This document shows positions 1 to 64,000 of a stretch of DNA of 64,000 bases, piece by piece. Numbering within the stretch: position 1 is the first letter of the stretch; each line of letters starts with the position of its first letter. This DNA is from Serinibacter salmoneus. GTDB lineage: Bacteria; Actinomycetota; Actinomycetes; Actinomycetales; Beutenbergiaceae. Made by a program: the position numbers and the translations under genes. The notes beneath the pieces are model-generated. The model was given only the letters and a program-made list of their open reading frames with translations. It searched no databases and was not told the DNA's origin. The DNA lies in assembly GCF_002563925.1 (NCBI RefSeq), contig NZ_PDJD01000001.1:1-64000 (forward strand), read 5' to 3'.

Positions 1-159
1 CATCGCCGCGGGTGCGTCCGCATCCCCCGCGAGCGAACCGAGGTAGCCGAGCACGGCCCGACCGTAGGCGACGATGAGATCGGCGCCGAAACGCCGCACC
101 TCCTCGGTCGCCTTCCGGGCCAGGTCGTCTGCGCGGCTCACCTCGCCCGCCTCCGCGAG
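1..159 (-). pseudogene. Out-of-frame C-terminal remainder of the first NB-ARC/TPR gene
   Basis: On the minus strand this stretch is open to the window edge and encodes a TPR-like tail, for example ATEEVRRF and IVAYGRAVLGYLGSL. It aligns with the C-terminal part of the tandem paralogue at 2588-5200 (ATRDAREH, LVAAYGDAVLGLCAAL). It lies one frame away from the gene at 138-2528. Restoring one base in a valine codon near 159-160 would join the two parts as ALVLAEAGEVSRA, against ALVLAEGGDPAGA in the paralogue. It is therefore either the disconnected end of a frameshifted gene or a sequencing indel. The true end lies outside the window. Confidence 0.8.
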
Positions 160-2528
160 ACCAGCGCGCAGTTGAGCTGGGCCGCACTCCAGCGCCAGAT
201 CCCGATCGGGGTCGCCGTCCGGGCTCCGAGCGCGCGCTCGGCGAGGTCCACCGCCCGGGCGTGATCCCCGGCCATACGTGCCGCGGTCGCACGCGTGACG
301 ACACCGAGGACCGATCGCGCATCACCACGATCGGCCTGCACGAGGGTGGCGACCAGGTCGCTGCCGTCCAGGCCTTGGATCGCGCGCAGGCGGTGCCGGT
401 TCTGCGTGATCGCGTCCGAGGTCTCATACCCCGCGTCGCCGAGGGTGGCGGCGGAGTCGAGGGTGGCGTTCGTGAGGTCCGCGTCGGCCAGTTCGAGGTG
501 GATCTCCGCGAGTCGGGTCCTGGCGATCACGGTCATCCTGCGATCGCAGGGGTCCTCGGAGACGGGAATCCTCTGATGGGCCTGGAGTGCTTCGGGTAGA
601 CGACCGGTCACGAGCAGCGCCCGCATCACGGAGATGGTGAGGCTCTGGTACTCGGTACGACTGGCGTCGCCGTGGTCGGGGCCGAGCGACTCGATGGCCC
701 GGATGGCCGCGCGCGTGAGGTCGAGTCCCTCGCTCATGTCCCGTTCCCACAGGTGTGTGACGGCGAGATTGGTCTGCGCCTCGATCCGTTCCCGCGGTCC
801 GCCCCGAGCCGCCACCTCGGCGTAGAGCTCCTCGGCCTGCACCGATCGGTCGGTCGCCTCGAGCAGTTGCGCCGTCTGCATCGCGAAGTATCCCCACAGC
901 TCACGGCGGCCGTGGGTCATCGCCGTGGAACACGCGAGGTAGGCATCCAGCCGCCGGGAACTCCATCGCAGGTAGTGCAGCATCGACAGCGCCAGCCGAG
1001 AGACCGCATCCGGGGCGTTCACGTCGGCCGCGGCCTGCAGCGTCGTGATGGCCACGGGGACCTGGGCATCGAGCCAGTCCTGGCTCGCCCGCCGCCCGCG
1101 TGGGACCGCGTCCTCGGCCGGGTCGGGTGCGGGGACCCAGGAATCGATGGTGGGGTTCACGGTGACCCGGACGCGGGCGCGTTCGGTGGCGGTGGCGAAC
1201 CGCTGGGTGAGGACGGTCGCCAGGGTCTCGATCTCACGTCGGCGTCGGGAGGAGGGAATGTCGTCGGCGGCTCGGTCGGCGACGGTGGCGCGCACGATGT
1301 CATGGAGTTCGAGGACGTCGTCGGGACGCGGGGTGAGGAGGTTCTCACGCACCAGGACGGCCACCGACCGGTCGACCTCCAGCGCTCCGATCGTGTCGGT
1401 CAGGGCGATGTGCAGTTCCGCGGGGGTGAGCGGACCGGGATGGAGCGCGAGGAAGCTGAGGACGCTGCGCGCTGGAGGTCCCAAGGCGTCGTAGACGTCC
1501 TCGAGGGCAGGGACGAGCCCGGCCTCGGTGGCCTCGAGGCGGCGCAGGTGGTCGCTGAGGTACCAGGTGGGGCGTGCCGCGATCTGACCGGCGAGCACCG
1601 TGATCGCGAGCGGGAGGCGACCGCAGGCCTCGGCCAGCAGGGCCAGGTCCGCGCGGGCACGGGCGGGGTCGGTGGGGGCGTAGTTCCCGTCCGTGAGCGT
1701 GGCGAGCATGTCGCAGGCATCCTGGAGGATCATCGGGCCGAGCTCCAGCAGAGCGAATCCGTGAGGTGGCTCGATCCGCCGGCGGGAGGTCGTGATCACT
1801 GTGGCGCCCGGGGGGAGCCCGGAGACGAATGCGGTGATGTTCTCGGGGCTGGTCACATCCTCCACGATCAGGACGAGGTCGGTGGCCTCGGCGCGCAGCC
1901 CGGGGCCCGGGCGCGTGGCGATCACGCGCGTGAGCTCGGTGAGCACCGCACTCGGGGAGGCCGCGGTGATGCAGGCATCACCGGAGGCCGTGCGCAGCCC
2001 GATCGAGAGGACCCGCGCGCGGGGGCGGGCCAGCGCCGCGTCGGCTGCGACCGCGCGGGCCAGGGCCGACTTGCCGACCCCGGGCATCCCGGTGATGAGG
2101 AGATGCCGCGGCCCACCTTCCTCGGGCATCAACAGGTCGCGCGCGCTGTCACGCTCCCGGCGGCGTCCGATGACCGTGAGGGACTCGGGGTTCAGCGCCG
2201 TGAACTCCGGCCGCGCCGTGGCGGTGGCCAGGCCGCCGAGCACCGCACGGTGCAACTCCCGCAGGTCTCGCTCACGCTCCGGGAATCCCAGCACGATGGC
2301 GATGTCGGCGACGAGGTCGGGGTCGATCCGTCGTCTGCCGTCGCGGAAGGCGTCGTAGACGGTCACCTTGCCCGGTCGGCGGATGAAGCGCGCACCGGGA
2401 CGCGCCGAGCGCAGCCGCGCGATGCGCGCGGCGATCTCCCCGAACGACGGGTCCCCCGCCTCAGCGCGCATGGTGCGCAGCGCGAGGGCGATGTCGTCCA
2501 GGCTCTGCGGCGGCGTCGCCATGACCAT
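138..2528 (-). CDS. XRE-like HTH / NB-ARC ATPase / TPR protein, paralogue 1, C-terminally frameshifted
   Basis: A 796-residue STAND-type protein. Residues about 12-95 form an XRE-like helix-turn-helix region with the block KVTVYDAFRDGRRR. The NTPase has a P-loop GMPGVGKSALA (about 145-155), an LRTASGD motif (about 177), Walker B LVLIVEDV (about 217), TTSRRR (about 245), GRLPLAI (about 303) and an MHD-like LHDIVR (about 408). The rest is helical and TPR-like. Such proteins are usually regulators or sensors whose NTPase switch responds to ligand binding on the repeats; the ligand here is unknown. The frame ends at a TGA just after a one-base loss near 159-160, about 55 or more residues short of paralogue 2. 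The start ATG lies 6 nt after TACGCT (2535-2540), which suggests a leaderless mRNA. Confidence 0.85.
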   Translation of the reverse strand: MVMATPPQSLDDIALALRTMRAEAGDPSFGEIAARIARLRSARPGARFIRRPGKVTVYDAFRDGRRRIDPDLVADIAIVLGFPERERDLRELHRAVLGGLATATARPEFTALNPESLTVIGRRRERDSARDLLMPEEGGPRHLLITGMPGVGKSALARAVAADAALARPRARVLSIGLRTASGDACITAASPSAVLTELTRVIATRPGPGLRAEATDLVLIVEDVTSPENITAFVSGLPPGATVITTSRRRIEPPHGFALLELGPMILQDACDMLATLTDGNYAPTDPARARADLALLAEACGRLPLAITVLAGQIAARPTWYLSDHLRRLEATEAGLVPALEDVYDALGPPARSVLSFLALHPGPLTPAELHIALTDTIGALEVDRSVAVLVRENLLTPRPDDVLELHDIVRATVADRAADDIPSSRRRREIETLATVLTQRFATATERARVRVTVNPTIDSWVPAPDPAEDAVPRGRRASQDWLDAQVPVAITTLQAAADVNAPDAVSRLALSMLHYLRWSSRRLDAYLACSTAMTHGRRELWGYFAMQTAQLLEATDRSVQAEELYAEVAARGGPRERIEAQTNLAVTHLWERDMSEGLDLTRAAIRAIESLGPDHGDASRTEYQSLTISVMRALLVTGRLPEALQAHQRIPVSEDPCDRRMTVIARTRLAEIHLELADADLTNATLDSAATLGDAGYETSDAITQNRHRLRAIQGLDGSDLVATLVQADRGDARSVLGVVTRATAARMAGDHARAVDLAERALGARTATPIGIWRWSAAQLNCALVSRRRAR

Positions 2529-2564
2529 GGTGCCAGCGTAGGCCGCGCGCGCCGCGCGGGAACG

Positions 2565-2582
2565 TGACCCGCTCGCGGGTCA
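2565..2582 (-). terminator. Short hairpin between the tandem NB-ARC genes
   Basis: The inverted repeat TGACCCG-ctcg-CGGGTCA lies just after the stop of paralogue 2 and before the promoter of paralogue 1. It has no T-tract, like most hairpins in this window. A terminator role is inferred from position. Confidence 0.35.
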
Positions 2583-2587
2583 GCCCG

Positions 2588-5200
2588 TCACGGCACGACG
2601 AGGGCCCTCATCACCGCGGGCGGGGAGGTGGGATCGAGGTGATGAGCGACCCATCCGCGCAGCAGGGGGCTCGCGGCGTCCTCGTCCAGCACGGCGCGCA
2701 GCAACTCGTGTGCGCAAGGATCGCCCTCGAGTGCCGCGCACAGGCCGAGCACGGCGTCGCCGTAGGCGGCCACGAGGTGCACACCGTGCTCACGGGCGTC
2801 CCTGGTGGCCTGCTGCGCCACCGCGCGGGCGCCGGCCGGGTCGCCGCCCTCGGCGAGCACCAGGGCGAACGCCAGCGCGTTGGCACTCACCCGGAACGGG
2901 TTCATGTTCTCGGGTGGATCCGCGGCCAACGCCCGGCGGGCGAGGTCCACCGCCGCGCCGGAGCGTGCCGCGATCCGATCGGTGGTCGCCTGCGCGACCT
3001 GCGCCATCACCCCGAGTGACTCGTTCGCCGCGCCCTGCCCGAATGCCTCCAGCTCACGCGAGCTGTCCTGACCCTGCAACGCACGCAGGCGGTGCCGCAG
3101 CGTCGCGGCGCTCTCGGCCGGGAAGGCCCCGCCGTCCCCCATGGCCTGTGCGGCGTCGAGCGCAGCCAGAGCGAGCTCGGTCTCGGCCAACTCGACGTGC
3201 GCCTCGGCGAGCGCGATGGTGGACACCACCCCGTGGTAGCCGCCGGGCGCGTCGATGGACCCGAACACCTCCTCGTGCACCGCGAGCGCCGCACGTGGAT
3301 CCCCCGACAGCACCAGGGCGCGCATGAGGTGGCTGGCGATCGACTGCCTGATCACCGTCAGGCCCGCCGTCTGCGCCTCGGCCAGTGCGGTCCGCGCGAA
3401 CTCGATGCCGGTGGGCAGGTGGCGCTTCCACATCTCGTTGAGGGCGCGCTGGGCCGTGGCCTCGATCCGCATCGCGAGGTCACCCTCCGCGGCCACGGTG
3501 GCCAGCATCGCGTCCGCCTCGTCCAGCAGGTTCAGGGCTGCGGCGATCCCGCTGGTCTCGAGGGTGAAGTACATCCGCGACTGCGGCGCGCCATGGTGCA
3601 TGGCGGTGCGCGCGATGCGGTAGGCGTCCACGGGTTCACGCCGCCACAGCAGGTACCGCATCCCGCTCGCCGCCAGCGCCGTGACCTCCTGTTCCAGGCC
3701 CTCGTCGGCGGCGACCTGTGCGGTGGTGACCGCCAGGGCGATGTGCTCCGCCAGCCAGGTGCGGCACCCCTGAGGGTCGGGGGGTACGGCCTGCGCCTCC
3801 CAGGAGCCCTCCGGCGCCGTGGGCGGGAACAGCGCCTCCAGGACCGGATCCGGCGGGCTGGTCAACTCCGCCCGCCCGATGGCTGTGATCAGGCGCTGCG
3901 CGAGGCTGCTGGCGAGGGCCTGGGCCTCCCGGGTGCGCTGGGAGGCGGGGAAGCGATCAACCGCACGGTCGGCGGCCACGGCGCGCACGACGTCGTGCAG
4001 CACCAGCGTGCCGGAGTCCTCCTGGTGCACGAGGTTCTCCAGGCGCAGGACGCCGAGCGCGGCATCGACCTGCTCCGGCGTGAGGTCTCGGCGCAGCGAG
4101 ACCGCCACCTCCCCGGCTGTCAGCGGTCCCGGGTGGATCGCGAGCAGGCTCAGGACGTGCTCGGGGGCATGCTCGAGTGAGTCGAGGACCTCCTCCAGGG
4201 CGGGTGCCAGGCCCCCGTCGATCGCCTCCAGCCGCCGCAGGTGATCCGACAGGAGCCACCCGGGCCGCGCGGCGATCTGCCCGGCCACCACAGCCACAGC
4301 CAGCGGGAGCCCTCCGCAGTGCGCCGCGATCGCCTCCACGATCCCCGGGTCGCGCTGCACGGGGGAGCCGGCGGCGTCGATCTGTCGTGCCAGGAGCTCG
4401 CACGCGGCCTGCGTGGTCAGCGGTGGGAGGTCCATCGTGGTCATCGCATCGGCCAGACGGCGCCGGGAAGTGGCGATGAGGGTGGTGGTCGGCTTCAGGC
4501 CCATCGCGAATCGGGCGAGTCCCGCGCGGTCGGTCGCGTCGTCCAGCACCACCACCAGGCCACGGTCACGTGGCATGTCCGCCACGTGGTCGCGCAGTTG
4601 GCGCAGCAGGACAGCGGGATCGGTCGCCTCCGTGCCCTCGTCTCCGGAGGCGGTGCGCAGCGACACCCGGACCACCTGGGCGCCTGCCTCGCGCGCCGTC
4701 TCCTCGGCGAGGCGGAGCGCGAAGGCCGACTTGCCCACGCCGGGCATCCCGGTGATCAGGAGTCGGCGCGGCCCTGCCGTGCGGGTGAGCAGGTCGCGGG
4801 CGTGGTCGAGGTCGGCGGCGCGTCCGATCAGCGGTTCGGGGACCTCGGCAGGCTCCAGGAGGGTGATGTCGGGCCGAGCGGTGCTGCGTGCACGCCCGCC
4901 CGCTGCCGCCACACACATCGACCGCAGGTCCTGCTCGCGCTCGGGAAACCCCAGCGCGAGCGTGATGTCGGCCACCAGTTCGGGGTCCACGCGCCGCCTG
5001 CCGTCGCGGAAGGCGTCGTACACCGTGACACGGCCGGGCCGGGCACCCCAGGCCGAGGAGCCGCGCTCGCCCCGCAGCCGAGCGATGCGCGCCGTGATCT
5101 CTCCGAACGAGGGGTCCCCGGCCGCAAGTCGCATCCCGCGCAGTTCGGCCGCGATCGCGTCGAACGGTGCGGACCGGCTCGGTTCTCCCACGCTGGCCAC
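2588..5200 (-). CDS. XRE-like HTH / NB-ARC ATPase / TPR protein, paralogue 2
   Basis: About 870 residues, intact, and the closest relative of the gene downstream of it. It has an N-terminal HTH region containing RVTVYDAFRDGRRR (about 57-70). The NTPase shows P-loop GMPGVGKSAF (about 151), LRTASGDE (about 182), Walker B GLVVVLDDA, ATSRRR, GGLPLAV and LHDVVR, followed by a TPR-like C-terminal half. The frame stays open to 5287, but a start there would overlap the kinase gene by 46 bases. GTG 5200 or 5191 gives an N-terminus matching the paralogues, so I chose 5200. It probably acts as a ligand-gated transcription regulator or sensor; nothing next to it shows a target. Confidence 0.85.
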   Translation of the reverse strand: MASVGEPSRSAPFDAIAAELRGMRLAAGDPSFGEITARIARLRGERGSSAWGARPGRVTVYDAFRDGRRRVDPELVADITLALGFPEREQDLRSMCVAAAGGRARSTARPDITLLEPAEVPEPLIGRAADLDHARDLLTRTAGPRRLLITGMPGVGKSAFALRLAEETAREAGAQVVRVSLRTASGDEGTEATDPAVLLRQLRDHVADMPRDRGLVVVLDDATDRAGLARFAMGLKPTTTLIATSRRRLADAMTTMDLPPLTTQAACELLARQIDAAGSPVQRDPGIVEAIAAHCGGLPLAVAVVAGQIAARPGWLLSDHLRRLEAIDGGLAPALEEVLDSLEHAPEHVLSLLAIHPGPLTAGEVAVSLRRDLTPEQVDAALGVLRLENLVHQEDSGTLVLHDVVRAVAADRAVDRFPASQRTREAQALASSLAQRLITAIGRAELTSPPDPVLEALFPPTAPEGSWEAQAVPPDPQGCRTWLAEHIALAVTTAQVAADEGLEQEVTALAASGMRYLLWRREPVDAYRIARTAMHHGAPQSRMYFTLETSGIAAALNLLDEADAMLATVAAEGDLAMRIEATAQRALNEMWKRHLPTGIEFARTALAEAQTAGLTVIRQSIASHLMRALVLSGDPRAALAVHEEVFGSIDAPGGYHGVVSTIALAEAHVELAETELALAALDAAQAMGDGGAFPAESAATLRHRLRALQGQDSSRELEAFGQGAANESLGVMAQVAQATTDRIAARSGAAVDLARRALAADPPENMNPFRVSANALAFALVLAEGGDPAGARAVAQQATRDAREHGVHLVAAYGDAVLGLCAALEGDPCAHELLRAVLDEDAASPLLRGWVAHHLDPTSPPAVMRALVVP

Positions 5201-5241
5201 GATACGGCCACCATCCGATCCTCGCGTCTCGGGGGGCGTGC

Positions 5242-6042
5242 TCAGGTGCAGGCTCGTGCGGCAGCGACTGCCTGGTCCCCGTACCAACCGCCGAAGAGCT
5301 CAGCGTGCACGAGCAGGGGATGCAGTTGATGCAGGTGCACCCGGTCCTGCCACCCCGGGGCCAGGGGGGAGACCTCCTGGTACCCGGCGAGCACGTCCTG
5401 CAGGTAGGGCAGGCCGAACAGTGCGAGCATCGCCAGGTCCGTCTCGGCGTGGCCACCGTGCGCGGCCGGGTCGATGAGCACGCACCCGGTCTCGGTCCAC
5501 ATCACGTTCCCCGACCACAGGTCGCCGTGCACTCGTGCCGGGGTGTCGGGCTCGAGGAGTTGTGGCTGCGGATGGTTCATCGCCCCGTCCACGAGCAGGG
5601 CGCAGACTTCCTCCACCGCTCGCGCCCCCTGCGGGCTGACGCTGTCGCGGCCGACGGCGTTGCGCAGATGCGGCAGCAGACGGTAGGTGGCGTAGAACTC
5701 GCCCCAGTGTCGGGGCGCGTCAGGCGCCTCCGGATGGGTCGGCGTGGCCAGGCGCGCGGCACCGATCACGCCGTCCCCACGGGTGCCCGGGGGTGCCATC
5801 CCCCAGGTGAGGGCACCCGCCGCATGGGTGCGGGCCAGAGCGCGTCCGAACTCGCGGGCATGAAGGGGCTGCGGGTGGGCGCGGGTGAGGCGCTCGAGCA
5901 CCAGACGCGGACCCTCCAGCGCAACCACGGTGACCACCGCGGCTCCGCCGCTGCCCTGGGCGGCGGCCAGCCAGCGCAGCCCGGCGGCCTCCCGCTCGGC
6001 GGCCTCCGGCGGGAGGACCTTGCTCCAGGTGCGTCGCGGCAT
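5242..6042 (-). CDS. Fructosamine/ketosamine-3-kinase family protein
   Basis: A 266-residue protein of the fructosamine kinase (APH-like) family. It carries the family hallmark HGDLWSGN (about 180), which holds the catalytic Asp, and LIDPAAHGGHAETDLAM with the metal-binding Asp. An upstream FYATYRLLP segment also fits the family. Members phosphorylate sugar adducts on amines at O3 so that they break down, which repairs glycated proteins or detoxifies amines. The start ATG at 6042 has an AAGGA ribosome site about 7 bases upstream. It sits immediately before paralogue 2 on the same strand and could be cotranscribed with it. The substrate is not deducible. Confidence 0.85.
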   Translation of the reverse strand: MPRRTWSKVLPPEAAEREAAGLRWLAAAQGSGGAAVVTVVALEGPRLVLERLTRAHPQPLHAREFGRALARTHAAGALTWGMAPPGTRGDGVIGAARLATPTHPEAPDAPRHWGEFYATYRLLPHLRNAVGRDSVSPQGARAVEEVCALLVDGAMNHPQPQLLEPDTPARVHGDLWSGNVMWTETGCVLIDPAAHGGHAETDLAMLALFGLPYLQDVLAGYQEVSPLAPGWQDRVHLHQLHPLLVHAELFGGWYGDQAVAAARACT

Positions 6043-6247
6043 GGTCGTCCTTGCTGGTCTCGACGGGCCTGCGCAGGGGCGCCGGCCCGGGTGGGCATGA
6101 GTAGGTCTCTCACCAGGTTAGGGATCTGTGGTCTGTTCCGCCTCGCGAACGGCGAGCGCCGCACCGCCGAGGGGCGGGGTGTGCGTGGTGTGGCACGATT
6201 CACCCGCATCCGAGCGAACTGATTTTGCCGCGCCCTTTGACGGGCTG

Positions 6248-6269
6248 TGAAGCGTTGGTTCACGCTTCA
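6248..6269. promoter_or_regulatory. Inverted repeat upstream of the secreted protein gene
   Basis: TGAAGCGT-tggttc-ACGCTTCA is a perfect 8-base inverted repeat in the 276-base gap between the kinase and secreted-protein genes, about 50 bases before the chosen start. It could be an operator or a leader hairpin. A TTGACG lies at 6237-6242, but I see no convincing -10 box at the right spacing. Confidence 0.35.
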
Positions 6270-6318
6270 TCGGCCGGGCACGCGGTCCGGCTCCGTATCG
6301 AGCGAGTGGGGGCTCATC

Positions 6319-7017
6319 ATGAGCAACGTCCAGGGTTCAAGCACGCCCGCCAACAAGTCGAACAGCAGTGCGATAGTGCGCCGTGGCCTGCTTCGAGGTG
6401 CGGTATGGTCGGTGCCTGTGGTCGCCGTCACGAGCGCGGTGGCACCCGCGGCCATGGCTTCCACCGCGCCGACCCTCTCGGGGAGCTGTGCGACCCCCGG
6501 GGCCCAGCAGGGCGACCAGAAGCAGTACCTCGGATGGATCGCGGACGGGTTCCGCGTCACGGTTGCTGATCCCTCGGGCGTGCCGCAGGCGGGCGTCGCC
6601 GTGACGTTCTCGATCACCGGGAGCGACCGTGGCAAGAAGAACATGAGCTTCGTGCGTAACCCCTGCCTCTCGGCCGCGGCGGCGTGGTCGGCGATGCAAG
6701 GCTCCGGGAGCGACTACTCGATCACTCTGGTGACGGACGTCAACGGGACGATCGCCCTGGACGGGGGCGCGAACGGCGCGAACACCACGTGTGGTGGGCA
6801 GCTCATGGGCTACCACGGCACCTGGGGCTACCTGCGCATCGGGGACGAGGTGAAGCCGGAGTGGCTGACGCTCATGGCCACCGCGTCGGGCTACGGTACG
6901 CAGTCCCTGGCCACCCGGCTCGTCACCCCGACCAGTGGCGGATTCGAGCGGTACTACTGGCCGGGACTGCTACCGACCACCACCAGCGGCGTCTGCCCGG
7001 CCCCGACCGCGGTCTGA
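6319..7017 (+). CDS. Tat-type secreted protein with an Ig-like domain
   Basis: About 232 residues from ATG 6319, preceded by a GGGGG-containing ribosome site. An upstream start at 6247 would place a non-signal extension in front. Residues about 23-50 form a Tat-like signal: twin arginine in VRRGLLRGAVW, a hydrophobic stretch, then APAAMAS. The mature part contains VPQAGVAVTFSITG, which resembles bacterial Ig-like (Big_1) folds, and a few cysteines that could form disulfides. No enzyme motif is visible. It probably acts outside the cell as a binding or surface protein. It stands alone: a hairpin at 7077-7110 separates it from the moxR operon. Confidence 0.7.
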   Translation: MSNVQGSSTPANKSNSSAIVRRGLLRGAVWSVPVVAVTSAVAPAAMASTAPTLSGSCATPGAQQGDQKQYLGWIADGFRVTVADPSGVPQAGVAVTFSITGSDRGKKNMSFVRNPCLSAAAAWSAMQGSGSDYSITLVTDVNGTIALDGGANGANTTCGGQLMGYHGTWGYLRIGDEVKPEWLTLMATASGYGTQSLATRLVTPTSGGFERYYWPGLLPTTTSGVCPAPTAV

Positions 7018-7024
7018 ACGGCGC

Positions 7025-7054
7025 CACGCCGGCAACGCCCACGCCGGCAACGCC
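7025..7054. repeat. Two direct copies of a 15-base unit
   Basis: CACGCCGGCAACGCC occurs twice in perfect tandem just after the stop of the secreted protein gene, followed by the start of a third unit. It may be a small slippage product. Confidence 0.7.
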
Positions 7055-7076
7055 CACGCACACCCTGCGCACGCGA

Positions 7077-7110
7077 GCCCGCCACCTCTCGATTCCACCG
7101 AGTGGCGGGC
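7077..7110 (+). terminator. Hairpin after the secreted protein gene
   Basis: GCCCGCCAC and GTGGCGGGC form a perfect 9-base stem around a 16-base loop. It lies between 7017 and the moxR start and has no T-tract. A terminator separating two transcription units is likely. Confidence 0.55.
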
Positions 7111-7133
7111 CCGCGCTGTGACAGACTCGTGGC

Positions 7134-8135
7134 ATGAGGAACACCTCCGGCGTCGAGGGAGCCACCGGATACCCGCCGCAGGCCGTGCGCGAGGTCGGTG
7201 ACGCGATCGCGCAGGCCGTGGGCACGGTGTTGGTGGGCAAGGACGAGGTGATCGACCTCGCGCTGGTCTGCCTGCTCAGCGAGGGGCACCTGCTCATCGA
7301 GGACCTCCCCGGCACCGGGAAGACCAGCCTCGCGAAGGCCCTTGCGCGTGCGCTCGGGGTGGCGACCTCCCGGATCCAGTTCACCCCGGACCTCATGCCG
7401 AGCGATGTGACCGGGGTGAGCATCTACAACCGCGCCACCGGCGCGTTCGAGTTCCGCCCCGGGCCCGTGTTCGCCTCCATCGTGGTGGCGGACGAGATCA
7501 ACCGGGCCTCACCGAAGACCCAGTCGGCTCTCCTGGAGGCGATGGAGGAGCAGCAGGTCTCCGTGGACGGTGCCACCCACCCGCTGGCCGAGCCCTTCCT
7601 GGTGCTGGCGACCCAGAACCCGGTCGAGATGGAGGGCACCTACCCGCTTCCGGAGGCGCAGCGTGACCGTTTCCTCGCGCGCACCGCCATCGGCTACCCC
7701 GATGCGGCCGCCGAGTCGGCGATGCTGCTGGACCGCGAGGCCAGCGACCCGCTGCGCGACCTGCGCCCCGTGACCGATGCCGCCACGGTGCGCGAGGTCA
7801 TCGCCGCCGTCCGCCGCGTCCACCTCGCCCCCCTGGTGCGCGACTACCTGGTCGCGGTGGTGCGCTCCACCCGGACCGCCCCCGGTGTGCGGCTCGGGGC
7901 CTCACCGCGCGCCGCCCTGCACCTCTCCCGCGCCGCGCGTGCCCGCGCGGCGCTGCACGGCCGCGATCACGTCACCCCGAGCGACGTGGTCGCCCTGGCG
8001 GCTCCCGTGCTGGCCCACCGACTGGTGCTGACCCCCGCCGGTCACACCGGGTCGCTCGGTGCCGGCGCCACCAGCCAGGACGTGATCTCGGAGATCCTCG
8101 CGCACGTTGCCATCCCGCGGGGTGCGCCGCGGTGA
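7134..8135 (+). CDS. moxR: MoxR-family AAA+ ATPase
   Basis: A 333-residue AAA_3 ATPase. The Walker A is DLPGTGKTSLAKAL (about 57-70), Walker B is ASIVVADEINRA (about 116), sensor 1 is LATQNPVEMEGTYPLPEAQ (about 158), and an AAA lid domain follows. MoxR proteins act as chaperone-like ATPases on partner proteins, usually encoded next to DUF58 and transglutaminase genes as here. The stop overlaps the next start (GTGA), showing translational coupling. CAGACT lies 6 nt before the ATG and may be the -10 box of a leaderless transcript. Confidence 0.92.
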   Translation: MRNTSGVEGATGYPPQAVREVGDAIAQAVGTVLVGKDEVIDLALVCLLSEGHLLIEDLPGTGKTSLAKALARALGVATSRIQFTPDLMPSDVTGVSIYNRATGAFEFRPGPVFASIVVADEINRASPKTQSALLEAMEEQQVSVDGATHPLAEPFLVLATQNPVEMEGTYPLPEAQRDRFLARTAIGYPDAAAESAMLLDREASDPLRDLRPVTDAATVREVIAAVRRVHLAPLVRDYLVAVVRSTRTAPGVRLGASPRAALHLSRAARARAALHGRDHVTPSDVVALAAPVLAHRLVLTPAGHTGSLGAGATSQDVISEILAHVAIPRGAPR

Positions 8136-9412
8136 CCACGGCGCCGGCCCCGGTGCGCGACCCGGTGCGCGCAGCCGCCACCGCGCCCTCGAGTCAGGCG
8201 GCCCGGCGACGGGTGCGGCGCACGTTCACGGCGCGTGGCTGGGTGATGCTCGCCGTCGGGTGCGGCCTGGCGGCCCTCGGCCTCCTCTTCGACGAACGTG
8301 ACCTGCTGCTGCCCGCGGTGGTCGCCCTGCTGCTGCCACCGCTGGCGTGGCTCGCCACCTTCACCTCCCGCCCCTCCTTCGCCGCCGCCTACCGCCTCGA
8401 ACCCGAGGTGCTCCAGGCGGGGGAGCGTGGGCTGCTGCACCTCGACCTGCGCAACACGGCCCGACGGCGCAGCGGCACCCTGGACGTGGTGCTGCCCGCG
8501 GTTCCCGGGATCACGCGGGCGAGCCGCCACGCGCGCGGATCCCTGGTCCCCGGGCGTGCCGAGGTGATCACCATCCCCCTTCAGGGCGTGCGGCGCGGAC
8601 GGTATCCGATCGCCTCACCGCGGCTTCGGGTGCTGGACCCGCTCGGGCTGTGCCAGGCGAACGCGGCCCTCGGCGTCACCGCCACCCTCGCCGTCGCGCC
8701 CCGACCCGTGGCCCTCACCGGCCTGCCCCGCAGCCTGTCCGGTTCCGCGGAGGCCCGCGGTGCGCAGCCGGGTGGCGCCAGCGGCGCGCCGCAGGCCACC
8801 CTGCGGCCCTACGTCAGCGGCGACGACCCCCGGCTGATCAACTGGCGTGCCTCCGCCCGGCAGGAGGAGGGGCTGTTGGTGCGCACACCGGAGGCGGTGC
8901 AGGCGGACTCCGCCGCGGTGATCCTGGACTGCCGCAGCGGTGGCGAGGGTGAGAGGGCGGCCCGCAGCGGCGTGGCCGAGGAGGGCCTGGAGCGGTGCGT
9001 CACCATGGCCGCCTCGGTGCTCGTCCAACTCCTGGATCGCGGAGTGCTCACCGCGCTGGTGGACCAGGCCGGCACCGTGCTGGCCACCCCCGAGACCCCC
9101 GCCGAGGCCCTGGCAGCGCTGGTGGACCTCACCGGTTCAGCCGCCGCGCCCCTCTCGCCCGAGGTGCCGGGACGGCCGGACCTGATCATCGCCGTGGCCG
9201 CCGTCCACACGGACGCCGACGCCATGGGACTGGCGAACGCCCGCCGGCAGGGCGCCACCTGCCTCGCCTTCCTGGGCGCGGAGGCGGCCGCCGCCGCGAG
9301 TGCTGAGCGCGCACGCGCCGTGCTCGCCTCCCACGGCTGGCACGTGACCGACCTCGGCGCCGACCCCGCCCTCGATTGGAACGCGGCGCGCCGCCGCGTG
9401 CCGGCCCTGTAG
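8132..9412 (+). CDS. DUF58 domain membrane protein
   Basis: 426 residues. Two close hydrophobic segments occupy about 28-76, then a long extracytoplasmic or cytoplasmic beta-rich part leads to the DUF58 signature YVSGDDPRLINWRASAR (about 229-245) and a von Willebrand A-like C-terminal half. DUF58 proteins pair with MoxR ATPases; their molecular task is poorly known, with envelope or complex-assembly roles proposed. It starts with GTG overlapping the moxR stop by four bases, and the transglutaminase gene follows after 9 bases, so all three form one operon. Confidence 0.9.
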   Translation: MTTAPAPVRDPVRAAATAPSSQAARRRVRRTFTARGWVMLAVGCGLAALGLLFDERDLLLPAVVALLLPPLAWLATFTSRPSFAAAYRLEPEVLQAGERGLLHLDLRNTARRRSGTLDVVLPAVPGITRASRHARGSLVPGRAEVITIPLQGVRRGRYPIASPRLRVLDPLGLCQANAALGVTATLAVAPRPVALTGLPRSLSGSAEARGAQPGGASGAPQATLRPYVSGDDPRLINWRASARQEEGLLVRTPEAVQADSAAVILDCRSGGEGERAARSGVAEEGLERCVTMAASVLVQLLDRGVLTALVDQAGTVLATPETPAEALAALVDLTGSAAAPLSPEVPGRPDLIIAVAAVHTDADAMGLANARRQGATCLAFLGAEAAAAASAERARAVLASHGWHVTDLGADPALDWNAARRRVPAL

Positions 9413-9421
9413 GCAGTCGGC

Positions 9422-11920
9422 ATGTCCCGGACCGAGATGAGCGAGGCCACGGACTCGGCGCTGAGCGCCGCGGCCCGCGAGGCCATGCGCGGCGGTGCGC
9501 CCGGGGGACCCCGGAGCGCTGATCGGGGGCCGCGCGGCAGCGCCGGCGGCCCCGGCGGCTGGGGGGAGCGGCGCGGCGCCCGTCTCGCGATCGCCGTGGC
9601 GATCCACCTGCTCGCCGCCCTCGCGTTGCTCGCCGCCGCGACCCTCCTGGAACCGGGCCTGGCGAACACCTCCTGGCTGCCGCCCCTGGTCACCGCCGTC
9701 GCGATCATCCTCACCCTGGGGCTGACGGGCGTGATCGCCGCGTCGCTGCGCGGCGGGTCACGACCCTCGGGCGGTCGATCACTGGTCTCCCCGGGCGCGT
9801 GGCTGGGTCTCGGCCTGGTGCAGGTGGCAGCGCTCCTCGTCGTCGCCGGCCTCACCTCGGGTATCTGGGACCTGGCCGGGGCGCGCGAGGCGTTCGTGGT
9901 GGCGTGGAACCAGATCGTCACCGGCCGTATCCCCGTGGAGCCCTCCCGCGAGCTGACCTGGCTGCTCGTGCTCGCGATCGGGAGCCTCGCCGTGCTCGCG
10001 GACCGGCTCGCCGACCGGGCGCCCGCCCTGATCGCACTGCCGCTGCTGGTCCTGTTCATCGTGGCCGCCGTGCTCCTGGTCGAGCCGGTGGTGCTCAGCC
10101 GGTTCGCGGTGGCTGCCGCCGCGTACATCGCACTGCTCGGGCTCAGCGCCTCGCGGAACGGCTCCGCCAGACGCGGGGCGGTGGCCGCCGTGGCGGGGGT
10201 GGGGGCGCTGGCCATCGGCGCGGCGGTGCTCACGGTCCCGCTCACCCCCGTCGGCACGCAGGGCCGCTACGACGCCTTCGGCGCCGACACCATCGGCGTC
10301 TCACCCTTCACGCAACTCGCGGGCAACCTGCGCAGCGGCGACTCCCAGTTGCTCCTGCAGATCGAGGGGCAGGAGACCCCCGACTACGTGCGGGTGGCCG
10401 TGCTGGAGGAGTGGGTGGACGATGTCGGCTGGCGCCTGGGCGACCTGGCCGAGGATCCGGCCCCGGTCATGGACGTGCCCCGTACCGTCACGCCCGGCGA
10501 CTCCAACGGAGAGGTGACCCTGCTGCGGTTGACCGCGACCGACCACCTCACCCCGCACCTGCCGGTCCCGGACAGCACGCAGGCCCTGGCGACCGAGGTC
10601 GAGGGCTGGGCCCACGACGAGAGCCTGCGGATGTGGCACGCGAGCGACCCCCTCGATCCCGGGGCCTACCGGCTGGTGGTCACCGGCGAGCGCCCCTCGG
10701 CCGCGGCGCTCGCCGCGGACACCACGAGCCCCGACGAGGAGAACACCCGCCTGGATGCGGTGCACCCGCAGGTGGTGGCGCTCGCCGAACAGGTCACCGC
10801 GGGCGCGGAGACCGACTTCGCTCGCGCCCTGGCCCTGCAGCAGTGGTTCACCGATACCGGCGGATTCACCTACAGCCTGTCCGTGGCCGATGGCTCCACC
10901 GGCAACCGCCTGTTGGACTTCCTGGAGCGCAAGGTGGGGTACTGCGAGCAGTACGCCAGCGCGATGGCGGTGATGCTCCGCAGCCTCGGGATCCCCGCCC
11001 GCGTGGTGGTGGGCTACTCCGCCGGGACCACGAACGCCGACGGCGTCACCGAGATCTACTCCACGAACGCGCACGCGTGGGTCGAGGTCGAGTTCGATGA
11101 CGCGGGGTGGGTCCGCTTCGACCCGACGCCCGCTGACGGCTCGAACCTGCGGCAACAGGGCTTCGGGCCCCGGGAGACCGTGCTGGGCCAGGGGCCGGAC
11201 CTCGGCCCCGGGAGCAACCCGGGGGAAGAGGGCCAGGAGGTACCCGACGTCGAGACCTCGGCGCCGGAGACCGGCGCACCGGAACCGACCACGGATGCGA
11301 GTTCTGCGGCGCCGGACGAGCAGGCGGGGTCCGCAGCGCAGGATGAGCAGCAGGGTCGGGCGAGCCTGCTGCCGTTGGTCGCCGCCATGCTGGGCGCGGC
11401 AATCCTGGCGCTCGCGCCCAATGCCGCGCGCGAGATGGTGCGTCGCCGCCGGCTGGTGCGCATGCGGGAGGCTGGGCCGGCCGCCGCCGATGCGCAGGCG
11501 TGGGCGGAGATCGAGGCGCTCGCCCTGGACCACGGGCTCGACCTGCCGGTGAACGGTTCCGTGCCGCAGATCGCCCACGAGGTCGCGACGGCGGCCCTGG
11601 CGGACCGGTGGACCCGGGCGAGCCTGGACGCCCTCGTGGAGAGGCTGGAACGCGCCTGGTACGCCCCGGCCCCCGCCGGTGGGGCGCACGGGCAGGACGT
11701 GCGAGCGGCGGGCCCGGGAGCAGCCCGGGAGCGGGAGGGAGGCGCTCCGGCGGCACCCGAGCGGTTCGCCGTCCTGCACCAGCACGCCCATGACGGCCCC
11801 GCAGGCAGCGAGAACGCCGAGCTCGTGGAGCGGCTGCGGGAGGGCCTGGTCGTGCACGCCCCGATCCGGCCCGCCGACCGGTGGTTCCCGCGCTCGATCC
11901 GGCCGCTCGCCTGGCGGTGA
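9422..11920 (+). CDS. TgpA-like membrane transglutaminase (DUF3488/transglutaminase core/DUF4129)
   Basis: 832 residues. A multi-span N-terminal region (DUF3488-like, several helices within about 55-290) precedes an outside-facing transglutaminase-like core. Its catalytic Cys is in VGYCEQYASA (about 507), the His in STNAHAWVEVEF (about 550), and the Asp in VRFDPTPA (about 565). An acidic, low-complexity linker, another membrane helix (LLPLVAAMLGAAILAL) and a DUF4129-like cytoplasmic tail follow. The full Cys-His-Asp triad is present, so activity as a transglutaminase or cysteine peptidase is plausible. It is the last gene of the moxR operon. Confidence 0.9.
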   Translation: MSRTEMSEATDSALSAAAREAMRGGAPGGPRSADRGPRGSAGGPGGWGERRGARLAIAVAIHLLAALALLAAATLLEPGLANTSWLPPLVTAVAIILTLGLTGVIAASLRGGSRPSGGRSLVSPGAWLGLGLVQVAALLVVAGLTSGIWDLAGAREAFVVAWNQIVTGRIPVEPSRELTWLLVLAIGSLAVLADRLADRAPALIALPLLVLFIVAAVLLVEPVVLSRFAVAAAAYIALLGLSASRNGSARRGAVAAVAGVGALAIGAAVLTVPLTPVGTQGRYDAFGADTIGVSPFTQLAGNLRSGDSQLLLQIEGQETPDYVRVAVLEEWVDDVGWRLGDLAEDPAPVMDVPRTVTPGDSNGEVTLLRLTATDHLTPHLPVPDSTQALATEVEGWAHDESLRMWHASDPLDPGAYRLVVTGERPSAAALAADTTSPDEENTRLDAVHPQVVALAEQVTAGAETDFARALALQQWFTDTGGFTYSLSVADGSTGNRLLDFLERKVGYCEQYASAMAVMLRSLGIPARVVVGYSAGTTNADGVTEIYSTNAHAWVEVEFDDAGWVRFDPTPADGSNLRQQGFGPRETVLGQGPDLGPGSNPGEEGQEVPDVETSAPETGAPEPTTDASSAAPDEQAGSAAQDEQQGRASLLPLVAAMLGAAILALAPNAAREMVRRRRLVRMREAGPAAADAQAWAEIEALALDHGLDLPVNGSVPQIAHEVATAALADRWTRASLDALVERLERAWYAPAPAGGAHGQDVRAAGPGAAREREGGAPAAPERFAVLHQHAHDGPAGSENAELVERLREGLVVHAPIRPADRWFPRSIRPLAWR

Positions 11921-11932
11921 GCGGCCGGATGC

Positions 11933-12547
11933 TCAGCTCTGCTGCGTCACGGTGTAGGTGACGCTGGTTCCCTCGGAATCGGGCGCGTCGGCCGTCATGA
12001 GCGACACGGTGTAGCCGTTGCCCTCCATGACGGTCGCGGAGGCGTCCTCGGCCTGCCAACTGGAGATCTCCTCGAACCCGGCGGAGTCCATCTCGCCGCG
12101 CAGCGCCTCGGTGACCGTGACCGGGTCACCCGGCACCAGGTAGGTCAGCGACCAGTTGTCGCCACTGTCCACGGTGACGCTCGAGGAGAACTGCAACTCG
12201 CCGTCGGGCAGCGGGATGTCGCTGGGGAAGTCCTCGGGCACCTCGGTGCCACCACCCCCGGACATGATGTTGTTGCCGTCCCCATCGGTGATGGCGAAGG
12301 AGTCGTCGTCGGTCTCGATATCGATGTTCTGCTCGTTGCCGTCCTCGTCGGTGACGGTGAGTGAACCGCCGTCACCGTCGAGGTCGAGGTTGACCTGGCC
12401 GCCGTCACCGGTGGGCAGGGAGATGCCGCTGCACGCGCTGAGCGTGAGGGCTGCGGCGAGGCCCGCGCCGGCGAGGCCGAGGCGGGCGCGCGAGGCGCGA
12501 TGCGGGTGGGCGATGGAACTACGCCCGGTGGGGTCGTCGGTGTCCAT
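11933..12547 (-). CDS. Secreted lipoprotein of unknown function
   Basis: About 204 residues from ATG 12547; the frame extends to a TTG at 12598, but the added residues do not look like a signal. A signal peptide ends in the lipobox LSAC, so the cysteine should be lipidated and the protein held on the outer membrane face. After it comes a very acidic Asp/Gly-rich segment, then a compact C-terminal domain beginning near VPEDFPSDIPLPDGEL. That motif is common in small actinobacterial lipoproteins of unknown role. It is convergent with the transglutaminase gene, with 12 bases between them. Confidence 0.7.
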   Translation of the reverse strand: MDTDDPTGRSSIAHPHRASRARLGLAGAGLAAALTLSACSGISLPTGDGGQVNLDLDGDGGSLTVTDEDGNEQNIDIETDDDSFAITDGDGNNIMSGGGGTEVPEDFPSDIPLPDGELQFSSSVTVDSGDNWSLTYLVPGDPVTVTEALRGEMDSAGFEEISSWQAEDASATVMEGNGYTVSLMTADAPDSEGTSVTYTVTQQS

Positions 12548-12685
12548 GGCCAACAGGGTGGGGGATGGTGGCCGAGGCCGCACCTGGAGGGGTGGCAAAG
12601 CGGCGTCACGGGCGCGAGACGGCGCGAAACCGCCGGGAGGCCCCGGCCGTCACGGCCATGCGCGATCACGATTCGGGCTCAGGTC

Positions 12686-12733
12686 TTGACACACCGCTCT
12701 GGACTGCGCGAACATCAGGTCAATCGATTGACC
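12686..12733 (+). promoter_or_regulatory. Promoter -35 and LacI-type operator of the sugar operon
   Basis: A perfect -35 TTGACA lies at 12686-12691, with a weak -10 (GAACAT, 12710-12715). Just downstream, 12718-12733 is the perfect 16-base palindrome GGTCAATCGATTGACC. It has the central CG typical of LacI-family operators. It sits where the transcription start is expected, so a bound repressor would block the promoter. The first gene of the operon is a LacI-family regulator, so autoregulation is inferred. Confidence 0.7.
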
Positions 12734-12785
12734 CGGCGGACTTGACCGCCTCGGACCATCACGACGAAGTGAGGTGGGAGTGGAC

Positions 12786-13913
12786 ATGCGCGCCAAGTTG
12801 TCTGACGTCGCCGCGGCGGCGGGGGTCTCCACCTCGACCGTCTCCCTTGTCCTGAACGACCGCGCTCGCCGAATTCCCGCGGCCACCCGGGAGAAGGTGC
12901 GCCGGGCCGCGGCCGAGGTCGGATACTCCCCGAACGCCCTGGCCCGCAGCCTGCGCACGCGGCGCACCCGGACCGTCGGCCTCCTCTCCGACCGGATCGC
13001 TACCACGCCGTACGCAGGTCGGCTGCTCTCTGGCGCCCAGGATGTCGCGCTGAGCAACGACCACCTGGTGGTCCTGGTCAACACGGACGGCGATCGGGAG
13101 ATCGAGGTCGACGCCGTCGCCACCCTGGCCAGCCACCAGGTCGACGCCATGATCTATGCCGCGATGTGGCACCGGCTCGTCCCTGTTCCCGAAGGCTTGC
13201 CGCCGGGCACGGTGTTCCTCGACTGCCGACCCGAGGGCGGTGGCTTTCCCGCCGTGGTCCCGGACGATGAGCGCGGGGGTCGCGCCGCCACCGAGGTGCT
13301 GCTCGCCTCCGGTCACCGACGCATCGCCTATATCGACGCCGACGAGGAGGACCTTCCGATCGCGTCGGGGCTGCGGTTGGCGGGCTACCGCGCGGCGCTG
13401 CTGGAGGCCGGCATCACCCCCGACCCGGCGCTGCACGTGCGGGCGGAGGTGAACGCGGCCGGTGGCCGATCCGCTCTGGGACGTCTGATAGCGCTCCCGC
13501 CGCGGCAGCGCCCCACCGGCATCTTCTGCTTCAACGACCGCATCGCGAGCGGTGTCTACTCCGCGGCGCACCGTGCGGGACTGGAGATTCCGCGAGACCT
13601 GTCCGTCGTCGGATACGACGACCAACAGCTCATCGCGGCCGAACTCGATCCACCCCTGACCACCGTTGCCCTGCCTCACGAGGCGATGGGGCGATGGGCC
13701 ACCGAGGTGGCGCTGGGGATCAGGGAGATCGAGAAGGACGGCGAGATCCACCGGATGGAGTGTCCGGTGGTGCTTCGCTCATCTGTGGGTCCACCGCTGA
13801 CCTCCATCACGCCAGCCAGCGATGGACCCACCGCCACACCCAGCGGTCGCACAGGAGCGACCACCGAGGCAGTTCCCGGGTGGCAGCCCGGGAGCGAGGA
13901 AGGAACACCATGA
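12786..13913 (+). CDS. LacI-family transcriptional regulator
   Basis: 375 residues from ATG 12786, chosen for the GGTGGGAG ribosome site just upstream and because MRAKLSDVAAAAGVSTSTVS begins the canonical LacI HTH. The hinge region and a periplasmic-binding-protein-like sensor domain follow (VGLLSDRI, near the end LSVVGYDDQQLIAAELDPPLTTV). The inducer is presumably a sugar handled by the downstream operon. The stop overlaps the start of the binding-protein gene (ATGA). The palindrome at 12718-12733 is the likely operator. Confidence 0.92.
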   Translation: MRAKLSDVAAAAGVSTSTVSLVLNDRARRIPAATREKVRRAAAEVGYSPNALARSLRTRRTRTVGLLSDRIATTPYAGRLLSGAQDVALSNDHLVVLVNTDGDREIEVDAVATLASHQVDAMIYAAMWHRLVPVPEGLPPGTVFLDCRPEGGGFPAVVPDDERGGRAATEVLLASGHRRIAYIDADEEDLPIASGLRLAGYRAALLEAGITPDPALHVRAEVNAAGGRSALGRLIALPPRQRPTGIFCFNDRIASGVYSAAHRAGLEIPRDLSVVGYDDQQLIAAELDPPLTTVALPHEAMGRWATEVALGIREIEKDGEIHRMECPVVLRSSVGPPLTSITPASDGPTATPSGRTGATTEAVPGWQPGSEEGTP

Positions 13914-15217
13914 GGAGAAACTCCCTCACCCTGATCGTATCCGGCGCACTCGCCACGACCCTGGGCCTGACCGCATGCGGTCAAGCCGGTCAAGGCGGAT
14001 CCGAGGGCGACGAGGCGGCCGGAGGTGACGGTGGAGCCACCACGGTCACCATGTGGACCCACTCGGCGGGCAACCCGGCCGAACTCGAGGTCTACGAGCG
14101 CATCATCTCTGAGTTCAACGCCTCGCAGGACCAGTACGAGGTGGTGCAGGAGGCGTTCCCGCAGGGCGCCTACAACGACGCGGTGGTGGCCGCTGCCGCA
14201 GCCGGGGACCTGCCGTGCCTCATCGACATGGACGGCCCGATCGTCCCGAACTGGGCGTGGGCGGGCTACCTCCAGCCCCTGGACCTGCCGACGGAGATCA
14301 CCGACGCCCTGCTGCCCTCCGCGGTCGGGGAGTACCAGGGCGAGATCTACAGCGCCGGGTACTGGGACGCCGCACTGTCCGTCTTTGCCCGCCAGTCCGT
14401 GCTGGAGGCCAACGACATCCGGATCCCCACCGTGCAGGATCCTTGGACGATCGAGGAGTTCACCTCGGCGCTGGAGACGCTGAAGGCCGCTGGCTATGAG
14501 ACCCCGCTGGACATCGGGGCCGAGGACACGGGCGAGTGGTGGCCCTACGCCTACTCACCCTTCCTGCAGAGCGCCGGGGGCGACCTCATCGACCGGGACT
14601 CCATGCTCACGGCGGACGGAGCACTGAACTCCGAGGGCTCGGTAGCCGCCATGACCTGGTTCCAGGAGGCGTTCGAGAACGGACTCACCTCGGCCAACGG
14701 CACGATCGGAAACCAGGAATTCAACGACGACGCCGTCGCGCTGAGCTACACCGGCGTATGGAACGCCATGGACTCCCTCGAGGCCGTGGGTGAGGATCTG
14801 CTGATCCTTCCCCCGCCCGACTTCGGGAACGGGCCGGCGATCGGTGGCGGCTCCTGGCAGTGGGGTATCAGCGCCGACTGCCCCGCTGCAGACGGCGCGC
14901 GGGCCTACCTGGAGTTCTCCTTCGCCGACGAGTACATCACCGAGTTCGCCGACAACCAGGTGGTCATCCCCGCAACGGCCACGGCGGCCGAGGCCTCGCA
15001 GCTGTTCGGCCCCGACGGTGACCTGCGGCCGTTCGTGGAACTGTCCGAGAACTTCGCGATCGTTCGTCCGGAGACACCGGCCTATCCCGTGATCTCCTCC
15101 TCCTTCGAGAAGGCCGCGAAGGACATCATGAACGGTGCCGACGTCAACGACGCGCTCGACGGCGCCGTCACGGAGATTGACGCCAACATCTCCTCCAACG
15201 ACGGGTACGGCTTCTAG
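13910..15217 (+). CDS. ABC transporter sugar-binding lipoprotein
   Basis: 435 residues, family 1 extracellular solute-binding protein. The signal peptide ends in LTACG (lipobox; Cys about 23), followed by a Gly/Glu-rich linker. The mature domain starts TTVTMWTHSAGNPAELEVYE, typical of carbohydrate binders, and keeps GLTSANGTIGNQEF and a C-terminal VISSSFEKAAKDIMNGADV. It delivers sugar to the two permeases encoded next. The GH32-like gene in the same operon suggests a fructose-containing oligosaccharide. No ATPase gene is present, as is common for such systems that share an MsiK-type ATPase. Confidence 0.9.
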   Translation: MRRNSLTLIVSGALATTLGLTACGQAGQGGSEGDEAAGGDGGATTVTMWTHSAGNPAELEVYERIISEFNASQDQYEVVQEAFPQGAYNDAVVAAAAAGDLPCLIDMDGPIVPNWAWAGYLQPLDLPTEITDALLPSAVGEYQGEIYSAGYWDAALSVFARQSVLEANDIRIPTVQDPWTIEEFTSALETLKAAGYETPLDIGAEDTGEWWPYAYSPFLQSAGGDLIDRDSMLTADGALNSEGSVAAMTWFQEAFENGLTSANGTIGNQEFNDDAVALSYTGVWNAMDSLEAVGEDLLILPPPDFGNGPAIGGGSWQWGISADCPAADGARAYLEFSFADEYITEFADNQVVIPATATAAEASQLFGPDGDLRPFVELSENFAIVRPETPAYPVISSSFEKAAKDIMNGADVNDALDGAVTEIDANISSNDGYGF

Positions 15218-15229
15218 AAGACCTTGCGC

Positions 15230-15259
15230 AGGTGGGCGGGCCGATCGGCCCGCCCACCT
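15230..15259 (+). terminator. 30-base perfect palindrome between binding-protein and permease genes
   Basis: AGGTGGGCGGGCCGA is followed directly by its exact reverse complement, giving a very stable hairpin 12 bases after the binding-protein stop. Such hairpins in sugar operons can stop part of transcription or protect upstream mRNA, making the binding protein more abundant than the permeases. It has no T-tract. Confidence 0.65.
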
Positions 15260-15284
15260 CGTGAGGCATGCCCGGGAGGTATGT

Positions 15285-16229
15285 ATGACAACTCAGAAGA
15301 CACCGGTGGTCGATGGCCGGGCCAGGGGTAGACGAATCAAGGGTCGGGCCAGCGGGCGCAGGTACGAAGCGCGATGGGGCGCGGGGATGGCCACCCCGGC
15401 GGTGGTGCTCCTGGTGCTGTTCCTGATCGTTCCGGTGGTGTTGGCGTTCGTGCTCTCGTTCACGAACGCGCGGCTGGTCTCCCCGAACCCGCCGCGGTTC
15501 GTGGGACTGGACAACTTCATCCGAGCCTTCACCCAGGACCCGGTGTTCACCCGATCTGCACTCAACACCGCGATCTTCGCGGCCGTGGTCGTGCCCGTGC
15601 AGGCAGGGTTCGCGCTGTTCCTGGCGATCCTGGTCAACCAGAAGATCCGTGGAGTCGTGGCCTTCCGCGTGATCTTCTTCATCCCGGTCGTGACCTCCAT
15701 CGTGGTGGTCTCGATCCTGTGGAAGTTCATGTACCAGGACGACGGCCTCATCAACAACGCGATCGACACCCTGACGTTCGGCGCGTGGAGCGGGACGGCG
15801 TGGTTGCAGAATCCGTCCACCGCGCTCGGCGCGATCATCGTGCTGTCGATCTGGCAGGCCGTCGGCTTCCACATGCTGATCTGGCTCTCGGGGTTGCAGA
15901 CCATCCCCGAGGAGCTCTACGAGGCCGCCCGGATGGACGGTGCGGGCACCTGGCAACAGTTCGTCAACGTCACCTGGCCGGGCCTGCGTTCCACCATGGT
16001 GTTCATCCTCGTGACGATCACGATCGCAGCCCTCGGCCTCTTCGTGCAGATCGACGTGATGACACAGGGCGGTCCGGTCAACTCCACCACCTCACTCGTG
16101 TACCACGCGGTACGCAAGGGCTATCGCGAGCAGGAGACCGGCTACGGCGCCGCCCTCTCCCTCATCTTCTTCGTCGCTGTGCTGCTGATCGCGCTCCTGC
16201 AGCGGTACCTGACCCGAGACAAGGACTAG
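15285..16229 (+). CDS. Sugar ABC transporter permease (MalF/UgpA type)
   Basis: 314 residues from ATG 15285, behind GGGAGGT. The first helix is at about 38-60 (VVLLVLFLIVPVVLAF), with about six membrane segments in all. The EAA-loop that contacts the ATPase reads LYEAARMDGAGTWQQFVNVT (about 208-227). It forms the translocation channel with the next gene product; only two bases separate them. Confidence 0.92.
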   Translation: MTTQKTPVVDGRARGRRIKGRASGRRYEARWGAGMATPAVVLLVLFLIVPVVLAFVLSFTNARLVSPNPPRFVGLDNFIRAFTQDPVFTRSALNTAIFAAVVVPVQAGFALFLAILVNQKIRGVVAFRVIFFIPVVTSIVVVSILWKFMYQDDGLINNAIDTLTFGAWSGTAWLQNPSTALGAIIVLSIWQAVGFHMLIWLSGLQTIPEELYEAARMDGAGTWQQFVNVTWPGLRSTMVFILVTITIAALGLFVQIDVMTQGGPVNSTTSLVYHAVRKGYREQETGYGAALSLIFFVAVLLIALLQRYLTRDKD

Positions 16230-16231
16230 TC

Positions 16232-17164
16232 ATGACCAGCGCATCCACCCCCGCCACGCGGGCACCCGCAGGCCCCACCAGGAGTGAACGGGCCGTGCGG
16301 CGGCGGCGTGCCGTGTTCCTCTACGTCGCGCTCGGCGGCATCGCGATCTTCTTCCTCTTCCCGCTGGTCTTCATGTTCGTCTCCAGCTTCAAGCCCGACT
16401 CCCAGATCCTCAGGGACGTCTCCTCCGTCGCAGCGTTCCTGCCGGTGGGCGACATCAGCCTCGAGAACTACTCGGGGGTCTTCGAGCGGGTACCGGTGGT
16501 GAGGTTCCTGCTGAACTCGGTGTTCGTGACGGTAGCCATCGTCGGGCTGGGACTCATCGTGAACTCCATGGCAGGCTTCGCGCTCTCCCGGATGCGCTGG
16601 CGCGGACGGAACCTCGTCTTCAGTGTTGTCATCGCGACCCTGATCGTGCCCTTCGAGACCATCGCCGTGCCGATGGTGTTCTGGGTCTCGAAGTTGCCCA
16701 CCTTGGTCATGGAGGGCGGGGTCTTGAAGTACGACTTCGGCTGGCTGAACTCCTACCACGTGCAGATCATCCCCTTCATCGCCAACGCGTTCTCGATCTT
16801 CTTGTTCGCCCAGTACTTCTCCACCATTCCCAAGTCGCTGGACGAGGCGGCGCGGATCGACGGCGCCGGCTGGTTCACGATCTACCGACGGATCGTGGCG
16901 CCCCTCGCGGGTCCCGCCTTCGCCACGGTCGCGATCCTCACCTTCCTACCGGCATGGAACCAGTACCTGTGGCCGCTGATGGTGGTCCAGCAGGAGGAAC
17001 TGCGCCCCGTGATGGTCGGGATGCAGTACTTCTTCCAACTCAACACTGCCTGGGGAGAGGTCATGGCCTACACCTCACTGATCACGCTGCCGGTGCTCAT
17101 CGTCTTCCTGTCCTTCCAACGGGCCTTCGTCTCGAGCGTGGCGGCGAGCGGGGTGAAGGGATGA
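16232..17164 (+). CDS. Sugar ABC transporter permease (MalG/UgpE type)
   Basis: 310 residues with six predicted membrane helices. The conserved MalG-type EAA loop SLDEAARIDGAGWFTIYRR lies at about 201-219, and the C-terminal pattern FLPAWNQYLWPLMVV is typical. It pairs with the preceding permease. The stop overlaps the ATG of the glycosidase gene (ATGA), so transport and hydrolysis are translationally coupled. Confidence 0.92.
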   Translation: MTSASTPATRAPAGPTRSERAVRRRRAVFLYVALGGIAIFFLFPLVFMFVSSFKPDSQILRDVSSVAAFLPVGDISLENYSGVFERVPVVRFLLNSVFVTVAIVGLGLIVNSMAGFALSRMRWRGRNLVFSVVIATLIVPFETIAVPMVFWVSKLPTLVMEGGVLKYDFGWLNSYHVQIIPFIANAFSIFLFAQYFSTIPKSLDEAARIDGAGWFTIYRRIVAPLAGPAFATVAILTFLPAWNQYLWPLMVVQQEELRPVMVGMQYFFQLNTAWGEVMAYTSLITLPVLIVFLSFQRAFVSSVAASGVKG

Positions 17165-18162
17165 GCTTCGACCTCGCCGACTCCTGGGTGTGGGACTTCT
17201 GGTTCGCCGATGACGGCGAGCAGCACCACATGTTCTTCCTCTACGCATCTCGCGCGTTGCACGATCCCGACGCACGCCATCACCGCGCCTCGATCGGGCA
17301 CGCCGTCTCCGACGACTTGCGGTCCTGGCAGCGCGTGCAGGACGCGCTCGTGCGATCGGACGCGCCGGCTGTGGACGAACTCGCGACCTGGACGGGATCG
17401 GTGGTGCGGGCCGATGACGGCGGGTGGCACCTGTTCTACACCGGGGCGCGACTCGAGCCGGATCCCGCGGGCAGGCTGCGCAACGTGCAACGTGTGGCTC
17501 GGGCGCGCTCGCGGGACCTGGTCATCTGGCACAAGGACGACGGCGCACTGCTGGATGCCCACAGCCCCGTGGCGCAGAAGGGTGGCCTACGGTACGAGAC
17601 ACTCACGGACGCTGCGTGGCACGACGAGGCCTTCCGTGACCCGTGGGTGATGCGCGATCCGGGCGGCGACGGCTGGCACATGCTCATCACGGCGCGTGGG
17701 GTGCCCGCGGGCTCGGCATCGACAGGAGCGGCAGTTGATGCGCGCGACCGGGGAGTCGTGGGTCACGCCACCTCGCCGGACCTGAGCTCGTGGACGCTGC
17801 GCTCGCCACTGACCTCGATCGGCTCCGGATTCGGGCAACTCGAGGTCACCCAGGTCGAGGAGATCGAGGGCCGCCCGGTGCTGATCTTCTCCTGTGCCTC
17901 ACCCGAACTCGCCGGCGCGCGCGAGGGCGAGGAAGGGGGCGTGTGGGCGGCGCCCGCGGAGTCGGCCCTCGGCCCCTTCCGCGTCGCCGAGGCCTATCGC
18001 CTGACGGGGATGGAGTTCTACAGCGGCAAGCTCGTGCAGCAACGGGACGGGCAATGGTGTCTGCTGGCGTTCCGCCACGACGGGTCCGACGGCACGTTCG
18101 TCGGTGGCGTCAGCGACCCGATGCCGGTCGCCTGGCGCGACGGGAGGCTTGTGCTCACCTGA
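17161..18162 (+). CDS. GH32-like glycoside hydrolase (beta-fructosidase-like), intracellular
   Basis: 333 residues and no signal peptide. It has the five-bladed beta-propeller look of GH32/GH68/GH43: an N-terminal WVWDFWFAD with a candidate nucleophile Asp, ATWTGSVV, the FRDPWVM (RDP) motif at about 159, and QLEVTQVEEIEG with a candidate acid/base Glu. These three spots match GH32, which cleaves sucrose, levan or inulin oligosaccharides. It lacks the C-terminal beta-sandwich of classic GH32 enzymes, so a GH32-like or related single-propeller family is possible. As the last gene of the operon it should act on the imported sugar. Confidence 0.75.
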   Translation: MSFDLADSWVWDFWFADDGEQHHMFFLYASRALHDPDARHHRASIGHAVSDDLRSWQRVQDALVRSDAPAVDELATWTGSVVRADDGGWHLFYTGARLEPDPAGRLRNVQRVARARSRDLVIWHKDDGALLDAHSPVAQKGGLRYETLTDAAWHDEAFRDPWVMRDPGGDGWHMLITARGVPAGSASTGAAVDARDRGVVGHATSPDLSSWTLRSPLTSIGSGFGQLEVTQVEEIEGRPVLIFSCASPELAGAREGEEGGVWAAPAESALGPFRVAEAYRLTGMEFYSGKLVQQRDGQWCLLAFRHDGSDGTFVGGVSDPMPVAWRDGRLVLT

Positions 18163-18207
18163 GCAGCGCTGCCGCGAGGATCCCGCCGCTCGCACGGCCA
18201 CGTGACA

Positions 18208-18243
18208 CCGCCGGGAGGCCCCGACTGGGGAGCCTCCCGGCGG
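18208..18243. terminator. Bidirectional terminator between convergent genes
   Basis: CCGCCGGGAGGC and GCCTCCCGGCGG form a perfect 12-base stem between the end of the sugar operon and the end of the dehydrogenase gene. The inner CCC..GGGG can extend it. It could stop transcription from both sides. Confidence 0.7.
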
Positions 18244-18271
18244 GTGCGGTGCCGATGGGGGTCGCGGGCGG

Positions 18272-19411
18272 TCAGTGCCCGAACGGGGCGGGCGCGGCCA
18301 GCCCCGCCTCGGCACGCACGCGGGTGGCCAGGGGCTCGATGGAACGCAGCGCGTCCACCAGGTCCGGCACCCGCACCTCGAAGGGCATCGCGTGGATGGT
18401 CTCGCCCTCCGCGGTGGCGAGCTCGGCCACCTGACGCAGGCCCGCGACGTCGTCGCCGGCGATCCCGATCTCGGTCAGCGTGTTCGGCAGGCCCACCTTG
18501 GTGGTGAACACGATGAAGTCCTCGATCTCGCTGCTCGGGGCGCCCTCGAGCACGAACTGGGTCAGCGTGCCGATGTTGACCTTCTCCCCGTGGGTCAGGC
18601 CGTGGGTGGAGGGTGCGGCGGTGAGCCCGTTGTGGATGGCATGCGCCGCCGCGAGACCGCCGGACTCGAAACCGACGCCCGAGAGCAGCGTGTTCGCCTC
18701 GATCACCCGCTCCAGGGCGGGGGTGACGATGTTGTGTCGCACGGCGTCGATCGCCGCGAGCGCGTTCTCGTGCAGCATGTCCCAGGAGAGCTTCGCCAGC
18801 GCCGTGCCCGAGGTCGTCGGCAGCGCGCCGGCCATCGTGGCCGCCCGCGCCTCGGCCACCAGGCGGGCCTCCTGCCAGGTCGCGAGCGCGTCACCGAGGC
18901 CACCCACGAGCATCCGCACCGGGGCGTTGGCCACGATCTGGGAGTCCACCAGCACGAGGTCGGGGTTGTGGGGGAAGAAGCGGTACTCCTCGAAGGCGCC
19001 CTCGGCCGTGTAGACCACGGACAGCGCGGAGCACGGGGCATCGGTGGAGGCGACCGTGGGCACCGAGGCCCAGCGGATCCCAGCGATGTGCCCGGCGGCC
19101 TTCGCGGCGTCGATCGCCGAGCCGCCGCCGACTCCCACGAGCACGTCGCTCCCGGTGGCGCGGACCCGCTCGGCGATCCGGTCGATCTGCTCGGCGGTGC
19201 AGTAGCCCGCGAACGTCATCCTCTCGGTGGGCAGCCCCGCGGCCTGGAAGGAGGAGGTCAGTGCGTCACCGACGAAACCCCACACCACGTCGTCGACCAG
19301 CACGAGCGGGCGCTCGCCGATCTGCTTCACGTAGTCGCCGAGGCTGGCGATCGCATCGCGCCCCTGCACGTAGCGGGCCGGAGCGATCAGGGACATCAGG
19401 TGGGAGGACAT
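18272..19411 (-). CDS. gldA: Glycerol dehydrogenase-like, metal-dependent
   Basis: 379 residues of the iron-containing/GldA alcohol dehydrogenase family. Start ATG 19411 is chosen for AAGGAG 6 bases upstream. Visible are the nucleotide-binding GVGGGSAIDAAKA (about 93), VPTVASTDAPCS (about 118), GDALATWQEAR (about 170, metal Asp) and HGLTHGEKVNIGT (about 267, metal His). The family oxidises glycerol to dihydroxyacetone with NAD; related members act on other small polyols. It has no kinase partner nearby. Two inverted repeats at 19512-19559 upstream suggest its own regulator. Confidence 0.88.
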   Translation of the reverse strand: MSSHLMSLIAPARYVQGRDAIASLGDYVKQIGERPLVLVDDVVWGFVGDALTSSFQAAGLPTERMTFAGYCTAEQIDRIAERVRATGSDVLVGVGGGSAIDAAKAAGHIAGIRWASVPTVASTDAPCSALSVVYTAEGAFEEYRFFPHNPDLVLVDSQIVANAPVRMLVGGLGDALATWQEARLVAEARAATMAGALPTTSGTALAKLSWDMLHENALAAIDAVRHNIVTPALERVIEANTLLSGVGFESGGLAAAHAIHNGLTAAPSTHGLTHGEKVNIGTLTQFVLEGAPSSEIEDFIVFTTKVGLPNTLTEIGIAGDDVAGLRQVAELATAEGETIHAMPFEVRVPDLVDALRSIEPLATRVRAEAGLAAPAPFGH

Positions 19412-19511
19412 CGTGACTCCTTCGTCGGGGGGCTCCTTTCCTCCCACCGTGCCCCTCGCGCTGCTGCTGACGGGGGGCCGAAGGTCCCGCGCAACGGCCT
19501 CTGGCACCGAT

Positions 19512-19559
19512 CTGCACCGACGTGCAGGGTCGCGGCCCTGGCGCCGCACGCACGTGCGG
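19512..19559 (-). promoter_or_regulatory. Twin operator-like inverted repeats upstream of gldA
   Basis: CTGCACCGACGTGCAG (19512-19527) and CCGCACGCACGTGCGG (19544-19559) share the pattern GCAC-NN-ACGTGC. Each has 6-base arms around a 4-base centre. Their centres are 32 bases apart, about three helical turns, so two dimers could bind on one face of DNA. They lie 100-150 bases upstream of gldA. Confidence 0.5.
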
Positions 19560-19582
19560 GACGTGCCGGGACCCGCGGCTCG

Positions 19583-19990
19583 TCAATCCCCCGCGCCGGA
19601 GCGTTGCCACGCCTCCGTCGCGAGAGTCCGCAGCAGCTCCAGGTCGATCTCCTCGACCCGTTTGATGTAGAGGCACCCCTTGCCCACGGTGTGCGGGCCG
19701 AGGTCCTCGAACCGCGGGTCGGGGTGGTAGTCGTCCCACAGCCCGTAGATCGTCAGTGCCGCGGCCCGCGGCGACAGGCCCATGACGAACCACTCGTGGG
19801 TGCCGGTGGTATTGGTGTAGGGCTGGCTGCCGTACCCGATGATGCTGGGACCCCACATTCGCGGTGCGGTGCCGGTGATCTCCTCGAAGATCGCCATCAC
19901 GGTGCGGGCATCGGCCACGCGCCGCTGGTTCTTCACCCCCGCGAGGAACTCCTCGATGTCGCCGTCGTTGGCTTGCGTCTTGATGGCCAT
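19583..19990 (-). CDS. DUF1801 (YdhG-like) small protein
   Basis: 135 residues. The N-terminal QANDGDIEEFLAGV, MAIFEEITG and WGPSIIGYGS followed by GLSPRAAALTIYG match the DUF1801 fold. This is a small cytoplasmic domain of unknown biochemical role. Start ATG 19990 fits the family N-terminus, MAIKTQ. The gene lies between lysE and gldA, all on the minus strand, but the gaps of 82 and 171 bases make one operon uncertain. Confidence 0.85.
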   Translation of the reverse strand: MAIKTQANDGDIEEFLAGVKNQRRVADARTVMAIFEEITGTAPRMWGPSIIGYGSQPYTNTTGTHEWFVMGLSPRAAALTIYGLWDDYHPDPRFEDLGPHTVGKGCLYIKRVEEIDLELLRTLATEAWQRSGAGD

Positions 19991-20072
19991 CTGCTCACTG
20001 TGGCACGGCGGTCCGACATCGCGGCAGGTGCCCGCGCGGACGTGCACACCACGCGGGGCCTGTCGGCCTGCG

Positions 20073-20729
20073 TCAGCCGGCCAGGTCCAGCAGGAGCCGG
20101 ATCGCCAGGGTCGCCATGACCAGGGCGATGATCGAGTCGAAGACGCGCCACGCCGTCGGGCGCTGGAACACCGGTGCCAGCGCCCGGGCGCCCAGGCCGA
20201 GGGCGCTGAACCACAGGATGCTCCCGGCCATGGCGCCGCCGGCGAACACCCACGGCTGGGCGTAGCTCGCGGAGACCGAGCCGAGCAGCACCACCGTGTC
20301 GAGGTAGACGTGCGGGTTGAGCCAGGTCAGGGCGAGGGCGGTCAGCGCCACGGCGGTCACGGGCTTGGTCGCCACGGCGACACCCGCGCGGGGTCCACCG
20401 TCCGCCGGGACGTCGCAGGCACCCGACTCGGTCACCTCCAGGGCCTCCGGCCGCCACGCGCGGCGGGCCGCGAGCACGGCGTACCCCAGCAGCACGGCCG
20501 CCCCGGCGAGCGTCACGAGCCGCAGCAGCACGGGGTGGGAGGAGATGAAACCGCCGACCCCCGCGGTCCCGACGCCGATGAGCACCAGGTCGCTGAGCGC
20601 GCAGATCGCGATGACCACGCCCACGTGCTCCCGGCGCAGCCCCTGGCGCAGGACGAAGGCGTTCTGCGCGCCGATGGCGACGATGAGGCCGAGTCCGAAG
20701 CCGAGCCCGGCGAGGGCGGTGGTGACCAT
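20073..20729 (-). CDS. lysE: LysE/ArgO-type amino acid exporter
   Basis: 218 residues with about six membrane helices. The hallmark IGAQNAFVLRQGLRREHV lies at about 19-36 and ALTWLNPHVYLDTVVLLG at about 136-153. LysE/ArgO proteins export lysine and arginine when these accumulate, for example after peptide uptake. It is divergent from a LysG/ArgP-type regulator, the arrangement known from Corynebacterium glutamicum, which supports the substrate assignment. Confidence 0.9.
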   Translation of the reverse strand: MVTTALAGLGFGLGLIVAIGAQNAFVLRQGLRREHVGVVIAICALSDLVLIGVGTAGVGGFISSHPVLLRLVTLAGAAVLLGYAVLAARRAWRPEALEVTESGACDVPADGGPRAGVAVATKPVTAVALTALALTWLNPHVYLDTVVLLGSVSASYAQPWVFAGGAMAGSILWFSALGLGARALAPVFQRPTAWRVFDSIIALVMATLAIRLLLDLAG

Positions 20730-20814
20730 GGCCTCGACGCTACGGGCACCGCCCAGTGCAGTCCAGCGAAGGATTCTGCGGGATCTGAAGGAACGCTTCA
20801 TCTAGGGTGGCGGC
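20730..20814. promoter_or_regulatory. Divergent lysE/lysG control region
   Basis: An 85-base shared region. On the plus strand TAGGGT (20803-20808) lies exactly 6 bases before the lysG ATG, so the lysG mRNA is probably leaderless. The LysR-type protein would bind here to activate lysE. I could not pick out a clear T-N11-A palindrome. Confidence 0.55.
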
Positions 20815-21678
20815 ATGGAGTGGGACCTCGCCCAGTTGCGCACGTTCGCCGAGGTCGTCGAGCGCGGGAGCCTCGAGGCCGCGGCGGCGTCGCTGCATCT
20901 GACCCCCAGCGCCGTCAGCCAGCGCATCCGTGCCCTGGAGCACGCCGTCGGCGCCGTGCTGCTGCAGCGCAGGCGGCCGGTGCGGGCCACGCCCGCGGGG
21001 GAGCGGGTGCTGCTGCTGGCGCGCCAGATGACCGCGCTGGCGCGCGAGGCCGATGCGGACCTCTCCGGCCCGGGCGCCGAACTGCCGGTGGTGCGGATCG
21101 GCGTCAACGCGGACTCGCTCGCCACCTGGGTGCTGCCGGCGTTGGCGCCCCTCGCGCCGCGGATGCGGCTGGAACTCGTGCGGGGTGACCAGGACACCAC
21201 GGCGGCGCTGCTGCGCGAGGGGGCGGTGATGGCCGCGATCACCAGTGAGGCGCGGGCGGTGCAGGGCTGCCGCGCCGAGGTGCTCGGGGCGATGCGGTAC
21301 CTGCCGGTCGCCGCGCCCTCGTTGCTGGCGCGTGGGTTCGCCGATCTCGGGTCGCTCCCCGTGGTGGTGTACGACGGCGATGATCGCCTCCAGGACGAGG
21401 CCCTCGCGGCCGCGGGGGTCGCCTCGCTGACGCCACCGCGGCACTACGTGCCGGCCTCCACCCAGTACGCCGAGGCCGTGCGGATGGGCCTCGGGTGGGG
21501 GATGGTGCCGCAGGTCCAGCTGGCCGATTGGCCGCCGGGTGCGGTGGAACCCGTGCGCGGGCTGGACGGGGTGGACGTGGTGCTGCACTGGCAGCAGTGG
21601 CGCACCGCGCCCGCGGCTCTGGAGGAGGCCGCGCAGGCGCTGCGTGCTGCGGCGGCCCGCGCCCTGCGTCCCCTCTGA
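20815..21678 (+). CDS. lysG: LysR-type regulator, LysG/ArgP group
   Basis: 287 residues. The N-terminal winged HTH reads LAQLRTFAEVVERGSLEAAA and LTPSAVSQRIRALEHAVGAV, and the effector domain begins around 88. The opening MEWDLAQLRTF and the HYVPASTQYAEAVRMGLGWG segment (about 204-223) match ArgP/LysG. In the family, lysine, arginine or histidine act as coinducers. It lies head-to-head with the exporter gene. Confidence 0.9.
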   Translation: MEWDLAQLRTFAEVVERGSLEAAAASLHLTPSAVSQRIRALEHAVGAVLLQRRRPVRATPAGERVLLLARQMTALAREADADLSGPGAELPVVRIGVNADSLATWVLPALAPLAPRMRLELVRGDQDTTAALLREGAVMAAITSEARAVQGCRAEVLGAMRYLPVAAPSLLARGFADLGSLPVVVYDGDDRLQDEALAAAGVASLTPPRHYVPASTQYAEAVRMGLGWGMVPQVQLADWPPGAVEPVRGLDGVDVVLHWQQWRTAPAALEEAAQALRAAAARALRPL

Positions 21679-21695
21679 CGGCGCCCCCAGCCTTC

Positions 21696-21783
21696 GCGAG
21701 GTGGTTCTGCAGGTACCACGAGGTGGTTCTGCGGGCGCCGCGAGGTGGTTCTGCAGGTACCGCGAGCAGGTTCTGCAGGTCCT
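21696..21783. repeat. Four tandem copies of a 22-base unit
   Basis: The unit GCGAGGTGGTTCTGCAGGTACC starts at 21696, 21718, 21740 and 21762. Units 1 and 3 are identical, unit 2 differs at several bases and unit 4 is the most diverged. There are no spacers. The period is not a multiple of three, and no credible gene crosses it. It lies between lysG and a TetR gene. Confidence 0.85.
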
Positions 21784-21789
21784 TTCTTC

Positions 21790-21830
21790 GCGCGAGAGGA
21801 CCCCGCGGCACCTTCGGAGTCCTCTCGCGC
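21790..21830 (+). terminator. Hairpin downstream of the tandem repeat
   Basis: GCGCGAGAGGAC and GTCCTCTCGCGC form a perfect 12-base stem with a 17-base loop, ending 10 bases before the -10 box of the TetR gene. It probably ends lysG transcription. Confidence 0.6.
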
Positions 21831-21851
21831 TGGGGGATCTAGGCTCGGGGG

Positions 21852-22454
21852 GTGAGTAGGGACGCCAGCGAACCCCGCGGGCCCGGACGACGCCCGGCGG
21901 GCCAGGACACCCGCGGCGCCGTGCTGCGGGCCGCCCGGGAGGAGTTCGCCGAGAAGGGCGTGGACGGTGCCTCGATGCGTTCGATCGCGCGCCGCGCGGG
22001 CGTGGATCCCGGAACGGTGCGGCACTGGTTCGCCAATCGCGAGGAACTCGTGGCCGCCAGCGTGATCCCCCGCGAACTCAACCCCGCCGAGCAGATCCGG
22101 ATCCTGTCCGCGCCCGGGCTCACCGGTCTGGGTCGACGCATCGCGGAGACCGTGCTCGGGGCCTGGGACGAGGAGGGAGGCCCCGCCCGGTTCCGGATCC
22201 TCGTGGCCGGCCTGAGCTCCACGGACATGCACGACGTGCTCGCCCCGATCCTGGAGCGCTCGGTGATCCCCACCGTCTCCGACCTCGTTCCGGATCCCGA
22301 TCCGCGGCGCTTCGTCCTCGTGCTGAACCTCCTCGGCGGCACCCTCCTGATGCGCCACGTGTTCCGGATCGAGCCCACCGCATCCCTCCCGCTGGAGGTG
22401 CTGGTGGCCACCGTGGGGGACGCGATCCAGCGCGCCCTGGAGGACCCGCTGTAG
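21852..22454 (+). CDS. TetR-family regulator
   Basis: 200 residues from GTG 21852. The TetR N-terminal domain is clear: RGAVLRAAREEFAEKGVDG, then SMRSIARRAGVDPGTVRHWF with the recognition helix (about 43-62). The C-terminal domain should bind a ligand. TAGGCT (21840-21845) lies 6 bases before the start, indicating a leaderless mRNA. An ABC-2 exporter follows 46 bases downstream, so it probably controls that exporter. Confidence 0.9.
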   Translation: MSRDASEPRGPGRRPAGQDTRGAVLRAAREEFAEKGVDGASMRSIARRAGVDPGTVRHWFANREELVAASVIPRELNPAEQIRILSAPGLTGLGRRIAETVLGAWDEEGGPARFRILVAGLSSTDMHDVLAPILERSVIPTVSDLVPDPDPRRFVLVLNLLGGTLLMRHVFRIEPTASLPLEVLVATVGDAIQRALEDPL

Positions 22455-22500
22455 GCGCCCCCCTTGCCGTCGGCGCCGCGCGAGGCGCATAATTCCTCGC

Positions 22501-23286
22501 ATGGTGAAAAACCAGGCCGGGCGGCACGCCGCACCGCCCACCTCCGAGACCCCCGCGGTCCGCATCGCGGATCTCGTGGTGCGCCGCGGGAAGCGCCAGG
22601 TGATCGCCGGCCTGACCCTGACCATGGAGTCCGGCCGCATCACCGGGCTGCTCGGCCCCTCCGGCTCCGGCAAGTCCACCCTGATGCGCGCGATCGTGGG
22701 GGTGCAGGACCATGTCACCGGCACCCTGGAGGTGCTCGGCAGGCCCGCCGGTACCCCCGCGCTGCGCCGCGAGGTCGGCTATGCCACGCAGTCCGCCTCC
22801 ACCTACGCCGACCTGTCCGTCCGCGCCAACCTGCAGTACTTCGCCGCCCTGTACGGGGCCCCGGCGAGCCGCGTGACCGAGGTGATCGACGCCGTCGGGC
22901 TCACCGATCACGCGAGCAACGCCGTCGGTGCCCTCTCCGGTGGTCAGGCCAACCGGGTCTCCCTCGCCGCCGCCCTGATCAGCCGGCCCGCGCTCCTCGT
23001 GCTCGACGAGCCCACCGTGGGCCTGGATCCCGTGCTGCGCCGGGACCTGTGGAGCATGTTCCGCGATCTGCGCGACGCCGGGACCACGCTGCTGGTCTCC
23101 TCCCACGTGATGGACGAGGCCACCCAGTGCGACCGCCTCGTGTTGCTGCGCCGCGGCGCGGTCCTCACCCACACCACCCCCGCCGAGCTCCTCGCGAGCA
23201 CCGGCGCCGCCGACGCCGAGTCGGCGTTCCTCGCGCTCATCGACCGGGCGGAATCGCCCACCACGGGGAAGGGGACGGACGCATGA
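22501..23286 (+). CDS. ABC-2 type exporter ATP-binding protein
   Basis: 261 residues. Walker A GPSGSGKSTL (about 51-60), a Q-loop ATQSAS, signature LSGGQANRVSLAAAL (about 146), Walker B LLVLDEPTVGLDP (about 164) and the H-loop SSHVMDEATQC are all intact. It is a DrrA/CcmA-like subunit that powers export or resistance. CATAAT lies 7 bases before the ATG. The stop overlaps the permease start (ATGA). Confidence 0.93.
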   Translation: MVKNQAGRHAAPPTSETPAVRIADLVVRRGKRQVIAGLTLTMESGRITGLLGPSGSGKSTLMRAIVGVQDHVTGTLEVLGRPAGTPALRREVGYATQSASTYADLSVRANLQYFAALYGAPASRVTEVIDAVGLTDHASNAVGALSGGQANRVSLAAALISRPALLVLDEPTVGLDPVLRRDLWSMFRDLRDAGTTLLVSSHVMDEATQCDRLVLLRRGAVLTHTTPAELLASTGAADAESAFLALIDRAESPTTGKGTDA

Positions 23287-24011
23287 ACGCCGGACTGCTG
23301 CTGGCCACCACCGCGCGGGTGGGGCGCCAACTCCTCGCCGACAAGCGCACGATCGCCATCGTGGTGGTGCTGCCGTGCGTGATCCTGGGCCTCATCGCCT
23401 GGATGTTCGACGGCACCCCGGTGCTGGACCAGTTCGGTCCCGTCCTCGTGGGGATCTTCCCGCTCATCGTCATGTTCCTGGTCACCAGCGTGGCCACGCT
23501 GCGCGAGCGCTCCTCGGGCACCCTCGAGCGGCTGATGACCACCCCGCTCGGGCGCGGCGACTTCGTGGTCGGCTACGCGTTGGCGTTCGGGGCGCTCGCG
23601 ATCCTGCAGGCCGCCGTGGTGGTCGGATTCACGCTGCTGGTCGGGATGGACGTCAAGGGATCGATCGGCCTGCTGATCCTCGTGGCCGTGCTCAACGCCC
23701 TGCTCGGCTGCTGCCTGGGCCTGGCGGGATCCTCCCTGGCGCGCACCGAGTTCCAGGCCGTGCAACTCATGCCGGTCTTCATCTTCCCCCAGCTCATCGT
23801 CTGCGGACTGCTGATGCCGCGAGACCAGATGCCGCAGGTGCTGGAGTGGATCTCGCGGGTGCTGCCCCTGACCTACGCGGTCGAGGCGATGCAGGACATC
23901 GCCCAGGGGCTGCCGTGGTCGGACATCGCCGGGGCCGTGGTGGTGATGCTGCTCTGGCTGGCGATCGCGATGATCGGCGGCGCGGTCACCCTGCGGCGCC
24001 GCACCCCCTGA
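23283..24011 (+). CDS. ABC-2 type exporter permease
   Basis: 242 residues with six predicted membrane helices, beginning with IAIVVVLPCVILGLIAWMF. TLRERSSGTLERLMTTPLGR (about 79-98) is the classic ABC-2 coupling motif, and VLPLTYAVEAMQDI is a common C-terminal element. It forms the channel with the preceding ATPase. The exported compound is unknown. Confidence 0.92.
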   Translation: MNAGLLLATTARVGRQLLADKRTIAIVVVLPCVILGLIAWMFDGTPVLDQFGPVLVGIFPLIVMFLVTSVATLRERSSGTLERLMTTPLGRGDFVVGYALAFGALAILQAAVVVGFTLLVGMDVKGSIGLLILVAVLNALLGCCLGLAGSSLARTEFQAVQLMPVFIFPQLIVCGLLMPRDQMPQVLEWISRVLPLTYAVEAMQDIAQGLPWSDIAGAVVVMLLWLAIAMIGGAVTLRRRTP

Positions 24012-24029
24012 GCCCCACCTGAGCCACTC

Positions 24030-24374
24030 CTACTCGCGCTCCAGCCGGCGTCGCCGCATCAGGACCGCTCCGGTCCCGAGCAGCCCTCCGGCCACGGCGA
24101 GGGCCACGACGGCGTCGCTCACCCCGGTCCCGGGCAGTTGCCCGGGTGGGGTGGGAGCGGGCGTCGGGGACGCGCTCCCGGTCGGTGTCGGCGGATGCTC
24201 GGCCGGCGGATCGGTCGGCGGATCGGTCGGCAACGGCGTGGGAGTCGGCACGATCGCCACATCGACCGCCACCTGCCCGTCCTCGACGGGCTGCGATGCG
24301 GCGATGCTCGCCGGTCCGGCGGTGAGCAGGGCAAGCAGCGTGAGCGACGCCATCAGCGGGCGGGGGCGCCTCAT
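24030..24374 (-). CDS. Small LPxTG-anchored surface protein (CscD-like)
   Basis: 114 residues. A signal peptide at about 1-26 (SLTLLALLTAGPASIAAS) precedes about 50 residues dominated by Pro, Thr and Asp. The sorting signal follows: LPGTG (about 80-84), a hydrophobic helix and the tail RRRRLERE. A sortase would link the Thr to peptidoglycan, leaving a short proline-rich stalk with no folded head. The start overlaps the stop of the DUF916-like gene (ATGA). The small LPxTG protein beside WxL and DUF916 genes matches the CscD component of csc surface clusters. Confidence 0.85.
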   Translation of the reverse strand: MRRPRPLMASLTLLALLTAGPASIAASQPVEDGQVAVDVAIVPTPTPLPTDPPTDPPAEHPPTPTGSASPTPAPTPPGQLPGTGVSDAVVALAVAGGLLGTGAVLMRRRRLERE

Positions 24375-25426
24375 CGGGCAGCCGCCTCGGCCGGATCGGG
24401 TGCCCCACCCTCGGCGCGTCCCTGTGCACGCGCCTCCGCCAGCATCGCGCGTAGCCGCCGCCGTCGCCGACGGCCCGAGTCGACCAGGGCCAGCACGATC
24501 AGGGCGATGCCGGCGAGCGTGAACAGTTGCGGCAGGGGCAGCGCCCAGGTGGTCGTGGCGGAGGAGACGATGACCGGAGTCACCTCGTCGGCGGAGCCCT
24601 CCAGGGTGACCTCGGTGGTGAGCGGGCCGAGCGGCCACACCCCCTGGAGGCGGGCGGTGACGACCTGACTGTCGCCCGGCAGCAGCTCGATCCGCTCGGC
24701 GCCGTCGGTGAACCCCAGCGGGGCGCTCGCGCCACCCGCGCTCGCCTCACCGGCGACGTCGAGGGCCACATTCCCCGCGTTGGCCAGGGTGACGGTCACG
24801 TCGAGCGCGCCGGGTCGCAGCGGGTTCCACTCGGTGTCGTAGGTGGCACTCAGGCCCGGCGCGGTGAGGGCCGGGACGATCTCGCCGGTCACGCGGGTGA
24901 GGACGCGGAACCCGACCCGGGAGTCCACGCGCACGGACTGCCCCTCGGCGTCGGCGCCGAGGTAGGCGAGGGAGGCCGCGACCCCCGCGGCGTGGTCCCC
25001 CGGGGTGGCGTTCTCCGGCACGGTGACGGTGAACGGGACGATCGCGGTCTCGCCGCTGGCCACGTCCACCGACTCGGGGATGTCGATCCAGGTGCCCGCG
25101 CCGGTGGAGTCGTGGTCCGCGGGCAGCATCGTGAAATAGCCGGCGTCGGTGAAGTAGGCGTCCGCGCCCTCCAGGGCGAACGTGGCGTCCACCGCGGAGA
25201 GATTGCGCACCGCGAGGTACTCCTGGACGCTCTCGCCCGGGTCCATTTCCTGCTCGATCCAACTGCGGTCGTCGGGCCCCTCGGCGGTGGCGGGATCCAC
25301 CGCCCAGGTGATCGTGGGGGCCTCCTGCCCGGAGGCTGCGGCCGGCGCCGCGACCAGGGCGGCCGCCAGGGCAGTGATCAGGGTGAGGGGGGCGAGGCCC
25401 GCGGTGATCGCGGTGACGCGTGGCAT
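24371..25426 (-). CDS. DUF916/WxL-interacting-like membrane-anchored protein (CscA-like)
   Basis: 351 residues. A signal peptide ends near APAAASG. An N-terminal Ig-like domain holds the DUF916-like pattern IEQEMDPGESVQEYLAVRN and IVPFTVTVPENATPGDHAAG. A second beta domain follows (about 185-285). A C-terminal helix near LPQLFTLAGIALIVLALVD then leads into a basic cytoplasmic tail. In Bacilli such proteins interact with WxL-domain partners on the cell surface. It lies between a WxL-like gene and the small LPxTG gene, which fits a three-part surface complex. Confidence 0.75.
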   Translation of the reverse strand: MPRVTAITAGLAPLTLITALAAALVAAPAAASGQEAPTITWAVDPATAEGPDDRSWIEQEMDPGESVQEYLAVRNLSAVDATFALEGADAYFTDAGYFTMLPADHDSTGAGTWIDIPESVDVASGETAIVPFTVTVPENATPGDHAAGVAASLAYLGADAEGQSVRVDSRVGFRVLTRVTGEIVPALTAPGLSATYDTEWNPLRPGALDVTVTLANAGNVALDVAGEASAGGASAPLGFTDGAERIELLPGDSQVVTARLQGVWPLGPLTTEVTLEGSADEVTPVIVSSATTTWALPLPQLFTLAGIALIVLALVDSGRRRRRRLRAMLAEARAQGRAEGGAPDPAEAAAR

Positions 25427-25453
25427 GGGTACTCCGTGGTCAGGGGCGGGGAG

Positions 25454-25489
25454 GCCGGGTGGGGGCGCCGACCGGTGCCCCCACCCGGC
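25454..25489 (-). terminator. Hairpin between WxL-like and DUF916-like genes
   Basis: GCCGGGTGGGGGC and GCCCCCACCCGGC form a perfect 13-base stem just after the WxL-like stop. Within one gene group it may attenuate rather than end transcription. Confidence 0.55.
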
Positions 25490-25495
25490 GATCGG

Positions 25496-26098
25496 TCACT
25501 CGAAGAGCGAGAGCGTCATGACCGAGGAGTAGTCCCCGGGCGCGACGGTGGTCTCGGTCTTCAGCGTCAGGTCGGCGGTGGCGGACCACTGACCCTCCTC
25601 CGCGACGGCGGCCGACTGCCAGGCACCGGTGAGCAGCACCTCGTCGGTCAGGCCCGGCCCGCCGTCCAGGGCCGGGTCCACCGGGTCACCCTCGATCACC
25701 GCGCCGAGGTCACCGGCGTCCACCATCCGCGGGGTCCAGCCGAGGTTGTCCGCGGAGATGGTGTCGCCGCCGCCGGTGGTGAAGTCCGAGGAGGACCCCA
25801 TCACGAACCAGGAGACGGTCGGGTCGATCTCGTCGGCGCTGCGGGTGTCGGTCACGGTGACGGTCGGCAGTTCGCCGGTGAACACGCGCGCGGTGGCGTC
25901 GGAGCCGTTCTCGGTCAGGGCCACCGAGTCGGCGGCCACGCTCATCGCGAGCACGCCGGGCTCCTCGATCGGGGTGATGCCGACCGTGACATCGACCCCG
26001 GAGGTGTCGTGCTCGGTATCGGCCAGGGCCATCGAGCCGACTCCGAGGAGCAGGACGGCGCCGCTCCCGGCGGCGAGGGTACGTAGCGTCTTTGCCAT
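25496..26098 (-). CDS. WxL-like secreted surface protein (CscB/C-like)
   Basis: 200 residues from ATG 26098, chosen for GAGGAA 8 bases upstream. A signal peptide covers about 1-26. The mature domain follows the WxL layout: a TVTVTDTR strand (about 85), then SWFVMGSSSDF (about 99) in the place of the first W-x-L, LGWTPRMV (about 120), and a C-terminal YSSVMTLSLFE where WxL domains end in a W-T-L strand. The tryptophan motifs are degenerate, so I call it WxL-like. Such domains bind peptidoglycan non-covalently. Its neighbours encode DUF916-like and LPxTG proteins. Confidence 0.7.
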   Translation of the reverse strand: MAKTLRTLAAGSGAVLLLGVGSMALADTEHDTSGVDVTVGITPIEEPGVLAMSVAADSVALTENGSDATARVFTGELPTVTVTDTRSADEIDPTVSWFVMGSSSDFTTGGGDTISADNLGWTPRMVDAGDLGAVIEGDPVDPALDGGPGLTDEVLLTGAWQSAAVAEEGQWSATADLTLKTETTVAPGDYSSVMTLSLFE

Positions 26099-26152
26099 GG
26101 GTTGATTCCTCACGTGATGGGTACTGCGTGGTGGATGGATGGTGCCGTGGTG

Positions 26153-27151
26153 CTACTTGCTGGAGAACGCGGCATCGAAGGCGGCATCCGGGGCGTCGAA
26201 CATGCTCTTGCGGACGAAGGCCAGTGCCTCGGGGGCCCCGACGAGCCGGTCCATGCCGGCGTCCTCCCACTCCACCGAGACCGGCCCGGAGTAGCCGATC
26301 GCGTTGAGCATCCGGAAGGCGTCCTCCCAGGGCACGTCCCCGTGACCGGTGGAGATGAAGTCCCAGCCGCGGCGCGGGTCGGCCCATGCCAGGTGGGAGC
26401 CGAGCCGCCCGTTGCGACCGTTGAGGCGACGCTTGGTGTCCTTGGCGTGCACGTGGTAGATCCGGTCGGCGAAGTCCCAGAGGAAACCGACCGGGTCGAT
26501 GTCCTGCCAGACCATGTGGCTCGGGTCCCAGTTGAGCCCGAAGTTCGGCCGGTCGGCCATGATCTCCATGACCCGCTTGGCGCTCCAGTAGTCGTAGGCG
26601 ATCTCGCTGGGGTGCACCTCGAGCGCGAACCGCACACCCTCGGCGTCGAAGACGTCCATGATCGGGTTCCACCGGTTCGCGAAGTCGGCGTAGCCGTCCT
26701 CGATCATGTCCGCCGGGACGGGCGGGAACATGGCCAGCACCTTCCAGATGCTCGAGCCGGTGAAACCGACCACCGTCTCGACGCCGAGCTTCGCGGCCAT
26801 CCGGGCGGTGTCCTTGATCGCCTCGGCGGCGCGCTGACGCACGCCCTCGGGGTCGCCGTCCCCCCACACCGCGGGGGAGAGGATCTCCTGGTGACGGCGG
26901 TCGATCGGGTCGTCGCAGACGGCCTGACCGGTGAGGTGGTTGGAGATCGCCACGATCTTCAGCCCGTGCCGGGCCATGAGCTCCTGGCGTCCGGCCACGT
27001 ACTCGGCGTCGTCCCAGCGGCTGACGTCGAGGTGGTCACCCCAGCACGCCAGCTCCAGGCCGTCGTACCCCCACCCGGAGGCGAGCGATGCCACCTCCTC
27101 CAGCGGCAGGTCGGCCCACTGTCCGGTGAAGAGGGAGATCGGTCGGGTCAT
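26153..27151 (-). CDS. Sugar phosphate isomerase/epimerase-like TIM-barrel protein
   Basis: 332 residues of the AP endonuclease 2/xylose isomerase-like family. Metal-site candidates are His and Glu in LEVHPSEIAYDY (about 170), LNWDPSHMVWQD (about 203), YHVHAKDTKRR (about 231) and VSVEWEDAGMDR (about 288). Members isomerise or epimerise sugars or cleave keto-sugars. AAGGAAAGG lies upstream of the ATG. It sits downstream of the oxidoreductase and ThuA genes on the same strand, and a role in the same sugar pathway is inferred. Confidence 0.85.
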   Translation of the reverse strand: MTRPISLFTGQWADLPLEEVASLASGWGYDGLELACWGDHLDVSRWDDAEYVAGRQELMARHGLKIVAISNHLTGQAVCDDPIDRRHQEILSPAVWGDGDPEGVRQRAAEAIKDTARMAAKLGVETVVGFTGSSIWKVLAMFPPVPADMIEDGYADFANRWNPIMDVFDAEGVRFALEVHPSEIAYDYWSAKRVMEIMADRPNFGLNWDPSHMVWQDIDPVGFLWDFADRIYHVHAKDTKRRLNGRNGRLGSHLAWADPRRGWDFISTGHGDVPWEDAFRMLNAIGYSGPVSVEWEDAGMDRLVGAPEALAFVRKSMFDAPDAAFDAAFSSK

Positions 27152-27193
27152 GATGTGTTCCTTTCCTTACGTGGTCTGTGGTCTGTGGCGGCT

Positions 27194-27877
27194 CTAGGAC
27201 TGGCGGGCGCGCCGACGGGCGATGACGACGGCGATGGCGGCCACCACCAGGGCGGCCACGATGAGGACCCAGACGACCGGGGAGATCCCGCCGTCCGCCT
27301 CGGTGGCGGAGACCGCGTCGTCGTCCGCGGAGGCCTCCGACTGCTCACCGTCGGCTGCCCCGTTCCCGTCGGCTGCCGGCTCCTCACCGTCGGCCGTCTC
27401 GTTCCCGGCCGCCTCGTCCTCGGCTGCGGCCTCGGCGTCCTCGCCACCGGCGGTGTCCTCAGCGGCGGGCGGCGCAACGGGGGCCGCGATGTCGAGTTCC
27501 ACCGTGCCCTCGTACTCGGCGGGCTCGGTGATCACGGTGGTGAGGGACCAGTGACCCTCCCCGAGCAAACCGGATTCGGAGACGTACCAGCCGACGCCCT
27601 GCGGGGAGGACCGTAGGGTCACCGGGCCGATCTCCTCACCGGCCTCGGAGGTGGCGGTGACCGTGATGGCCACGCTCTCCTCCACTGGGTGGTCGTCGTT
27701 CGCCCAGAAGATCAGGGCGTCGATCCCGCCGGCGCCGTCCGTGCCGACGTCGACCCGCAGGTCGCCGCCGTGCGCGGATGCCGCCGGGCCCGTCAGGACC
27801 GCGGCGGTCAGCAACCCGGCGAGCAGCGTGGCCAGGACCAGCCGCATCCGACTGGTCGCCGCCTTGATGTGCGTCAT
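27194..27877 (-). CDS. Secreted, membrane-anchored protein, possibly CopC/YtkA-like
   Basis: About 227 residues from the ATG at 27877, which follows GAGGTGAG; a longer GTG frame to 28066 reads through strong hairpins. A signal peptide ends near PAASA, so the mature chain would start with HGG. One compact beta domain follows (about 36-125), then a long Ala/Glu/Asp linker, a membrane helix (PVVWVLIVAALVVAAIAVVI) and a basic tail. A mature N-terminal His and this domain size resemble CopC or YtkA-like copper or adhesion domains, but I see no Met/His cluster, so this is tentative. Confidence 0.6.
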   Translation of the reverse strand: MTHIKAATSRMRLVLATLLAGLLTAAVLTGPAASAHGGDLRVDVGTDGAGGIDALIFWANDDHPVEESVAITVTATSEAGEEIGPVTLRSSPQGVGWYVSESGLLGEGHWSLTTVITEPAEYEGTVELDIAAPVAPPAAEDTAGGEDAEAAAEDEAAGNETADGEEPAADGNGAADGEQSEASADDDAVSATEADGGISPVVWVLIVAALVVAAIAVVIARRRARQS

Positions 27878-27907
27878 GGACGTTCTCACCTCATCGTTGA
27901 GAGTGGA

Positions 27908-28067
27908 CCCCGACGTGGAGCCGGAGCGTGTCGCGCTCCACGTCGGGGTTGCCGGCCCGGGTGGGCCGGACTTCCCGCCGGGCCCGGGTCCTCGCGGGGC
28001 TCCCGGGCCGGAGCCGACGCGTCGGGCGCCGGCGGGGCCCGTGGGGGCCGCGGCTGCGGCCCCCACG
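27908..28067 (-). terminator. Pair of strong hairpins after the giant ThuA-GSDH gene
   Basis: Two perfect stems: CCCCGACGTGGAG with CTCCACGTCGGGG (27908-27948), and CGTGGGGGCCGC with GCGGCCCCCACG (28040-28067). They lie directly downstream of the stop at 28077 and ahead of the next start. They likely separate the 5.5-kb gene from the surface-protein group. Confidence 0.65.
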
Positions 28068-28076
28068 GGGTTCAGG

Positions 28077-31000
28077 TCAGTCGCAGGTCACCTCCTCGAT
28101 GGTGACGCTGCGCTGAATACCGCCACGGAAGATCGGCGACCAGCCCTCGGGGATGGTCAGCACGGTTCCCGCGGAGGGGTAGGCGCGCACGGTGTAGGTG
28201 CCGACGGCCAGGTCGCCACCGTCCACCACCCTGCTGCCCGAGCGGACCTCGTACCGGTCCACCCCCTCGACGTCGTCGCCGACGATGCTGCCGCCGACCT
28301 CGCCGCACGCGTGGGTGACCGTCAGCGCCGGTGCCGCGATCTGACACGGGTAGGCGTCGATGACGACCTCCCGTTCCAGGGCGCCGCCCGCCGCAGCGGT
28401 CCACGCACCCGCGGCCTCGAGCACGTAGCCCGCCGCCGGGGTCGCCGTCACCGTGTAGGTGCCGGGCTCGAGCGCCATCGGGTCGATGTCGCTCATCCCC
28501 TCGGCGGTGACGACGTACTCGGCGATGCCCTCGCCCTCGACCCCGGTGATGGAACCGGGGACCTGGGAGATGGTCAGACCCTGGTAGGTGCACCGGGCCT
28601 GCACGACGCTCACCTGGGGTGCCGAGGCCACCGTGGCCTCCACGATGGTGAACGTGACGGTCTCGCCGTCCACGTTCTCCGCCCCGGCCGAGGCACGGAA
28701 GGCGACCGTGTGCTCGCCCACCTCGTCGATGCTGATCGGCGAGGTGTACTCCTGCCATCCTTCGCCGTCCACGTTGACCTCGCGGTACACCAGCTCACCT
28801 GCCGGGCCGCCCGCGGTCTCCACGGAGACCTCCACGGCACCGATGTAGCTGCCGTCGGGGCCGTTCGGCTCGGCCGGGTTCAGGGTGGCCGATACCGTCA
28901 GCGGCTCGCCGTCCTCGACCACCCGGAAGTAGTCGAAGCGTGCCGTGGCGTCGGCGCCGTCGCGAGCACCGAGGGCGAAGAGCCCCACCTTGGCCTCACC
29001 GAGCCCGGTGTGGGTGATCGGCGCGAAAGACTCCCACGTCTCACCGTCGGTGGAGTAGGACGCCGTGTAGGCCGTCCCCTCCTTGGCGATCCGCAGGTGC
29101 CACACGTCCTCGGTGACACCCGCGAGCTGCGGACGCGGGTTGAGCAACGACCCACCGGACTCTCCTCGGAACTCCAGGCGCGACGAGGTCGCGCTGTCGG
29201 AGATGTAGTCGAGCTTGAGGTAGGTGTCGTCGTCCACGTAGACGATCAGGCCGCCCTGCTCGTAGCCCTGGTCGAACTCCGAGCCGTCCACGAGGGTCTC
29301 GATCGTCCAGTCCTCACCCGGCTGGTCCTGCAGCACGATGTTGCTCACGGGGGTGTTGTTCCCCTGAGCGATGTCGTACGGCGAGGTGTCGATCTCCAGC
29401 CAGCCGTCGGCCAGGCGAAGGCCCTCGGCGTCGGGCCGCACGATGCTCCACTGGCACGTGTTGATCTCCGCACCATCGAACTCGTCGTCGGGGCCAGCGG
29501 CTCCGGCTGTGTCGTCCGGGGTGATGTGGAACCAGTCGAAGCGAGCATCGATGGGCTCGGTCGGCAGGGTGTCGTTCGCCCATGCCGCCAGGCCCACCCG
29601 CAGGTTCTCCAGGCCGTCCAGCGAACGCGTCTCGGGCAGCGTGGTGAACGCAGCGCCGTCAGTTGACCAGGCGCCGGTGAGGGTGCCGCCGGCGTTGGTC
29701 AGGCGCAGGTACAGCGTGGTGGGCACGCCCTGACCGAGGGCCGGAGTGTTCGTCTCGGAGGGCGAGCCGTCCTTCTCGGTGAGGAGCTGGACCACGCGCT
29801 GGGAGGAGTCGGGGGTCACGGTGCGACCCGCGACCATCAACTTGGCGTAGTTGTCATCGTCCTCGTAGAGCACGATCCCTGCCTGCTGCCAGCGCTCGAC
29901 TGCGTCGATGTCCACCTTCGTGGTGACCGTGAAGTCACCCTCCGGCAACTCCTGCAGCACGATGTTGGTCACGCCCGTGTTCCCGGCGTGGATGTCGGCC
30001 TTGCTCGTCGGGATGATCAGCGCGCTGTCCTCCACCCGCAGGTTCTGGTCGCGACGCACCACGTCGGTCCAGCGATCCTCGTCGAGCTCGTCGCCGAGGA
30101 AGTCGTCGCTGCGCCCGTCGAAGCACATCGGCAGCACGGCCGTCTCGGTGGTCACCGTGATGGTCTGGTAGACGTCGGTGTACGCACCGCCGCCGTCCGT
30201 GACCCGCACCTGCAGCCGGTACTCGCCCGGCTCGTCGTAGGTGAAGGAGAACGTCTCCCCACCTTCCTGGAAGCCGTCACCGAGACCCGCGTCCCACGCG
30301 TAGGTGAGGTCGGAGACCTCACCGTCCGGGTCGGTCGCGGACACCGAGGCATTCACGGTCCCCGGCGCGGTGAGCTCGGTCTGGGCGACGGTGAGGTCGA
30401 CCTCCGGGCGCTCGTTCTCGGTGACACCTCGACCGTCGAACTCCGCCCAGTTGACGTTCGTGCTGCCAGAGCTGACGAAGTACAGCGTGCCGGAGCCGCC
30501 GGGGTTCTCACTCAGCGGGACCACATCGGTGGTGACCCAGTTCTGCCAGCCGCCCGTGTTGGGAACCGGGATGCTCGCGAGCTCCGGACCCTCGGGGTCG
30601 TCCCAGCGCACCGAGACGGTGCCGGCCTTCGGCGCCGAGACGCGCAGCGCGATCCCGTCGACGTTGGTCAGGCTGATCGGCTCGAAGGCCCACCAGTCGT
30701 CGGCTTCGGTCCACCCGATGTTCAGACCGCCACCGGCCTCGTCCTCGGTGGGTTCGGTCTGCACGCCGGGGGTGCCGGTCGACTCCGAGCCCTCCAGGCG
30801 CCCGGTGGAGGTGAAGAACTCCGCCTGCAGCGTCTTGGGCTGCAGCACCTGCAGGTCGTTGGCGCTCAGGGGCGATCCCACGCTCCCGCCGTCATCGGTG
30901 TAGGTCGCCTCGACCACCCAGAAGATGTTCTCGGAGATCCCGTGACCCTCGTCGCGGGCGGTCTGCAGCATGCCGGAGCAGCCGAAGAGCTCCTCGAAGG

Positions 31001-33620
31001 GGTGGGCGTGGGAGTCGTGACCCAGCGAGGTGAACAGCTGCACGTCGGAGCAGTCGACCTCCCCGTCGGGGTCGTCGACGGCGATCTCGTAGGCCACCTG
31101 GTCCCCGAAGTCGAAGAATCCACCGTTCTCCGGGAAGGTGATGGAGATCGTCGGTGCCTCGTTCCCGACGACGATCGTCAGGTTGGCCACGCCGGTGTCA
31201 CCGTCGTCGTCGGTCACCACGAGCTGCGCGGTGTACACGCCCTCCTCGGTGTAGGTGTGGGTCGGGTTCGGGTCGTCGGTGGGTTCGGAGCCGTCGCCGA
31301 AGGTCCACTGCAGGCTGATCGGGTCACCCGCCGGGTGCCGCGTGCCCTCGGAGGAGAACTGCACGGTCAGCGGCGCCGGCCCGGAGGTGACGTCCGCCTC
31401 GGCCCGTGCCAGCGGCGCGGGGTTGCCCTTGACGTAGTTGATCTTGAAGACCTCGGAGGTGGCGTTGTTCCCACCGAATCCGGCGCCCCAGTCGATCACG
31501 TAGAGCGCTCCGTCGGGCCCGAAACTGAAGTCCATCGCCCGGTTGAAGCCGTGCTCCGGGTCCAGGATCCCCGGGAGGACCCGGTTGACCTGGAGGACCT
31601 CCTCGCGGTCCTCCTGGCCGAGCTGCACCGAGAACATGGTGCCGTGGTTCCACTCGGCCATGAGCGCCTTGCCGTCCCAGTACTCCGGCCACTTCACGTC
31701 CGAGTCCAGCTCGGGGTCGTAGGAGTAGGTCGGGCCGGCCATCGGTGCGCCGCCGCCACCGATGGCGGGCGCCACCGGGGAGTTGTTGGAGGTGTAGTAG
31801 ATCTCCGCCTCGATCGCCGGCGGGAGCTGCTCCAGGCCGGTGTTGTTCGGGGAGTCGTTCAGCGGACCGTTCTCGCAGTCGAACTTCTCACCGGACTGGC
31901 CGGTGGCGAAGTCGTAGTCGTTGTAGGCATCGTTCGGTCCGGTGCAGTACGGCCACCCGTAGTTGCCGGGTTCGGCCACCACGTTCCACTCCACGGTCCC
32001 AGCGGGCCCGCGGTTGGCGGCGCCGTTGCGGTTGTCGGGTCCGTAGTCGGCCACGAGGATGTTGCCGGACTCGTGGTCGAGGTCGATGCGGAACGGGTTG
32101 CGGAAGCCCATCGCGTAGATCTCGGGCTTGGTCAACGCGGTCTCGGGAGCGAACAGGTTCCCCTCCGGGATCGTGTAGCCGCCCTCCTCCAGCGGGGTGA
32201 TGCGCAGCACCTTGCCGCGCAGGTCATTGGTGTTGCCGGAGGTGCGCTGGGCGTCGAAGTTCTTCCGGCCGGCCTGCTCGTCGATCGGGGTGAAGCCGTT
32301 GGACTGGAACGGGTTGGTGTTGTCACCCGTGGCCAGGATCAGGTTCCCGTCCTCGTCGAAGAGCATGTCGCCACCGGCGTGGCAGCACGTCTCACGCTGC
32401 GTGGGGACCTCCAGGATCGTCACGCCGGTCTCCTCGGGGATGTACCCGAGGTCGAAGTCGTAGGTGAAGCGGGTCAGCACGTTGTGCGGTCCCACCTCAC
32501 CGACGTCCTCCGGGGACCAGTACAGGAAGACCCACCCGTTGGACTCGAAGGCCGGGTCCAGGACGATGCCCAGGAGCCCGTCCTCGTTGCCCTGGGTGAC
32601 GTCCAGGTCCAGCACCGTGGAGGTGATGGAGGTCTCGGGGTCGATCTCGCGCACCCGACCGTCACGCTCGATGTAGTAGACGGTGCCGTCGTCGGCCACG
32701 TCCAGCGCCATCGGGTTGGAGGTCGCGTCGTCCAGGGAGACCTTCTCGAAGCTGTCGCTCTGGGTGGCGGAGCAGTCACTGTCCACGGCGCCCGCCGCGG
32801 TCTGGATCCCGCCGAGCAGGTGCTCCAGGAACTCCGGCTCCTCGAACGAGGCATCGGTGTGACCGCCGCCGGTGTACCAGGAACGGCCCCCGTCGAACGG
32901 GTGACACCAGGCGATCGGGTGGTCGTGACCCATGGCGCCGCCGCCGGCGTTGTAGGTGGTCTCATCCAGGCTCGCCAGGACGTGCACGTCCGTGCGAGGC
33001 GACTCGCGGAAGTTGTACCACTCGTCGAAGCGGACCCATTCCTCGTCCAGGTGGTCGGTGGAGTCGTGGGCGTGGTCCTCCACGATCACGGTGGCGGTCT
33101 GCTGCGCCGGGTGGTTGGCGAAGTAGGCGCCCACGAGCTCGCCGTACCACGGCCAGTCGTACTCGGTGTCGGAGGCGGCGTGGATGCCCGCGTAGCCGCC
33201 GCCGTTCTGGATGTAGGACTCGAACGCGTCCTGCTGGTCGCCGTTCAGCACGTCACCCGTGGTGGACAGGAACACCACTGCCTCGTACTGGGCGAGGTTC
33301 TCCTCGGTGAACTGGGTGGCGTCCTCAGTGGCGGTGACCGAGAAGTTGTTCTCCTCGCCGAGCTGCTCGATCGCGGCGATGCCGGCGGGGATCGAGCCGT
33401 GCCGGAAGCCGGCGGTCTTGGAGAAGACGAGGACGTCGAAGTCGGCGGTCTCCTCCTCCGCCTCCGCGGCGGGGGCAGGGAGGGCGCTGTCGTCGGATTC
33501 GGGTTCGGCCATGGCCGGCGCGGCCATGGCGAACGCGAGCGGTATCGCGATGGTTGTGGCGGCGAGAGCCGCGACCGTCCGCCGCACGGCGGATGGTCTG
33601 CTCAAGAGCACGTTCTGCAC
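28077..33620 (-). CDS. Giant secreted ThuA / glucose-sorbosone dehydrogenase / PKD / CBM6-like protein
   Basis: 1847 residues from GTG 33620 (AAAGGAG upstream). The frame is open to 35042 but would then cross the oxidoreductase gene. In order: signal peptide to about 38; ThuA domain (about 58-275; VLVFSKTAGFRHGSIPAGI, GGGYAGIHAASDTEYDWPWY); a glucose/sorbosone dehydrogenase beta-propeller (about 290-730; ETCCHAGGDMLFDEDGNLIL); PKD (about 740-820); a CBM6-like module (about 930-1070); a second PKD; two concanavalin-like DUF1349-type domains (about 1170-1570); an Ig-like domain and two short C-terminal repeats. No LPxTG or membrane anchor follows. It probably oxidises or binds an extracellular carbohydrate. 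Cofactor and substrate are unknown. Confidence 0.88.
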   Translation of the reverse strand: MQNVLLSRPSAVRRTVAALAATTIAIPLAFAMAAPAMAEPESDDSALPAPAAEAEEETADFDVLVFSKTAGFRHGSIPAGIAAIEQLGEENNFSVTATEDATQFTEENLAQYEAVVFLSTTGDVLNGDQQDAFESYIQNGGGYAGIHAASDTEYDWPWYGELVGAYFANHPAQQTATVIVEDHAHDSTDHLDEEWVRFDEWYNFRESPRTDVHVLASLDETTYNAGGGAMGHDHPIAWCHPFDGGRSWYTGGGHTDASFEEPEFLEHLLGGIQTAAGAVDSDCSATQSDSFEKVSLDDATSNPMALDVADDGTVYYIERDGRVREIDPETSITSTVLDLDVTQGNEDGLLGIVLDPAFESNGWVFLYWSPEDVGEVGPHNVLTRFTYDFDLGYIPEETGVTILEVPTQRETCCHAGGDMLFDEDGNLILATGDNTNPFQSNGFTPIDEQAGRKNFDAQRTSGNTNDLRGKVLRITPLEEGGYTIPEGNLFAPETALTKPEIYAMGFRNPFRIDLDHESGNILVADYGPDNRNGAANRGPAGTVEWNVVAEPGNYGWPYCTGPNDAYNDYDFATGQSGEKFDCENGPLNDSPNNTGLEQLPPAIEAEIYYTSNNSPVAPAIGGGGAPMAGPTYSYDPELDSDVKWPEYWDGKALMAEWNHGTMFSVQLGQEDREEVLQVNRVLPGILDPEHGFNRAMDFSFGPDGALYVIDWGAGFGGNNATSEVFKINYVKGNPAPLARAEADVTSGPAPLTVQFSSEGTRHPAGDPISLQWTFGDGSEPTDDPNPTHTYTEEGVYTAQLVVTDDDGDTGVANLTIVVGNEAPTISITFPENGGFFDFGDQVAYEIAVDDPDGEVDCSDVQLFTSLGHDSHAHPFEELFGCSGMLQTARDEGHGISENIFWVVEATYTDDGGSVGSPLSANDLQVLQPKTLQAEFFTSTGRLEGSESTGTPGVQTEPTEDEAGGGLNIGWTEADDWWAFEPISLTNVDGIALRVSAPKAGTVSVRWDDPEGPELASIPVPNTGGWQNWVTTDVVPLSENPGGSGTLYFVSSGSTNVNWAEFDGRGVTENERPEVDLTVAQTELTAPGTVNASVSATDPDGEVSDLTYAWDAGLGDGFQEGGETFSFTYDEPGEYRLQVRVTDGGGAYTDVYQTITVTTETAVLPMCFDGRSDDFLGDELDEDRWTDVVRRDQNLRVEDSALIIPTSKADIHAGNTGVTNIVLQELPEGDFTVTTKVDIDAVERWQQAGIVLYEDDDNYAKLMVAGRTVTPDSSQRVVQLLTEKDGSPSETNTPALGQGVPTTLYLRLTNAGGTLTGAWSTDGAAFTTLPETRSLDGLENLRVGLAAWANDTLPTEPIDARFDWFHITPDDTAGAAGPDDEFDGAEINTCQWSIVRPDAEGLRLADGWLEIDTSPYDIAQGNNTPVSNIVLQDQPGEDWTIETLVDGSEFDQGYEQGGLIVYVDDDTYLKLDYISDSATSSRLEFRGESGGSLLNPRPQLAGVTEDVWHLRIAKEGTAYTASYSTDGETWESFAPITHTGLGEAKVGLFALGARDGADATARFDYFRVVEDGEPLTVSATLNPAEPNGPDGSYIGAVEVSVETAGGPAGELVYREVNVDGEGWQEYTSPISIDEVGEHTVAFRASAGAENVDGETVTFTIVEATVASAPQVSVVQARCTYQGLTISQVPGSITGVEGEGIAEYVVTAEGMSDIDPMALEPGTYTVTATPAAGYVLEAAGAWTAAAGGALEREVVIDAYPCQIAAPALTVTHACGEVGGSIVGDDVEGVDRYEVRSGSRVVDGGDLAVGTYTVRAYPSAGTVLTIPEGWSPIFRGGIQRSVTIEEVTCD

Positions 33621-33718
33621 CAGAGGCTCCTTTGATCTGATAGCGAGTGCTGATCTGTCGCTCCCGCACCGCGTCGCGTTGGCCCGAACCCGACGGCGAT
33701 GGCGTACGGCCGCGGCCC

Positions 33719-34942
33719 TCAGGCCGGGCTGTGCACCTCCTTCCGGGTGGACGGGTCGGTGGCGGCCTGGCCGGTGCCGGACACGGCGAGCCAGGTGCCG
33801 GTCGCAGCGCTGCGCTCGACGGCGTCGAGCACCCGCTGGACAGCGAGGCCGTCGGCGAACGACGGCGTGGGCTGGGACCCCTCGGCCAGTGCCGTGACGA
33901 GGTCGACGGCCTGGTGGGTGAAGCCGTGCTCGTAGCCCAGCCCGTGGCCGGGGGGCCACCAGGCGGCCACGAACGGGTGCCCCGGTTCGGTCACGACGAT
34001 CCGCCGGAAGCCCGCGCGCTCGGCGACCTCCTCGGCGTCGTAGACGTGCAGCACGTTCATGTCCTCGAAGTCGAAGGCGAGGGAGCCGCGCGAGCCGTTG
34101 ATCTCGATGCGGATCGCGTTCTTGCGGCCCTGGGCGAACCGGGTGGCGGTGAACACGCCGTTCCCGCCGCCGGACAATCGCGCGAGGAAGGCGGCGGAGT
34201 CGTCCACGGTGACCGGCCCCATCCCCTCCCCGGCGGTGGCGGACAGGCCGGCGGCGGAGGCGGCGATGGGGCGCTCGGCCACGAAGGTGTCCAGCATCCC
34301 GGTGACGGCGGTGATCTGCTCCCCGGTGATGAACTGCGCCAGGTCGATCACGTGCGCGCCGATGTCCCCCAGCGCGCCGGAGCCGGCCTTGGACTTGTCC
34401 AGACGCCAGCTCAGGGGGGCGCTCGGGTCGCTCAGCCAGTCCTGCAGGTAGTCGGCGCGCACGTGGCGGATCTGCCCGAGGGCGCCCTCGGCCACGAGCT
34501 GGCGCGCGAGCTGGATGGCGGGCACCCGGCGGTAGGTGAAGCCGACCATCGCGCGCACGCCGTGCTCGGCGGCGCTCGCGGCGGCGGCGGCCATGGCCTC
34601 GGCCTCGGCCACGGAGTTGGCCAGCGGCTTCTCGCACAGCACGTGCTTGCCGGCCTCCAGGGCCGCGATGGCGATCTCCGCGTGGGTGTCCCCTGGTGTG
34701 CAGACGTCGACCAGGTCCACGTCGTCGCGGGTGAGCATGGTGCGCCAGTCGGTGGTGGTCTCGGCGAAGCCGAACCGCGCGGCCGCCGCGGTGACGGCCT
34801 CGGCGTTGCGACCGGCCAGGAGCGTGAGCTCGGGGTGCAGCGGGAGGGTGAAGAAGCGGGGGGCGGTGTTCCAGGCGTGTGCGTGGACGGCGCCCATGAA
34901 GGAGTAGCCGACCATCCCGACACCGAGGCGTGCGTAAGTCAT
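33719..34942 (-). CDS. Gfo/Idh/MocA-family oxidoreductase
   Basis: 407 residues. The N-terminal Rossmann fold begins GVGMVGYSFMGAVHAHAW (about 8-25), followed by VDVCTPGDTHAEIAIAALEA and the catalytic-region HVLCEKPLANS with its EKP motif (about 100). The C-terminal domain contains GDIGAHVIDLAQFITGE. The family oxidises sugars, inositols or glycosides with NAD(P). It lies between the transporter genes and the ThuA-GSDH gene, like ThuB beside ThuA in rhizobial trehalose loci, so oxidation of a glycoside at C3 is a reasonable hypothesis. Start ATG 34942 follows AAAGGA. Confidence 0.92.
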   Translation of the reverse strand: MTYARLGVGMVGYSFMGAVHAHAWNTAPRFFTLPLHPELTLLAGRNAEAVTAAAARFGFAETTTDWRTMLTRDDVDLVDVCTPGDTHAEIAIAALEAGKHVLCEKPLANSVAEAEAMAAAAASAAEHGVRAMVGFTYRRVPAIQLARQLVAEGALGQIRHVRADYLQDWLSDPSAPLSWRLDKSKAGSGALGDIGAHVIDLAQFITGEQITAVTGMLDTFVAERPIAASAAGLSATAGEGMGPVTVDDSAAFLARLSGGGNGVFTATRFAQGRKNAIRIEINGSRGSLAFDFEDMNVLHVYDAEEVAERAGFRRIVVTEPGHPFVAAWWPPGHGLGYEHGFTHQAVDLVTALAEGSQPTPSFADGLAVQRVLDAVERSAATGTWLAVSGTGQAATDPSTRKEVHSPA

Positions 34943-34965
34943 CGTGGAGTCCTTTGGTGAGAGGA

Positions 34966-35053
34966 GGGCCGTGTCCGACGGTGCGGCCGGAGCGTCGGAC
35001 ACGGCCCCGGGGTGGGGACCTCGTGGGCCGCGGGGTTCGCACCCGCGGCCCAC
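34966..35053 (-). terminator. Two hairpins between binding-protein and oxidoreductase genes
   Basis: GGGCCGTGTCCGAC with GTCGGACACGGCCC (34966-35007, 14-base stem) and GTGGGCCGCGGG with CCCGCGGCCCAC (35023-35053, 12-base stem). Together they fill the gap after the rbsB-like stop. They may end the transporter transcript or protect it from exonucleases. Confidence 0.6.
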
Positions 35054-35060
35054 GGGGTGA

Positions 35061-36137
35061 TCAGGAGTCGAAGGAGGTGGGCAGGTACTCCTCGACGTTC
35101 TCCGCGGTCACGACCGGGGCGAACAGCTGGATCTCGCGCGGCACGCCGTAGGTCTCGATGTCGCTGAGGGACTTGCCCTGCACGATCAGGCGCGCCAGCT
35201 GGATGCCGTCGGCGGCCTGAGTGGAGGGGTAGACGACCGTGGCCTGCAGCACCGTGTCGCCCGCCTGAATGTCCTCCATCACGTTGCGCGAACCGGCGCC
35301 GCCGACCATGAAGAACTCATCCCGGCCGGCGTTCTCGATGGCGGCCATGACGCCGATGCCCTGGTCGTCGTCGTGGTTCCAGATGGCGTCGATCTGCGAC
35401 TCGGACTGCAGGAGGTTGGAGGTGGCGGTCTCCCCGCCCTGGACGGTGAAGTCGGCTGCCACGCGGGCGTCCACGTCCAGGCCGCAGTCGCTCAGCGCGT
35501 CGGCGAAGCCCTGGCTGCGGTCCTGGGTCAGGGGCAGGGAGTCGATACCGGCGATCTCGGCGACCACCGCATCCGGGTTGTCCCCGAGCTGCTCGCAGAT
35601 GTAGGTCCCGGCCGAGACCCCCATGCCGTAGTTGTCGCCGAGGATCGTGGTGCGGGAGGCGAACGGGCTGGAGAACTCCCGGTCCACGTTCACCACCGGG
35701 ATGCCGGCCTCCATCGCGTCGATCGCGACCTCGGTCAGCGCCGCCCCGTCGAAGGGCAGCAGCACGATGGCGTCCACGCCCTCGTTGATGAACTGCTCGA
35801 TCTGGCTGATCTGCAGGTTGACGTCGTTGGTGGCCTCGGCCTGCCGCAGCTCCACGTCCGGGTAGGAGTCGGCCATCGCGATGGCGTTCTTCGTGATGGC
35901 GCCCATCCAGCCGTGGTCGGCGGCGGGAGCGGAGAAGCCGATGACGACCTTGTCACCCTCGGCGTCGTTGGAGGAGCCGGTGGCCTCGGTGGAGCCGCCG
36001 TCGCCGGACTCGGAGGACTCCTGCGACTCGGTCTCGGCGGGTGCGGCCTCGTTGGAGGTGCAGGACGCCAGCACCAGCGCGGAGGCGGCGGCCATGGCGG
36101 CGACGGAGGCGACGGGCTTCAGGCGGGAGGTGAACAT
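35061..36137 (-). CDS. Ribose-type ABC transporter substrate-binding lipoprotein
   Basis: 358 residues. The lipobox LASC (Cys about 26) is followed by a Ser/Glu/Gly linker to about 62. A periplasmic-binding-protein family 4 domain comes next (VVIGFSAPAADHGWMGAITK, GVDAIVLLPFDGAALTEVAI, IPVVNVDREF, AIWNHDDDQGIGVMAAIENA). This RbsB-like type binds pentoses, hexoses or related compounds. An AAAGGAGAT ribosome site precedes ATG 36137. It is the third transporter gene, 153 bases after the permease gene. Confidence 0.92.
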   Translation of the reverse strand: MFTSRLKPVASVAAMAAASALVLASCTSNEAAPAETESQESSESGDGGSTEATGSSNDAEGDKVVIGFSAPAADHGWMGAITKNAIAMADSYPDVELRQAEATNDVNLQISQIEQFINEGVDAIVLLPFDGAALTEVAIDAMEAGIPVVNVDREFSSPFASRTTILGDNYGMGVSAGTYICEQLGDNPDAVVAEIAGIDSLPLTQDRSQGFADALSDCGLDVDARVAADFTVQGGETATSNLLQSESQIDAIWNHDDDQGIGVMAAIENAGRDEFFMVGGAGSRNVMEDIQAGDTVLQATVVYPSTQAADGIQLARLIVQGKSLSDIETYGVPREIQLFAPVVTAENVEEYLPTSFDS

Positions 36138-36242
36138 GAGATCTCCTTTGATTCGTGTCGGGGCGTCGGAGCGGCCGCGGGCGCGTCAGGGCGCGCGAGG
36201 CCACCCGTGGGTGGTGGTGCGTCGGTTGTGTGGTCAGGGTCG

Positions 36243-36260
36243 GCGCACGTCAGCGTGCGC
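36243..36260 (-). other. Hairpin in the permease/binding-protein gap
   Basis: GCGCACG-tcag-CGTGCGC lies within the 153-base gap downstream of the permease stop. The rest of the gap holds only the AAAGGAGAT ribosome site of the binding protein. It may help set different mRNA levels of the two parts. Confidence 0.45.
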
Positions 36261-36290
36261 AGGGCGAGTGTGGGCGCTGTGGTTGAGGAT

Positions 36291-37331
36291 TCATCCACCG
36301 CCCTTGGCTAGGCCGCGCTCGGCGAAGCGCTGCTGTAGGAGGACGGCGGCGACGATGATGATGCCCTTGGCCACGGCCTGCGCCGAGATCGACATGTTGT
36401 TCTGGGTGAAGACGTTGCTCAGCATCGTGAAGATCAGGACGCCGAACACGGTGCCCACGATCGTGCCGCGCCCGCCCGCCAGCAGGGTGCCGCCGACGAC
36501 CACGGCCGCGATTGCGTCGAGCTCGTAGAGCATGCCGTGGGTGGAGGTGCCGGCCGTGGTGCGCGCGAGCATCATGATCGCGGCGATCCCGGCGGTGAAA
36601 CCCGCCAGCCCGTAGAGCATCATCGTGTGCCGGTTCACCTTGATGCCCGCGAGACGGGCGGCCTCGGCGTTCCCCCCGACGGCGATGGTGCGGCGGCCGA
36701 AGGTGGTGCGGTTGAGCAGGATCCACCCGAGCACGGCGACCACGGCGAACATGATGACCAGGACGGGCACCCCCAGGGGTTCGGCGCGGAAGAAGTCCAG
36801 GAAGGAGTCCACGTCCACGATCTGGGTCTGGCGGTTGGAGATCATCTCGGCCAGGCCCCGGGCGGAGACCATCATGGCCAGGGTGGCGATGAAGGCGACG
36901 ACCTTGCCGTAGGCGATGAGCAGACCGTTGATCAGGCCGCAGACCGTGCCCACCGCCAGCGCGGTGAAGACCATGACGATCCAGTGGGTGTTCTCGGCCA
37001 TGGTCTGGGTGGCCAGGGTGGAGGCCCAGACGGTGGCCAGGCCCATGACCGACCCCACGGACAGGTCGATGCCGCCTCCGGTGATGACGAACGTCATGCC
37101 GATGCTCAGCACGCCGATCACGGCGGCCAGGCGAAGGATCGTCATGAAGTTGTCGCCGTTGAGGAAACTGTCCCCGGCGGTGATCCAGCCGACCAGGGTC
37201 AGCGCGATCAGCGCGAGCACCAGGCCCGCGTTGCGCCCGGCCGCGCCCGAGAGGAAGCTCGGGCGGGCACCGCCGGAGGCCGATCCGTGTGTCACCTCCT
37301 TGGTCTCGGAGGTCTTCGTTGACCCGCTCAT
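36291..37331 (-). CDS. Ribose-type ABC transporter permease (RbsC-like)
   Basis: 346 residues with about nine or ten helices. The family signature GGGIDLSVGSVMGLA lies at about 85-99, GLINGLLIAYGKVVAFIATL follows at about 132-151, and a NAEAARLAGIKVNRHTMMLYGLAG stretch occurs around 217-240. It forms the membrane channel. The ATG overlaps the stop of the ATPase gene (ATGA), so the two are coupled. Confidence 0.93.
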   Translation of the reverse strand: MSGSTKTSETKEVTHGSASGGARPSFLSGAAGRNAGLVLALIALTLVGWITAGDSFLNGDNFMTILRLAAVIGVLSIGMTFVITGGGIDLSVGSVMGLATVWASTLATQTMAENTHWIVMVFTALAVGTVCGLINGLLIAYGKVVAFIATLAMMVSARGLAEMISNRQTQIVDVDSFLDFFRAEPLGVPVLVIMFAVVAVLGWILLNRTTFGRRTIAVGGNAEAARLAGIKVNRHTMMLYGLAGFTAGIAAIMMLARTTAGTSTHGMLYELDAIAAVVVGGTLLAGGRGTIVGTVFGVLIFTMLSNVFTQNNMSISAQAVAKGIIIVAAVLLQQRFAERGLAKGGG

Positions 37332-38872
37332 GCGGCACTTCCTTCCGTGTTGTGGGACTGCTCCATGACCAGGTCCAGGACCCGGTGCTCGGTGATCTGA
37401 TCGGCGGGGGCCTCGTGCACGATCCGGCCCTCGTTGACCACGAGCACCCGGTCGGACAGCCCGATGACCTCCTCGATCTCGCTGGAGACCACCAGGACGG
37501 CCACGCCCGCATCGGTGAGCTCCTTCACCAGGGCGTAGATCTCGGCGCGGGCGCCCACATCGACGCCGCGGCTGGGCTCGTCCAGGAGCAGGAGCCGGCA
37601 GCCATGTACCAGCCAGCGGGCCAGTAGTGCCTTCTGCTGGTTGCCGCCCGAGAGGGTGCGGATGGCCCGCTCGATGCCGGTCGGCCGCAGGTCCAGGGCC
37701 TGCGCCTTCTCCTGGGAGACCTCACGCTCGGCGCGTTCGTTGAGGAACCCGCTGTTGCCCATGCGGGCGAAGCTGGCCAGCGTGATGTTGCGGAACACGG
37801 CCTCGTCCAGCAGGAGGCCCTGGAACTTGCGCTCCTCGGGGCACAGGCCCACGCCGGCGGCCACGGCCTGCGGCACGGACCCGGGGCGCAGCCGGGTCCC
37901 GGCGATCTCCACGGTGCCGGACGACGCTCGCCGCGCCCCGTAGATGGTCTCCAGGATCTCCGAGCGCCCGGATCCGACCAGGCCTGCCAGGCCCACGACC
38001 TCCCCGGCGCGCACGCTCAGGTTGATGTCGTGCAGCAGCCCGGGCACCTGGACGTCGGTGACCCGCAGGACCGTCTCGGCGTTCTCGGGGACGCCCGGGC
38101 GCTGGGGGAAGGACCCGGCCGTGAGGCTGCGTCCGGTCATCAGGCGGATGAGGTCGGCGGTGGGTGTGGAGGCGACGTCGAGGTTCTCCCCGACGCTGGC
38201 GCCGTCCTTCAGGACCGTGATGCGATCGCCGATCTCCCGGATCTCCTCCATGCGGTGGGAGATGTAGACCACGGCCACGCCCTGGGCGGTGAGCTCGCGG
38301 ACCACCCGGAAGAGGTTCTCCACCTCACCGGAGTCCAGCACGGCCGAGGGCTCGTCCATCACGATGACCTTGGCCTCGTGGGAGAGGGCGCGGGCCATCG
38401 AGACGATCTGCTTCCCGGCCGCGGGCAGAGTGGCGACCTCGCGGTGCGGGGAGAGCTCACCGTGCCCGAGTCGGTGCAGGATCTCCCGGGTGCGGCGGGT
38501 GAGTTCGCGGCGCTGGGTGAAGCCGCCGCGGGCGAGCTCGTGACCGAGGTAGACGTTCTCGGCGATGCTCAGGCCGTCGACCACGTCGAGTTCCTGGTAC
38601 ATCGTGGCGACCCCGTGGGCGAGGGCCGCCACCGGGTTGTGGATGACGACGCGTTCGCCGTTGACGAGGATCTCGCCCTCGTTCGGCTGGTACGCGCCGG
38701 AGAGCACCTTGATGAGGGTGGACTTGCCGGCACCGTTCTGCCCGAGGAGGCAATGCACCTCGCCGGCGCGCACCTCGAGGTCCACGCCGTCCAGGGCACG
38801 GGCTCCCGGGAAGGTCTTGACGATGCCGCGCATCTGCAGCAGGGGCGGTTGTGGTGGGTCTGCACTGACCAT
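37328..38872 (-). CDS. Ribose-type ABC transporter ATPase (RbsA-like, duplicated)
   Basis: 514 residues with two ATPase halves. The first has Walker A GQNGAGKSTLIK (about 42), signature LPAAGKQIVSMARAL and VIVMDEPSAVLDSGE. The second has the degenerate Walker A GLVGSGRSEI (about 280), signature LSGGNQQKALLARWL (about 400) and LLLDEPSRGVDVG. This asymmetry is normal for RbsA/MglA. I chose ATG 38872 because TATGGT ends 6 bases upstream of it, giving a leaderless start behind a good promoter. Confidence 0.93.
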   Translation of the reverse strand: MVSADPPQPPLLQMRGIVKTFPGARALDGVDLEVRAGEVHCLLGQNGAGKSTLIKVLSGAYQPNEGEILVNGERVVIHNPVAALAHGVATMYQELDVVDGLSIAENVYLGHELARGGFTQRRELTRRTREILHRLGHGELSPHREVATLPAAGKQIVSMARALSHEAKVIVMDEPSAVLDSGEVENLFRVVRELTAQGVAVVYISHRMEEIREIGDRITVLKDGASVGENLDVASTPTADLIRLMTGRSLTAGSFPQRPGVPENAETVLRVTDVQVPGLLHDINLSVRAGEVVGLAGLVGSGRSEILETIYGARRASSGTVEIAGTRLRPGSVPQAVAAGVGLCPEERKFQGLLLDEAVFRNITLASFARMGNSGFLNERAEREVSQEKAQALDLRPTGIERAIRTLSGGNQQKALLARWLVHGCRLLLLDEPSRGVDVGARAEIYALVKELTDAGVAVLVVSSEIEEVIGLSDRVLVVNEGRIVHEAPADQITEHRVLDLVMEQSHNTEGSAA

Positions 38873-38878
38873 GTGATG

Positions 38879-38927
38879 ACCATAGGCAGACTTCTGTTGA
38901 CCGTCAAGCACAAGTCTGGGTTACGAT
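38879..38927. promoter_or_regulatory. Overlapping divergent promoters of the ABC operon and the ROK gene
   Basis: Minus strand: -35 TTGACG (38907-38902), 17-base spacer, -10 TATGGT (38884-38879). Plus strand: -35 TTGACC (38897-38902), 19-base spacer, -10 TACGAT (38922-38927). The two -35 boxes share one base in the palindrome TTGACCGTCAA. It is framed by the inverted repeat CAGACTT (38887-38893) and AAGTCTG (38912-38918), a candidate ROK operator. The two polymerases cannot bind together, so one switch could control both sides. Confidence 0.75.
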
Positions 38928-38936
38928 CCCATAACT

Positions 38937-40205
38937 ATGGTGAGCGCTGCCGCAAGCAAGGACGCTCCGGTGGTGAATCTCGACCAGCGCGAGGATAAGC
39001 CACCGTGGTTGACTGTGCCCGTGGACGGGCTGAGCAAATTCGCCCCCCGGCCGACAGGGGCGGGGGAGACATTCCAGTTGTTCCGGGACGGTGAGCCGCG
39101 TACCCGCGCCTCACTGGTCGCGGCGACTGGGCAGTCGCGCTCCACCGTGGCGGCGCGCATCGATGCCCTGGTGGGCACCGGATTGCTGGGGCCGAGCGGG
39201 GAGGCCGACAGCACCGGGGGCCGACCGCCCGCCACCTTCGCCTTCAGGCCGCACTCCCGGATCGTGCTGGGGGTCGACCTCGGTGCCCACCACGCCCGCA
39301 TCGGGGTCACCGACCTCGCCGGCACCGTGCTCACCGAGCACCAGCAGGCGCTGGACATCGCCGATGGCCCGGATGCGGTGATGGCCTGGGTGCGGGAGCG
39401 GGGTCATCGCCTGATCGACGACCTCGGGCGGCCGGCCGCGGACCTGGCAGGGATCGGGGTCGGCGTACCGGGACCCGTGGACCACGCCTCCGGGCGGCCC
39501 ATCAGCCCGCCCATCATGCCCGGATGGGACGGTTTCGACATCGCCGGCCGGCTGGGGGAGGAGTTCCGCGCCCCCGTGGTGGTGGACAACGACGCCAACG
39601 TCATGGCGCTCGGGGAGCACCGAGCGATCTACCCGAGCGAGCGCGAGATGCTGTTCGTCAAGGTGGCCACCGGGATCGGCTCGGGCATCGTCATGGACGG
39701 GCGGCTGCGTCACGGCGCGCAGGGGGCGGCCGGCGACCTCGGGCACCTCACGGTCCCGGGGCAGGAGGGTGTGCCCTGCCGGTGCGGGAACACGGGGTGC
39801 CTGGAGGCCGTGGCCGGAGTGGGAGTGATCGCCCAGCGGCTGCGGGAGGCCGGGGTGGGGGACGGCACCGTGGACTCGCTCCTGGCGCTGGTCAGATCAG
39901 GCGACGTGACCACGAGCCAGCAGCTGCGCCAGTCCGGCCGGCACATCGGCGTCATCCTCGCCAATGCGGTCAGCCTGCTCAACCCGGCCAGGATCGTCAT
40001 CGGCGGCGTGCTCGCGGTCGCCTCCGAACAACTCATCGCCGGGATCAGGGAGGTCGTCTACCAGCGATCGCTCCCGCTGGCCACCGAGCACCTGGTCATC
40101 TCCACCGCCCGGGCGGGCAGCAGCGCGGGCATCGTGGGGGCTGCGACAATGGTCGCGGACGAGTTCCTCGCGCCTTCCGCGATCGAGGCGCTCATCACCG
40201 TCTAG
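38937..40205 (+). CDS. ROK-family transcriptional regulator
   Basis: 422 residues. An N-terminal winged HTH (about 40-85; TRASLVAATGQSRSTVAARI) precedes a ROK domain with VLGVDLGAHHARIGVTDLAG (about 105), GIGVGVPGPVDHASG (about 174) and the zinc-binding CRCGNTGCLEA (about 280). This is the XylR/NagC-like repressor form rather than a free sugar kinase, although the phosphate motifs are kept. It is divergent from the ribose-type transporter and followed 10 bases later by a ThuA gene, so it likely governs this sugar locus. Confidence 0.92.
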   Translation: MVSAAASKDAPVVNLDQREDKPPWLTVPVDGLSKFAPRPTGAGETFQLFRDGEPRTRASLVAATGQSRSTVAARIDALVGTGLLGPSGEADSTGGRPPATFAFRPHSRIVLGVDLGAHHARIGVTDLAGTVLTEHQQALDIADGPDAVMAWVRERGHRLIDDLGRPAADLAGIGVGVPGPVDHASGRPISPPIMPGWDGFDIAGRLGEEFRAPVVVDNDANVMALGEHRAIYPSEREMLFVKVATGIGSGIVMDGRLRHGAQGAAGDLGHLTVPGQEGVPCRCGNTGCLEAVAGVGVIAQRLREAGVGDGTVDSLLALVRSGDVTTSQQLRQSGRHIGVILANAVSLLNPARIVIGGVLAVASEQLIAGIREVVYQRSLPLATEHLVISTARAGSSAGIVGAATMVADEFLAPSAIEALITV

Positions 40206-40214
40206 GAGGACTAA

Positions 40215-40883
40215 GTGCAGCAGCGCTCCGCAATGGTCGTGCGAGGCGGGTGGGAGGGTCATCAGCCTGTCGCCGCCTCCGACCTGTTCATCCCGTTCCT
40301 GCGTGACGCGGGGTTCGACGTCACCATCGAAGACGCCCTGGAGGTCTACGCCGACGAGGCCGTCATGGCCTCGACCGATCTCATCGTGCAGTGCTGGACC
40401 ATGGGCGAGATCCTGCCCGACGAGGCCGCCGGGCTGGTGACCGCCGTGGAGAACGGCACCGGCCTGGCCGGCTGGCACGGCGGGCTGCTGGACTCCTTCC
40501 GGCAGGCCACCGAGATCCACCAGGTCATCGGCGGACAGTTCGTGGCCCACCCGGGGGACCTCATCGACTACGAACTCGAGGTCGTCCCCGAACGCGCCGA
40601 CCACCCGATCCTGGCCGGGATGCCGGCGAGGGTGTCCGTGCACACTGAGCAGTACTGGGTGCACACCGACCCGCTCAACGACGTGCTGATGCGCACCACG
40701 CACCGCGCCCGTCCGGGCTTCCCGTGGCACGAGGACGTCACCGTCCCGGCGGTGTGGACGCGCCGGTGGGGCCAGGGCAAGGTGTTCGCGTGCGCGCCCG
40801 GGCACACCGCTCGCGAACTGCAGGAGTCGTGGCTGCGGGAGATGATCCAGCGCGGCATGCTCTGGGCGGCCCGCGAACGCTGA
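40215..40883 (+). CDS. ThuA-like protein, cytoplasmic
   Basis: 222 residues with no signal peptide. GTG 40215 lies behind AGGAGG. The ThuA (trehalose utilisation, class I amidotransferase-like) fold shows in STDLIVQCWTMGEILPDEAA, GTGLAGWHGGLLDSFRQ, FVAHPG and VWTRRWGQGKVFACAPGHT (about 177-195). ThuA acts on 3-keto-disaccharide intermediates in rhizobial trehalose use. It forms an operon with the ROK regulator. Together with the secreted ThuA-GSDH protein and the Gfo/Idh/MocA enzyme it marks this locus as a likely keto-glycoside pathway. Confidence 0.85.
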   Translation: MQQRSAMVVRGGWEGHQPVAASDLFIPFLRDAGFDVTIEDALEVYADEAVMASTDLIVQCWTMGEILPDEAAGLVTAVENGTGLAGWHGGLLDSFRQATEIHQVIGGQFVAHPGDLIDYELEVVPERADHPILAGMPARVSVHTEQYWVHTDPLNDVLMRTTHRARPGFPWHEDVTVPAVWTRRWGQGKVFACAPGHTARELQESWLREMIQRGMLWAARER

Positions 40884-40907
40884 GCGCCCGGCCGGGCCGG
40901 GCTCGGT

Positions 40908-43577
40908 TCAGGCACCCCGGGCGGTGACCAGGGTGTCCAGCAGGGTCCGGGCCTCCGTGCGCTGCAGGGGGGTGCCCACGGAGTCCTCCAGCAGGCCCTG
41001 CCAGATCCGCTGCGCGGCGTCGGTGTTGCCGAGTGCGCGTTCCAACAGTCCCGAGTGCAGGCGCAGTCGCACCTCGTTCAACCGGTCCTGGCGGCCGTGG
41101 AGCAGGCCGCGGGCCCGGTCCAGGTGACGGCGCGCCGCATCCGTGTCCTTCAGCGCGAGAGCCAGATCGGCCCGCGCGAACCGGTAGTCGGGCTCGAACG
41201 CGTCGTGTCCCACCAGCGCCAGGGCCTCGCGCACCTCATCCAGGGCGCGCTCCGCGAGCGCCGGATCGCCCTGGGAGGCGAGGATCGAATCGGCCAGGGC
41301 GCATCCAGCGAACACGGTGATCGCCGGGTCCTCCTTCTCCAGGGCCTCGCGGAAGGCACCCGTGGCGATCTCGAGGGCACGCCGGGGCTTGGACTGGGCG
41401 TTCAGGATGGTGGCGAGGTGCGCTGTAGCCATCACCCGGAGTCGATCCAGGCCGTGCTTGGTCCCGAACACGATCGCGTCGCGGGCCTTGCGCTCGGCCG
41501 CACGGGGTTGCTCCAACTCGCTCAGCGCCAGGGCGTGGAAGTCGATCGAGAGCAGCCGGCCCGCGAGGCTCGTGTCCAGGAACGGGTGCTCGGCCACCTC
41601 CTGTGCCGCGGCGACCGCGTCCTCGCACCGGGCTGCGGCGACGTACACCTGCACCACGCCCTCGAGCGCCGCGGTGCGGGCCTCCCCCGGTTCGGGGTGC
41701 TCGGCGAGCACGCCCTCGAACACTCGGATGGACTCGTCCACGGATCCGGCCAGGGCCTCCAGGTTGCCCCGCTCGATCGCGAGCCATGACGGGGTCGGCC
41801 CGGGTTCGTTCATGATCGCCTGGAGGAGTCGACGTGCCTCGTCGAACCGTCCGGTCAGACGCGCGAACCTCGCCTGCTGGTAGCGGTGCTGGAGACGGTT
41901 GGCCGGGCGTCCGTGGGTGGCCGCGGTCGCCGCGACCAGGTACGCGTCGGAGAAGCGCTCCTCGGAGTACAGGAACGGGATCAGCGCGACCATGCTGCCC
42001 GAGACCTCATCCGGCAGGTCCATGTCCGCCGCGATCTGACTGGTGGTGACGGCGACCTCCACGTGCGACCGCATCCACTCCAGGGCGCCGGCCGCGTCCT
42101 CGGGCACGTCGGAGACGTCGAGCGTGGTGTCCGGCGGCGGGACGTCGTCGCGTTCCGGTACCCGCGCGGGCGGTGAGGCCAGGCCCTGCGAGGCGCGTTC
42201 CCAGGCGAGGCTGTAGCGGGTGATGAGGGATCGGGCCAGGCGTGCCACGCGCTCGGCGTGGGCGGATACCGGCACCTCGTCCAGGGCGCGGTTGGCGGCC
42301 GCGACCCGCACCGCGTCGTGCAGGTCGTAGCGGCCGTCGCCGTCCTGGCTCAGCAGGTTGTCGCGTTCCAGCGACTCCAGCACGCTCACCGTCTGGTCGG
42401 GCTCCATCGTGGCGGCGAAGGAGACCTTCACCTGGCAGGAGGTGAGGCGACCGGGGTGCTGCGCGAGGAAGGAGAGCACCTGGCGGTGCGAGCCCGGCAG
42501 GGTCAGGTAGGAGTCGTCGATCGCGGGGACCAGGCCGATCTCGATGGTGTCGAGGCGGCGCACGTGATCACTGAGGAACCAGCCGGGCCGCCGTGCCGCC
42601 TGGCCCGCGAGCACGGTGATCGCCAGCGGGAGCCCGCCGCAGCGGTGCGCGAGGGCATCGAGCGCGGCGCGGTCGGCCTCCTCGCCCTCCTCGGCCACGT
42701 GGGGGCCGACGAGGTCCTCGATCAGGGAGACCGCGCGGGGCAGGGAGAGCGGCGGGACCACGTGGTGGGCGATGGCTCCCTCCCAGCGGATGCGTCGTCG
42801 CGAGGTCGCGATCAGGGTGGTGTCGCCCGGGAGCCGGGCCGCTATGGCGGCCAGTGACTCGTCGGAGGGCACGTCGTCGAGCACCACGATCCCGTGGACC
42901 TCATCGTCACCGGCGTGTCGGCGCAGCGCGGCGCCGATGCCCTGGGCCACCTCGTGCGGTGGGAGGGGTTCGCGGTCGGAGTCCCCGGATGCGGTACGCA
43001 GCGCGACCTCGAGGACCACGGGGCGCGCCAGCCGGTGCGCTACCTTCCGGGCCAGGGCGCGGGCGAGTGCGCTCTTGCCCACACCCGGCATGCCGGTGAG
43101 GACCACCACGGCGGGTGGCCCGACGGCGTCCCGTGCGCGCGAGGAGTGCGGGGCGATCTCGTTCAGGGTGCGGGCGGCGAGGTCGGCCAGCTCCTCATCG
43201 CGGCCGATCACGCGGGTCGTGGTGGGCTCGAGTGCGACCACGTTCAGGCTGGGGCGCGTGCTGGCGCCGACACCGGCGTCGCCACGCACCAGGCGCGCGT
43301 GCGCGGCGCGCAGCGGCTCCACGAGGTCGGGTCGGCCGAGCACGGTCACGATGTCCGCGACCAGGGTCGGGTCGAGGCGGCGCCGCCCGTCCCGGAACGC
43401 GTCGTAGACGGTGACGCGACCGGGCAGGGGTATCCACTTGGAGTCGCCGCGCGCCTCTCGCAACTGACCGATGAGCGTGGCGATCTGTCCGAAACTGGGC
43501 GACCCGTTCGCGGCGCGCAGCTCCCTCAAGCCTCGCGCCAGGTCATCCAGGGACGTTGCCTCGTCAAAATCCCCCAT
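40908..43577 (-). CDS. XRE-like HTH / NB-ARC ATPase / TPR protein, paralogue 3
   Basis: 889 residues from ATG 43577, which lies 6 bases after TATCCT (leaderless); the frame extends to 43670 but would run into the next gene. HTH region about 9-90 with RVTVYDAFRDGRRR, P-loop GMPGVGKSALA (about 162), LRTASGDSD (about 193), Walker B GIVVLDDVPSDESL, ATSRRR, GGLPLAI, LHDAVR, then TPR-like repeats. The repeat part contains several 35-40-residue helical units rich in Ala, Leu and Arg. It is convergent with the ROK/ThuA operon. Probably a ligand-gated regulator or sensor. Confidence 0.86.
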   Translation of the reverse strand: MGDFDEATSLDDLARGLRELRAANGSPSFGQIATLIGQLREARGDSKWIPLPGRVTVYDAFRDGRRRLDPTLVADIVTVLGRPDLVEPLRAAHARLVRGDAGVGASTRPSLNVVALEPTTTRVIGRDEELADLAARTLNEIAPHSSRARDAVGPPAVVVLTGMPGVGKSALARALARKVAHRLARPVVLEVALRTASGDSDREPLPPHEVAQGIGAALRRHAGDDEVHGIVVLDDVPSDESLAAIAARLPGDTTLIATSRRRIRWEGAIAHHVVPPLSLPRAVSLIEDLVGPHVAEEGEEADRAALDALAHRCGGLPLAITVLAGQAARRPGWFLSDHVRRLDTIEIGLVPAIDDSYLTLPGSHRQVLSFLAQHPGRLTSCQVKVSFAATMEPDQTVSVLESLERDNLLSQDGDGRYDLHDAVRVAAANRALDEVPVSAHAERVARLARSLITRYSLAWERASQGLASPPARVPERDDVPPPDTTLDVSDVPEDAAGALEWMRSHVEVAVTTSQIAADMDLPDEVSGSMVALIPFLYSEERFSDAYLVAATAATHGRPANRLQHRYQQARFARLTGRFDEARRLLQAIMNEPGPTPSWLAIERGNLEALAGSVDESIRVFEGVLAEHPEPGEARTAALEGVVQVYVAAARCEDAVAAAQEVAEHPFLDTSLAGRLLSIDFHALALSELEQPRAAERKARDAIVFGTKHGLDRLRVMATAHLATILNAQSKPRRALEIATGAFREALEKEDPAITVFAGCALADSILASQGDPALAERALDEVREALALVGHDAFEPDYRFARADLALALKDTDAARRHLDRARGLLHGRQDRLNEVRLRLHSGLLERALGNTDAAQRIWQGLLEDSVGTPLQRTEARTLLDTLVTARGA

Positions 43578-43654
43578 TGTTCGAGGATACGACGCCGCCG
43601 CCCGCACCGGGCGCGACTCGTGCGACCCCGTGCCCGTCGCGCCGGGCACGGGTG

Positions 43655-44731
43655 TCATTCCAGGGTCCACGCCCCCTCCGTGCGGATCACCACGAGAGAG
43701 GGTCCGGCCTGCAACTCGATGGCCACGATCTCGGCGATCTCGTCCTCGATCAGCACGCGTTCACCCTCGGCCGTGACCTGGGCCAGGGTGAGGTCCTGGA
43801 CGGAGGTGAGCGTGGGGGTCGCCGCGTCACCGAGCCACTGCAGGACGACATCGCCCTGCGAGCGCGCCGGCAGGGCGAGTTCGGGCGCGTCCTGCACGGG
43901 TGCGATCCTCACCGTCCACTCGCCCTCGGCCTCGATGCGCAGGTCGCTCGGCGCGTCGGGGTCGTCGCCGGCCTCGTCGCTGCCGATGAGGTCCAGGCCG
44001 AAGGCTGTGGTGCCCTCATAGGCGCCGTCGGCATCGACGAGGTCGTCCCCGATCTGGGATCCGGCGCCGTCGAGGACGACGACGGTGAAGTCCTCGTTGC
44101 CGGTGTACTCGGCAGTGATGATGCCGTAGGTGGCTCCCTCGGGCAGCGGCAGGACGGCGTCGCCCGTCCCGTCTAGGTCTCTCGCCTCGAACGCCGGCTC
44201 GGTCGGCAGCGCGGTGGGTTCGACAGTCGGCTGCTGGGTGGGGCTCGTGGTCGGATCGGCCGTGGGGTCGCCGGTGGGCGAGGCGGTCTCGTCCTCCGCC
44301 GACTCCGTCGCGTCGGCGTCCTGACTCGCCTCCCCGGTCGACTCGGTGGCTGTCGCCTCCGCGTCCCCGTCCGTCCCGCCGGGAGGGTACAGGGAGAGGT
44401 AGACGCTGGCGGCCCCACCCACGAGGGTGATCACCAGGCCCCACACCACCAGGGTCTTGCGGCTGGGGGCCTGCCCGAGCGCGATGACGCCGAGCAGGAG
44501 CGCCACGCCGAGCACCACCCAGCCGACCACCACGGTGGTGGGGATCAGGGCGAGCACGGTGCCCACGATTGCCGCCACGAACCCCGTCACGCCGATCGGG
44601 GTGTGCTTGGGTTCCGGTGGACTCGCGGGGGTGAGCGGGGTGGGCGCAGTCGTGGACCGCCACTCCGGGGAGCCGCCCGGGCCGGTGCCCTGCGGGTTCG
44701 GTCGGTCCGGCTGCTCGGGAGGGGATGTCAT
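43655..44731 (-). CDS. Membrane protein with DUF4190-like helices and an extracellular domain
   Basis: 358 residues. A proline-rich cytoplasmic start is followed by three close helices (about 46-115; VTGFVAAIVGTVLALIPTTV, VLGVALLLGVIALG, LVVWGLVITLVGGAASVYL). A Thr/Asp/Pro linker (about 120-180) leads to a C-terminal beta-rich domain (about 185-358). The build resembles the protein at 47345-48217 and is common in actinobacteria without known function. TAGGGA lies 6 bases before the ATG. Same strand as paralogue 3, 77 bases upstream of it. Confidence 0.7.
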   Translation of the reverse strand: MTSPPEQPDRPNPQGTGPGGSPEWRSTTAPTPLTPASPPEPKHTPIGVTGFVAAIVGTVLALIPTTVVVGWVVLGVALLLGVIALGQAPSRKTLVVWGLVITLVGGAASVYLSLYPPGGTDGDAEATATESTGEASQDADATESAEDETASPTGDPTADPTTSPTQQPTVEPTALPTEPAFEARDLDGTGDAVLPLPEGATYGIITAEYTGNEDFTVVVLDGAGSQIGDDLVDADGAYEGTTAFGLDLIGSDEAGDDPDAPSDLRIEAEGEWTVRIAPVQDAPELALPARSQGDVVLQWLGDAATPTLTSVQDLTLAQVTAEGERVLIEDEIAEIVAIELQAGPSLVVIRTEGAWTLE

Positions 44732-44769
44732 CGCGTGTCCCTAGGGGGGTCGGGGGCTTGGCGTCGAGG

Positions 44770-45987
44770 TTACCTTCTTTGCGGATCGTTGGCTTTCTCG
44801 GTCAGGACGGCGCGTGCCGCCTCTCGCACGCGCTCCTCGAACGCCGGGTCCTCCTCGGCGCGCTGCACCAGGGCCTCGGTCATCGCGGGCACCACGCTCG
44901 GGTCCGCGGAGGCCAGCACCAGGTCCACGCCCGCCTCGATCGCGCGCACCGCGCGGTCGCCCGGCGCCACATCGGTCACGGCGGCCGCGGCCGAGACGTC
45001 ATCGGTCATGATCACGCCGTCGAACGCGAGGTCCTCCCGCAGGATCCGCACCATCTCGGGGGAGAAGGTTGCGGGGTTGTCCGGGTCGATGAGGGCGTAC
45101 GTGGCGTTCGCGAGCATCACGTACCGCGCGCCCGCCTCGATCCCGGCCTCGAAGACGGCGATGTCCTGCGAGTCCGCGGTCACGACCTCGTCCACCACAT
45201 CTCGTGCGGTGTCGGTGTTCTGCGTGACGTGTCCGAGGCCCGGGAAGTGCTTGATCACCGGCTGGACCCCCGCCTGCTGCATCCCGCGCGCGAACGCGCC
45301 GGCGCCGTCGATCACGCTCTGCGCCGTGTTGCCATAGTTGCGGGAGTAGTACCCGATCGGGGCGTTGGCCTGCTGGTTCTCGGCGGGCACCAGGTCCATC
45401 ACCGGGGCGAGGTTGAGGGTGATCCCCGCCTGCGCCAGCTCGGTGCCCCAGGTGGTGGCCGCGGCCGTGAGGTCGGTGGCGGGCCAGGTGGCCTGCTCCA
45501 TGGCGGAGGGGATGTCGGAGAACCCCGGGCCGCGCAGCACCTGCACGTTGTACCCCTCCTGATCGGTGGCCACCAGCATGACGGGAGCATCGCCGTCGGG
45601 CAGGGTGGTGTACTGCTCCACCAGTTCCGCGGTGGCCTGGACCCCGGCCTCGCTGCGACCGTGCAGGAAGAGGTTCCCCACGTGGTGGTCCACGATCGCT
45701 GTCCGGGTGACCTCGGCGACCCCGCCCGCGTCCACCGGCGCGCCGGTCATGATCACCTGACCCACGATCTCCTCCAGGCTCATCCCCGTCAGCGGGTCGG
45801 GGGTGGGCGAGGGCGTCGGGTCGGCCGAGGACGTCGCGCTCGGCTGCTCGCTCGGCTGCGCGGTGGGCGAGCCGGTGGCGCTCGGGTCGGGACCGGTGGG
45901 GCTCAGGGGGCCGGCGGGGTTCGGGGAGGTGCAGGCGGCAAGGGCCAGCAGGCCCAGGGCCGCGGCGAGGGTGCGGGGGAGTCTCAT
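44770..45987 (-). CDS. GH3 beta-N-acetylhexosaminidase-like lipoprotein (NagZ family)
   Basis: 405 residues. Lipobox ALAAC, then a Pro/Ser/Thr-rich linker to about 68. The GH3 N-terminal barrel shows LEEIVGQVIMTGAPV, VATDQEGYNVQVLRG, the NagZ hallmark VIKHFPGLGHVTQNTDT (about 242-258) and the likely nucleophile Asp in GVIMTDDVSA (about 327). NagZ enzymes release N-acetylglucosamine from muropeptides or chitin-like sugars. Being a lipoprotein, it works outside the membrane, unlike the cytoplasmic form of proteobacteria. GACTGT lies 6 bases upstream of the ATG. Confidence 0.9.
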   Translation of the reverse strand: MRLPRTLAAALGLLALAACTSPNPAGPLSPTGPDPSATGSPTAQPSEQPSATSSADPTPSPTPDPLTGMSLEEIVGQVIMTGAPVDAGGVAEVTRTAIVDHHVGNLFLHGRSEAGVQATAELVEQYTTLPDGDAPVMLVATDQEGYNVQVLRGPGFSDIPSAMEQATWPATDLTAAATTWGTELAQAGITLNLAPVMDLVPAENQQANAPIGYYSRNYGNTAQSVIDGAGAFARGMQQAGVQPVIKHFPGLGHVTQNTDTARDVVDEVVTADSQDIAVFEAGIEAGARYVMLANATYALIDPDNPATFSPEMVRILREDLAFDGVIMTDDVSAAAAVTDVAPGDRAVRAIEAGVDLVLASADPSVVPAMTEALVQRAEEDPAFEERVREAARAVLTEKANDPQRR

Positions 45988-46008
45988 CGCGGCACAGTCT
46001 GACATCCC

Positions 46009-46058
46009 GCGCCCCCGCCCGCCGCCCCCGCGCCCCCGCCCGCCGCCCCCGCGCCCCC
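46009..46058. repeat. GC-only tandem repeat, 21-base unit
   Basis: The 21-base unit GCGCCCCCGCCCGCCGCCCCC occurs twice (46009-46029, 46030-46050) and then its first 8 bases again. It lies 20-70 bases upstream of the GH3 start and could vary in copy number and alter its promoter. Confidence 0.8.
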
Positions 46059-46061
46059 AAT

Positions 46062-46137
46062 CGCCGAACCCGTGGCGTGGGCGGCGAGTCCGTTGCCCGC
46101 GAGCACGGTCCCGGCGCGGGCGCCTCGGTCTCGGCGC
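46062..46137 (-). repeat. 76-nt palindromic intergenic repeat, copy A
   Basis: On the minus strand it begins GCGCCGAGACCG and ends CACGGGTTCGGCG. It aligns without gaps over 76 bases with copies at 58371-58446 and 61611-61686. It starts 15 bases after the stop of the DUF559-like gene (46153), in the same orientation relative to that gene as the other copies have to a neighbouring gene. The ends pair with each other, and the centre is less perfect than in copy C. Confidence 0.75.
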
Positions 46138-46152
46138 AGGACTACCGCGCGG

Positions 46153-47106
46153 TCACAGGCCACGACGGCGCAACTCGCCGGCGATCCGTGGCAGGTAGTC
46201 CTCCACGGGTCGCCCCGTGCGCACGTCGATGATCGCCCACCCGTGGGCGAAGAGAGCCTCACGTCGGATCGCCTCGGCCACCGGGTCCGCGCCGTTGCCG
46301 TACTTGCCTCGCCCGTGTGCCTCGATGCCCAGCCGGATCCGTTCCCACCCGAGGTCGATCTCGAAGTCCCCGTGTGCGGTGGAGACCTCGATCAGGGTTT
46401 GCGGGGGAGGCATGCCGGCGGCGAGGACGGCGCCTCGCACCCGGGACTCGTAGGGCGAGCCGATGCGTCCCGTGCCCGCCGCGATCATCGTGCGGGCGCG
46501 GCGGACACCGCGCGCACCTGCCGCCCGCGCGAGCGCGGCGTCGAGCAGGATGCGGCGGGCCCCGAGCAGCAGGGCGCTGTCGACGAGTGGGAGCGAGGCC
46601 CACACAGGCATGCTGCGTGCGCAGTCCACCACGGTCCGCTCGATCGAGGTGACCAGGAGGTCGCCCGAGATGCGGATGTCCTCCGGTGGCACGCGGCCAC
46701 TGTGGCGCACGAGCCGGTGATCCAGACAGGCGCGGTGATCGGCCCGGATGGAGCGGGTCACGTGGAGGTATCCATCCCACGGTGGCAGCCACAGCCCGAG
46801 GAGGCGCGCGGCGCTGCGATGGGAGACCACGAACGGTCCGCTCAGTCGATGGGCCATGGCTGCAATGCCTTCGAGCTCGGGATCCTCGGCGGTGCTACCG
46901 CGTGCGACCAGTCCGCGACCGACTCGATGCAGCGCTCCGGCGCGCAGTCCCGCCTCGATGTCGTGGCGCAGGTCCGCGGTGGAACGAATGATCCGGGGCA
47001 GGACGGGGCGCGCGATGGGATAGCCACGGGTCGGAGCACGCAGCCCGTCCCACAGGTCGCACTGTCCGAGCCCGGATGTCGCGGTGAGTCGCGGTGTCGA
47101 GGTCAT
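46153..47106 (-). CDS. Protein with AbiEi-like N-terminal part and DUF559/Vsr-like C-terminal domain
   Basis: 317 residues. The N-terminal half (AGALHRVGRGLVARG, FVVSHRSAARLLGLWLPPWD, TSIERTVVDCARSMP) resembles the AbiEi-type winged region found in many actinobacterial proteins. The C-terminal FEIDLGWERIRLGIEAHGRG, AIRREALFAHGWAIIDV and RTGRP look like the PD-(D/E)XK fold of DUF559/Vsr-like proteins. I see no toxin partner, so a toxin-antitoxin role is not supported. The function is unknown and nuclease activity is only suggested by the motif. Confidence 0.7.
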   Translation of the reverse strand: MTSTPRLTATSGLGQCDLWDGLRAPTRGYPIARPVLPRIIRSTADLRHDIEAGLRAGALHRVGRGLVARGSTAEDPELEGIAAMAHRLSGPFVVSHRSAARLLGLWLPPWDGYLHVTRSIRADHRACLDHRLVRHSGRVPPEDIRISGDLLVTSIERTVVDCARSMPVWASLPLVDSALLLGARRILLDAALARAAGARGVRRARTMIAAGTGRIGSPYESRVRGAVLAAGMPPPQTLIEVSTAHGDFEIDLGWERIRLGIEAHGRGKYGNGADPVAEAIRREALFAHGWAIIDVRTGRPVEDYLPRIAGELRRRGL

Positions 47107-47228
47107 CGCCCGAGACTCCAGGATGATGGGCCACGGCGTTGCTCACCTGTGGACAGTGGTGCTCCGAGGGGTCGGGACGGCTCCTGGGGACAGCCGGCAT
47201 CCGCGTGCCTCCTGCCAGCGCACCTCCT

Positions 47229-47307
47229 GCCCGCGAACCCGTGCCTCCCGCAGCGAGCCCGTGGCCGCTGGCCACGGGCTCGCCGCGGGAGGCACGGACC
47301 CGCGGGC
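47229..47307 (-). repeat. 79-nt near-perfect palindrome (long hairpin)
   Basis: A 3-base loop (47267-47269) separates arms that pair over 28 bases with one mismatch (47239-47266 with 47270-47297) and continue with a few mismatches to about 38 bases. It contains CGCGAACCCGTGCC near its left end, echoing the 76-nt repeat family. It lies 38 bases after the stop of the gene at 47345-48217. The rest of the 238-base gap up to 47106 shows no gene. Confidence 0.8.
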
Positions 47308-47344
47308 GATGGCACTCACCCGGGTGCGCCTGGCGCGGCGGGTC

Positions 47345-48217
47345 TCAGTTCAACGCCACGAACACGTCATCGGCGAACAGCCCTGGAGTGACCCGCAGCA
47401 GGCCCGTGTCGCCGAGGGGAGCCGCGAGCACGATGTTCCCGGTCGAGCTCGCCCCCGTGAACAGTTCCGTCATCCCGAACTCCGGCTCGGGAGCCACGGC
47501 GAAGTTGTCCGAGGAGGTGATCACCGTGCCGTCGGCGGTCACGTAGTCCACGTCGACCATCGAGTCGTAGGAGGAGTCCTGCCCGAGGTAGGTGGTGGTG
47601 ACGGTCACGATCAGGTAGGCCTCGCCGTCGGCCGGCGGGTCGTTGAACTGGTTGGCCGCCATGACGGCGTCGGTGGCATCGAGTTGGACGGCGTCGATGA
47701 CGACCTCCCACTCCTCACCGGTGATGACCGAGCCGAGGGGGGCGGGGTTGTCCCGGGTGCCGACCTGGCCGGCGGCGCCCTCCGACTCGCCCTCCGACTC
47801 GTTCTGCGACTCGTCCTGTGCGGCCGCCTCGGCCTCGGTCTCCTCCTCGGCGTCCTCGGCCTCGGCGGCGGTCTCGACCGTGACCTCGTCCTCACTGAAG
47901 GCCTCGTCCACGGCGCCGGCCACGAGCACCACGAAGACGATCGCACCGATCACCCCGCCGAGCACGGAGACCACCAGCGCCCAGATCCCGAGGATGCGGC
48001 TGGGGGGCTGGAACATGGCGACGATCGCGAGCACGAAGGCGATCGGCAGCAGGATCCAGCCGACCAGCATCGCCCCGGGGATGACGGCGAAGAGGAAGCC
48101 GAGGATCGCCGTGACCAGGGCGATGATGCCGAGGGTACGCCTGGGGCGCGAGGTGCTCGGATCCGGGGCGGGCGGGGTCCCGGGGGGAACCGGGGCCGGG
48201 GTGGTGGGAGTGGACAT
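47345..48217 (-). CDS. Membrane protein with DUF4190-like helices and DUF4352-like domain
   Basis: 290 residues from ATG 48217, behind AAAGG. A proline-rich start, then helices at about 27-110 (TLGIIALVTAILGFLFAVI, LLPIAFVLAIVAMF, LGIWALVVSVLGGVIGAIV). A strongly acidic Glu/Ala linker follows, and a C-terminal DUF4352-like beta domain (about 150-290; PAPLGSVITGEEWEVVIDAV). DUF4352 domains are extracellular Ig-like folds of unknown role. It is divergent from a histidine kinase gene. Confidence 0.8.
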   Translation of the reverse strand: MSTPTTPAPVPPGTPPAPDPSTSRPRRTLGIIALVTAILGFLFAVIPGAMLVGWILLPIAFVLAIVAMFQPPSRILGIWALVVSVLGGVIGAIVFVVLVAGAVDEAFSEDEVTVETAAEAEDAEEETEAEAAAQDESQNESEGESEGAAGQVGTRDNPAPLGSVITGEEWEVVIDAVQLDATDAVMAANQFNDPPADGEAYLIVTVTTTYLGQDSSYDSMVDVDYVTADGTVITSSDNFAVAPEPEFGMTELFTGASSTGNIVLAAPLGDTGLLRVTPGLFADDVFVALN

Positions 48218-48397
48218 GGGCGACCTTTCTCTCGAGATGCCCGGGGGATAGCGGGCTCCCTCGAGCCTGCCGGGGCGCCCGACGGCGGCGCCTCGCCCGA
48301 TCGGGTCGACTCGCCTGACCGATCGGTGGAGGAGGCCGAGGGCACTCCGGCCGGTCGGCTCATGGCGGATGTCACAGGTGCGCCATACGCTCACGCC

Positions 48398-49735
48398 ATG
48401 TCCACCACATCCGGTCCGCCCTCCTGGGGCACACCCGAGTCAGGGCCCGACCCGCACCGGGCCGCAGGCGCCGGGACCCCGGGTGCGGGCCAGGGGTGGA
48501 GCGGTGGCCCCGGTCTCCTGCCGGCACCGCCTGCGTCGACACCCACCCGCCGGGTGCTGCGGATCATGGGAACGGTGGCCGCCGCGGTGATCGTGGCCTT
48601 CATGGGGATGGTGTTCGCCGCGGTGCCCAGCCCCACGGAAGGCGTCCGGATCGTGTGGCACGCCCTCGGGTTGCTCGGCGCGCTCGGGCTCGGCGTCGCG
48701 ATGATCTGGCGGATCGCTCGCCCCGTCCTGGTTCTCGTGCTCACGTCACTCGGCGCGATCCTGTTGCCGCTGGACCCGATCGGCCCCGCGATCGCGCTGA
48801 ACTGGGTGGTGGCGCGCGCGCCGCGCCACACCCTGATCTGGACTGTCCCGCTCGGCCTGCTCGGGATCGTCGTCCCGTTCTGGCGCGATCCCGGGTACGG
48901 AGCCGATGCGGTGCTCTCCGTTGCCCCGGAGGGCGCCGCCGGCGCCGCCGAGAACGTGCCACCGGGTGCCGGCTGGTACCTGCTGTGGGCGCTCGTGGTG
49001 CTGCTACCGGCGGTGGCCATCGGTCTGGTGCGGCGCTCGCAGGCCCAGACCAGGCTCGCGCAGGCGCGCACGGCGGCCAGTGAACAGCGTTCCCACCACC
49101 TGCGTGGCGAGCTCTCCCGTCAGGAGGAACGGGAACTGATCGCGCGGGAGATGCACGACACGGTGGCTCACCACCTGTCCGTCCTGTCCCTGCGCGCCGC
49201 GTCGATGGAGGCCACGAGTTCCGATCCCACCGTGCCCGAGCACGCCCGGGCGCTGCGGACCTCGGCCCACCAGGCGCTGGAGGAGATGCGCACCCTGATC
49301 ACCTCGCTGCGGGATTCCGCCGATGGGGGCTACGTCGGGTCCGCACCGACCCTGGCCACGCTCGGTGCCCTCGTCGAGGAGGCGTCCCGGGCCGGGGTCA
49401 CCATCGATGCCCACGTGGACGTCCCCGCGGACCCGCCGGCGCCCCAGGGCCTCACGCGGGCGGCGTACCGGATCGTGCAGGAGGCACTGACGAACGCGAT
49501 GAAGCACGCCCCCGGGTCCGGCGTGGCGGTGCGGGTCACCGGCGTGCCCGGGGCGGGCGTGACGCTCGTGGTCTCCAACTGGTTGCCGCGGACCGATGCG
49601 CGCGGTGAGGGCTCGCGCGCCGGGATCATCGGGATGACGGAACGTGCCACGGCGCTCGGTGGGGTGCTCACCTCACGGGCCGAGGGCGAGATCTGGGTGG
49701 TGCGCGCGTGGCTGCCCTGGCGGGAGGAACGATGA
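48398..49735 (+). CDS. Two-component sensor histidine kinase (HisKA_3/NarL-type)
   Basis: 445 residues from ATG 48398, which lies 6 bases after TACGCT (48386-48391). The start is Pro/Gly-rich, then four to five helices (about 48-210). The dimerisation helix carries the phosphorylated His in AREMHDTVAHHLSV (His about 252), followed by an HATPase_c domain with VQEALTNAMKHAPGSGVAV and SRAGIIGMTERATALGG. It phosphorylates the LuxR-type regulator whose gene overlaps its stop by ATGA. The signal is unknown; the short loops suggest sensing within the membrane. Confidence 0.93.
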   Translation: MSTTSGPPSWGTPESGPDPHRAAGAGTPGAGQGWSGGPGLLPAPPASTPTRRVLRIMGTVAAAVIVAFMGMVFAAVPSPTEGVRIVWHALGLLGALGLGVAMIWRIARPVLVLVLTSLGAILLPLDPIGPAIALNWVVARAPRHTLIWTVPLGLLGIVVPFWRDPGYGADAVLSVAPEGAAGAAENVPPGAGWYLLWALVVLLPAVAIGLVRRSQAQTRLAQARTAASEQRSHHLRGELSRQEERELIAREMHDTVAHHLSVLSLRAASMEATSSDPTVPEHARALRTSAHQALEEMRTLITSLRDSADGGYVGSAPTLATLGALVEEASRAGVTIDAHVDVPADPPAPQGLTRAAYRIVQEALTNAMKHAPGSGVAVRVTGVPGAGVTLVVSNWLPRTDARGEGSRAGIIGMTERATALGGVLTSRAEGEIWVVRAWLPWREER

Positions 49736-50448
49736 GCGAGGGCGTGACCGGCTCGGGCGGGGATGCCGCGACGGCGCAGCCCGGCGCCCACGAGCCGCGT
49801 GTGGTCCGTGTGGGCATCGTGGACGACGACACGATGGTGCGCTCCCTGCTGCGCACCATCGTCACGGCCCGCGGGATGGAGGTGGTCGGCGAGGCTGACG
49901 ACGGCGATGGCGCTGTGGACCTGGTGCAGCGTCACCATCCGGACGTGCTGCTGATGGACCTGAGGATGGCGCGGATGAGCGGGGTCGAGGCCACGCGTGC
50001 GGTGCGGGCCCTGCCGAGCGCGCCGGGCGTGGTGGCCCTGACCTCCTTCGACACCCCTGCCACGATCCGCGACGCGGTGGCGGCGGGGGTGCAGGGCTTC
50101 CTCGCCAAGGACGTCGGACCGGATGAGCTCGAGTCCGCGCTGCGGCAGGTGGCTGCCGGCGAGGGGGCGCTCTCGCCGCGCGCCGCGCGGGTGGTCCTGG
50201 AACAGGCGCGGTCCGAGGACGAGGGGGCGCGTCGCCGTGCCTCCGCGCGCCTGGCCGCGCTCAGCGAACGCGAGCGTGATGTGGCCGAGCGGGTGACCAG
50301 GGGACTGTCGAACCCCGAGATCGCCCGGGAGTTGTTCCTCAGTGAGAGCACGGTGAAGACCCACCTGAACGCGGCGCTGACCAAGTCGGGCGCCGCGAAT
50401 CGGGTGCAGCTCGCGGTGCTGGTCACCGAGGGGTCGTGGCTGACCTGA
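49732..50448 (+). CDS. LuxR/NarL-type response regulator
   Basis: 238 residues. After a 22-residue Gly/Ala start comes a receiver domain: VGIVDDDTMVRSLL, the phosphorylated Asp in VLLMDLRMARMSG (about 76), Thr/Ser switch VALTSFDTPA and Lys in FLAKDVGPDEL. The C-terminal LuxR HTH reads LSERERDVAERVTRGLSNPE and ELFLSESTVKTHLN. It is the partner of the upstream kinase. Its last 26 bases overlap, in the opposite direction, the end of the DUF2254 gene. Confidence 0.94.
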   Translation: MSEGVTGSGGDAATAQPGAHEPRVVRVGIVDDDTMVRSLLRTIVTARGMEVVGEADDGDGAVDLVQRHHPDVLLMDLRMARMSGVEATRAVRALPSAPGVVALTSFDTPATIRDAVAAGVQGFLAKDVGPDELESALRQVAAGEGALSPRAARVVLEQARSEDEGARRRASARLAALSERERDVAERVTRGLSNPEIARELFLSESTVKTHLNAALTKSGAANRVQLAVLVTEGSWLT

Positions 50449-51685
50449 GTGCTGCGGCGGACTCCCGCACACGAGCGCGGTCGCTCTCGTGCGTGAGGGC
50501 GTCCAGTGCCCGCGCCTCGGCGTCCGAGGAGGCCGCGCGTAGCGCCCGCGCCTGGGTGGGGTCGGCGTGCGGCAGCAGCAGGCCGAGGGTGCGCTGCACT
50601 CGGATGGCGACCTCCACGGTTCCCGCGCCGTCGCGGGCGGTGGGCTCGACGGCGTCGCGCAGCAGGGTGGCCAGGTCGAGGCTCGGCACGTGCACCCGAT
50701 CGGCCGTGATGGTGGGATCGACCTCGGTGGTGAGGTAGGCCCGCAGCACCCGGTGCAGGGTGGCGAGGGTCTCGATCGCGCCGCCGGGGTCGTTGACGCC
50801 GGGGGAGAGCGCGCGGGAGGAGATCTCGCTGAGCGTGACGAGGCCGAGGCGGGGATCCTGTTCGTGGGTGCGGTGCCGCTCCACACTCACCGCCGCTCGC
50901 GCCATCTCCTGCCAGGACACCTCCTGTGACGCGTCCCCGAGCGCCTCCACACGCAGGATCGGTGACCCGGCGTCCACCAGGTCACCGGGCAGGACCTCCA
51001 GGTGCACCCGGTAGTCGCCGCGCTGTGCCCATCGTTGCAGCGAGGGCACATCCACGTGCGTGACGAAGCCACTACGCCCGGCCGTGATGGTGTGTGCACC
51101 GGGCGGGGCCCCGATCACGGGTGCCCCGCCGAACCGGGGGGACCTCGCGAACGCGGTCAGCACCGCGGTGGTGCGCTGCTCCACGCGGTCCAGCACATCG
51201 GCGTGGTGACCGAAGGTGACCAGGTGGGAGATCCACCGCAGCAGGGTGGCGATCACGACCACGATGACCGCCAGTGCACCCAGGAACAGCACGATCCTCG
51301 CCGCGGGGTCGTAGTACTGGGTCGCCAGCGCCACGATGCCCACTATCGCAAAGGCGAACGCGCCGATGAACGTGGACAGAGCGGTCTGGCTCGAGCGGTC
51401 CTGAGCGAGCAGTTCGGTGGCACGCGGGGTGGTCGTGGCCGCCGCCGAGGCCAACGAGGAGACCATGGTGGCAACGGAGAAGGTGGTGACGGCCAGCATC
51501 GAGGACGCGAGGATCTGCAGGATCGGGGAGAGCGCCTCCTGGCCCAGATCGATCGCACCCAGGGGAGCCCAGGCGGAGGCGAGCGGTGCGAGGAGCGCCA
51601 GGAGGACCCCGGCCGCAGCGAATGCGGCCGCGCGGAACCAGATGCGGCGCGTGATGCGCCGTGCGTAGATCAGCAGTGTTGCCAT
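50423..51685 (-). CDS. DUF2254 membrane protein
   Basis: 420 residues. Four helices lie in the first 160 residues (ITRRIWFRAAAFAAAGVLLA, SPILQILASSMLAVTTFSVA, IGAFAFAIVGIVALATQYY, IVLFLGALAVIVVVIATLL). A soluble part follows with the family hallmark SSRALSPGVNDPGGAIETLA (about 280-299). The function of DUF2254 is unknown. Gene tails overlap with the response regulator by 26 bases, so antisense interference at the 3' ends is possible. Confidence 0.88.
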   Translation of the reverse strand: MATLLIYARRITRRIWFRAAAFAAAGVLLALLAPLASAWAPLGAIDLGQEALSPILQILASSMLAVTTFSVATMVSSLASAAATTTPRATELLAQDRSSQTALSTFIGAFAFAIVGIVALATQYYDPAARIVLFLGALAVIVVVIATLLRWISHLVTFGHHADVLDRVEQRTTAVLTAFARSPRFGGAPVIGAPPGAHTITAGRSGFVTHVDVPSLQRWAQRGDYRVHLEVLPGDLVDAGSPILRVEALGDASQEVSWQEMARAAVSVERHRTHEQDPRLGLVTLSEISSRALSPGVNDPGGAIETLATLHRVLRAYLTTEVDPTITADRVHVPSLDLATLLRDAVEPTARDGAGTVEVAIRVQRTLGLLLPHADPTQARALRAASSDAEARALDALTHESDRARVRESAAALRSATTPR

Positions 51686-51754
51686 GCCCCATCCCTCCCC
51701 CGGTGGAGGGTCATCGTGCCATGCCGCCCCACGGCGCGGCTGCAGGCAGCGGCG

Positions 51755-54457
51755 CTACCTCGCCAGTGTTGCCAGGCGCTGCGTCGCGAGGCGTCGCCCG
51801 AGCGGTGTGGCCGTCGGATCCCGCAGGAGTGCGAGCAACGGCACGCGGGCGGCCGCGATCGCCCCACGCCGCGCCTCGAAGGCGCTCAGGGCGAGACGCA
51901 CCGAGGTCAGGTGCAACCGCAGGTGGCCCGCCTCGGCCTCGTGCAGGCAGGACTCGAACAGGGCACGCGCTCGTGTGCCCTCGCGCGGGGCGAGGGCGAC
52001 CGCCTTGGCCAGCGTGTAGTTGACGCTCAGCGGCGGTCCGTAGGCCGCGGCGGAGGCGCGGGTGCAGGCCGTGAGGGTCTCCTCGGCCTCGTCCTCTCGC
52101 CCCAGCGCCATGAGGTTGCGGACGTGGCTGGAACCGGAGATCACCACGGCGTGCGGGTCCTTCTGCTCGAGGGCGAGGGTGAACGCTGACTCAAACAGCG
52201 TGTGCGCCTCGCCGCGGCGTCCCTGCGCCACGAGCACCTCGGCCAGCTGCCAGGGCGCGATGATGCGATGCAGCAGCACGCCGCGCCTCGCGAACCAGGC
52301 CATCGACTCCCGCCCCGCAGCCTCGGCCTGCGCCAACCTGTCCAGTTCGCGCAACGCTCGTGGGAGCTCCAGTCGCGCAAGGGTGGCCCAGTGGGCGGCG
52401 GCCTCCTCACGTGCCAGGACGTACTCGCAGGAGGCGAGGGCATCAGCGGGGCGCCCCGCGAGATTGAACGCCTGGATCCCGCGAGCGTGGAGCATCACGC
52501 GGTCGCCGTCCGTGTGCTCGGGTGATGACAGCGCGTGCTCGAGGAGTGTGATCGCGCTGTCGTAGCGGAATCCCCGGCCGATGATCTCCGCCTGTTCCGC
52601 CTCCAACTCGGCCCGGCTCGGCACCGGCAGATGGCCGGACTCCCGGGCGCGGTCCGCGAGCTCGACGCAGCGTGTGAGGGCGTCGCGTGCCTCCTCGAAC
52701 CGGCACAGGGCCATCGACTCCCGCGCGTGTGCGAGGTGGTGCCACATCCGCAGGGAGGCCAGGCCGTGGGTGGCGGCGTCGGCGGCGAGCGCATGTCCGT
52801 CCTGACGGCTGTTGTCGTACACGGTGAACGGCCCCAGCACGGTCGCCAGCACGGACACCTCTCGGGAGAGCGCCAGCTCGGCGGCCAGGTGCACCGTCGT
52901 CACCGCCACCTCGATCACGCTGCGCAGCCACGCCAGGCACTCGCCGAGATCACGGGGCAGGGTGGCGTCGTCGTCCATCGCGTGCGGCTGCTGTGCCAGG
53001 TCGCTCAGGTCGGGCAACCCCAGTGGCCCGCGTTCGGGGCGCTGCGGGAACGGGGGGCTCATCTGGGCTGCGGCACGAGCCCACACGAGGTCGGCGCGGG
53101 CTGCCAGGTCCGCGGCGAGGTCGTGAACCCAGATGCGTTGCGTGGAGCGGGGGAAGTCCTCGGCGGCGCGGCTGCGGGCCGCCGAGCGCACCACATCGTG
53201 CAGGTCGAACCGGCCGTCGCCAAGGCGGGTGACCACGTTCTCTCGCACGAGATTGTGCAGGTGGCCGACCGGGTTCGTGATCCCGGCGTCGCCCGCGAGC
53301 GCGACCGCGACGTCGTGTTCGCCCAGCCGGCCAGGGTGCAGCGCCAGGAGGCCCAGCACCCGCTGTTCCGCAGCGGGCAGGATCGCGTACGCCTCGTGCA
53401 GTGCGGGCGCCAGGGCGTGGGTGAGTGCGGTCAGGCGGCGCACGTGGTCGCCGAGGAACCACCCCGGCCGTGAGCGTGCCTGGCCGGCCAGCATCGTGAT
53501 GGCGAGGGGGATCCCGCCGGAGATCTGGGCCAGGCGGTCCAGCGCCGTCGAGTCCTCCGTCGGGGATCCCGGCTGCACCTGTCCCACGAGGGAGCGTTCC
53601 AGCATGATGCGCGCATCCCGGGTGGTGAGTGGCTCGACCCGATGGTTGACCACGGCGTGGGGGCAGGAGAGTCGACGGCGTGAGGTGACGATGAGGATGG
53701 TGCCGGGGGTGTGCTCGAGAAGCTGGGCGAGGTCCTCATCGCTCGGGACGTCGTCGAGCACCACGATCAGGCGCGCGCCGCCGGCCGGTGCGGTGCGCGC
53801 GATGGCTGCGGCGACCTCGCGTGGCCGCAGCGAGGCGGAGCCGGTGTCACCGGAGGCGGTGCGCAGCCCGATGTGCAGGATGCGCAGCGGCCGGTCCCTG
53901 CCATTGATCTCAGCGGCGACCCGGCCGGCGAGGGCGGCAGCCAGGTGGCTCTTGCCCACACCCGGGATCCCCGTGAACAGGGCGAGAACAGCGTGTCCGG
54001 GTCGGGATGCGCCCTCGCCGTCCCGCACCGCGTGGAGCACCTGGGTGGTGAGCTGCTCGAGTTCGGCGGAGCGGTCGGGCAGGTCCGATTCGATCGGGGG
54101 GAGGTCGACCACCTCGATGCTCGCGCGATCGCTCGGGGTGGACCCCTCGCGCAGGATCCTGCGGTGGGCCGCGCGAGCATCCTGGGTGAGGTCCTCCCGG
54201 CCGAGCGCACTCAGGAGGTCGGCGACCAGGTCCACGTCGAGGCGGCGCCGGCCAGGTCGGAAGGCGTCGTAGACGGTGACCCGGCCCGGTGGCGGCAGGC
54301 GATGAGCCACCTCTCGCGTGGCGCGCAACGCAGCGACGCTGCGCGCCAACCGGGTGAAGGAGGGGTTGCCCACCGCGGTGCGTGCCATGACGAGCACGTG
54401 GACGAGGTCGTCCAGACTCCGGGACCGAACCAGTGCGGCGCGCAGGTCGTCAGCCAT
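51755..54457 (-). CDS. XRE-like HTH / NB-ARC ATPase / TPR protein, paralogue 4
   Basis: 900 residues from ATG 54457. It is the most diverged of the four. The HTH region (about 14-95) has RVTVYDAFRPGRRR, the P-loop is GIPGVGKSHLA (about 163), then LRTASGDTG (about 198), Walker B LIVVLDDVPSDEDL, VTSRRR, GGIPLAI and LHDVVR, followed by TPR-like units. It keeps the LRTASGD motif shared by all four. A TAGACT hexamer far upstream (within 54458-54660) may be its -10 box, implying an untranslated leader of over 100 bases. It lies 69 bases upstream of the DUF2254 start on the same strand. Confidence 0.86.
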   Translation of the reverse strand: MADDLRAALVRSRSLDDLVHVLVMARTAVGNPSFTRLARSVAALRATREVAHRLPPPGRVTVYDAFRPGRRRLDVDLVADLLSALGREDLTQDARAAHRRILREGSTPSDRASIEVVDLPPIESDLPDRSAELEQLTTQVLHAVRDGEGASRPGHAVLALFTGIPGVGKSHLAAALAGRVAAEINGRDRPLRILHIGLRTASGDTGSASLRPREVAAAIARTAPAGGARLIVVLDDVPSDEDLAQLLEHTPGTILIVTSRRRLSCPHAVVNHRVEPLTTRDARIMLERSLVGQVQPGSPTEDSTALDRLAQISGGIPLAITMLAGQARSRPGWFLGDHVRRLTALTHALAPALHEAYAILPAAEQRVLGLLALHPGRLGEHDVAVALAGDAGITNPVGHLHNLVRENVVTRLGDGRFDLHDVVRSAARSRAAEDFPRSTQRIWVHDLAADLAARADLVWARAAAQMSPPFPQRPERGPLGLPDLSDLAQQPHAMDDDATLPRDLGECLAWLRSVIEVAVTTVHLAAELALSREVSVLATVLGPFTVYDNSRQDGHALAADAATHGLASLRMWHHLAHARESMALCRFEEARDALTRCVELADRARESGHLPVPSRAELEAEQAEIIGRGFRYDSAITLLEHALSSPEHTDGDRVMLHARGIQAFNLAGRPADALASCEYVLAREEAAAHWATLARLELPRALRELDRLAQAEAAGRESMAWFARRGVLLHRIIAPWQLAEVLVAQGRRGEAHTLFESAFTLALEQKDPHAVVISGSSHVRNLMALGREDEAEETLTACTRASAAAYGPPLSVNYTLAKAVALAPREGTRARALFESCLHEAEAGHLRLHLTSVRLALSAFEARRGAIAAARVPLLALLRDPTATPLGRRLATQRLATLAR

Positions 54458-54625
54458 CGCCGGCACCCCCGCGCGGGTACGTGGGATGCCTCGTGGCGCG
54501 AGTTGCTGTGCGACGCACGATCATCGCGTCCCCCCGACGTCTGCACCGCCCCCGAGGTGCATCGCGGCGCGCGGCCGCGTGCCGTCCAGTCTAGACCTGG
54601 TGGATCGCGTCCGGGCGGAAACGCG

Positions 54626-54643
54626 TGACCTGCTGGCAGGTCA
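54626..54643 (-). terminator. Hairpin after the small membrane peptide gene
   Basis: TGACCTGC-tg-GCAGGTCA is a near-palindrome 18 bases after the stop of the 52-residue ORF. It probably ends the ferric-reductase-like operon. The remaining bases to 54457 hold the upstream region of paralogue 4. Confidence 0.45.
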
Positions 54644-54660
54644 GGACGACGGCGTGCGCC

Positions 54661-54819
54661 TCAGGGGCACGCCAGAGGGCCGGCGTTGGCCGGTGGGGTC
54701 GGCAGGTCGCACGCCGGGGTGACCAGTTCCTGCGCCGCGTACGCCCACAGGGCGCAGGCGAGCACGATCACCACGGCGCTGATCCACGTGGCCCAGGAGG
54801 CCGCCTTCTCACGCCACAT
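54661..54819 (-). CDS. 52-residue single-span membrane peptide
   Basis: The reading frame starts MWREKAASWATWISAVVIVL and continues LACALWAYAAQEL, so residues about 8-30 form one membrane helix. A short tail rich in Pro and Ala with two cysteines follows (PACDLP, PLACP). Its ATG starts one base after the TGA of the ferric-reductase-like gene, so it must be translationally coupled to it. Coupling, position and a clear helix argue for a real gene. It may be a small subunit of the reductase; no relative is known to me. Confidence 0.65.
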   Translation of the reverse strand: MWREKAASWATWISAVVIVLACALWAYAAQELVTPACDLPTPPANAGPLACP

Positions 54820-54820
54820 C

Positions 54821-56206
54821 TCACACCATCCCGAAGCGCTCGGAGCGCACGTCGTCGGCCGGGATCCCGGCCCTGGTCAAGGCGGCCTCGACGTCGTCCA
54901 TCATCGCGTCGGGTCCGCACAGGCAGAAGACCGTCCCAGCGGGCAGGCCCTCGGTGCGCGCGGAGACGAACGCGCCGTCCACGCGGCCCGTGGCCCCCTC
55001 CCAGGTGGGTGAGGGGCGGGAGATCACGTGGGTGACCGTGAGGTCCAGTCGCTGCGCGGCCCGGTCGATCTCCTCGCGGCAGGGGATGGAGTCCTCCCGG
55101 CGGTTGCCGAGCCAGAGCTGGATCGGGCGGTCATCGCCCCTGTCGGCGAGGGTCTCCAGCATGCTGACCAGCGGAGTGACGCCGACCCCCGCGCCGATGA
55201 GCACGAGCGGGGCTCGATCGGGAAGGACGAACGCGCCGAACGGGCCGTCGAGGTACACGGTCTCGCCGACCTGGAGGTCGGCGACGTCGTGGCTGAAGTT
55301 GTCGAACTCTCGGATCGTGAAGCGCACCCGCTGGTGGTCCTCGGCGCTGGAGGCGAAGGAGAAGGGGTGATAGGTCAGGGCGAAGGGGGAGCGACGGGCG
55401 ATCAGCCAGGCGAACTGCCCGGGTTCGAACCGGAAGCCGGCGTCCCCGTGCGCGGCGGGATCGGCCAGCCGCAGCGTGATCGTGGTGGTGTCGTCCGTGG
55501 CCCGTTCGAGGGACTCCACCACCCAGCGGCGCCGGTGGCGCAGGAGCGGCTTGATCAGGCGCACCCAGATCCCCAGGGCCACGAACGCGATGGTCAGCAC
55601 GATCCACAGTGCCTGCTCCCACGGTTCCCGGATGTAGTAGCCGACCAGGAGTGCGTGCGCCAGCGCGGTGACCACGACCACGAGCGCGAGCGCGGCGTGG
55701 GTGAACTGCCAGGCGGGGTAGGACAGGCGCAGCCTGCGCCGGTAGACGGAGAGCACGATCAGCACGAGGAGCGCCACGCAGGAGGTGACGGCGAACTTCG
55801 CGCGTAGCGGCGAGGTGAGGACGTCGAGAAGGCCGAGGAACTCGCTGTTCACCAGGAACAGGATGATCGGGTGTGCGAAGACGAGAACGGTGGCCAGGTA
55901 TGCGACCTGCTTGTGGAACTGCAGGACCACGTCCATTCCGACTGGATGGACCACGATGCGTGAGCGCGCTGCCATCACGAATTGGAGTCCGAACATGGCG
56001 AGTCCCACGAATCCGAGCGCGACCGAGAAATTGATCCAGAAGCCACGGCCCGGATCGAGGCTGATGAGCGCCAAGGGCAGGGGGAGGATCACGAGGGTGA
56101 GGTAGAGGGTGACCCAGAGCGCGAACGCCCCGCGGGAGCGCCGCTGCACTCGTACCTGTCTGGACCTCTGCGCTGGAGCGTCGGTCGTGGGGTCGGGGGG
56201 TGTCAT
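54821..56206 (-). CDS. Ferric-reductase-like transmembrane flavocytochrome
   Basis: 461 residues. Six helices lie in about 28-230. Two histidine pairs at heme spacing are seen in FHKQVAYLATVLVFAHPII and FTHAALALVVVVTALAHALL, giving a bis-heme site. The C-terminal ferredoxin-NADP reductase part has an FAD site (FEPGQFAWLIARR, YHPFSFASS) and an NAD(P) site (LVLIGAGVGVTPLVSML, FCLCGPDAMMDDVEAAL). It should pass electrons from NAD(P)H across the membrane, to ferric iron or another acceptor. The 52-residue peptide is coupled directly downstream. Confidence 0.88.
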   Translation of the reverse strand: MTPPDPTTDAPAQRSRQVRVQRRSRGAFALWVTLYLTLVILPLPLALISLDPGRGFWINFSVALGFVGLAMFGLQFVMAARSRIVVHPVGMDVVLQFHKQVAYLATVLVFAHPIILFLVNSEFLGLLDVLTSPLRAKFAVTSCVALLVLIVLSVYRRRLRLSYPAWQFTHAALALVVVVTALAHALLVGYYIREPWEQALWIVLTIAFVALGIWVRLIKPLLRHRRRWVVESLERATDDTTTITLRLADPAAHGDAGFRFEPGQFAWLIARRSPFALTYHPFSFASSAEDHQRVRFTIREFDNFSHDVADLQVGETVYLDGPFGAFVLPDRAPLVLIGAGVGVTPLVSMLETLADRGDDRPIQLWLGNRREDSIPCREEIDRAAQRLDLTVTHVISRPSPTWEGATGRVDGAFVSARTEGLPAGTVFCLCGPDAMMDDVEAALTRAGIPADDVRSERFGMV

Positions 56207-56304
56207 GCGGCTCCAGGTGCTGTGTCATCACGTCCGGCCCGACGGCGCCGGGTGCGGCCCGTGGGTCCCCCTGCCCCGAGGCTAGCGAAGGAGAGTGTGC
56301 TGCG

Positions 56305-56316
56305 CCGCTCGAGCGG
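56305..56316. promoter_or_regulatory. Small palindrome in a divergent upstream region
   Basis: CCGCTCGAGCGG is a perfect 12-base palindrome in the 156-base gap between the divergent genes at 56206 and 56363. It could be an operator for either. CACTGT 6 bases before ATG 56363 is a possible -10 box. Confidence 0.35.
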
Positions 56317-56362
56317 TTCGCAATGCTAGGAGGATGTCGGTGGGGCATGGCACTGTGACGGT

Positions 56363-57556
56363 ATGGAGATCGAGTTTCCTCGGTGCGCGTGGTGTCGGTC
56401 CGGCGATGTTCGGCCGTTGATCATGGGATTAGCCGTTCCTGGGGTGTTCGACGACGCGATTTCCGGCCGGTCGCCGGTATACGGCGGCTGCGTGGTGATG
56501 GAGCCGGTAATGCCGTTCCATTGCCCCCGCTGCGGCGTCGACCTGCAGGCAAACGGGCGGGTTCCGAGCTTGCCGATGGTGGTGCGGGTCGCGGAGGCGG
56601 GCGAGAACGCTGGCCGCGGTGAACGGCTGGATGTCGGCGCGCTGGTGTACGTGGTGGGGGAGGCGCTGCGCCGCACGCGGCGTCGGGGCCCGCTGGACTT
56701 CCACCCGCCCAGGGAGGCGATCGGGCGGCTGGCCACCACCCCGTACGAAGCGTGCCGGGAGACGGAGGCGATGGCGCAGCAGGGCGCGCGCCCCCTTGTC
56801 GTGGAAGTGCGTGCGGTGCGCTCGGGGACTCCGGACCCGCAGGAGGACCTGGTCCCCGAGATCACGATCAGCCTGCCCTCCGGCCGTCCCGCGATGCGCC
56901 CGGTGCTGGACGCGTTGTCCCGGGAGTTGCGCTACTTCGACGTGCGGGTCGATCCAGGGGCCTCGGGCGCGGGTGAGGACCGTTCGGCAGTGGAGGACGG
57001 CGAGGTGGTGCAGGACGGCGAGGCGGTGGACGCGGGGGTGCCGCCCGCCATGGACTGCTGCGCAGGCGCCGCGGGGTCGTGTACGTGTGCGTGCGGCGCC
57101 ACGCTCGCTGACCTGTGCATCGAGGTCCGTGCCGACCTGTACCTGGACCGGCTGGACGGTCGGGTGCACCGCGGCGCCGGACGTGTGGTGAGTGCCCTGG
57201 AGCGGGCCCTGTCGCTCGCAGTCGAGGGCAGCCTCGCGCGTTGCGGCAACGCACCGGTCGCCTGGTCACAGCCGGTGTGGAGTACGCGGGAACTGTGCGA
57301 GGTGGTGGAGGTGGAGCCGGCCGATCAGGCGCTGCGGGAGTGGGTGGAGGACCTGGTGCGGATCCCGCACGGCATGCTGGCGGGGGAGGACCTGGGTGAT
57401 GCCCTGGCCCTCGAAGCGGAGTGTGACGGGGAGGCGCGCAGGGTGGAATTGGACTTCCCGCTGACCGTGCTGGAGTACGCCGAAGCGGTAGCCCGCCACT
57501 TCTCCGGGCTGCGCGTGGACGTCGGGGAAGGCGACCGGCTCTCGCAGATGGACTGA
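56363..57556 (+). CDS. Cysteine-rich protein with N-terminal zinc ribbon, function unknown
   Basis: 397 residues, cytoplasmic. The first 65 residues hold two CxxC pairs, PRCAWCRSGDVRPL and FHCPRCGVDLQ, that should bind zinc. This is a small ribbon seen at the start of many actinobacterial proteins. The middle contains ITISLPSGRPAMRPVLDALS. A second Cys cluster, CCAGAAGSCTCACG, lies at about 233-246, next to ATLADLCIEVRADLYLDRLD. The last 100 residues are acidic and helical. I recognise no enzyme motif. The gene stands alone, divergent from the reductase gene. Confidence 0.6.
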   Translation: MEIEFPRCAWCRSGDVRPLIMGLAVPGVFDDAISGRSPVYGGCVVMEPVMPFHCPRCGVDLQANGRVPSLPMVVRVAEAGENAGRGERLDVGALVYVVGEALRRTRRRGPLDFHPPREAIGRLATTPYEACRETEAMAQQGARPLVVEVRAVRSGTPDPQEDLVPEITISLPSGRPAMRPVLDALSRELRYFDVRVDPGASGAGEDRSAVEDGEVVQDGEAVDAGVPPAMDCCAGAAGSCTCACGATLADLCIEVRADLYLDRLDGRVHRGAGRVVSALERALSLAVEGSLARCGNAPVAWSQPVWSTRELCEVVEVEPADQALREWVEDLVRIPHGMLAGEDLGDALALEAECDGEARRVELDFPLTVLEYAEAVARHFSGLRVDVGEGDRLSQMD

Positions 57557-57671
57557 GGGCGCGGCTCCCGGGCGACGGTGCGCCTCGGGGCATGGCGCCT
57601 CAGGGCACCACCTTGCGCTTCGAAGCGGGTAGGTTCGGCACGGGATCTCGCAGCACGGTGGAGGGGGAGCA

Positions 57672-58316
57672 ATGCCGAAGGAGACTGCGTACGAGCGGCT
57701 GACCCGTGGTGTGGGTGGCACGCGCTTTGTGCCCGCCGCGCGGTATGACTCCGCGCGTGCCGCGTGGGAGGCCGCGGCGGCGCGCCGCCCCGGCGCCACG
57801 CCCCAGGTGCAGCACGCTCCTGCGGGTTCGGCGGGCGGGCCCGCCCCGAAGCAGCAGTTCGCTCCGGCGGGTTCGGTTCAGTTCGCCATGGCCATGGCGC
57901 AGCACGTTGCCCAGCCCCAGCACTACGCGGCGCCGCAGCCGTACGCGGCGCCGCAGCCGTACGCCCCGCCGCAGCAACCCCCGCAGGCGACGGCTCGACC
58001 CGCCCCACAACCGGCGTATGCACCGCCGCGTCCGGTACCGCGGGCGGGCCGTCCCGCGCCGGGTGCCCGCGGTGGTGCGCAGCGGCGTGGCCCGTCCCAG
58101 CAGGGTCCGAGTCCGGTCGATCAGAACTCGCACCGGATGCTCGGAGTCTTCGTCGCCGTGGTGGCGGTGTCCCTCCTCGTCCTGATCTGGGTCGCCTGGC
58201 TCGGCGGTGCGTTCGATGACGCGCAGGGAGGGTCGGTGTCACTGCTCAACGGCGACGGCGTGCGCGCCGCGGCGTCGACCGCGCCGAGCGGCGCCGATCT
58301 GCTGGATCTCGCCTGA
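57672..58316 (+). CDS. Proline/glutamine-rich single-span membrane protein, function unknown
   Basis: 214 residues with a GGAGGGGGAGC ribosome site. The start, PKETAYERLTRGVGGTRFVP, is unusual and probably folded. A long Ala/Pro/Gln region follows (about 40-150), including the repeated QPYAAPQPYAAPQPYAPP. One membrane helix comes at about 157-178 (GVFVAVVAVSLLVLIWVAWL), then a short outside tail. This looks like a scaffold or cell-wall-associated protein. It follows the zinc-ribbon gene by 115 bases and may or may not be cotranscribed. Confidence 0.6.
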   Translation: MPKETAYERLTRGVGGTRFVPAARYDSARAAWEAAAARRPGATPQVQHAPAGSAGGPAPKQQFAPAGSVQFAMAMAQHVAQPQHYAAPQPYAAPQPYAPPQQPPQATARPAPQPAYAPPRPVPRAGRPAPGARGGAQRRGPSQQGPSPVDQNSHRMLGVFVAVVAVSLLVLIWVAWLGGAFDDAQGGSVSLLNGDGVRAAASTAPSGADLLDLA

Positions 58317-58370
58317 CTCGCTGGCGGCGGTAGCCTCGGGAGCGTGACGCGACGGGGCCCCCAGCACTGC

Positions 58371-58446
58371 ACGCCGAGACCGTGCCGCGCGCGCCGAGGC
58401 CGTGGCCCGTGCGCACGTGCTCGGCGCACGACGCTCGGGTTCGCGG
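58371..58446 (+). repeat. 76-nt palindromic intergenic repeat, copy B
   Basis: On the plus strand it runs from ACGCCGAGACCGTG to CTCGGGTTCGCGG. It starts 54 bases after the stop of the gene at 57672-58316 and ends 13 bases before the nuclease start, so it also underlies that gene's ribosome site region. It aligns without gaps with copies A and C read on the minus strand. Confidence 0.75.
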
Positions 58447-58459
58447 GAGGTGAGGCGCG

Positions 58460-61400
58460 GTGAACCGCCTGATCACCGCCGGATTCGGCGCGCCGGCACT
58501 CCAGGCGCTGCGCCGCGCCGTCGAGCACGCCAAGCACGGCGACCCCCTCGCCCCCGTGACGATCCTCTGCCCCGATAACATCGCGGCCGTCGCTGCGCGC
58601 CGTGCCCTCGCCCACGGGATCGGCGGCCGCCCCGGCGTGGCCGCGATCGACGTCACGACCACCCGGCGCCTCGCGGAGCACCTCGTGCAGGCCACCGGTG
58701 CCACCACCCGACCCGTCACCTCCGCCCTGCTCACCGCGCTGTGGCGCCGCGAACTCGAGCGCGCCCCGGGGGTCTTCGCGCCCGTGATCGATCGGCCCGC
58801 CACCGTCCGCGCCCTGGTGCGGGCCCATCACGAGCTGCGCGATGCCCCCGCGGTGGCCCTGCGGGCCGTGGCGGAGGGCAGCCACCTCGGCGCCGACCTG
58901 GTCCGGCTGCACCGCGCGGTGCTGGCCGCCCTGGTGAGCGACGGTCGGCAGGATGCTGCCGCCATCCTCGAGGCCGCCGCGGCCCATCTGCCCGACGGCG
59001 CCGCCCACCTGGGACCCGTCATCCTCCACCTGCCCGGCGAACCCGAGGCGACCGAGGCCACCTTCCTGCGGGCGCTCGCCGCGGCGACTCCCCTCACCGC
59101 GATCCTCGGCACCACCGGCAACCCCGCGGTCGATGCGCCGGCGACCGCCGCGTTCACCACGATCCTCGGCGTCGAGGCGGACCCGCCCGGCGCAACCACC
59201 CCTCACCCGACCGAACCGATCGCCGGCGCCGTGGTGCACACCTCCGACTCCGACGAGGAGGTCCGCGAGGCGCTGCGCCGCACCCGACGCCTGCTCGCCG
59301 CCGGCACCCCCGCGCACCGCATCGCCCTGCTCTACCCCGTGGCCGCGCCCTACGCCCGGCTCCTGCACGACCACCTCGCCGCCGCGGGCATCGCCGCCAA
59401 CGGCCCCGGGGTGCGGCCCCTGCGGGACCGCGCCATCGCCGATGCGTTCCTCGCCCTGCTCGCGCTCGACCCCGAGCGCCTGGACCGGATCGCGGTGTTC
59501 GACTGGTTCGGGCGCGCCCCGATCCTGCACGGGGCGGCCGCGCGGGTGGTGCCGCGCACCGCGTGGGACCGGATCGCGCGCGAGGCGGGGGTCACCCGCG
59601 GCACCTGGGCGCCGCGCCTCGCCGACCACACCGAACGGCTGACGGGCATCCTGGCCGCCACCCGGGAGGACCCCGAGGCGAGCGAGGCCACCATCGCCCA
59701 CCACGAGCGGGCCCTCGCGGCGGCGCAGGACCTCGCGGCGTTCATCACCGAACTCACCGAGACCCTCCGCGCCGGCCGCGAGGCGACCACCTGGGCCGAC
59801 CTCGGCGCCTGGGCCGCGCGGACCTTCGCGCGCTACCTCGGGGCCGCCGCCAGCGCCCGGATGACCCGGCTGCCGCAGGACGAGCAGCGCGCCGCCACCG
59901 CCATCGAGACCACCCTGGGTGGCCTGGGGGAGTTGGACGCCATTGCGGCCGGCCCCCCGAGCGTGGCGGACCTCGCGGAGATCCTCGCCGTGGACCTGGA
60001 CGGCCACCGCCCCCGCGTGGGCCGGTTCGGGGAGGGTGTGTTCGTCGGCCCGATCGGCGCCGCCACCTCCCTGGAGACCGACCACACGATCGTGCTCGGC
60101 CTCGCGGAGGACCTCTACCCCGGCCGCCACCGCGTGGACCCGCTGCTGCCCGACGCGGTGCGTCGCAGCGCCGGCCTGCGCACCGACGCCGACCGGCTGC
60201 GGGAGCGGCACCGCGCGCTGCTCGCGGCCCTGGCCTGCGCACCGGAGGTGACCGCCACCTTCCCCCGCGGTGACCTGCGCCGCGGCGCGGAACGGCTCCC
60301 GAGCCGCTGGCTGATGCCGACGCTGCGCGCGCTGACCCGTACCCCGGACCTGCAGGCCACCGGGTGGAGCGAGGCGTCCTCGGATCGCCTCCACGCCGTC
60401 GCCTCGCACTGGGAGGGGGTGGCTCGCGGCGCCGATCCCGGGAGTGAGCAGGAGTGGCGGCTGCGGCGCATCACCGGCGGTGACCCCCTCCACGACGGCC
60501 GCCTGGCCGCGGCCCTGGAACTGCTGGCCGCCCGCGCCGAGGAGTCCTTCACCCGGTTCGATGGCAACGTGGCGGGTGTCGCCGGGCTGCCGGACTTCAC
60601 GGCGGGCGACCGCGCGATCGCCCCCACCACCCTGGAGCGCTACGCGGGCTGCCCACACGCCTACTTCCAGGAGCGGCTGCTGAACGTGCGGCCGTTGGAG
60701 GAGCCCGAGGAGATCCTCACCCTCAGCCCCGCCGACCTCGGCACGATCATCCACGAGGTGATGGACCGCCTCACCAGCGAGGCGAAGGCCGCCGGCACCC
60801 TGCCTGGCTTCGGTGAGCCGTGGAGCGCGGCGCACCGCCGGCGGATGGGGGAGATCGCGGGAGAGGTGATGGACGCCGTCGAACGCCGTGGCCTGACGGG
60901 GCATCCCCGGCTGTGGGAACGGGAACGCGAACTGATCCTCGGGGACCTGACCGCCGTCCTCGACCTGGACGACGCCGCCCACGCCACCCAGCGCTCCCGC
61001 CTGATTGCCAGCGAACTCGCGTTCGGGCAGCGGGGTCTGGCTCCCGTGCAGGTGCCGATCGAGATGCCCGACGGCGCAGCGCACCTGGCGATGCGAGGCT
61101 CCGCCGACCGGGTGGAGGAGACGAGCGAGGGCCGCCTGATCGTCACCGACCTGAAGACCGGGAGCTCCCGCACCTTCAAGGACATCGCCCAGGACCCCGT
61201 GGTGGCCGGCACGAAGCTCCAGTTACCGGCCTACGCGATGGCCGCGCAGCGCGAGTTCGGCCACGAGGGGCAGGAGATCGAGGCCGCGTACTGGTTCGTG
61301 GGGCGCAAGTACCACGACGAGCGCGTGGAGGTGCGGCTCGATGAGGACCTCGCCTCCCGGTACGCCCGGGCTCTGGGCGCCCTGGTGGCGGGGATCCGGG

Positions 61401-61594
61401 ACGGGCAGTTCATTCCCCGGCCGCCGCAGGAGGACGACTTCTCCTGGGTGAAATGCCCGTACTGCAACCCCGACGGCGTGGGGTACGGACACGTGCGCAC
61501 CGGCGCCTACCGCAAGCGCACCGACCCGGCGCTCGCGGACCTGTTCGCGCTGCTGGACCCGGGCGCGCTCGCCGAGGGCAGCGACCTCGGCTGA
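58460..61594 (+). CDS. AddB-like PD-(D/E)XK nuclease/inactivated helicase
   Basis: 1044 residues from GTG 58460 (GGAGGTGAGG upstream). The first two thirds look like an AddB/RecB-type helicase without a clear Walker A, similar to AddB (IVLGLAEDLYPGR, about 545). The C-terminal nuclease has H in LGTIIHEVMDRL (about 764), GSADRVEE, IVTDLKTG (about 897) and QLPAYAMA. Cysteines in YAGCPHAYF and KCPYCNPDG resemble an AddB Fe-S set, but only three of four are present. It probably helps process double-strand DNA ends. The helicase gene converging on it may be a partner. Confidence 0.85.
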   Translation: MNRLITAGFGAPALQALRRAVEHAKHGDPLAPVTILCPDNIAAVAARRALAHGIGGRPGVAAIDVTTTRRLAEHLVQATGATTRPVTSALLTALWRRELERAPGVFAPVIDRPATVRALVRAHHELRDAPAVALRAVAEGSHLGADLVRLHRAVLAALVSDGRQDAAAILEAAAAHLPDGAAHLGPVILHLPGEPEATEATFLRALAAATPLTAILGTTGNPAVDAPATAAFTTILGVEADPPGATTPHPTEPIAGAVVHTSDSDEEVREALRRTRRLLAAGTPAHRIALLYPVAAPYARLLHDHLAAAGIAANGPGVRPLRDRAIADAFLALLALDPERLDRIAVFDWFGRAPILHGAAARVVPRTAWDRIAREAGVTRGTWAPRLADHTERLTGILAATREDPEASEATIAHHERALAAAQDLAAFITELTETLRAGREATTWADLGAWAARTFARYLGAAASARMTRLPQDEQRAATAIETTLGGLGELDAIAAGPPSVADLAEILAVDLDGHRPRVGRFGEGVFVGPIGAATSLETDHTIVLGLAEDLYPGRHRVDPLLPDAVRRSAGLRTDADRLRERHRALLAALACAPEVTATFPRGDLRRGAERLPSRWLMPTLRALTRTPDLQATGWSEASSDRLHAVASHWEGVARGADPGSEQEWRLRRITGGDPLHDGRLAAALELLAARAEESFTRFDGNVAGVAGLPDFTAGDRAIAPTTLERYAGCPHAYFQERLLNVRPLEEPEEILTLSPADLGTIIHEVMDRLTSEAKAAGTLPGFGEPWSAAHRRRMGEIAGEVMDAVERRGLTGHPRLWERERELILGDLTAVLDLDDAAHATQRSRLIASELAFGQRGLAPVQVPIEMPDGAAHLAMRGSADRVEETSEGRLIVTDLKTGSSRTFKDIAQDPVVAGTKLQLPAYAMAAQREFGHEGQEIEAAYWFVGRKYHDERVEVRLDEDLASRYARALGALVAGIRDGQFIPRPPQEDDFSWVKCPYCNPDGVGYGHVRTGAYRKRTDPALADLFALLDPGALAEGSDLG

Positions 61595-61610
61595 CGGCTC
61601 ACGCCAGCGG

Positions 61611-61686
61611 CGCCGAACCCGTGCCGCGTGCGCCGAGGACGAGCTCCGGGGGCACGTCCTCGGCGCACAAGCCACGGTCTCGGCGG
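61611..61686 (-). repeat. 76-nt palindromic intergenic repeat, copy C
   Basis: This is the most perfect copy. The centre is a 14-base stem, GTGCGCCGAGGACG with CGTCCTCGGCGCAC, and the outer 13 bases pair with two mismatches. It lies between two convergent genes, 16 bases after the nuclease stop and 52 bases after the helicase stop, where it could end transcription from both sides. Confidence 0.8.
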
Positions 61687-61738
61687 GGTGCGGGTGTGCA
61701 CGGGCGCGGGACGTGTCGCGGTGCCGGGTGCGGCGCGT

Positions 61739-64000
61739 TCAGAGGGTGGCGTGCACGGCTTCCAGGCGGGTGCGCACCTTGGCGCCCATTCGGGTGATCC
61801 CGAACACCAGGCCCACGCGGCGCAGCACCTCCTCCGCGCTCGCCTCGGGGTACTCCGCGAGGTAGGCCCGCATCGCGTTCGCGATCTCCTGCGGGGCCAC
61901 CTCCTCCAGGGTCCGGGTCCCGGCGTGGTCGGTGCGGAAGCCGCTCCAGGTGTCGGGATCCAGTGTGCGGGGCCAGACGAATGTGCCGAGGCTGCCGCGG
62001 TGGATGAGGTCCCGGGGCACGTGCCGTCGCAACTGCTCGGCGCGGGAGGACCGCACGGCGGACAGGCCGAAGCGTCGAGCGGTCAGCCGCAGCAGGCGGG
62101 CCAACTCCACGGGCCCCTCGGTCTCGATGATGTCGACCACCTGCTCGCGCACCCGCGTGGCGGCGGCCTTCTCGGGGAGGGCGTCCAGCACGTCCACCCC
62201 GCCGACCGCCTCGATGTGGGCGGGGACGAAGTCGGTGATCGCAGGTGGCTCGCGCAAGTCTCGGCGGGAGGGGGTCGCGATGCTCGACTCGGAGGGGGCC
62301 TCCAGCACGGGCGCGGCGCGCATCAGCGCGGGCACGGGCGCACGGTCCGCGGCCTCCTCGCCGGCCTGGTCCTGGGACTCCATCGGCGCCCCCACCGTGC
62401 CCTCGGCCGGGTCCTCGGCTGCGCCGTCGGTGGCGTGGGCCACGGCCTCGACCTCATCGGCGGCAGCCGCGGACTCCGCCTCCGCGAGGGCCGCCGCGTC
62501 GCGGGCGTCGAGCAGCGCCACCGCGTCGTCGAACGCGCGGGCCAGGCGCTGCAGCACATCCTCGCGGTTCTGCAGCCACATCGGCCACCACACCCGCGCC
62601 ACCGCCGGCCACCCCATGAGGTTTCTGAGGACCTCCACGGGCAGCACGTCCCGGTCGGACACGGTGCGGCGGGTCATCCAACTCTCGCCGTCCAGGAGCA
62701 CGGGCAGCACCGGGCGGTCGGGCTCCTCGGCCCGTGCCAGGACCAGGTCGAGGCGGAAGGTGGACATTCCCACATCCGTCATCACGTGGAAGCCGAGCTC
62801 GCGCAGCACGGCGGCGACCTCATCGCGGTGCCGGTCACGGATCGGCGTGCGGCTCTCCGGCGGGGGCACCGCGGTCCCGGCGGTGGAGGCCTTGACGAAC
62901 GTGAGGTAGGCCTTGAGGTCCTTCGGCCCGCGATAGGAGGACCCCGAGACGTCCAACTCGGCCGGGTCGAAACTCGCGAACACCACGTTCTTGCGGCGAG
63001 CCCGGGTGACCGCCACATTCAGCCGGCGCTCACCGCCGGCCCGGGAGAGCGGGCCGAAGTTCGTGGGGATGCGCCCATTGGCCTGCTTGGAGAAGGCCAC
63101 GGAGAAGATCACCGTGTCGCGTTCATCGCCCTGCACCTGTTCCAGGGCCTTGACGAACAGGGCCTCCCGGCGCCCCATCCGCGCCTCGTCCATCACGGCC
63201 GCCACCCGGTGATCGGGGCTGGCGACCAGGAGGTCCTCGATGAGCTGACGCTGCGGTTCGTTGAACGTCACGATCCCGAGCGAGGGCAACGCGGGGCCCG
63301 CGTGCACGAGCTCGTGCACGTAGTCCACCACCGCCTGCGCCTCAATGGGGTTGGTGTTGGTCCCCGCCACCACCCCGCCGGGCAGTTCGACCGGCTCGTT
63401 GCCCGCGCGGGCCCCGGAGCGCAGGTACCGCCCGTCCGGCACCAGCCGGTACTCCAGGCCGGTGTCGGTGGACAGCAGCGTCGGGGTGGGGAAGGAGGAC
63501 AGCGCCCCGGTGTAGTAGGTGCGGTTGGAGAAGTCGATGAGCGCCTCGTCCTGGCTGCGGTAGTGCCAGCTCAGCCGCAGCGGCGGCACGCTCGCCAGTT
63601 CGCACTCGGACAGGATCGACTCCTGGTCCTCGACGATCTCCTCCTCGAGGTCATCGCCCGCTTCCCGCGGCCCGGTGGGTCCACCGACCCGCGCCGTGGG
63701 GGGCATCTGCTTGCTGTCGCCGACGATGATCGCCGCCCGCGCCCGGCCCAGCGACCCGACGGCCTCCGGCACCGTGATCTGGGAGGCCTCGTCGAAGACC
63801 ACCACGTCGAACTCCATCGTGCCGGGTTCGAGAAGATCCACCACCGAGGAGGGGCTGCCCAGCACCACCGGGGTCAGGGCGGCGACCGCCTCGCTGTGGG
63901 TGCGCAGGATCGCGCGGGTCCCCAGGCGCCGGGTGGTCTTCTCCAACTCTCGGGCGAGCCGCCCCACGTTCGCCGACGCCCGCAGCTGCGCCCGCCGCTG
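61739..64000 (-). CDS. Dna2-like helicase with MTES_1575-type nuclease and DUF3320-like C-terminus, partial
   Basis: At least 753 residues; the frame is open at 64000, so the N-terminal part, including Walker A, lies outside. Visible are Walker B VVVFDEASQITVPEAVGSLG, GDSKQMPPT, LSWHYRSQDEALIDFSN and LNVAVTRARRKNVVFAS (superfamily 1 AAA_11/12). A Vsr-like nuclease domain follows (IRDRHRDEVAAVLRELGFHV, LDLVLA, PVLLDGESW). An acidic linker leads to a DUF3320-like end. Proteins of this build usually exceed 1,400 residues. Role: DNA or RNA unwinding and cleavage, possibly in repair or defence. Confidence 0.87.
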   Translation of the reverse strand, partial: QRRAQLRASANVGRLARELEKTTRRLGTRAILRTHSEAVAALTPVVLGSPSSVVDLLEPGTMEFDVVVFDEASQITVPEAVGSLGRARAAIIVGDSKQMPPTARVGGPTGPREAGDDLEEEIVEDQESILSECELASVPPLRLSWHYRSQDEALIDFSNRTYYTGALSSFPTPTLLSTDTGLEYRLVPDGRYLRSGARAGNEPVELPGGVVAGTNTNPIEAQAVVDYVHELVHAGPALPSLGIVTFNEPQRQLIEDLLVASPDHRVAAVMDEARMGRREALFVKALEQVQGDERDTVIFSVAFSKQANGRIPTNFGPLSRAGGERRLNVAVTRARRKNVVFASFDPAELDVSGSSYRGPKDLKAYLTFVKASTAGTAVPPPESRTPIRDRHRDEVAAVLRELGFHVMTDVGMSTFRLDLVLARAEEPDRPVLPVLLDGESWMTRRTVSDRDVLPVEVLRNLMGWPAVARVWWPMWLQNREDVLQRLARAFDDAVALLDARDAAALAEAESAAAADEVEAVAHATDGAAEDPAEGTVGAPMESQDQAGEEAADRAPVPALMRAAPVLEAPSESSIATPSRRDLREPPAITDFVPAHIEAVGGVDVLDALPEKAAATRVREQVVDIIETEGPVELARLLRLTARRFGLSAVRSSRAEQLRRHVPRDLIHRGSLGTFVWPRTLDPDTWSGFRTDHAGTRTLEEVAPQEIANAMRAYLAEYPEASAEEVLRRVGLVFGITRMGAKVRTRLEAVHATL

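Follow-up and report, generated by a model that had tools for sequence, protein, structure and literature searches.

A WxL-like/WxLIP gene pair with an LPxTG peptide gene beside a sugar locus of Serinibacter salmoneus: a putative minimal actinobacterial csc-type surface complex

Gene content of the locus

The window analysed here is a stretch of 64,000 nucleotides of the Serinibacter salmoneus genome (contig NZ_PDJD01000001.1, positions 1 to 64,000). Three open reading frames lie in a row on its minus strand, encoding a small WxL-like protein (P0001; 25496-26098; 200 residues), a DUF916/WxLIP-type membrane protein (P0002; 24371-25426; 351 residues) and a short LPxTG protein (P0003; 24030-24374; 114 residues), exactly where the original prediction, made from the sequence alone, had placed them. 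The end of the WxL-like gene is separated from the DUF916 gene by 69 nt, and the DUF916 stop and the LPxTG start overlap by 4 nt. The N-termini of all three proteins look like Sec signal peptides (judged by eye only, without a predictor). Rfam and tRNA scans gave no matches; scans for promoters and terminators gave none either, which at such a G+C content is uninformative.

The sugar locus said to adjoin the trio is present upstream on the same strand. It includes a xylose-isomerase-like TIM barrel (26153-27151, minus; PF01261), a candidate operon member with 69% identity to a copy near a homologous Nonomuraea locus (L135), where it lies on the opposite strand. The next gene (27194-27877, minus) encodes a secreted protein whose signal peptide is followed, judged by eye, by an apparent N-terminal histidine and which has a hydrophobic stretch at the C-terminus; it had no Pfam match at E<=0.01 and shares 40% identity, across 101 aa, with a Nonomuraea protein of the homologous locus. 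We considered this protein as an Ang-2 copper protein (His1 plus HupE/UreJ_2, PF13795; PMC12537917) and rejected this, as it lacks a Pfam match and only the apparent His1 is common to both. It is followed by a secreted protein of 1836 aa (28077-33587, minus) with the Pfam domain arrangement ThuA-GSDH-PKD-CBM6-GH43_C2, a candidate cargo protein, by a Gfo/Idh/MocA oxidoreductase with a sugar-type ABC importer comprising binding protein, permease and ATPase (33719-38833, minus), and by a divergent ROK-family regulator with a second ThuA gene (38937-40883, plus). In Nonomuraea, the WxL-like/DUF916 pair is found together with relatives of the ThuA and His1 proteins and, at a single locus, of the isomerase.

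The WxL-like protein and its membrane partner

P0001 matched no Pfam family at E<=1, PF13731 included; 4/18 of its relatives matched PF13731 at E<=0.1, and none exceeded the cut-off in 24 genomes. Since single-protein comparisons with Pfam and NCBIfam lacked the power to settle the matter, WxL sequences of Bacillota were collected via plasmid records and aligned (n=7: six annotated as WxL and one, from L. grayi, not). The P0001 family profile aligned to this set with a probability of 92.2 and an E-value of 5.8e-7 (hhalign; control comparisons <1), in line with the predicted WxL likeness of 25496-26098. P0001 is also 59% identical over 179 aa to a Clavibacter plasmid homologue adjoining a DUF916 gene; in the Clavibacter record inspected this WxL-like partner is annotated as 'hypothetical protein'.

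The motifs point to a consistent actinobacterial variant of the family. Motif 1 of P0001 is W-F-V (residues 97-99; 25802-25810, minus), the degenerate tryptophan motif already recognised in the original prediction; its W and V are invariant in 66/66 small proteins, and the D-x-R before it is kept. Motif 2, YSSVMTLSLFE (25499-25531, minus), carries Leu for the second Trp, a point that the original prediction did not mention; it was aligned by hhalign to YKSTLTWNLVQ of a Terribacillus WxL protein and shows T-L-x-L in 66/66 small proteins. A further element, LGWTP (25730-25744, minus), has invariant G, W and P in all 66 small actinobacterial forms but is not found at that place in the seven Bacillota sequences. 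Judged from these alignments, the actinobacterial form is thus characterised by W-x-V, by L-x-L for the second W-x-L, and by GWxP. Because its motifs read W-x-V and L-x-L, P0001 is to be regarded as a homologue within the WxL family and not as a canonical WxL domain, whose two W-x-L motifs, with a D-x-R-G pattern ahead of the first, it does not meet.

PDB sequences were searched with the profile of the WxL-like family, with a single Bacillota WxL protein and with the Bacillota profile, without useful results. No WxL chain was among the matches listed for the P0001 model (Foldseek, VIA); this speaks neither for nor against the fold, because small and large WxL proteins differ in fold (PMC9772566) and the WxL protein in 9i25 is of the long type. 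Heading the structural matches were Ig-like domains of GH123 and pilins of the donor-strand type, the latter including one of 989 chains with Z >= 8.

For P0002 the match to PF06030 (WxLIP_PGBD) was subthreshold (E 2.9e-4; 21.3 bits, cut-off 27.3), with 15/16 members of its family matching at E<=0.1 (best 2.2e-8), and the family profile aligned to Bacillota DUF916 with 97.8% probability and an E-value of 1.1e-12 (hhalign). The AF2 model (pLDDT 88) comprises two tandem Ig-like domains followed by a transmembrane segment (C-terminal helix 298-340), as in the WxLIP architecture, and its best PDB matches were 9i25_C and 9i1y_A, the WxLIP of Enterococcus faecium, for which the structure with bound WxL has been solved (PMC10599100; Foldseek 1.6e-11). 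Residues 39-294 of the model aligned with 9i1y_A across both Ig-like domains (VIA Z 13.3, rmsd 9.6, 223 aligned), which bears out the DUF916 assignment; the WxL-like partner gene is adjacent. However, identity in the structural alignment is only 12-14% and there is no Pfam DUF3324 match: DUF3324 was not among the 16 Pfam families matched at E<=0.1 by the 16 family members, although such an HMM miss does not exclude the domain. It has been argued that the helix of WxLIP inserts into the membrane of the host and not into that of the bacterium (PMC10599100), which conflicts with the anchoring in the bacterial membrane assumed elsewhere (PMC1534035) and in the explanation that we favour below.

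Missing or subthreshold Pfam matches could also mean that the two are unrelated secreted Ig-like proteins whose likeness to WxL and DUF916 is merely one of composition. We consider this barely tenable, given strong profile comparisons with controls near zero, motifs that align one by one, a gene order identical to that of Bacillota WxL-DUF916 pairs, and a solved WxLIP as the top structural match. The comparisons indicate instead that P0001 is a member of the WxL family, that the membrane protein is a WxLIP and that the third product is a sortase-type peptide.

Conservation of the pair in Actinomycetota

Across 198 genomes of the order, 99/113 DUF916 matches had the end of a WxL-like match less than 1 kb upstream on the same strand, and co-occurrence of the two by genome was 49/49 and 49/51, every genome with a WxL-like domain also having DUF916. 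Named relatives span Actinomycetota; in 75 named loci (from the best 80 of 281 relatives), 69 of 76 DUF916 genes were immediately preceded by a WxL-like gene. Five of the 80 loci stand outside these counts since the simple gene caller, which also overlooked the LPxTG gene of the window itself, called no DUF916 gene there; all five contain both domains, in L068 with the WxL-like frame about 3 kb upstream and in L066 (Paenarthrobacter aurescens TC1) together with two CTD frames (for the CTD see below). The named relatives were found with one peptide pattern and only the best 80 of 281 were kept, so the survey is silent on phyla without that peptide.

By these comparisons the WxL-like and DUF916 genes form a conserved pair in Actinomycetota. 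The suggestion of an actinobacterial branch of the system therefore stands as far as a distinct Actinomycetota variant is concerned, but it is widespread and not a single local branch. Likewise, the expectation that the three genes are kept together in relatives is met by the pair, whereas the LPxTG gene is retained less often: a strict LPxTG scan found a small LPxTG frame after 10/89 DUF916 genes and none after 79/89. Small WxL genes immediately 5' of DUF916 also occur on Bacillaceae plasmids (Pontibacillus L154 and L160; Rossellomorea L161), with W-x-L or W-x-I as second motif, unlike the trio. In one same-family locus (L048), two large WxL-like genes precede DUF916.

Comparison with csc clusters

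The csc clusters of Lactobacillus plantarum and its relatives (Siezen 2006, PMC1534035) combine, on one strand, CscA (DUF916 protein of 320-380 aa with a C-terminal TM helix), a small secreted WxL protein, CscB (about 190-280 aa), and CscD (90-140 aa, with signal peptide and LPxTG; usual, not essential). P0002, P0001 and P0003 fit these descriptions in turn, the signal peptide of P0003 by eye, and the sugar context is common to both. The trio differs in lacking the large WxL protein CscC, in Leu for the second WxL Trp, in the extra GWxP and in its occurrence in Actinomycetota. A WxL cluster has been defined as having at least two WxL genes (PMC10599100), and this genome has one WxL-like match and no CscC; the predicted CscB/C, CscA and CscD set is hence reduced to CscB-CscA-CscD, an incomplete set.

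The LPxTG peptide and its strand motif

P0003 ends in LPGTG (24126-24140, minus; TIGR01167 over cut-off), a hydrophobic stretch and an Arg-rich tail, and the genome encodes three sortases. A match to NF053819 (EF2685/EF0750 family; 1.8e-6, under the model cut-off) was set aside: 0/9 other LPxTG-type followers match this family, so the link may rest on composition. The role of the LPxTG peptide has been an open question since 2006, when 'as yet unknown interactions' were invoked (PMC1534035). Upstream of its sorting signal P0003 carries VAVDVAIVP (24246-24272, minus), and the same pattern, V-x-V-x-V-x-I-x-P, was present in 18/25 DUF916 followers with four-nt overlap in relatives (the window not among them) against 0/87 controls; three loci encode a fusion of DUF916 and an LPxTG peptide that has such an alternating strand. 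The pattern resembles the N-terminus of the WxL-like proteins: P0001 has GVDVTVGITP (25970-25999, minus), a candidate exchangeable strand, and 60/66 small relatives contain [VI].[VI].[VI].[VI] inside residues 21-65. This resemblance suggests strand-based anchoring.

A donor-strand system would account for it, in which the WxL-like protein is an incomplete Ig-like fold, WxLIP its membrane-bound chaperone, and the chaperone strand is displaced by the LPxTG peptide, and perhaps also by the N-termini of additional WxL-like proteins, to give a wall-anchored complex or fibre. In the AF2 model of P0001 the N-terminal segment is not assigned as strand, a WxLIP strand has been predicted to complete the WxL sandwich (PMC10599100), the structural neighbours of P0001 include CfaE (Z 8.2) and FimG with donor peptide (Z 6.5), and those of P0002 after WxLIP are the chaperones FimC, PapD and Caf1M (Z about 10). 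Chaperone-usher pili (FimC/FimG, CfaA/CfaB, CsuC/CsuA-B) share with the trio the overall chaperone and pilin folds and an alternating hydrophobic donor-like peptide; the trio, however, is Gram-positive with a sortase anchor, and the likeness is one of working, not of membership. To our knowledge, no outer-membrane usher is to be expected in a Gram-positive organism. We nevertheless regard this system as possible but unlikely, since the regular expression for the motif was chosen after the sequences had been seen, 7/25 overlap followers lack it, Pro occurs in only 13/66 WxL-like N-termini, a Z near 8 can reflect a common arrangement, and GH123 Ig-like domains score about equally.

A shared C-terminal domain in large secreted proteins

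In place of CscC, most relatives have large secreted glycan proteins with a common C-terminal domain (CTD) of about 97 residues, which appears undescribed so far: none of 18 members gave a value better than 0.0026 against Pfam or NCBIfam, hhalign controls detected no relation to WxL, and PDB matches were to designed proteins, none of the matched stretches being sufficient by itself. Seven Bacillota stretches that were fetched, among them the Bacillaceae plasmid pairs, gave no CTD match at E<=10. A CTD protein was present in 63/75 named loci and in 4/5 of those initially left out (from the best 80 of 281 relatives). These counts near DUF916 hold partly by construction, because the CTD model was trained on 29 proteins from DUF916 loci, and whole-genome searches are the fairer test. 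There, among the matches listed, 25/29 CTD genomes had a WxL-like domain (Fisher p 2e-14; Fisher values ignore kinship) and 4/29 had neither this domain nor DUF916; 70 of 150 listed CTD matches lay more than 20 kb from entered WxL-like genes. The entered WxL-like genes were 38 of 138 matches, chosen manually as likely small proteins. Five of the 38 have open frames >330 aa, and for the entered genes the result without these five is 25/33. Ten short-frame matches were left out, mostly fragments but with two in G140 and G193:C137 also among them; with all ten as misses the result is 25/43.

The window genome itself has no CTD match, so that docking through this domain is impossible there. Its 1836-aa protein shares 48% identity with CTD-bearing Nonomuraea proteins encoded directly upstream of the WxL-like gene, but ends instead in two modules of its own of about 90 aa, 37% alike and nearly private (3/24 genomes, one of them its own and two with weak matches).

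Among sampled CTD proteins, 5/8 had catalytic GH43, GH127 or GH20 domains and a sixth had an MGH1-like domain; large CTD proteins also contain F5/8, lectin-like and CBM domains. The latter would suit a platform by which cells attach to surfaces or hosts, a role suggested for enterococci and in keeping with how the literature has read WxL clusters (PMC10599100, PMC9772566), with the sugar genes as incidental neighbours. The hydrolase content of the sampled proteins speaks against adhesion, as do sugar importers next to the pair in the window, in Clavibacter and, by eye, in several same-family loci. The named genera with the pair are, in addition, known chiefly as soil and plant organisms, and we think adhesion improbable as the main function.

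Proposed function and significance

We favour the interpretation (at a probability of roughly 60%, there being no binding, secretion or localisation data) that the trio is a minimal actinobacterial WxL/WxLIP (csc) surface complex that retains secreted carbohydrate-active proteins. All three products would be exported, the two Ig-like domains of WxLIP would bind the WxL-like domain, which would be placed on the wall, and the LPxTG peptide, covalently joined to peptidoglycan by a sortase, might hold the complex through its V-x-V-x-V-x-I-x-P strand. Such a platform would keep large secreted carbohydrate-active proteins from the same locus at the cell surface, with the CTD as the likely docking part in most relatives; for the window we propose the ThuA/GSDH/CBM6 protein as candidate client, and products of breakdown would be taken up by the adjoining sugar importer. 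Both enzyme display and strand donation are inferred and not shown. Against this explanation stand the lack of a Pfam WxL match for P0001, the subthreshold PF06030 match, the lack of a large WxL protein and the frequent absence of the LPxTG follower. With these qualifications the earlier interpretation largely holds, and neither of the outcomes that it named as refuting was observed. A more far-reaching idea, which we offer as speculation with little expectation that it is right, joins a Gram-positive donor-strand system of Actinomycetota (WxLIP as chaperone, the WxL-like protein as incomplete Ig fold, the sortase-anchored peptide as covalent wall anchor) to one platform per genome able to capture many plant-polysaccharide enzymes via the new C-terminal docking domain, a cellulosome-like display from unrelated parts.

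WxL/csc complexes have been described mainly as a feature of Lactobacillales and Bacillales, and the word 'actinobacteria' is absent from the text describing the csc clusters (PMC1534035). A widespread actinobacterial form widens the WxL family and ties it to glycoside hydrolases with a common undescribed C-terminal domain, and the peptide motif provides a concrete, testable idea of the means by which the LPxTG component might keep the complex in place. Should docking prove true, soil and plant actinomycetes would have a novel means of retaining polysaccharide-degrading enzymes on the cell.

Gene layout and adjoining sugar locus

The three adjoining genes of the original prediction are all present on the minus strand and encode the small WxL-like protein P0001 (25496-26098, 200 aa), the DUF916 membrane protein P0002 (24371-25426, 351 aa) and the LPxTG peptide P0003 (24030-24374, 114 aa, with LPGTG near the C-terminus); 69 nt separate the end of the P0001 gene from the start of the P0002 gene, which overlaps the P0003 gene by 4 nt. 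The sugar locus said to lie next door was found upstream, also on the minus strand: a xylose-isomerase-like gene 5' of P0001 (26153-27151), a gene for a secreted protein with the mature N-terminus HGGDLRV by eye (27194-27877), a gene whose 1836-residue secreted product combines domains of the ThuA, glucose/sorbosone dehydrogenase, PKD, CBM6 and GH43_C2 types (28077-33587) and, upstream of the latter, genes for a Gfo/Idh/MocA oxidoreductase and a sugar-type ABC importer, with a ROK regulator divergent from the importer gene run. Because no intergenic gap from 38833 to 24030 exceeds 199 nt, the spacing suggests that this interval is a single operon, which has not been shown. Elsewhere, four long genes (796-900 aa) within 55 kb (138-2528, 2588-5200, 40908-43577 and 51755-54457) look like paralogues by their N-termini, which have likenesses such as '..PSFGEI..' and '..GRVTVYDAFR..'.

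Homology to WxL and DUF916 proteins

In single-sequence searches of Pfam, P0001 matched no family and P0002 matched PF06030 under the cut-off (E 2.9e-4, 21.3 bits, cut-off 27.3); at this level the evidence for a WxL/DUF916 identity is weak, and on sequence grounds it is the family profiles that decide. Relatives of P0002 occur in 15 and relatives of P0001 in 10 of the 24 same-family genomes, where the P0001-like part is often the C-terminus of 460-890-residue proteins encoded immediately 5' of DUF916. Four same-family loci (L056, L057, L059 and L062) encode 850-890-residue proteins with a WxL-like C-terminus near apparent sugar ABC importers, and their N-terminal part presumably resembles a CBM48/CE1 esterase. 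At E<=0.1, PF06030 was matched by 15 of 16 aligned DUF916 relatives (best 2.2e-8) and PF13731 by 4 of 18 WxL-like domains (best 4.3e-5). The Bacillota reference comprised seven plasmid-record sequences, six annotated as WxL and one a Listeria grayi 'hypothetical' beside DUF916. Against it, hhalign aligned the actinobacterial WxL-like family with a probability of 92.2 (E 5.8e-7, 139 columns), pairing the first W-x-L site (motif 1) with motif 1 and YSSVMTLSLFE with YKSTLTWNLVQ; DUF916 against DUF916 reached 97.8 (E 1.1e-12), and the three controls scored 0.8, 0.1 and 0.1. As judged from these profiles, the predicted homology of P0001 to WxL and of P0002 to DUF916 is well supported.

The AlphaFold2 models of P0001 (pLDDT 87.0) and P0002 (88.0) are confident. 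For P0002 the best PDB match was 9i25 chain C (Foldseek 1.6e-11), entitled 'WxLIP from Enterococcus faecium locus A bound to long WxL', and VIA aligned model residues 39-294 with 9i1y_A (Z 13.3, rmsd 9.6, 223 aligned) and residues 38-295 with 9i25_C (Z 13.2, rmsd 9.9, 225 aligned); the high rmsd probably reflects two domains set at a different angle in the model. Runners-up were GH123 Ig-like domains and fimbrial chaperones (Z about 10-11), mostly covering the first domain only. The P0001 model matched donor-strand pilins and GH123 Ig-like domains (Z 6-8.2), which may reflect merely a common arrangement. Structure prediction therefore upheld the DUF916 part of the proposal and left the WxL part unmatched, no solved WxL chain being among the matches listed in the PDB structure search.

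A consistent actinobacterial variant

We scanned named genomes with the DUF916 alignment via a single conserved peptide and took the best 80 of 281 relatives, all of which belong, to judge by genus, to Actinomycetota (Microbacterium, Arthrobacter, Cellulosimicrobium, Micromonospora, Nonomuraea, Glycomyces, Bifidobacteriaceae and others). Gene calling gave 76 DUF916 genes in 75 of these loci; a WxL-like gene lies directly 5' of 69 (113-228 aa in 68 cases, 423 aa in one) and at most three genes away from 70, two of the other six being at contig ends. Both domains are present in all five loci without a called DUF916 gene, and adjacent in four. In 198 genomes of the order, a set not chosen for linkage, the WxL-like domain occurs in 49 and DUF916 in 51, all 49 having both; a same-strand WxL-like match ends less than 1 kb upstream of 99 of the 113 DUF916 matches (merged from 120), and 99 of 138 WxL-like matches have DUF916 less than 1 kb downstream. 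The linkage is well supported, and the pair has been kept together in Actinomycetota in both surveys.

The small proteins (65 from the best 80 of 281 relatives, plus P0001) have D-x-R, W-x-V, G-W-x-P and T-L-x-L in 66 of 66 each. The degenerate motif 1 of the original prediction (W-F-V in P0001) is thus general as W-x-V, with its Trp kept, and since T-L-x-L is invariant the second Trp (motif 2, L-x-L in P0001) has been lost throughout the small form. GWxP, fixed in the small form, is absent at that place from the seven Bacillota sequences; motif 1 is looser in the large same-family proteins, Phe replacing Trp in two of those aligned. The suggested actinobacterial branch stands in so far as there is a consistent variant, spread over many genera among the best 80 of 281. 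The Listeria grayi plasmid protein (L162 3794-4423) is also degenerate (GYDV, VTVAV), so tryptophan loss is not confined to actinobacteria.

As far as the accessible parts of the sources go, more than 91% of WxL sequences are in Firmicutes, with actinobacteria not discussed (PMC9772566), and WxL proteins occur mainly in Lactobacillales and Bacillales (PMC5817068), including bee lactobacilli (PMC4449606). The sole earlier mention of actinobacterial DUF916 neighbourhoods that we found is, in the part available, that of the copper protein Ang-2, which is found solely in Actinomycetota and often neighbours DUF916 (PMC12537917). Among the publication titles listed, none dealt with WxL or csc clusters in actinobacteria, subscription journals and preprints not being covered.

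The LPxTG peptide and a recurrent putative strand motif

A small LPxTG-type frame lies behind 10 of 89 DUF916 genes in relatives versus 2 of 882 other genes; nine of the ten share the 4-nt overlap of the window, itself the eleventh case, and all eleven followers contain [VI]-x-[VI]-x-[VI]-x-[VI]-x-P. A wider test took any frame of 60-260 aa overlapping the DUF916 stop by 4 nt, with the same after other genes as control, and found the motif in 18 of 25 frames compared with 0 of 87. Eight of the 18 have no LPxTG-type motif in the last 60 residues, and some have one further in. In three cases (L128 4843-6327, L136 9887-11362 and L144 832-2259) DUF916 is fused with an LPxTG signal and a peptide of four alternating residues without Pro. 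P0001 and its relatives start with a similar segment (GVDVTVGITP in P0001), with four alternating V/I residues in 60 of 66 and Pro in addition in 13 of 66. Because the expression was picked after viewing the sequences, these counts show recurrence and are no blind test. The window's genome has three sortases.

In the portions available, Siezen et al. found nothing alignable in CscD peptides and left interactions open (PMC1534035), Hassan et al. predicted a WxL sandwich that is completed by a strand of WxLIP (PMC10599100), and two E. faecium WxL proteins are cited as binding their transmembrane partner in vitro (PMC5817068). Together with the motif recurrence, this suggests that the strand of P0003-type peptides pairs with WxL or WxLIP, a hypothesis that has not been shown. 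Hassan et al. also argue, in the same portion, that a WxLIP helix enters the host membrane (PMC10599100), which is at odds with the reading adopted here.

Absence of CscC and a C-terminal domain in relatives

From the predicted CscB/C, CscA and CscD set, CscB-, CscA- and CscD-type members are present, and the large WxL protein CscC is missing, the single WxL-like match in the window's genome being the small P0001. In relatives, the large secreted proteins encoded just 5' have a common C-terminal domain of about 97 residues (CTD; consensus 'RCxGGKAYLxVxAxN...TPYGSKTxAxVAPGKS...FNTRxASxPAGxATV...YxAxSCG'). It occurs in 134 called proteins of loci L046-L145, C-terminally in 133, had no convincing Pfam or NCBIfam match and was not found in seven Bacillota stretches. 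At least one CTD protein is encoded in 63 of the 75 named loci (best 80 of 281 relatives) and in four of the remaining five, and 124 of the 125 CTD proteins of the named loci lie at most five genes from DUF916. Among the matches listed for the 198 order genomes, the CTD occurs in 29; 25 of these have a WxL-like domain versus about 7 expected (Fisher p 2e-14, uncorrected), and the other four also lack DUF916. Among the CTD matches listed, one ends less than 1 kb upstream of 29 of 38 hand-entered WxL-like matches (25 of 33 once five long frames are excluded; 25 of 43 when ten short matches that were not entered are scored as misses). Several genomes have one WxL-like gene but many CTD proteins (among the matches listed, 19 in G086, 9 in G088 and 8 in G065), which is what a single platform with many clients would lead one to expect. 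In a sample of eight CTD proteins, GH127, GH43 (three), GH20 and MGH1-like domains were present and two proteins had no visible catalytic domain; CBM, F5/8 and lectin-like domains were also seen. A Clavibacter plasmid has the same layout (sugar importer, GH43, 'hypothetical' WxL-like gene, DUF916), and its GH43 ends in a CTD by eye.

The 1836-residue protein, the candidate client in the window, is 48% identical to Nonomuraea proteins with a CTD, encoded directly 5' of WxL-like and DUF916 genes. Both Nonomuraea loci also have a ROK-like regulator by eye and a relative of the 27194-27877 product (40% over 101 aa), and one has the isomerase (opposite strand, 69% identical); since these neighbours recur, the surface genes accompany this sugar locus in distant actinomycetes. 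The match to the Nonomuraea proteins ceases roughly a dozen residues after the CTD begins, and the window's protein ends in two modules of its own, which occur in 3 of the 24 genomes of the family, its own included. As a profile search found no CTD in the window's own genome either, the attachment of this protein must differ, or perhaps there is none. The secreted products of 27194-27877 and, at the corresponding locus in distant actinomycetes, of L135 11709-12299 and L137 11703-12299 have an apparent N-terminal His behind the signal peptide, possibly a mono-histidine copper site to judge by sequence. Four loci of Micromonospora and Verrucosispora (L114, L121, L130 and L142) encode 607-642-residue proteins directly 3' of DUF916, three of which start with a signal peptide and then HGTLA and, by eye, resemble CopC.

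The gene linkage is best read as surface display of enzymes, and a docking role for the CTD is a hypothesis. In Actinomycetota, large glycan-related secreted proteins carry the CTD, an undescribed domain with up to 19 matches per genome among those listed, which merits a family entry of its own.
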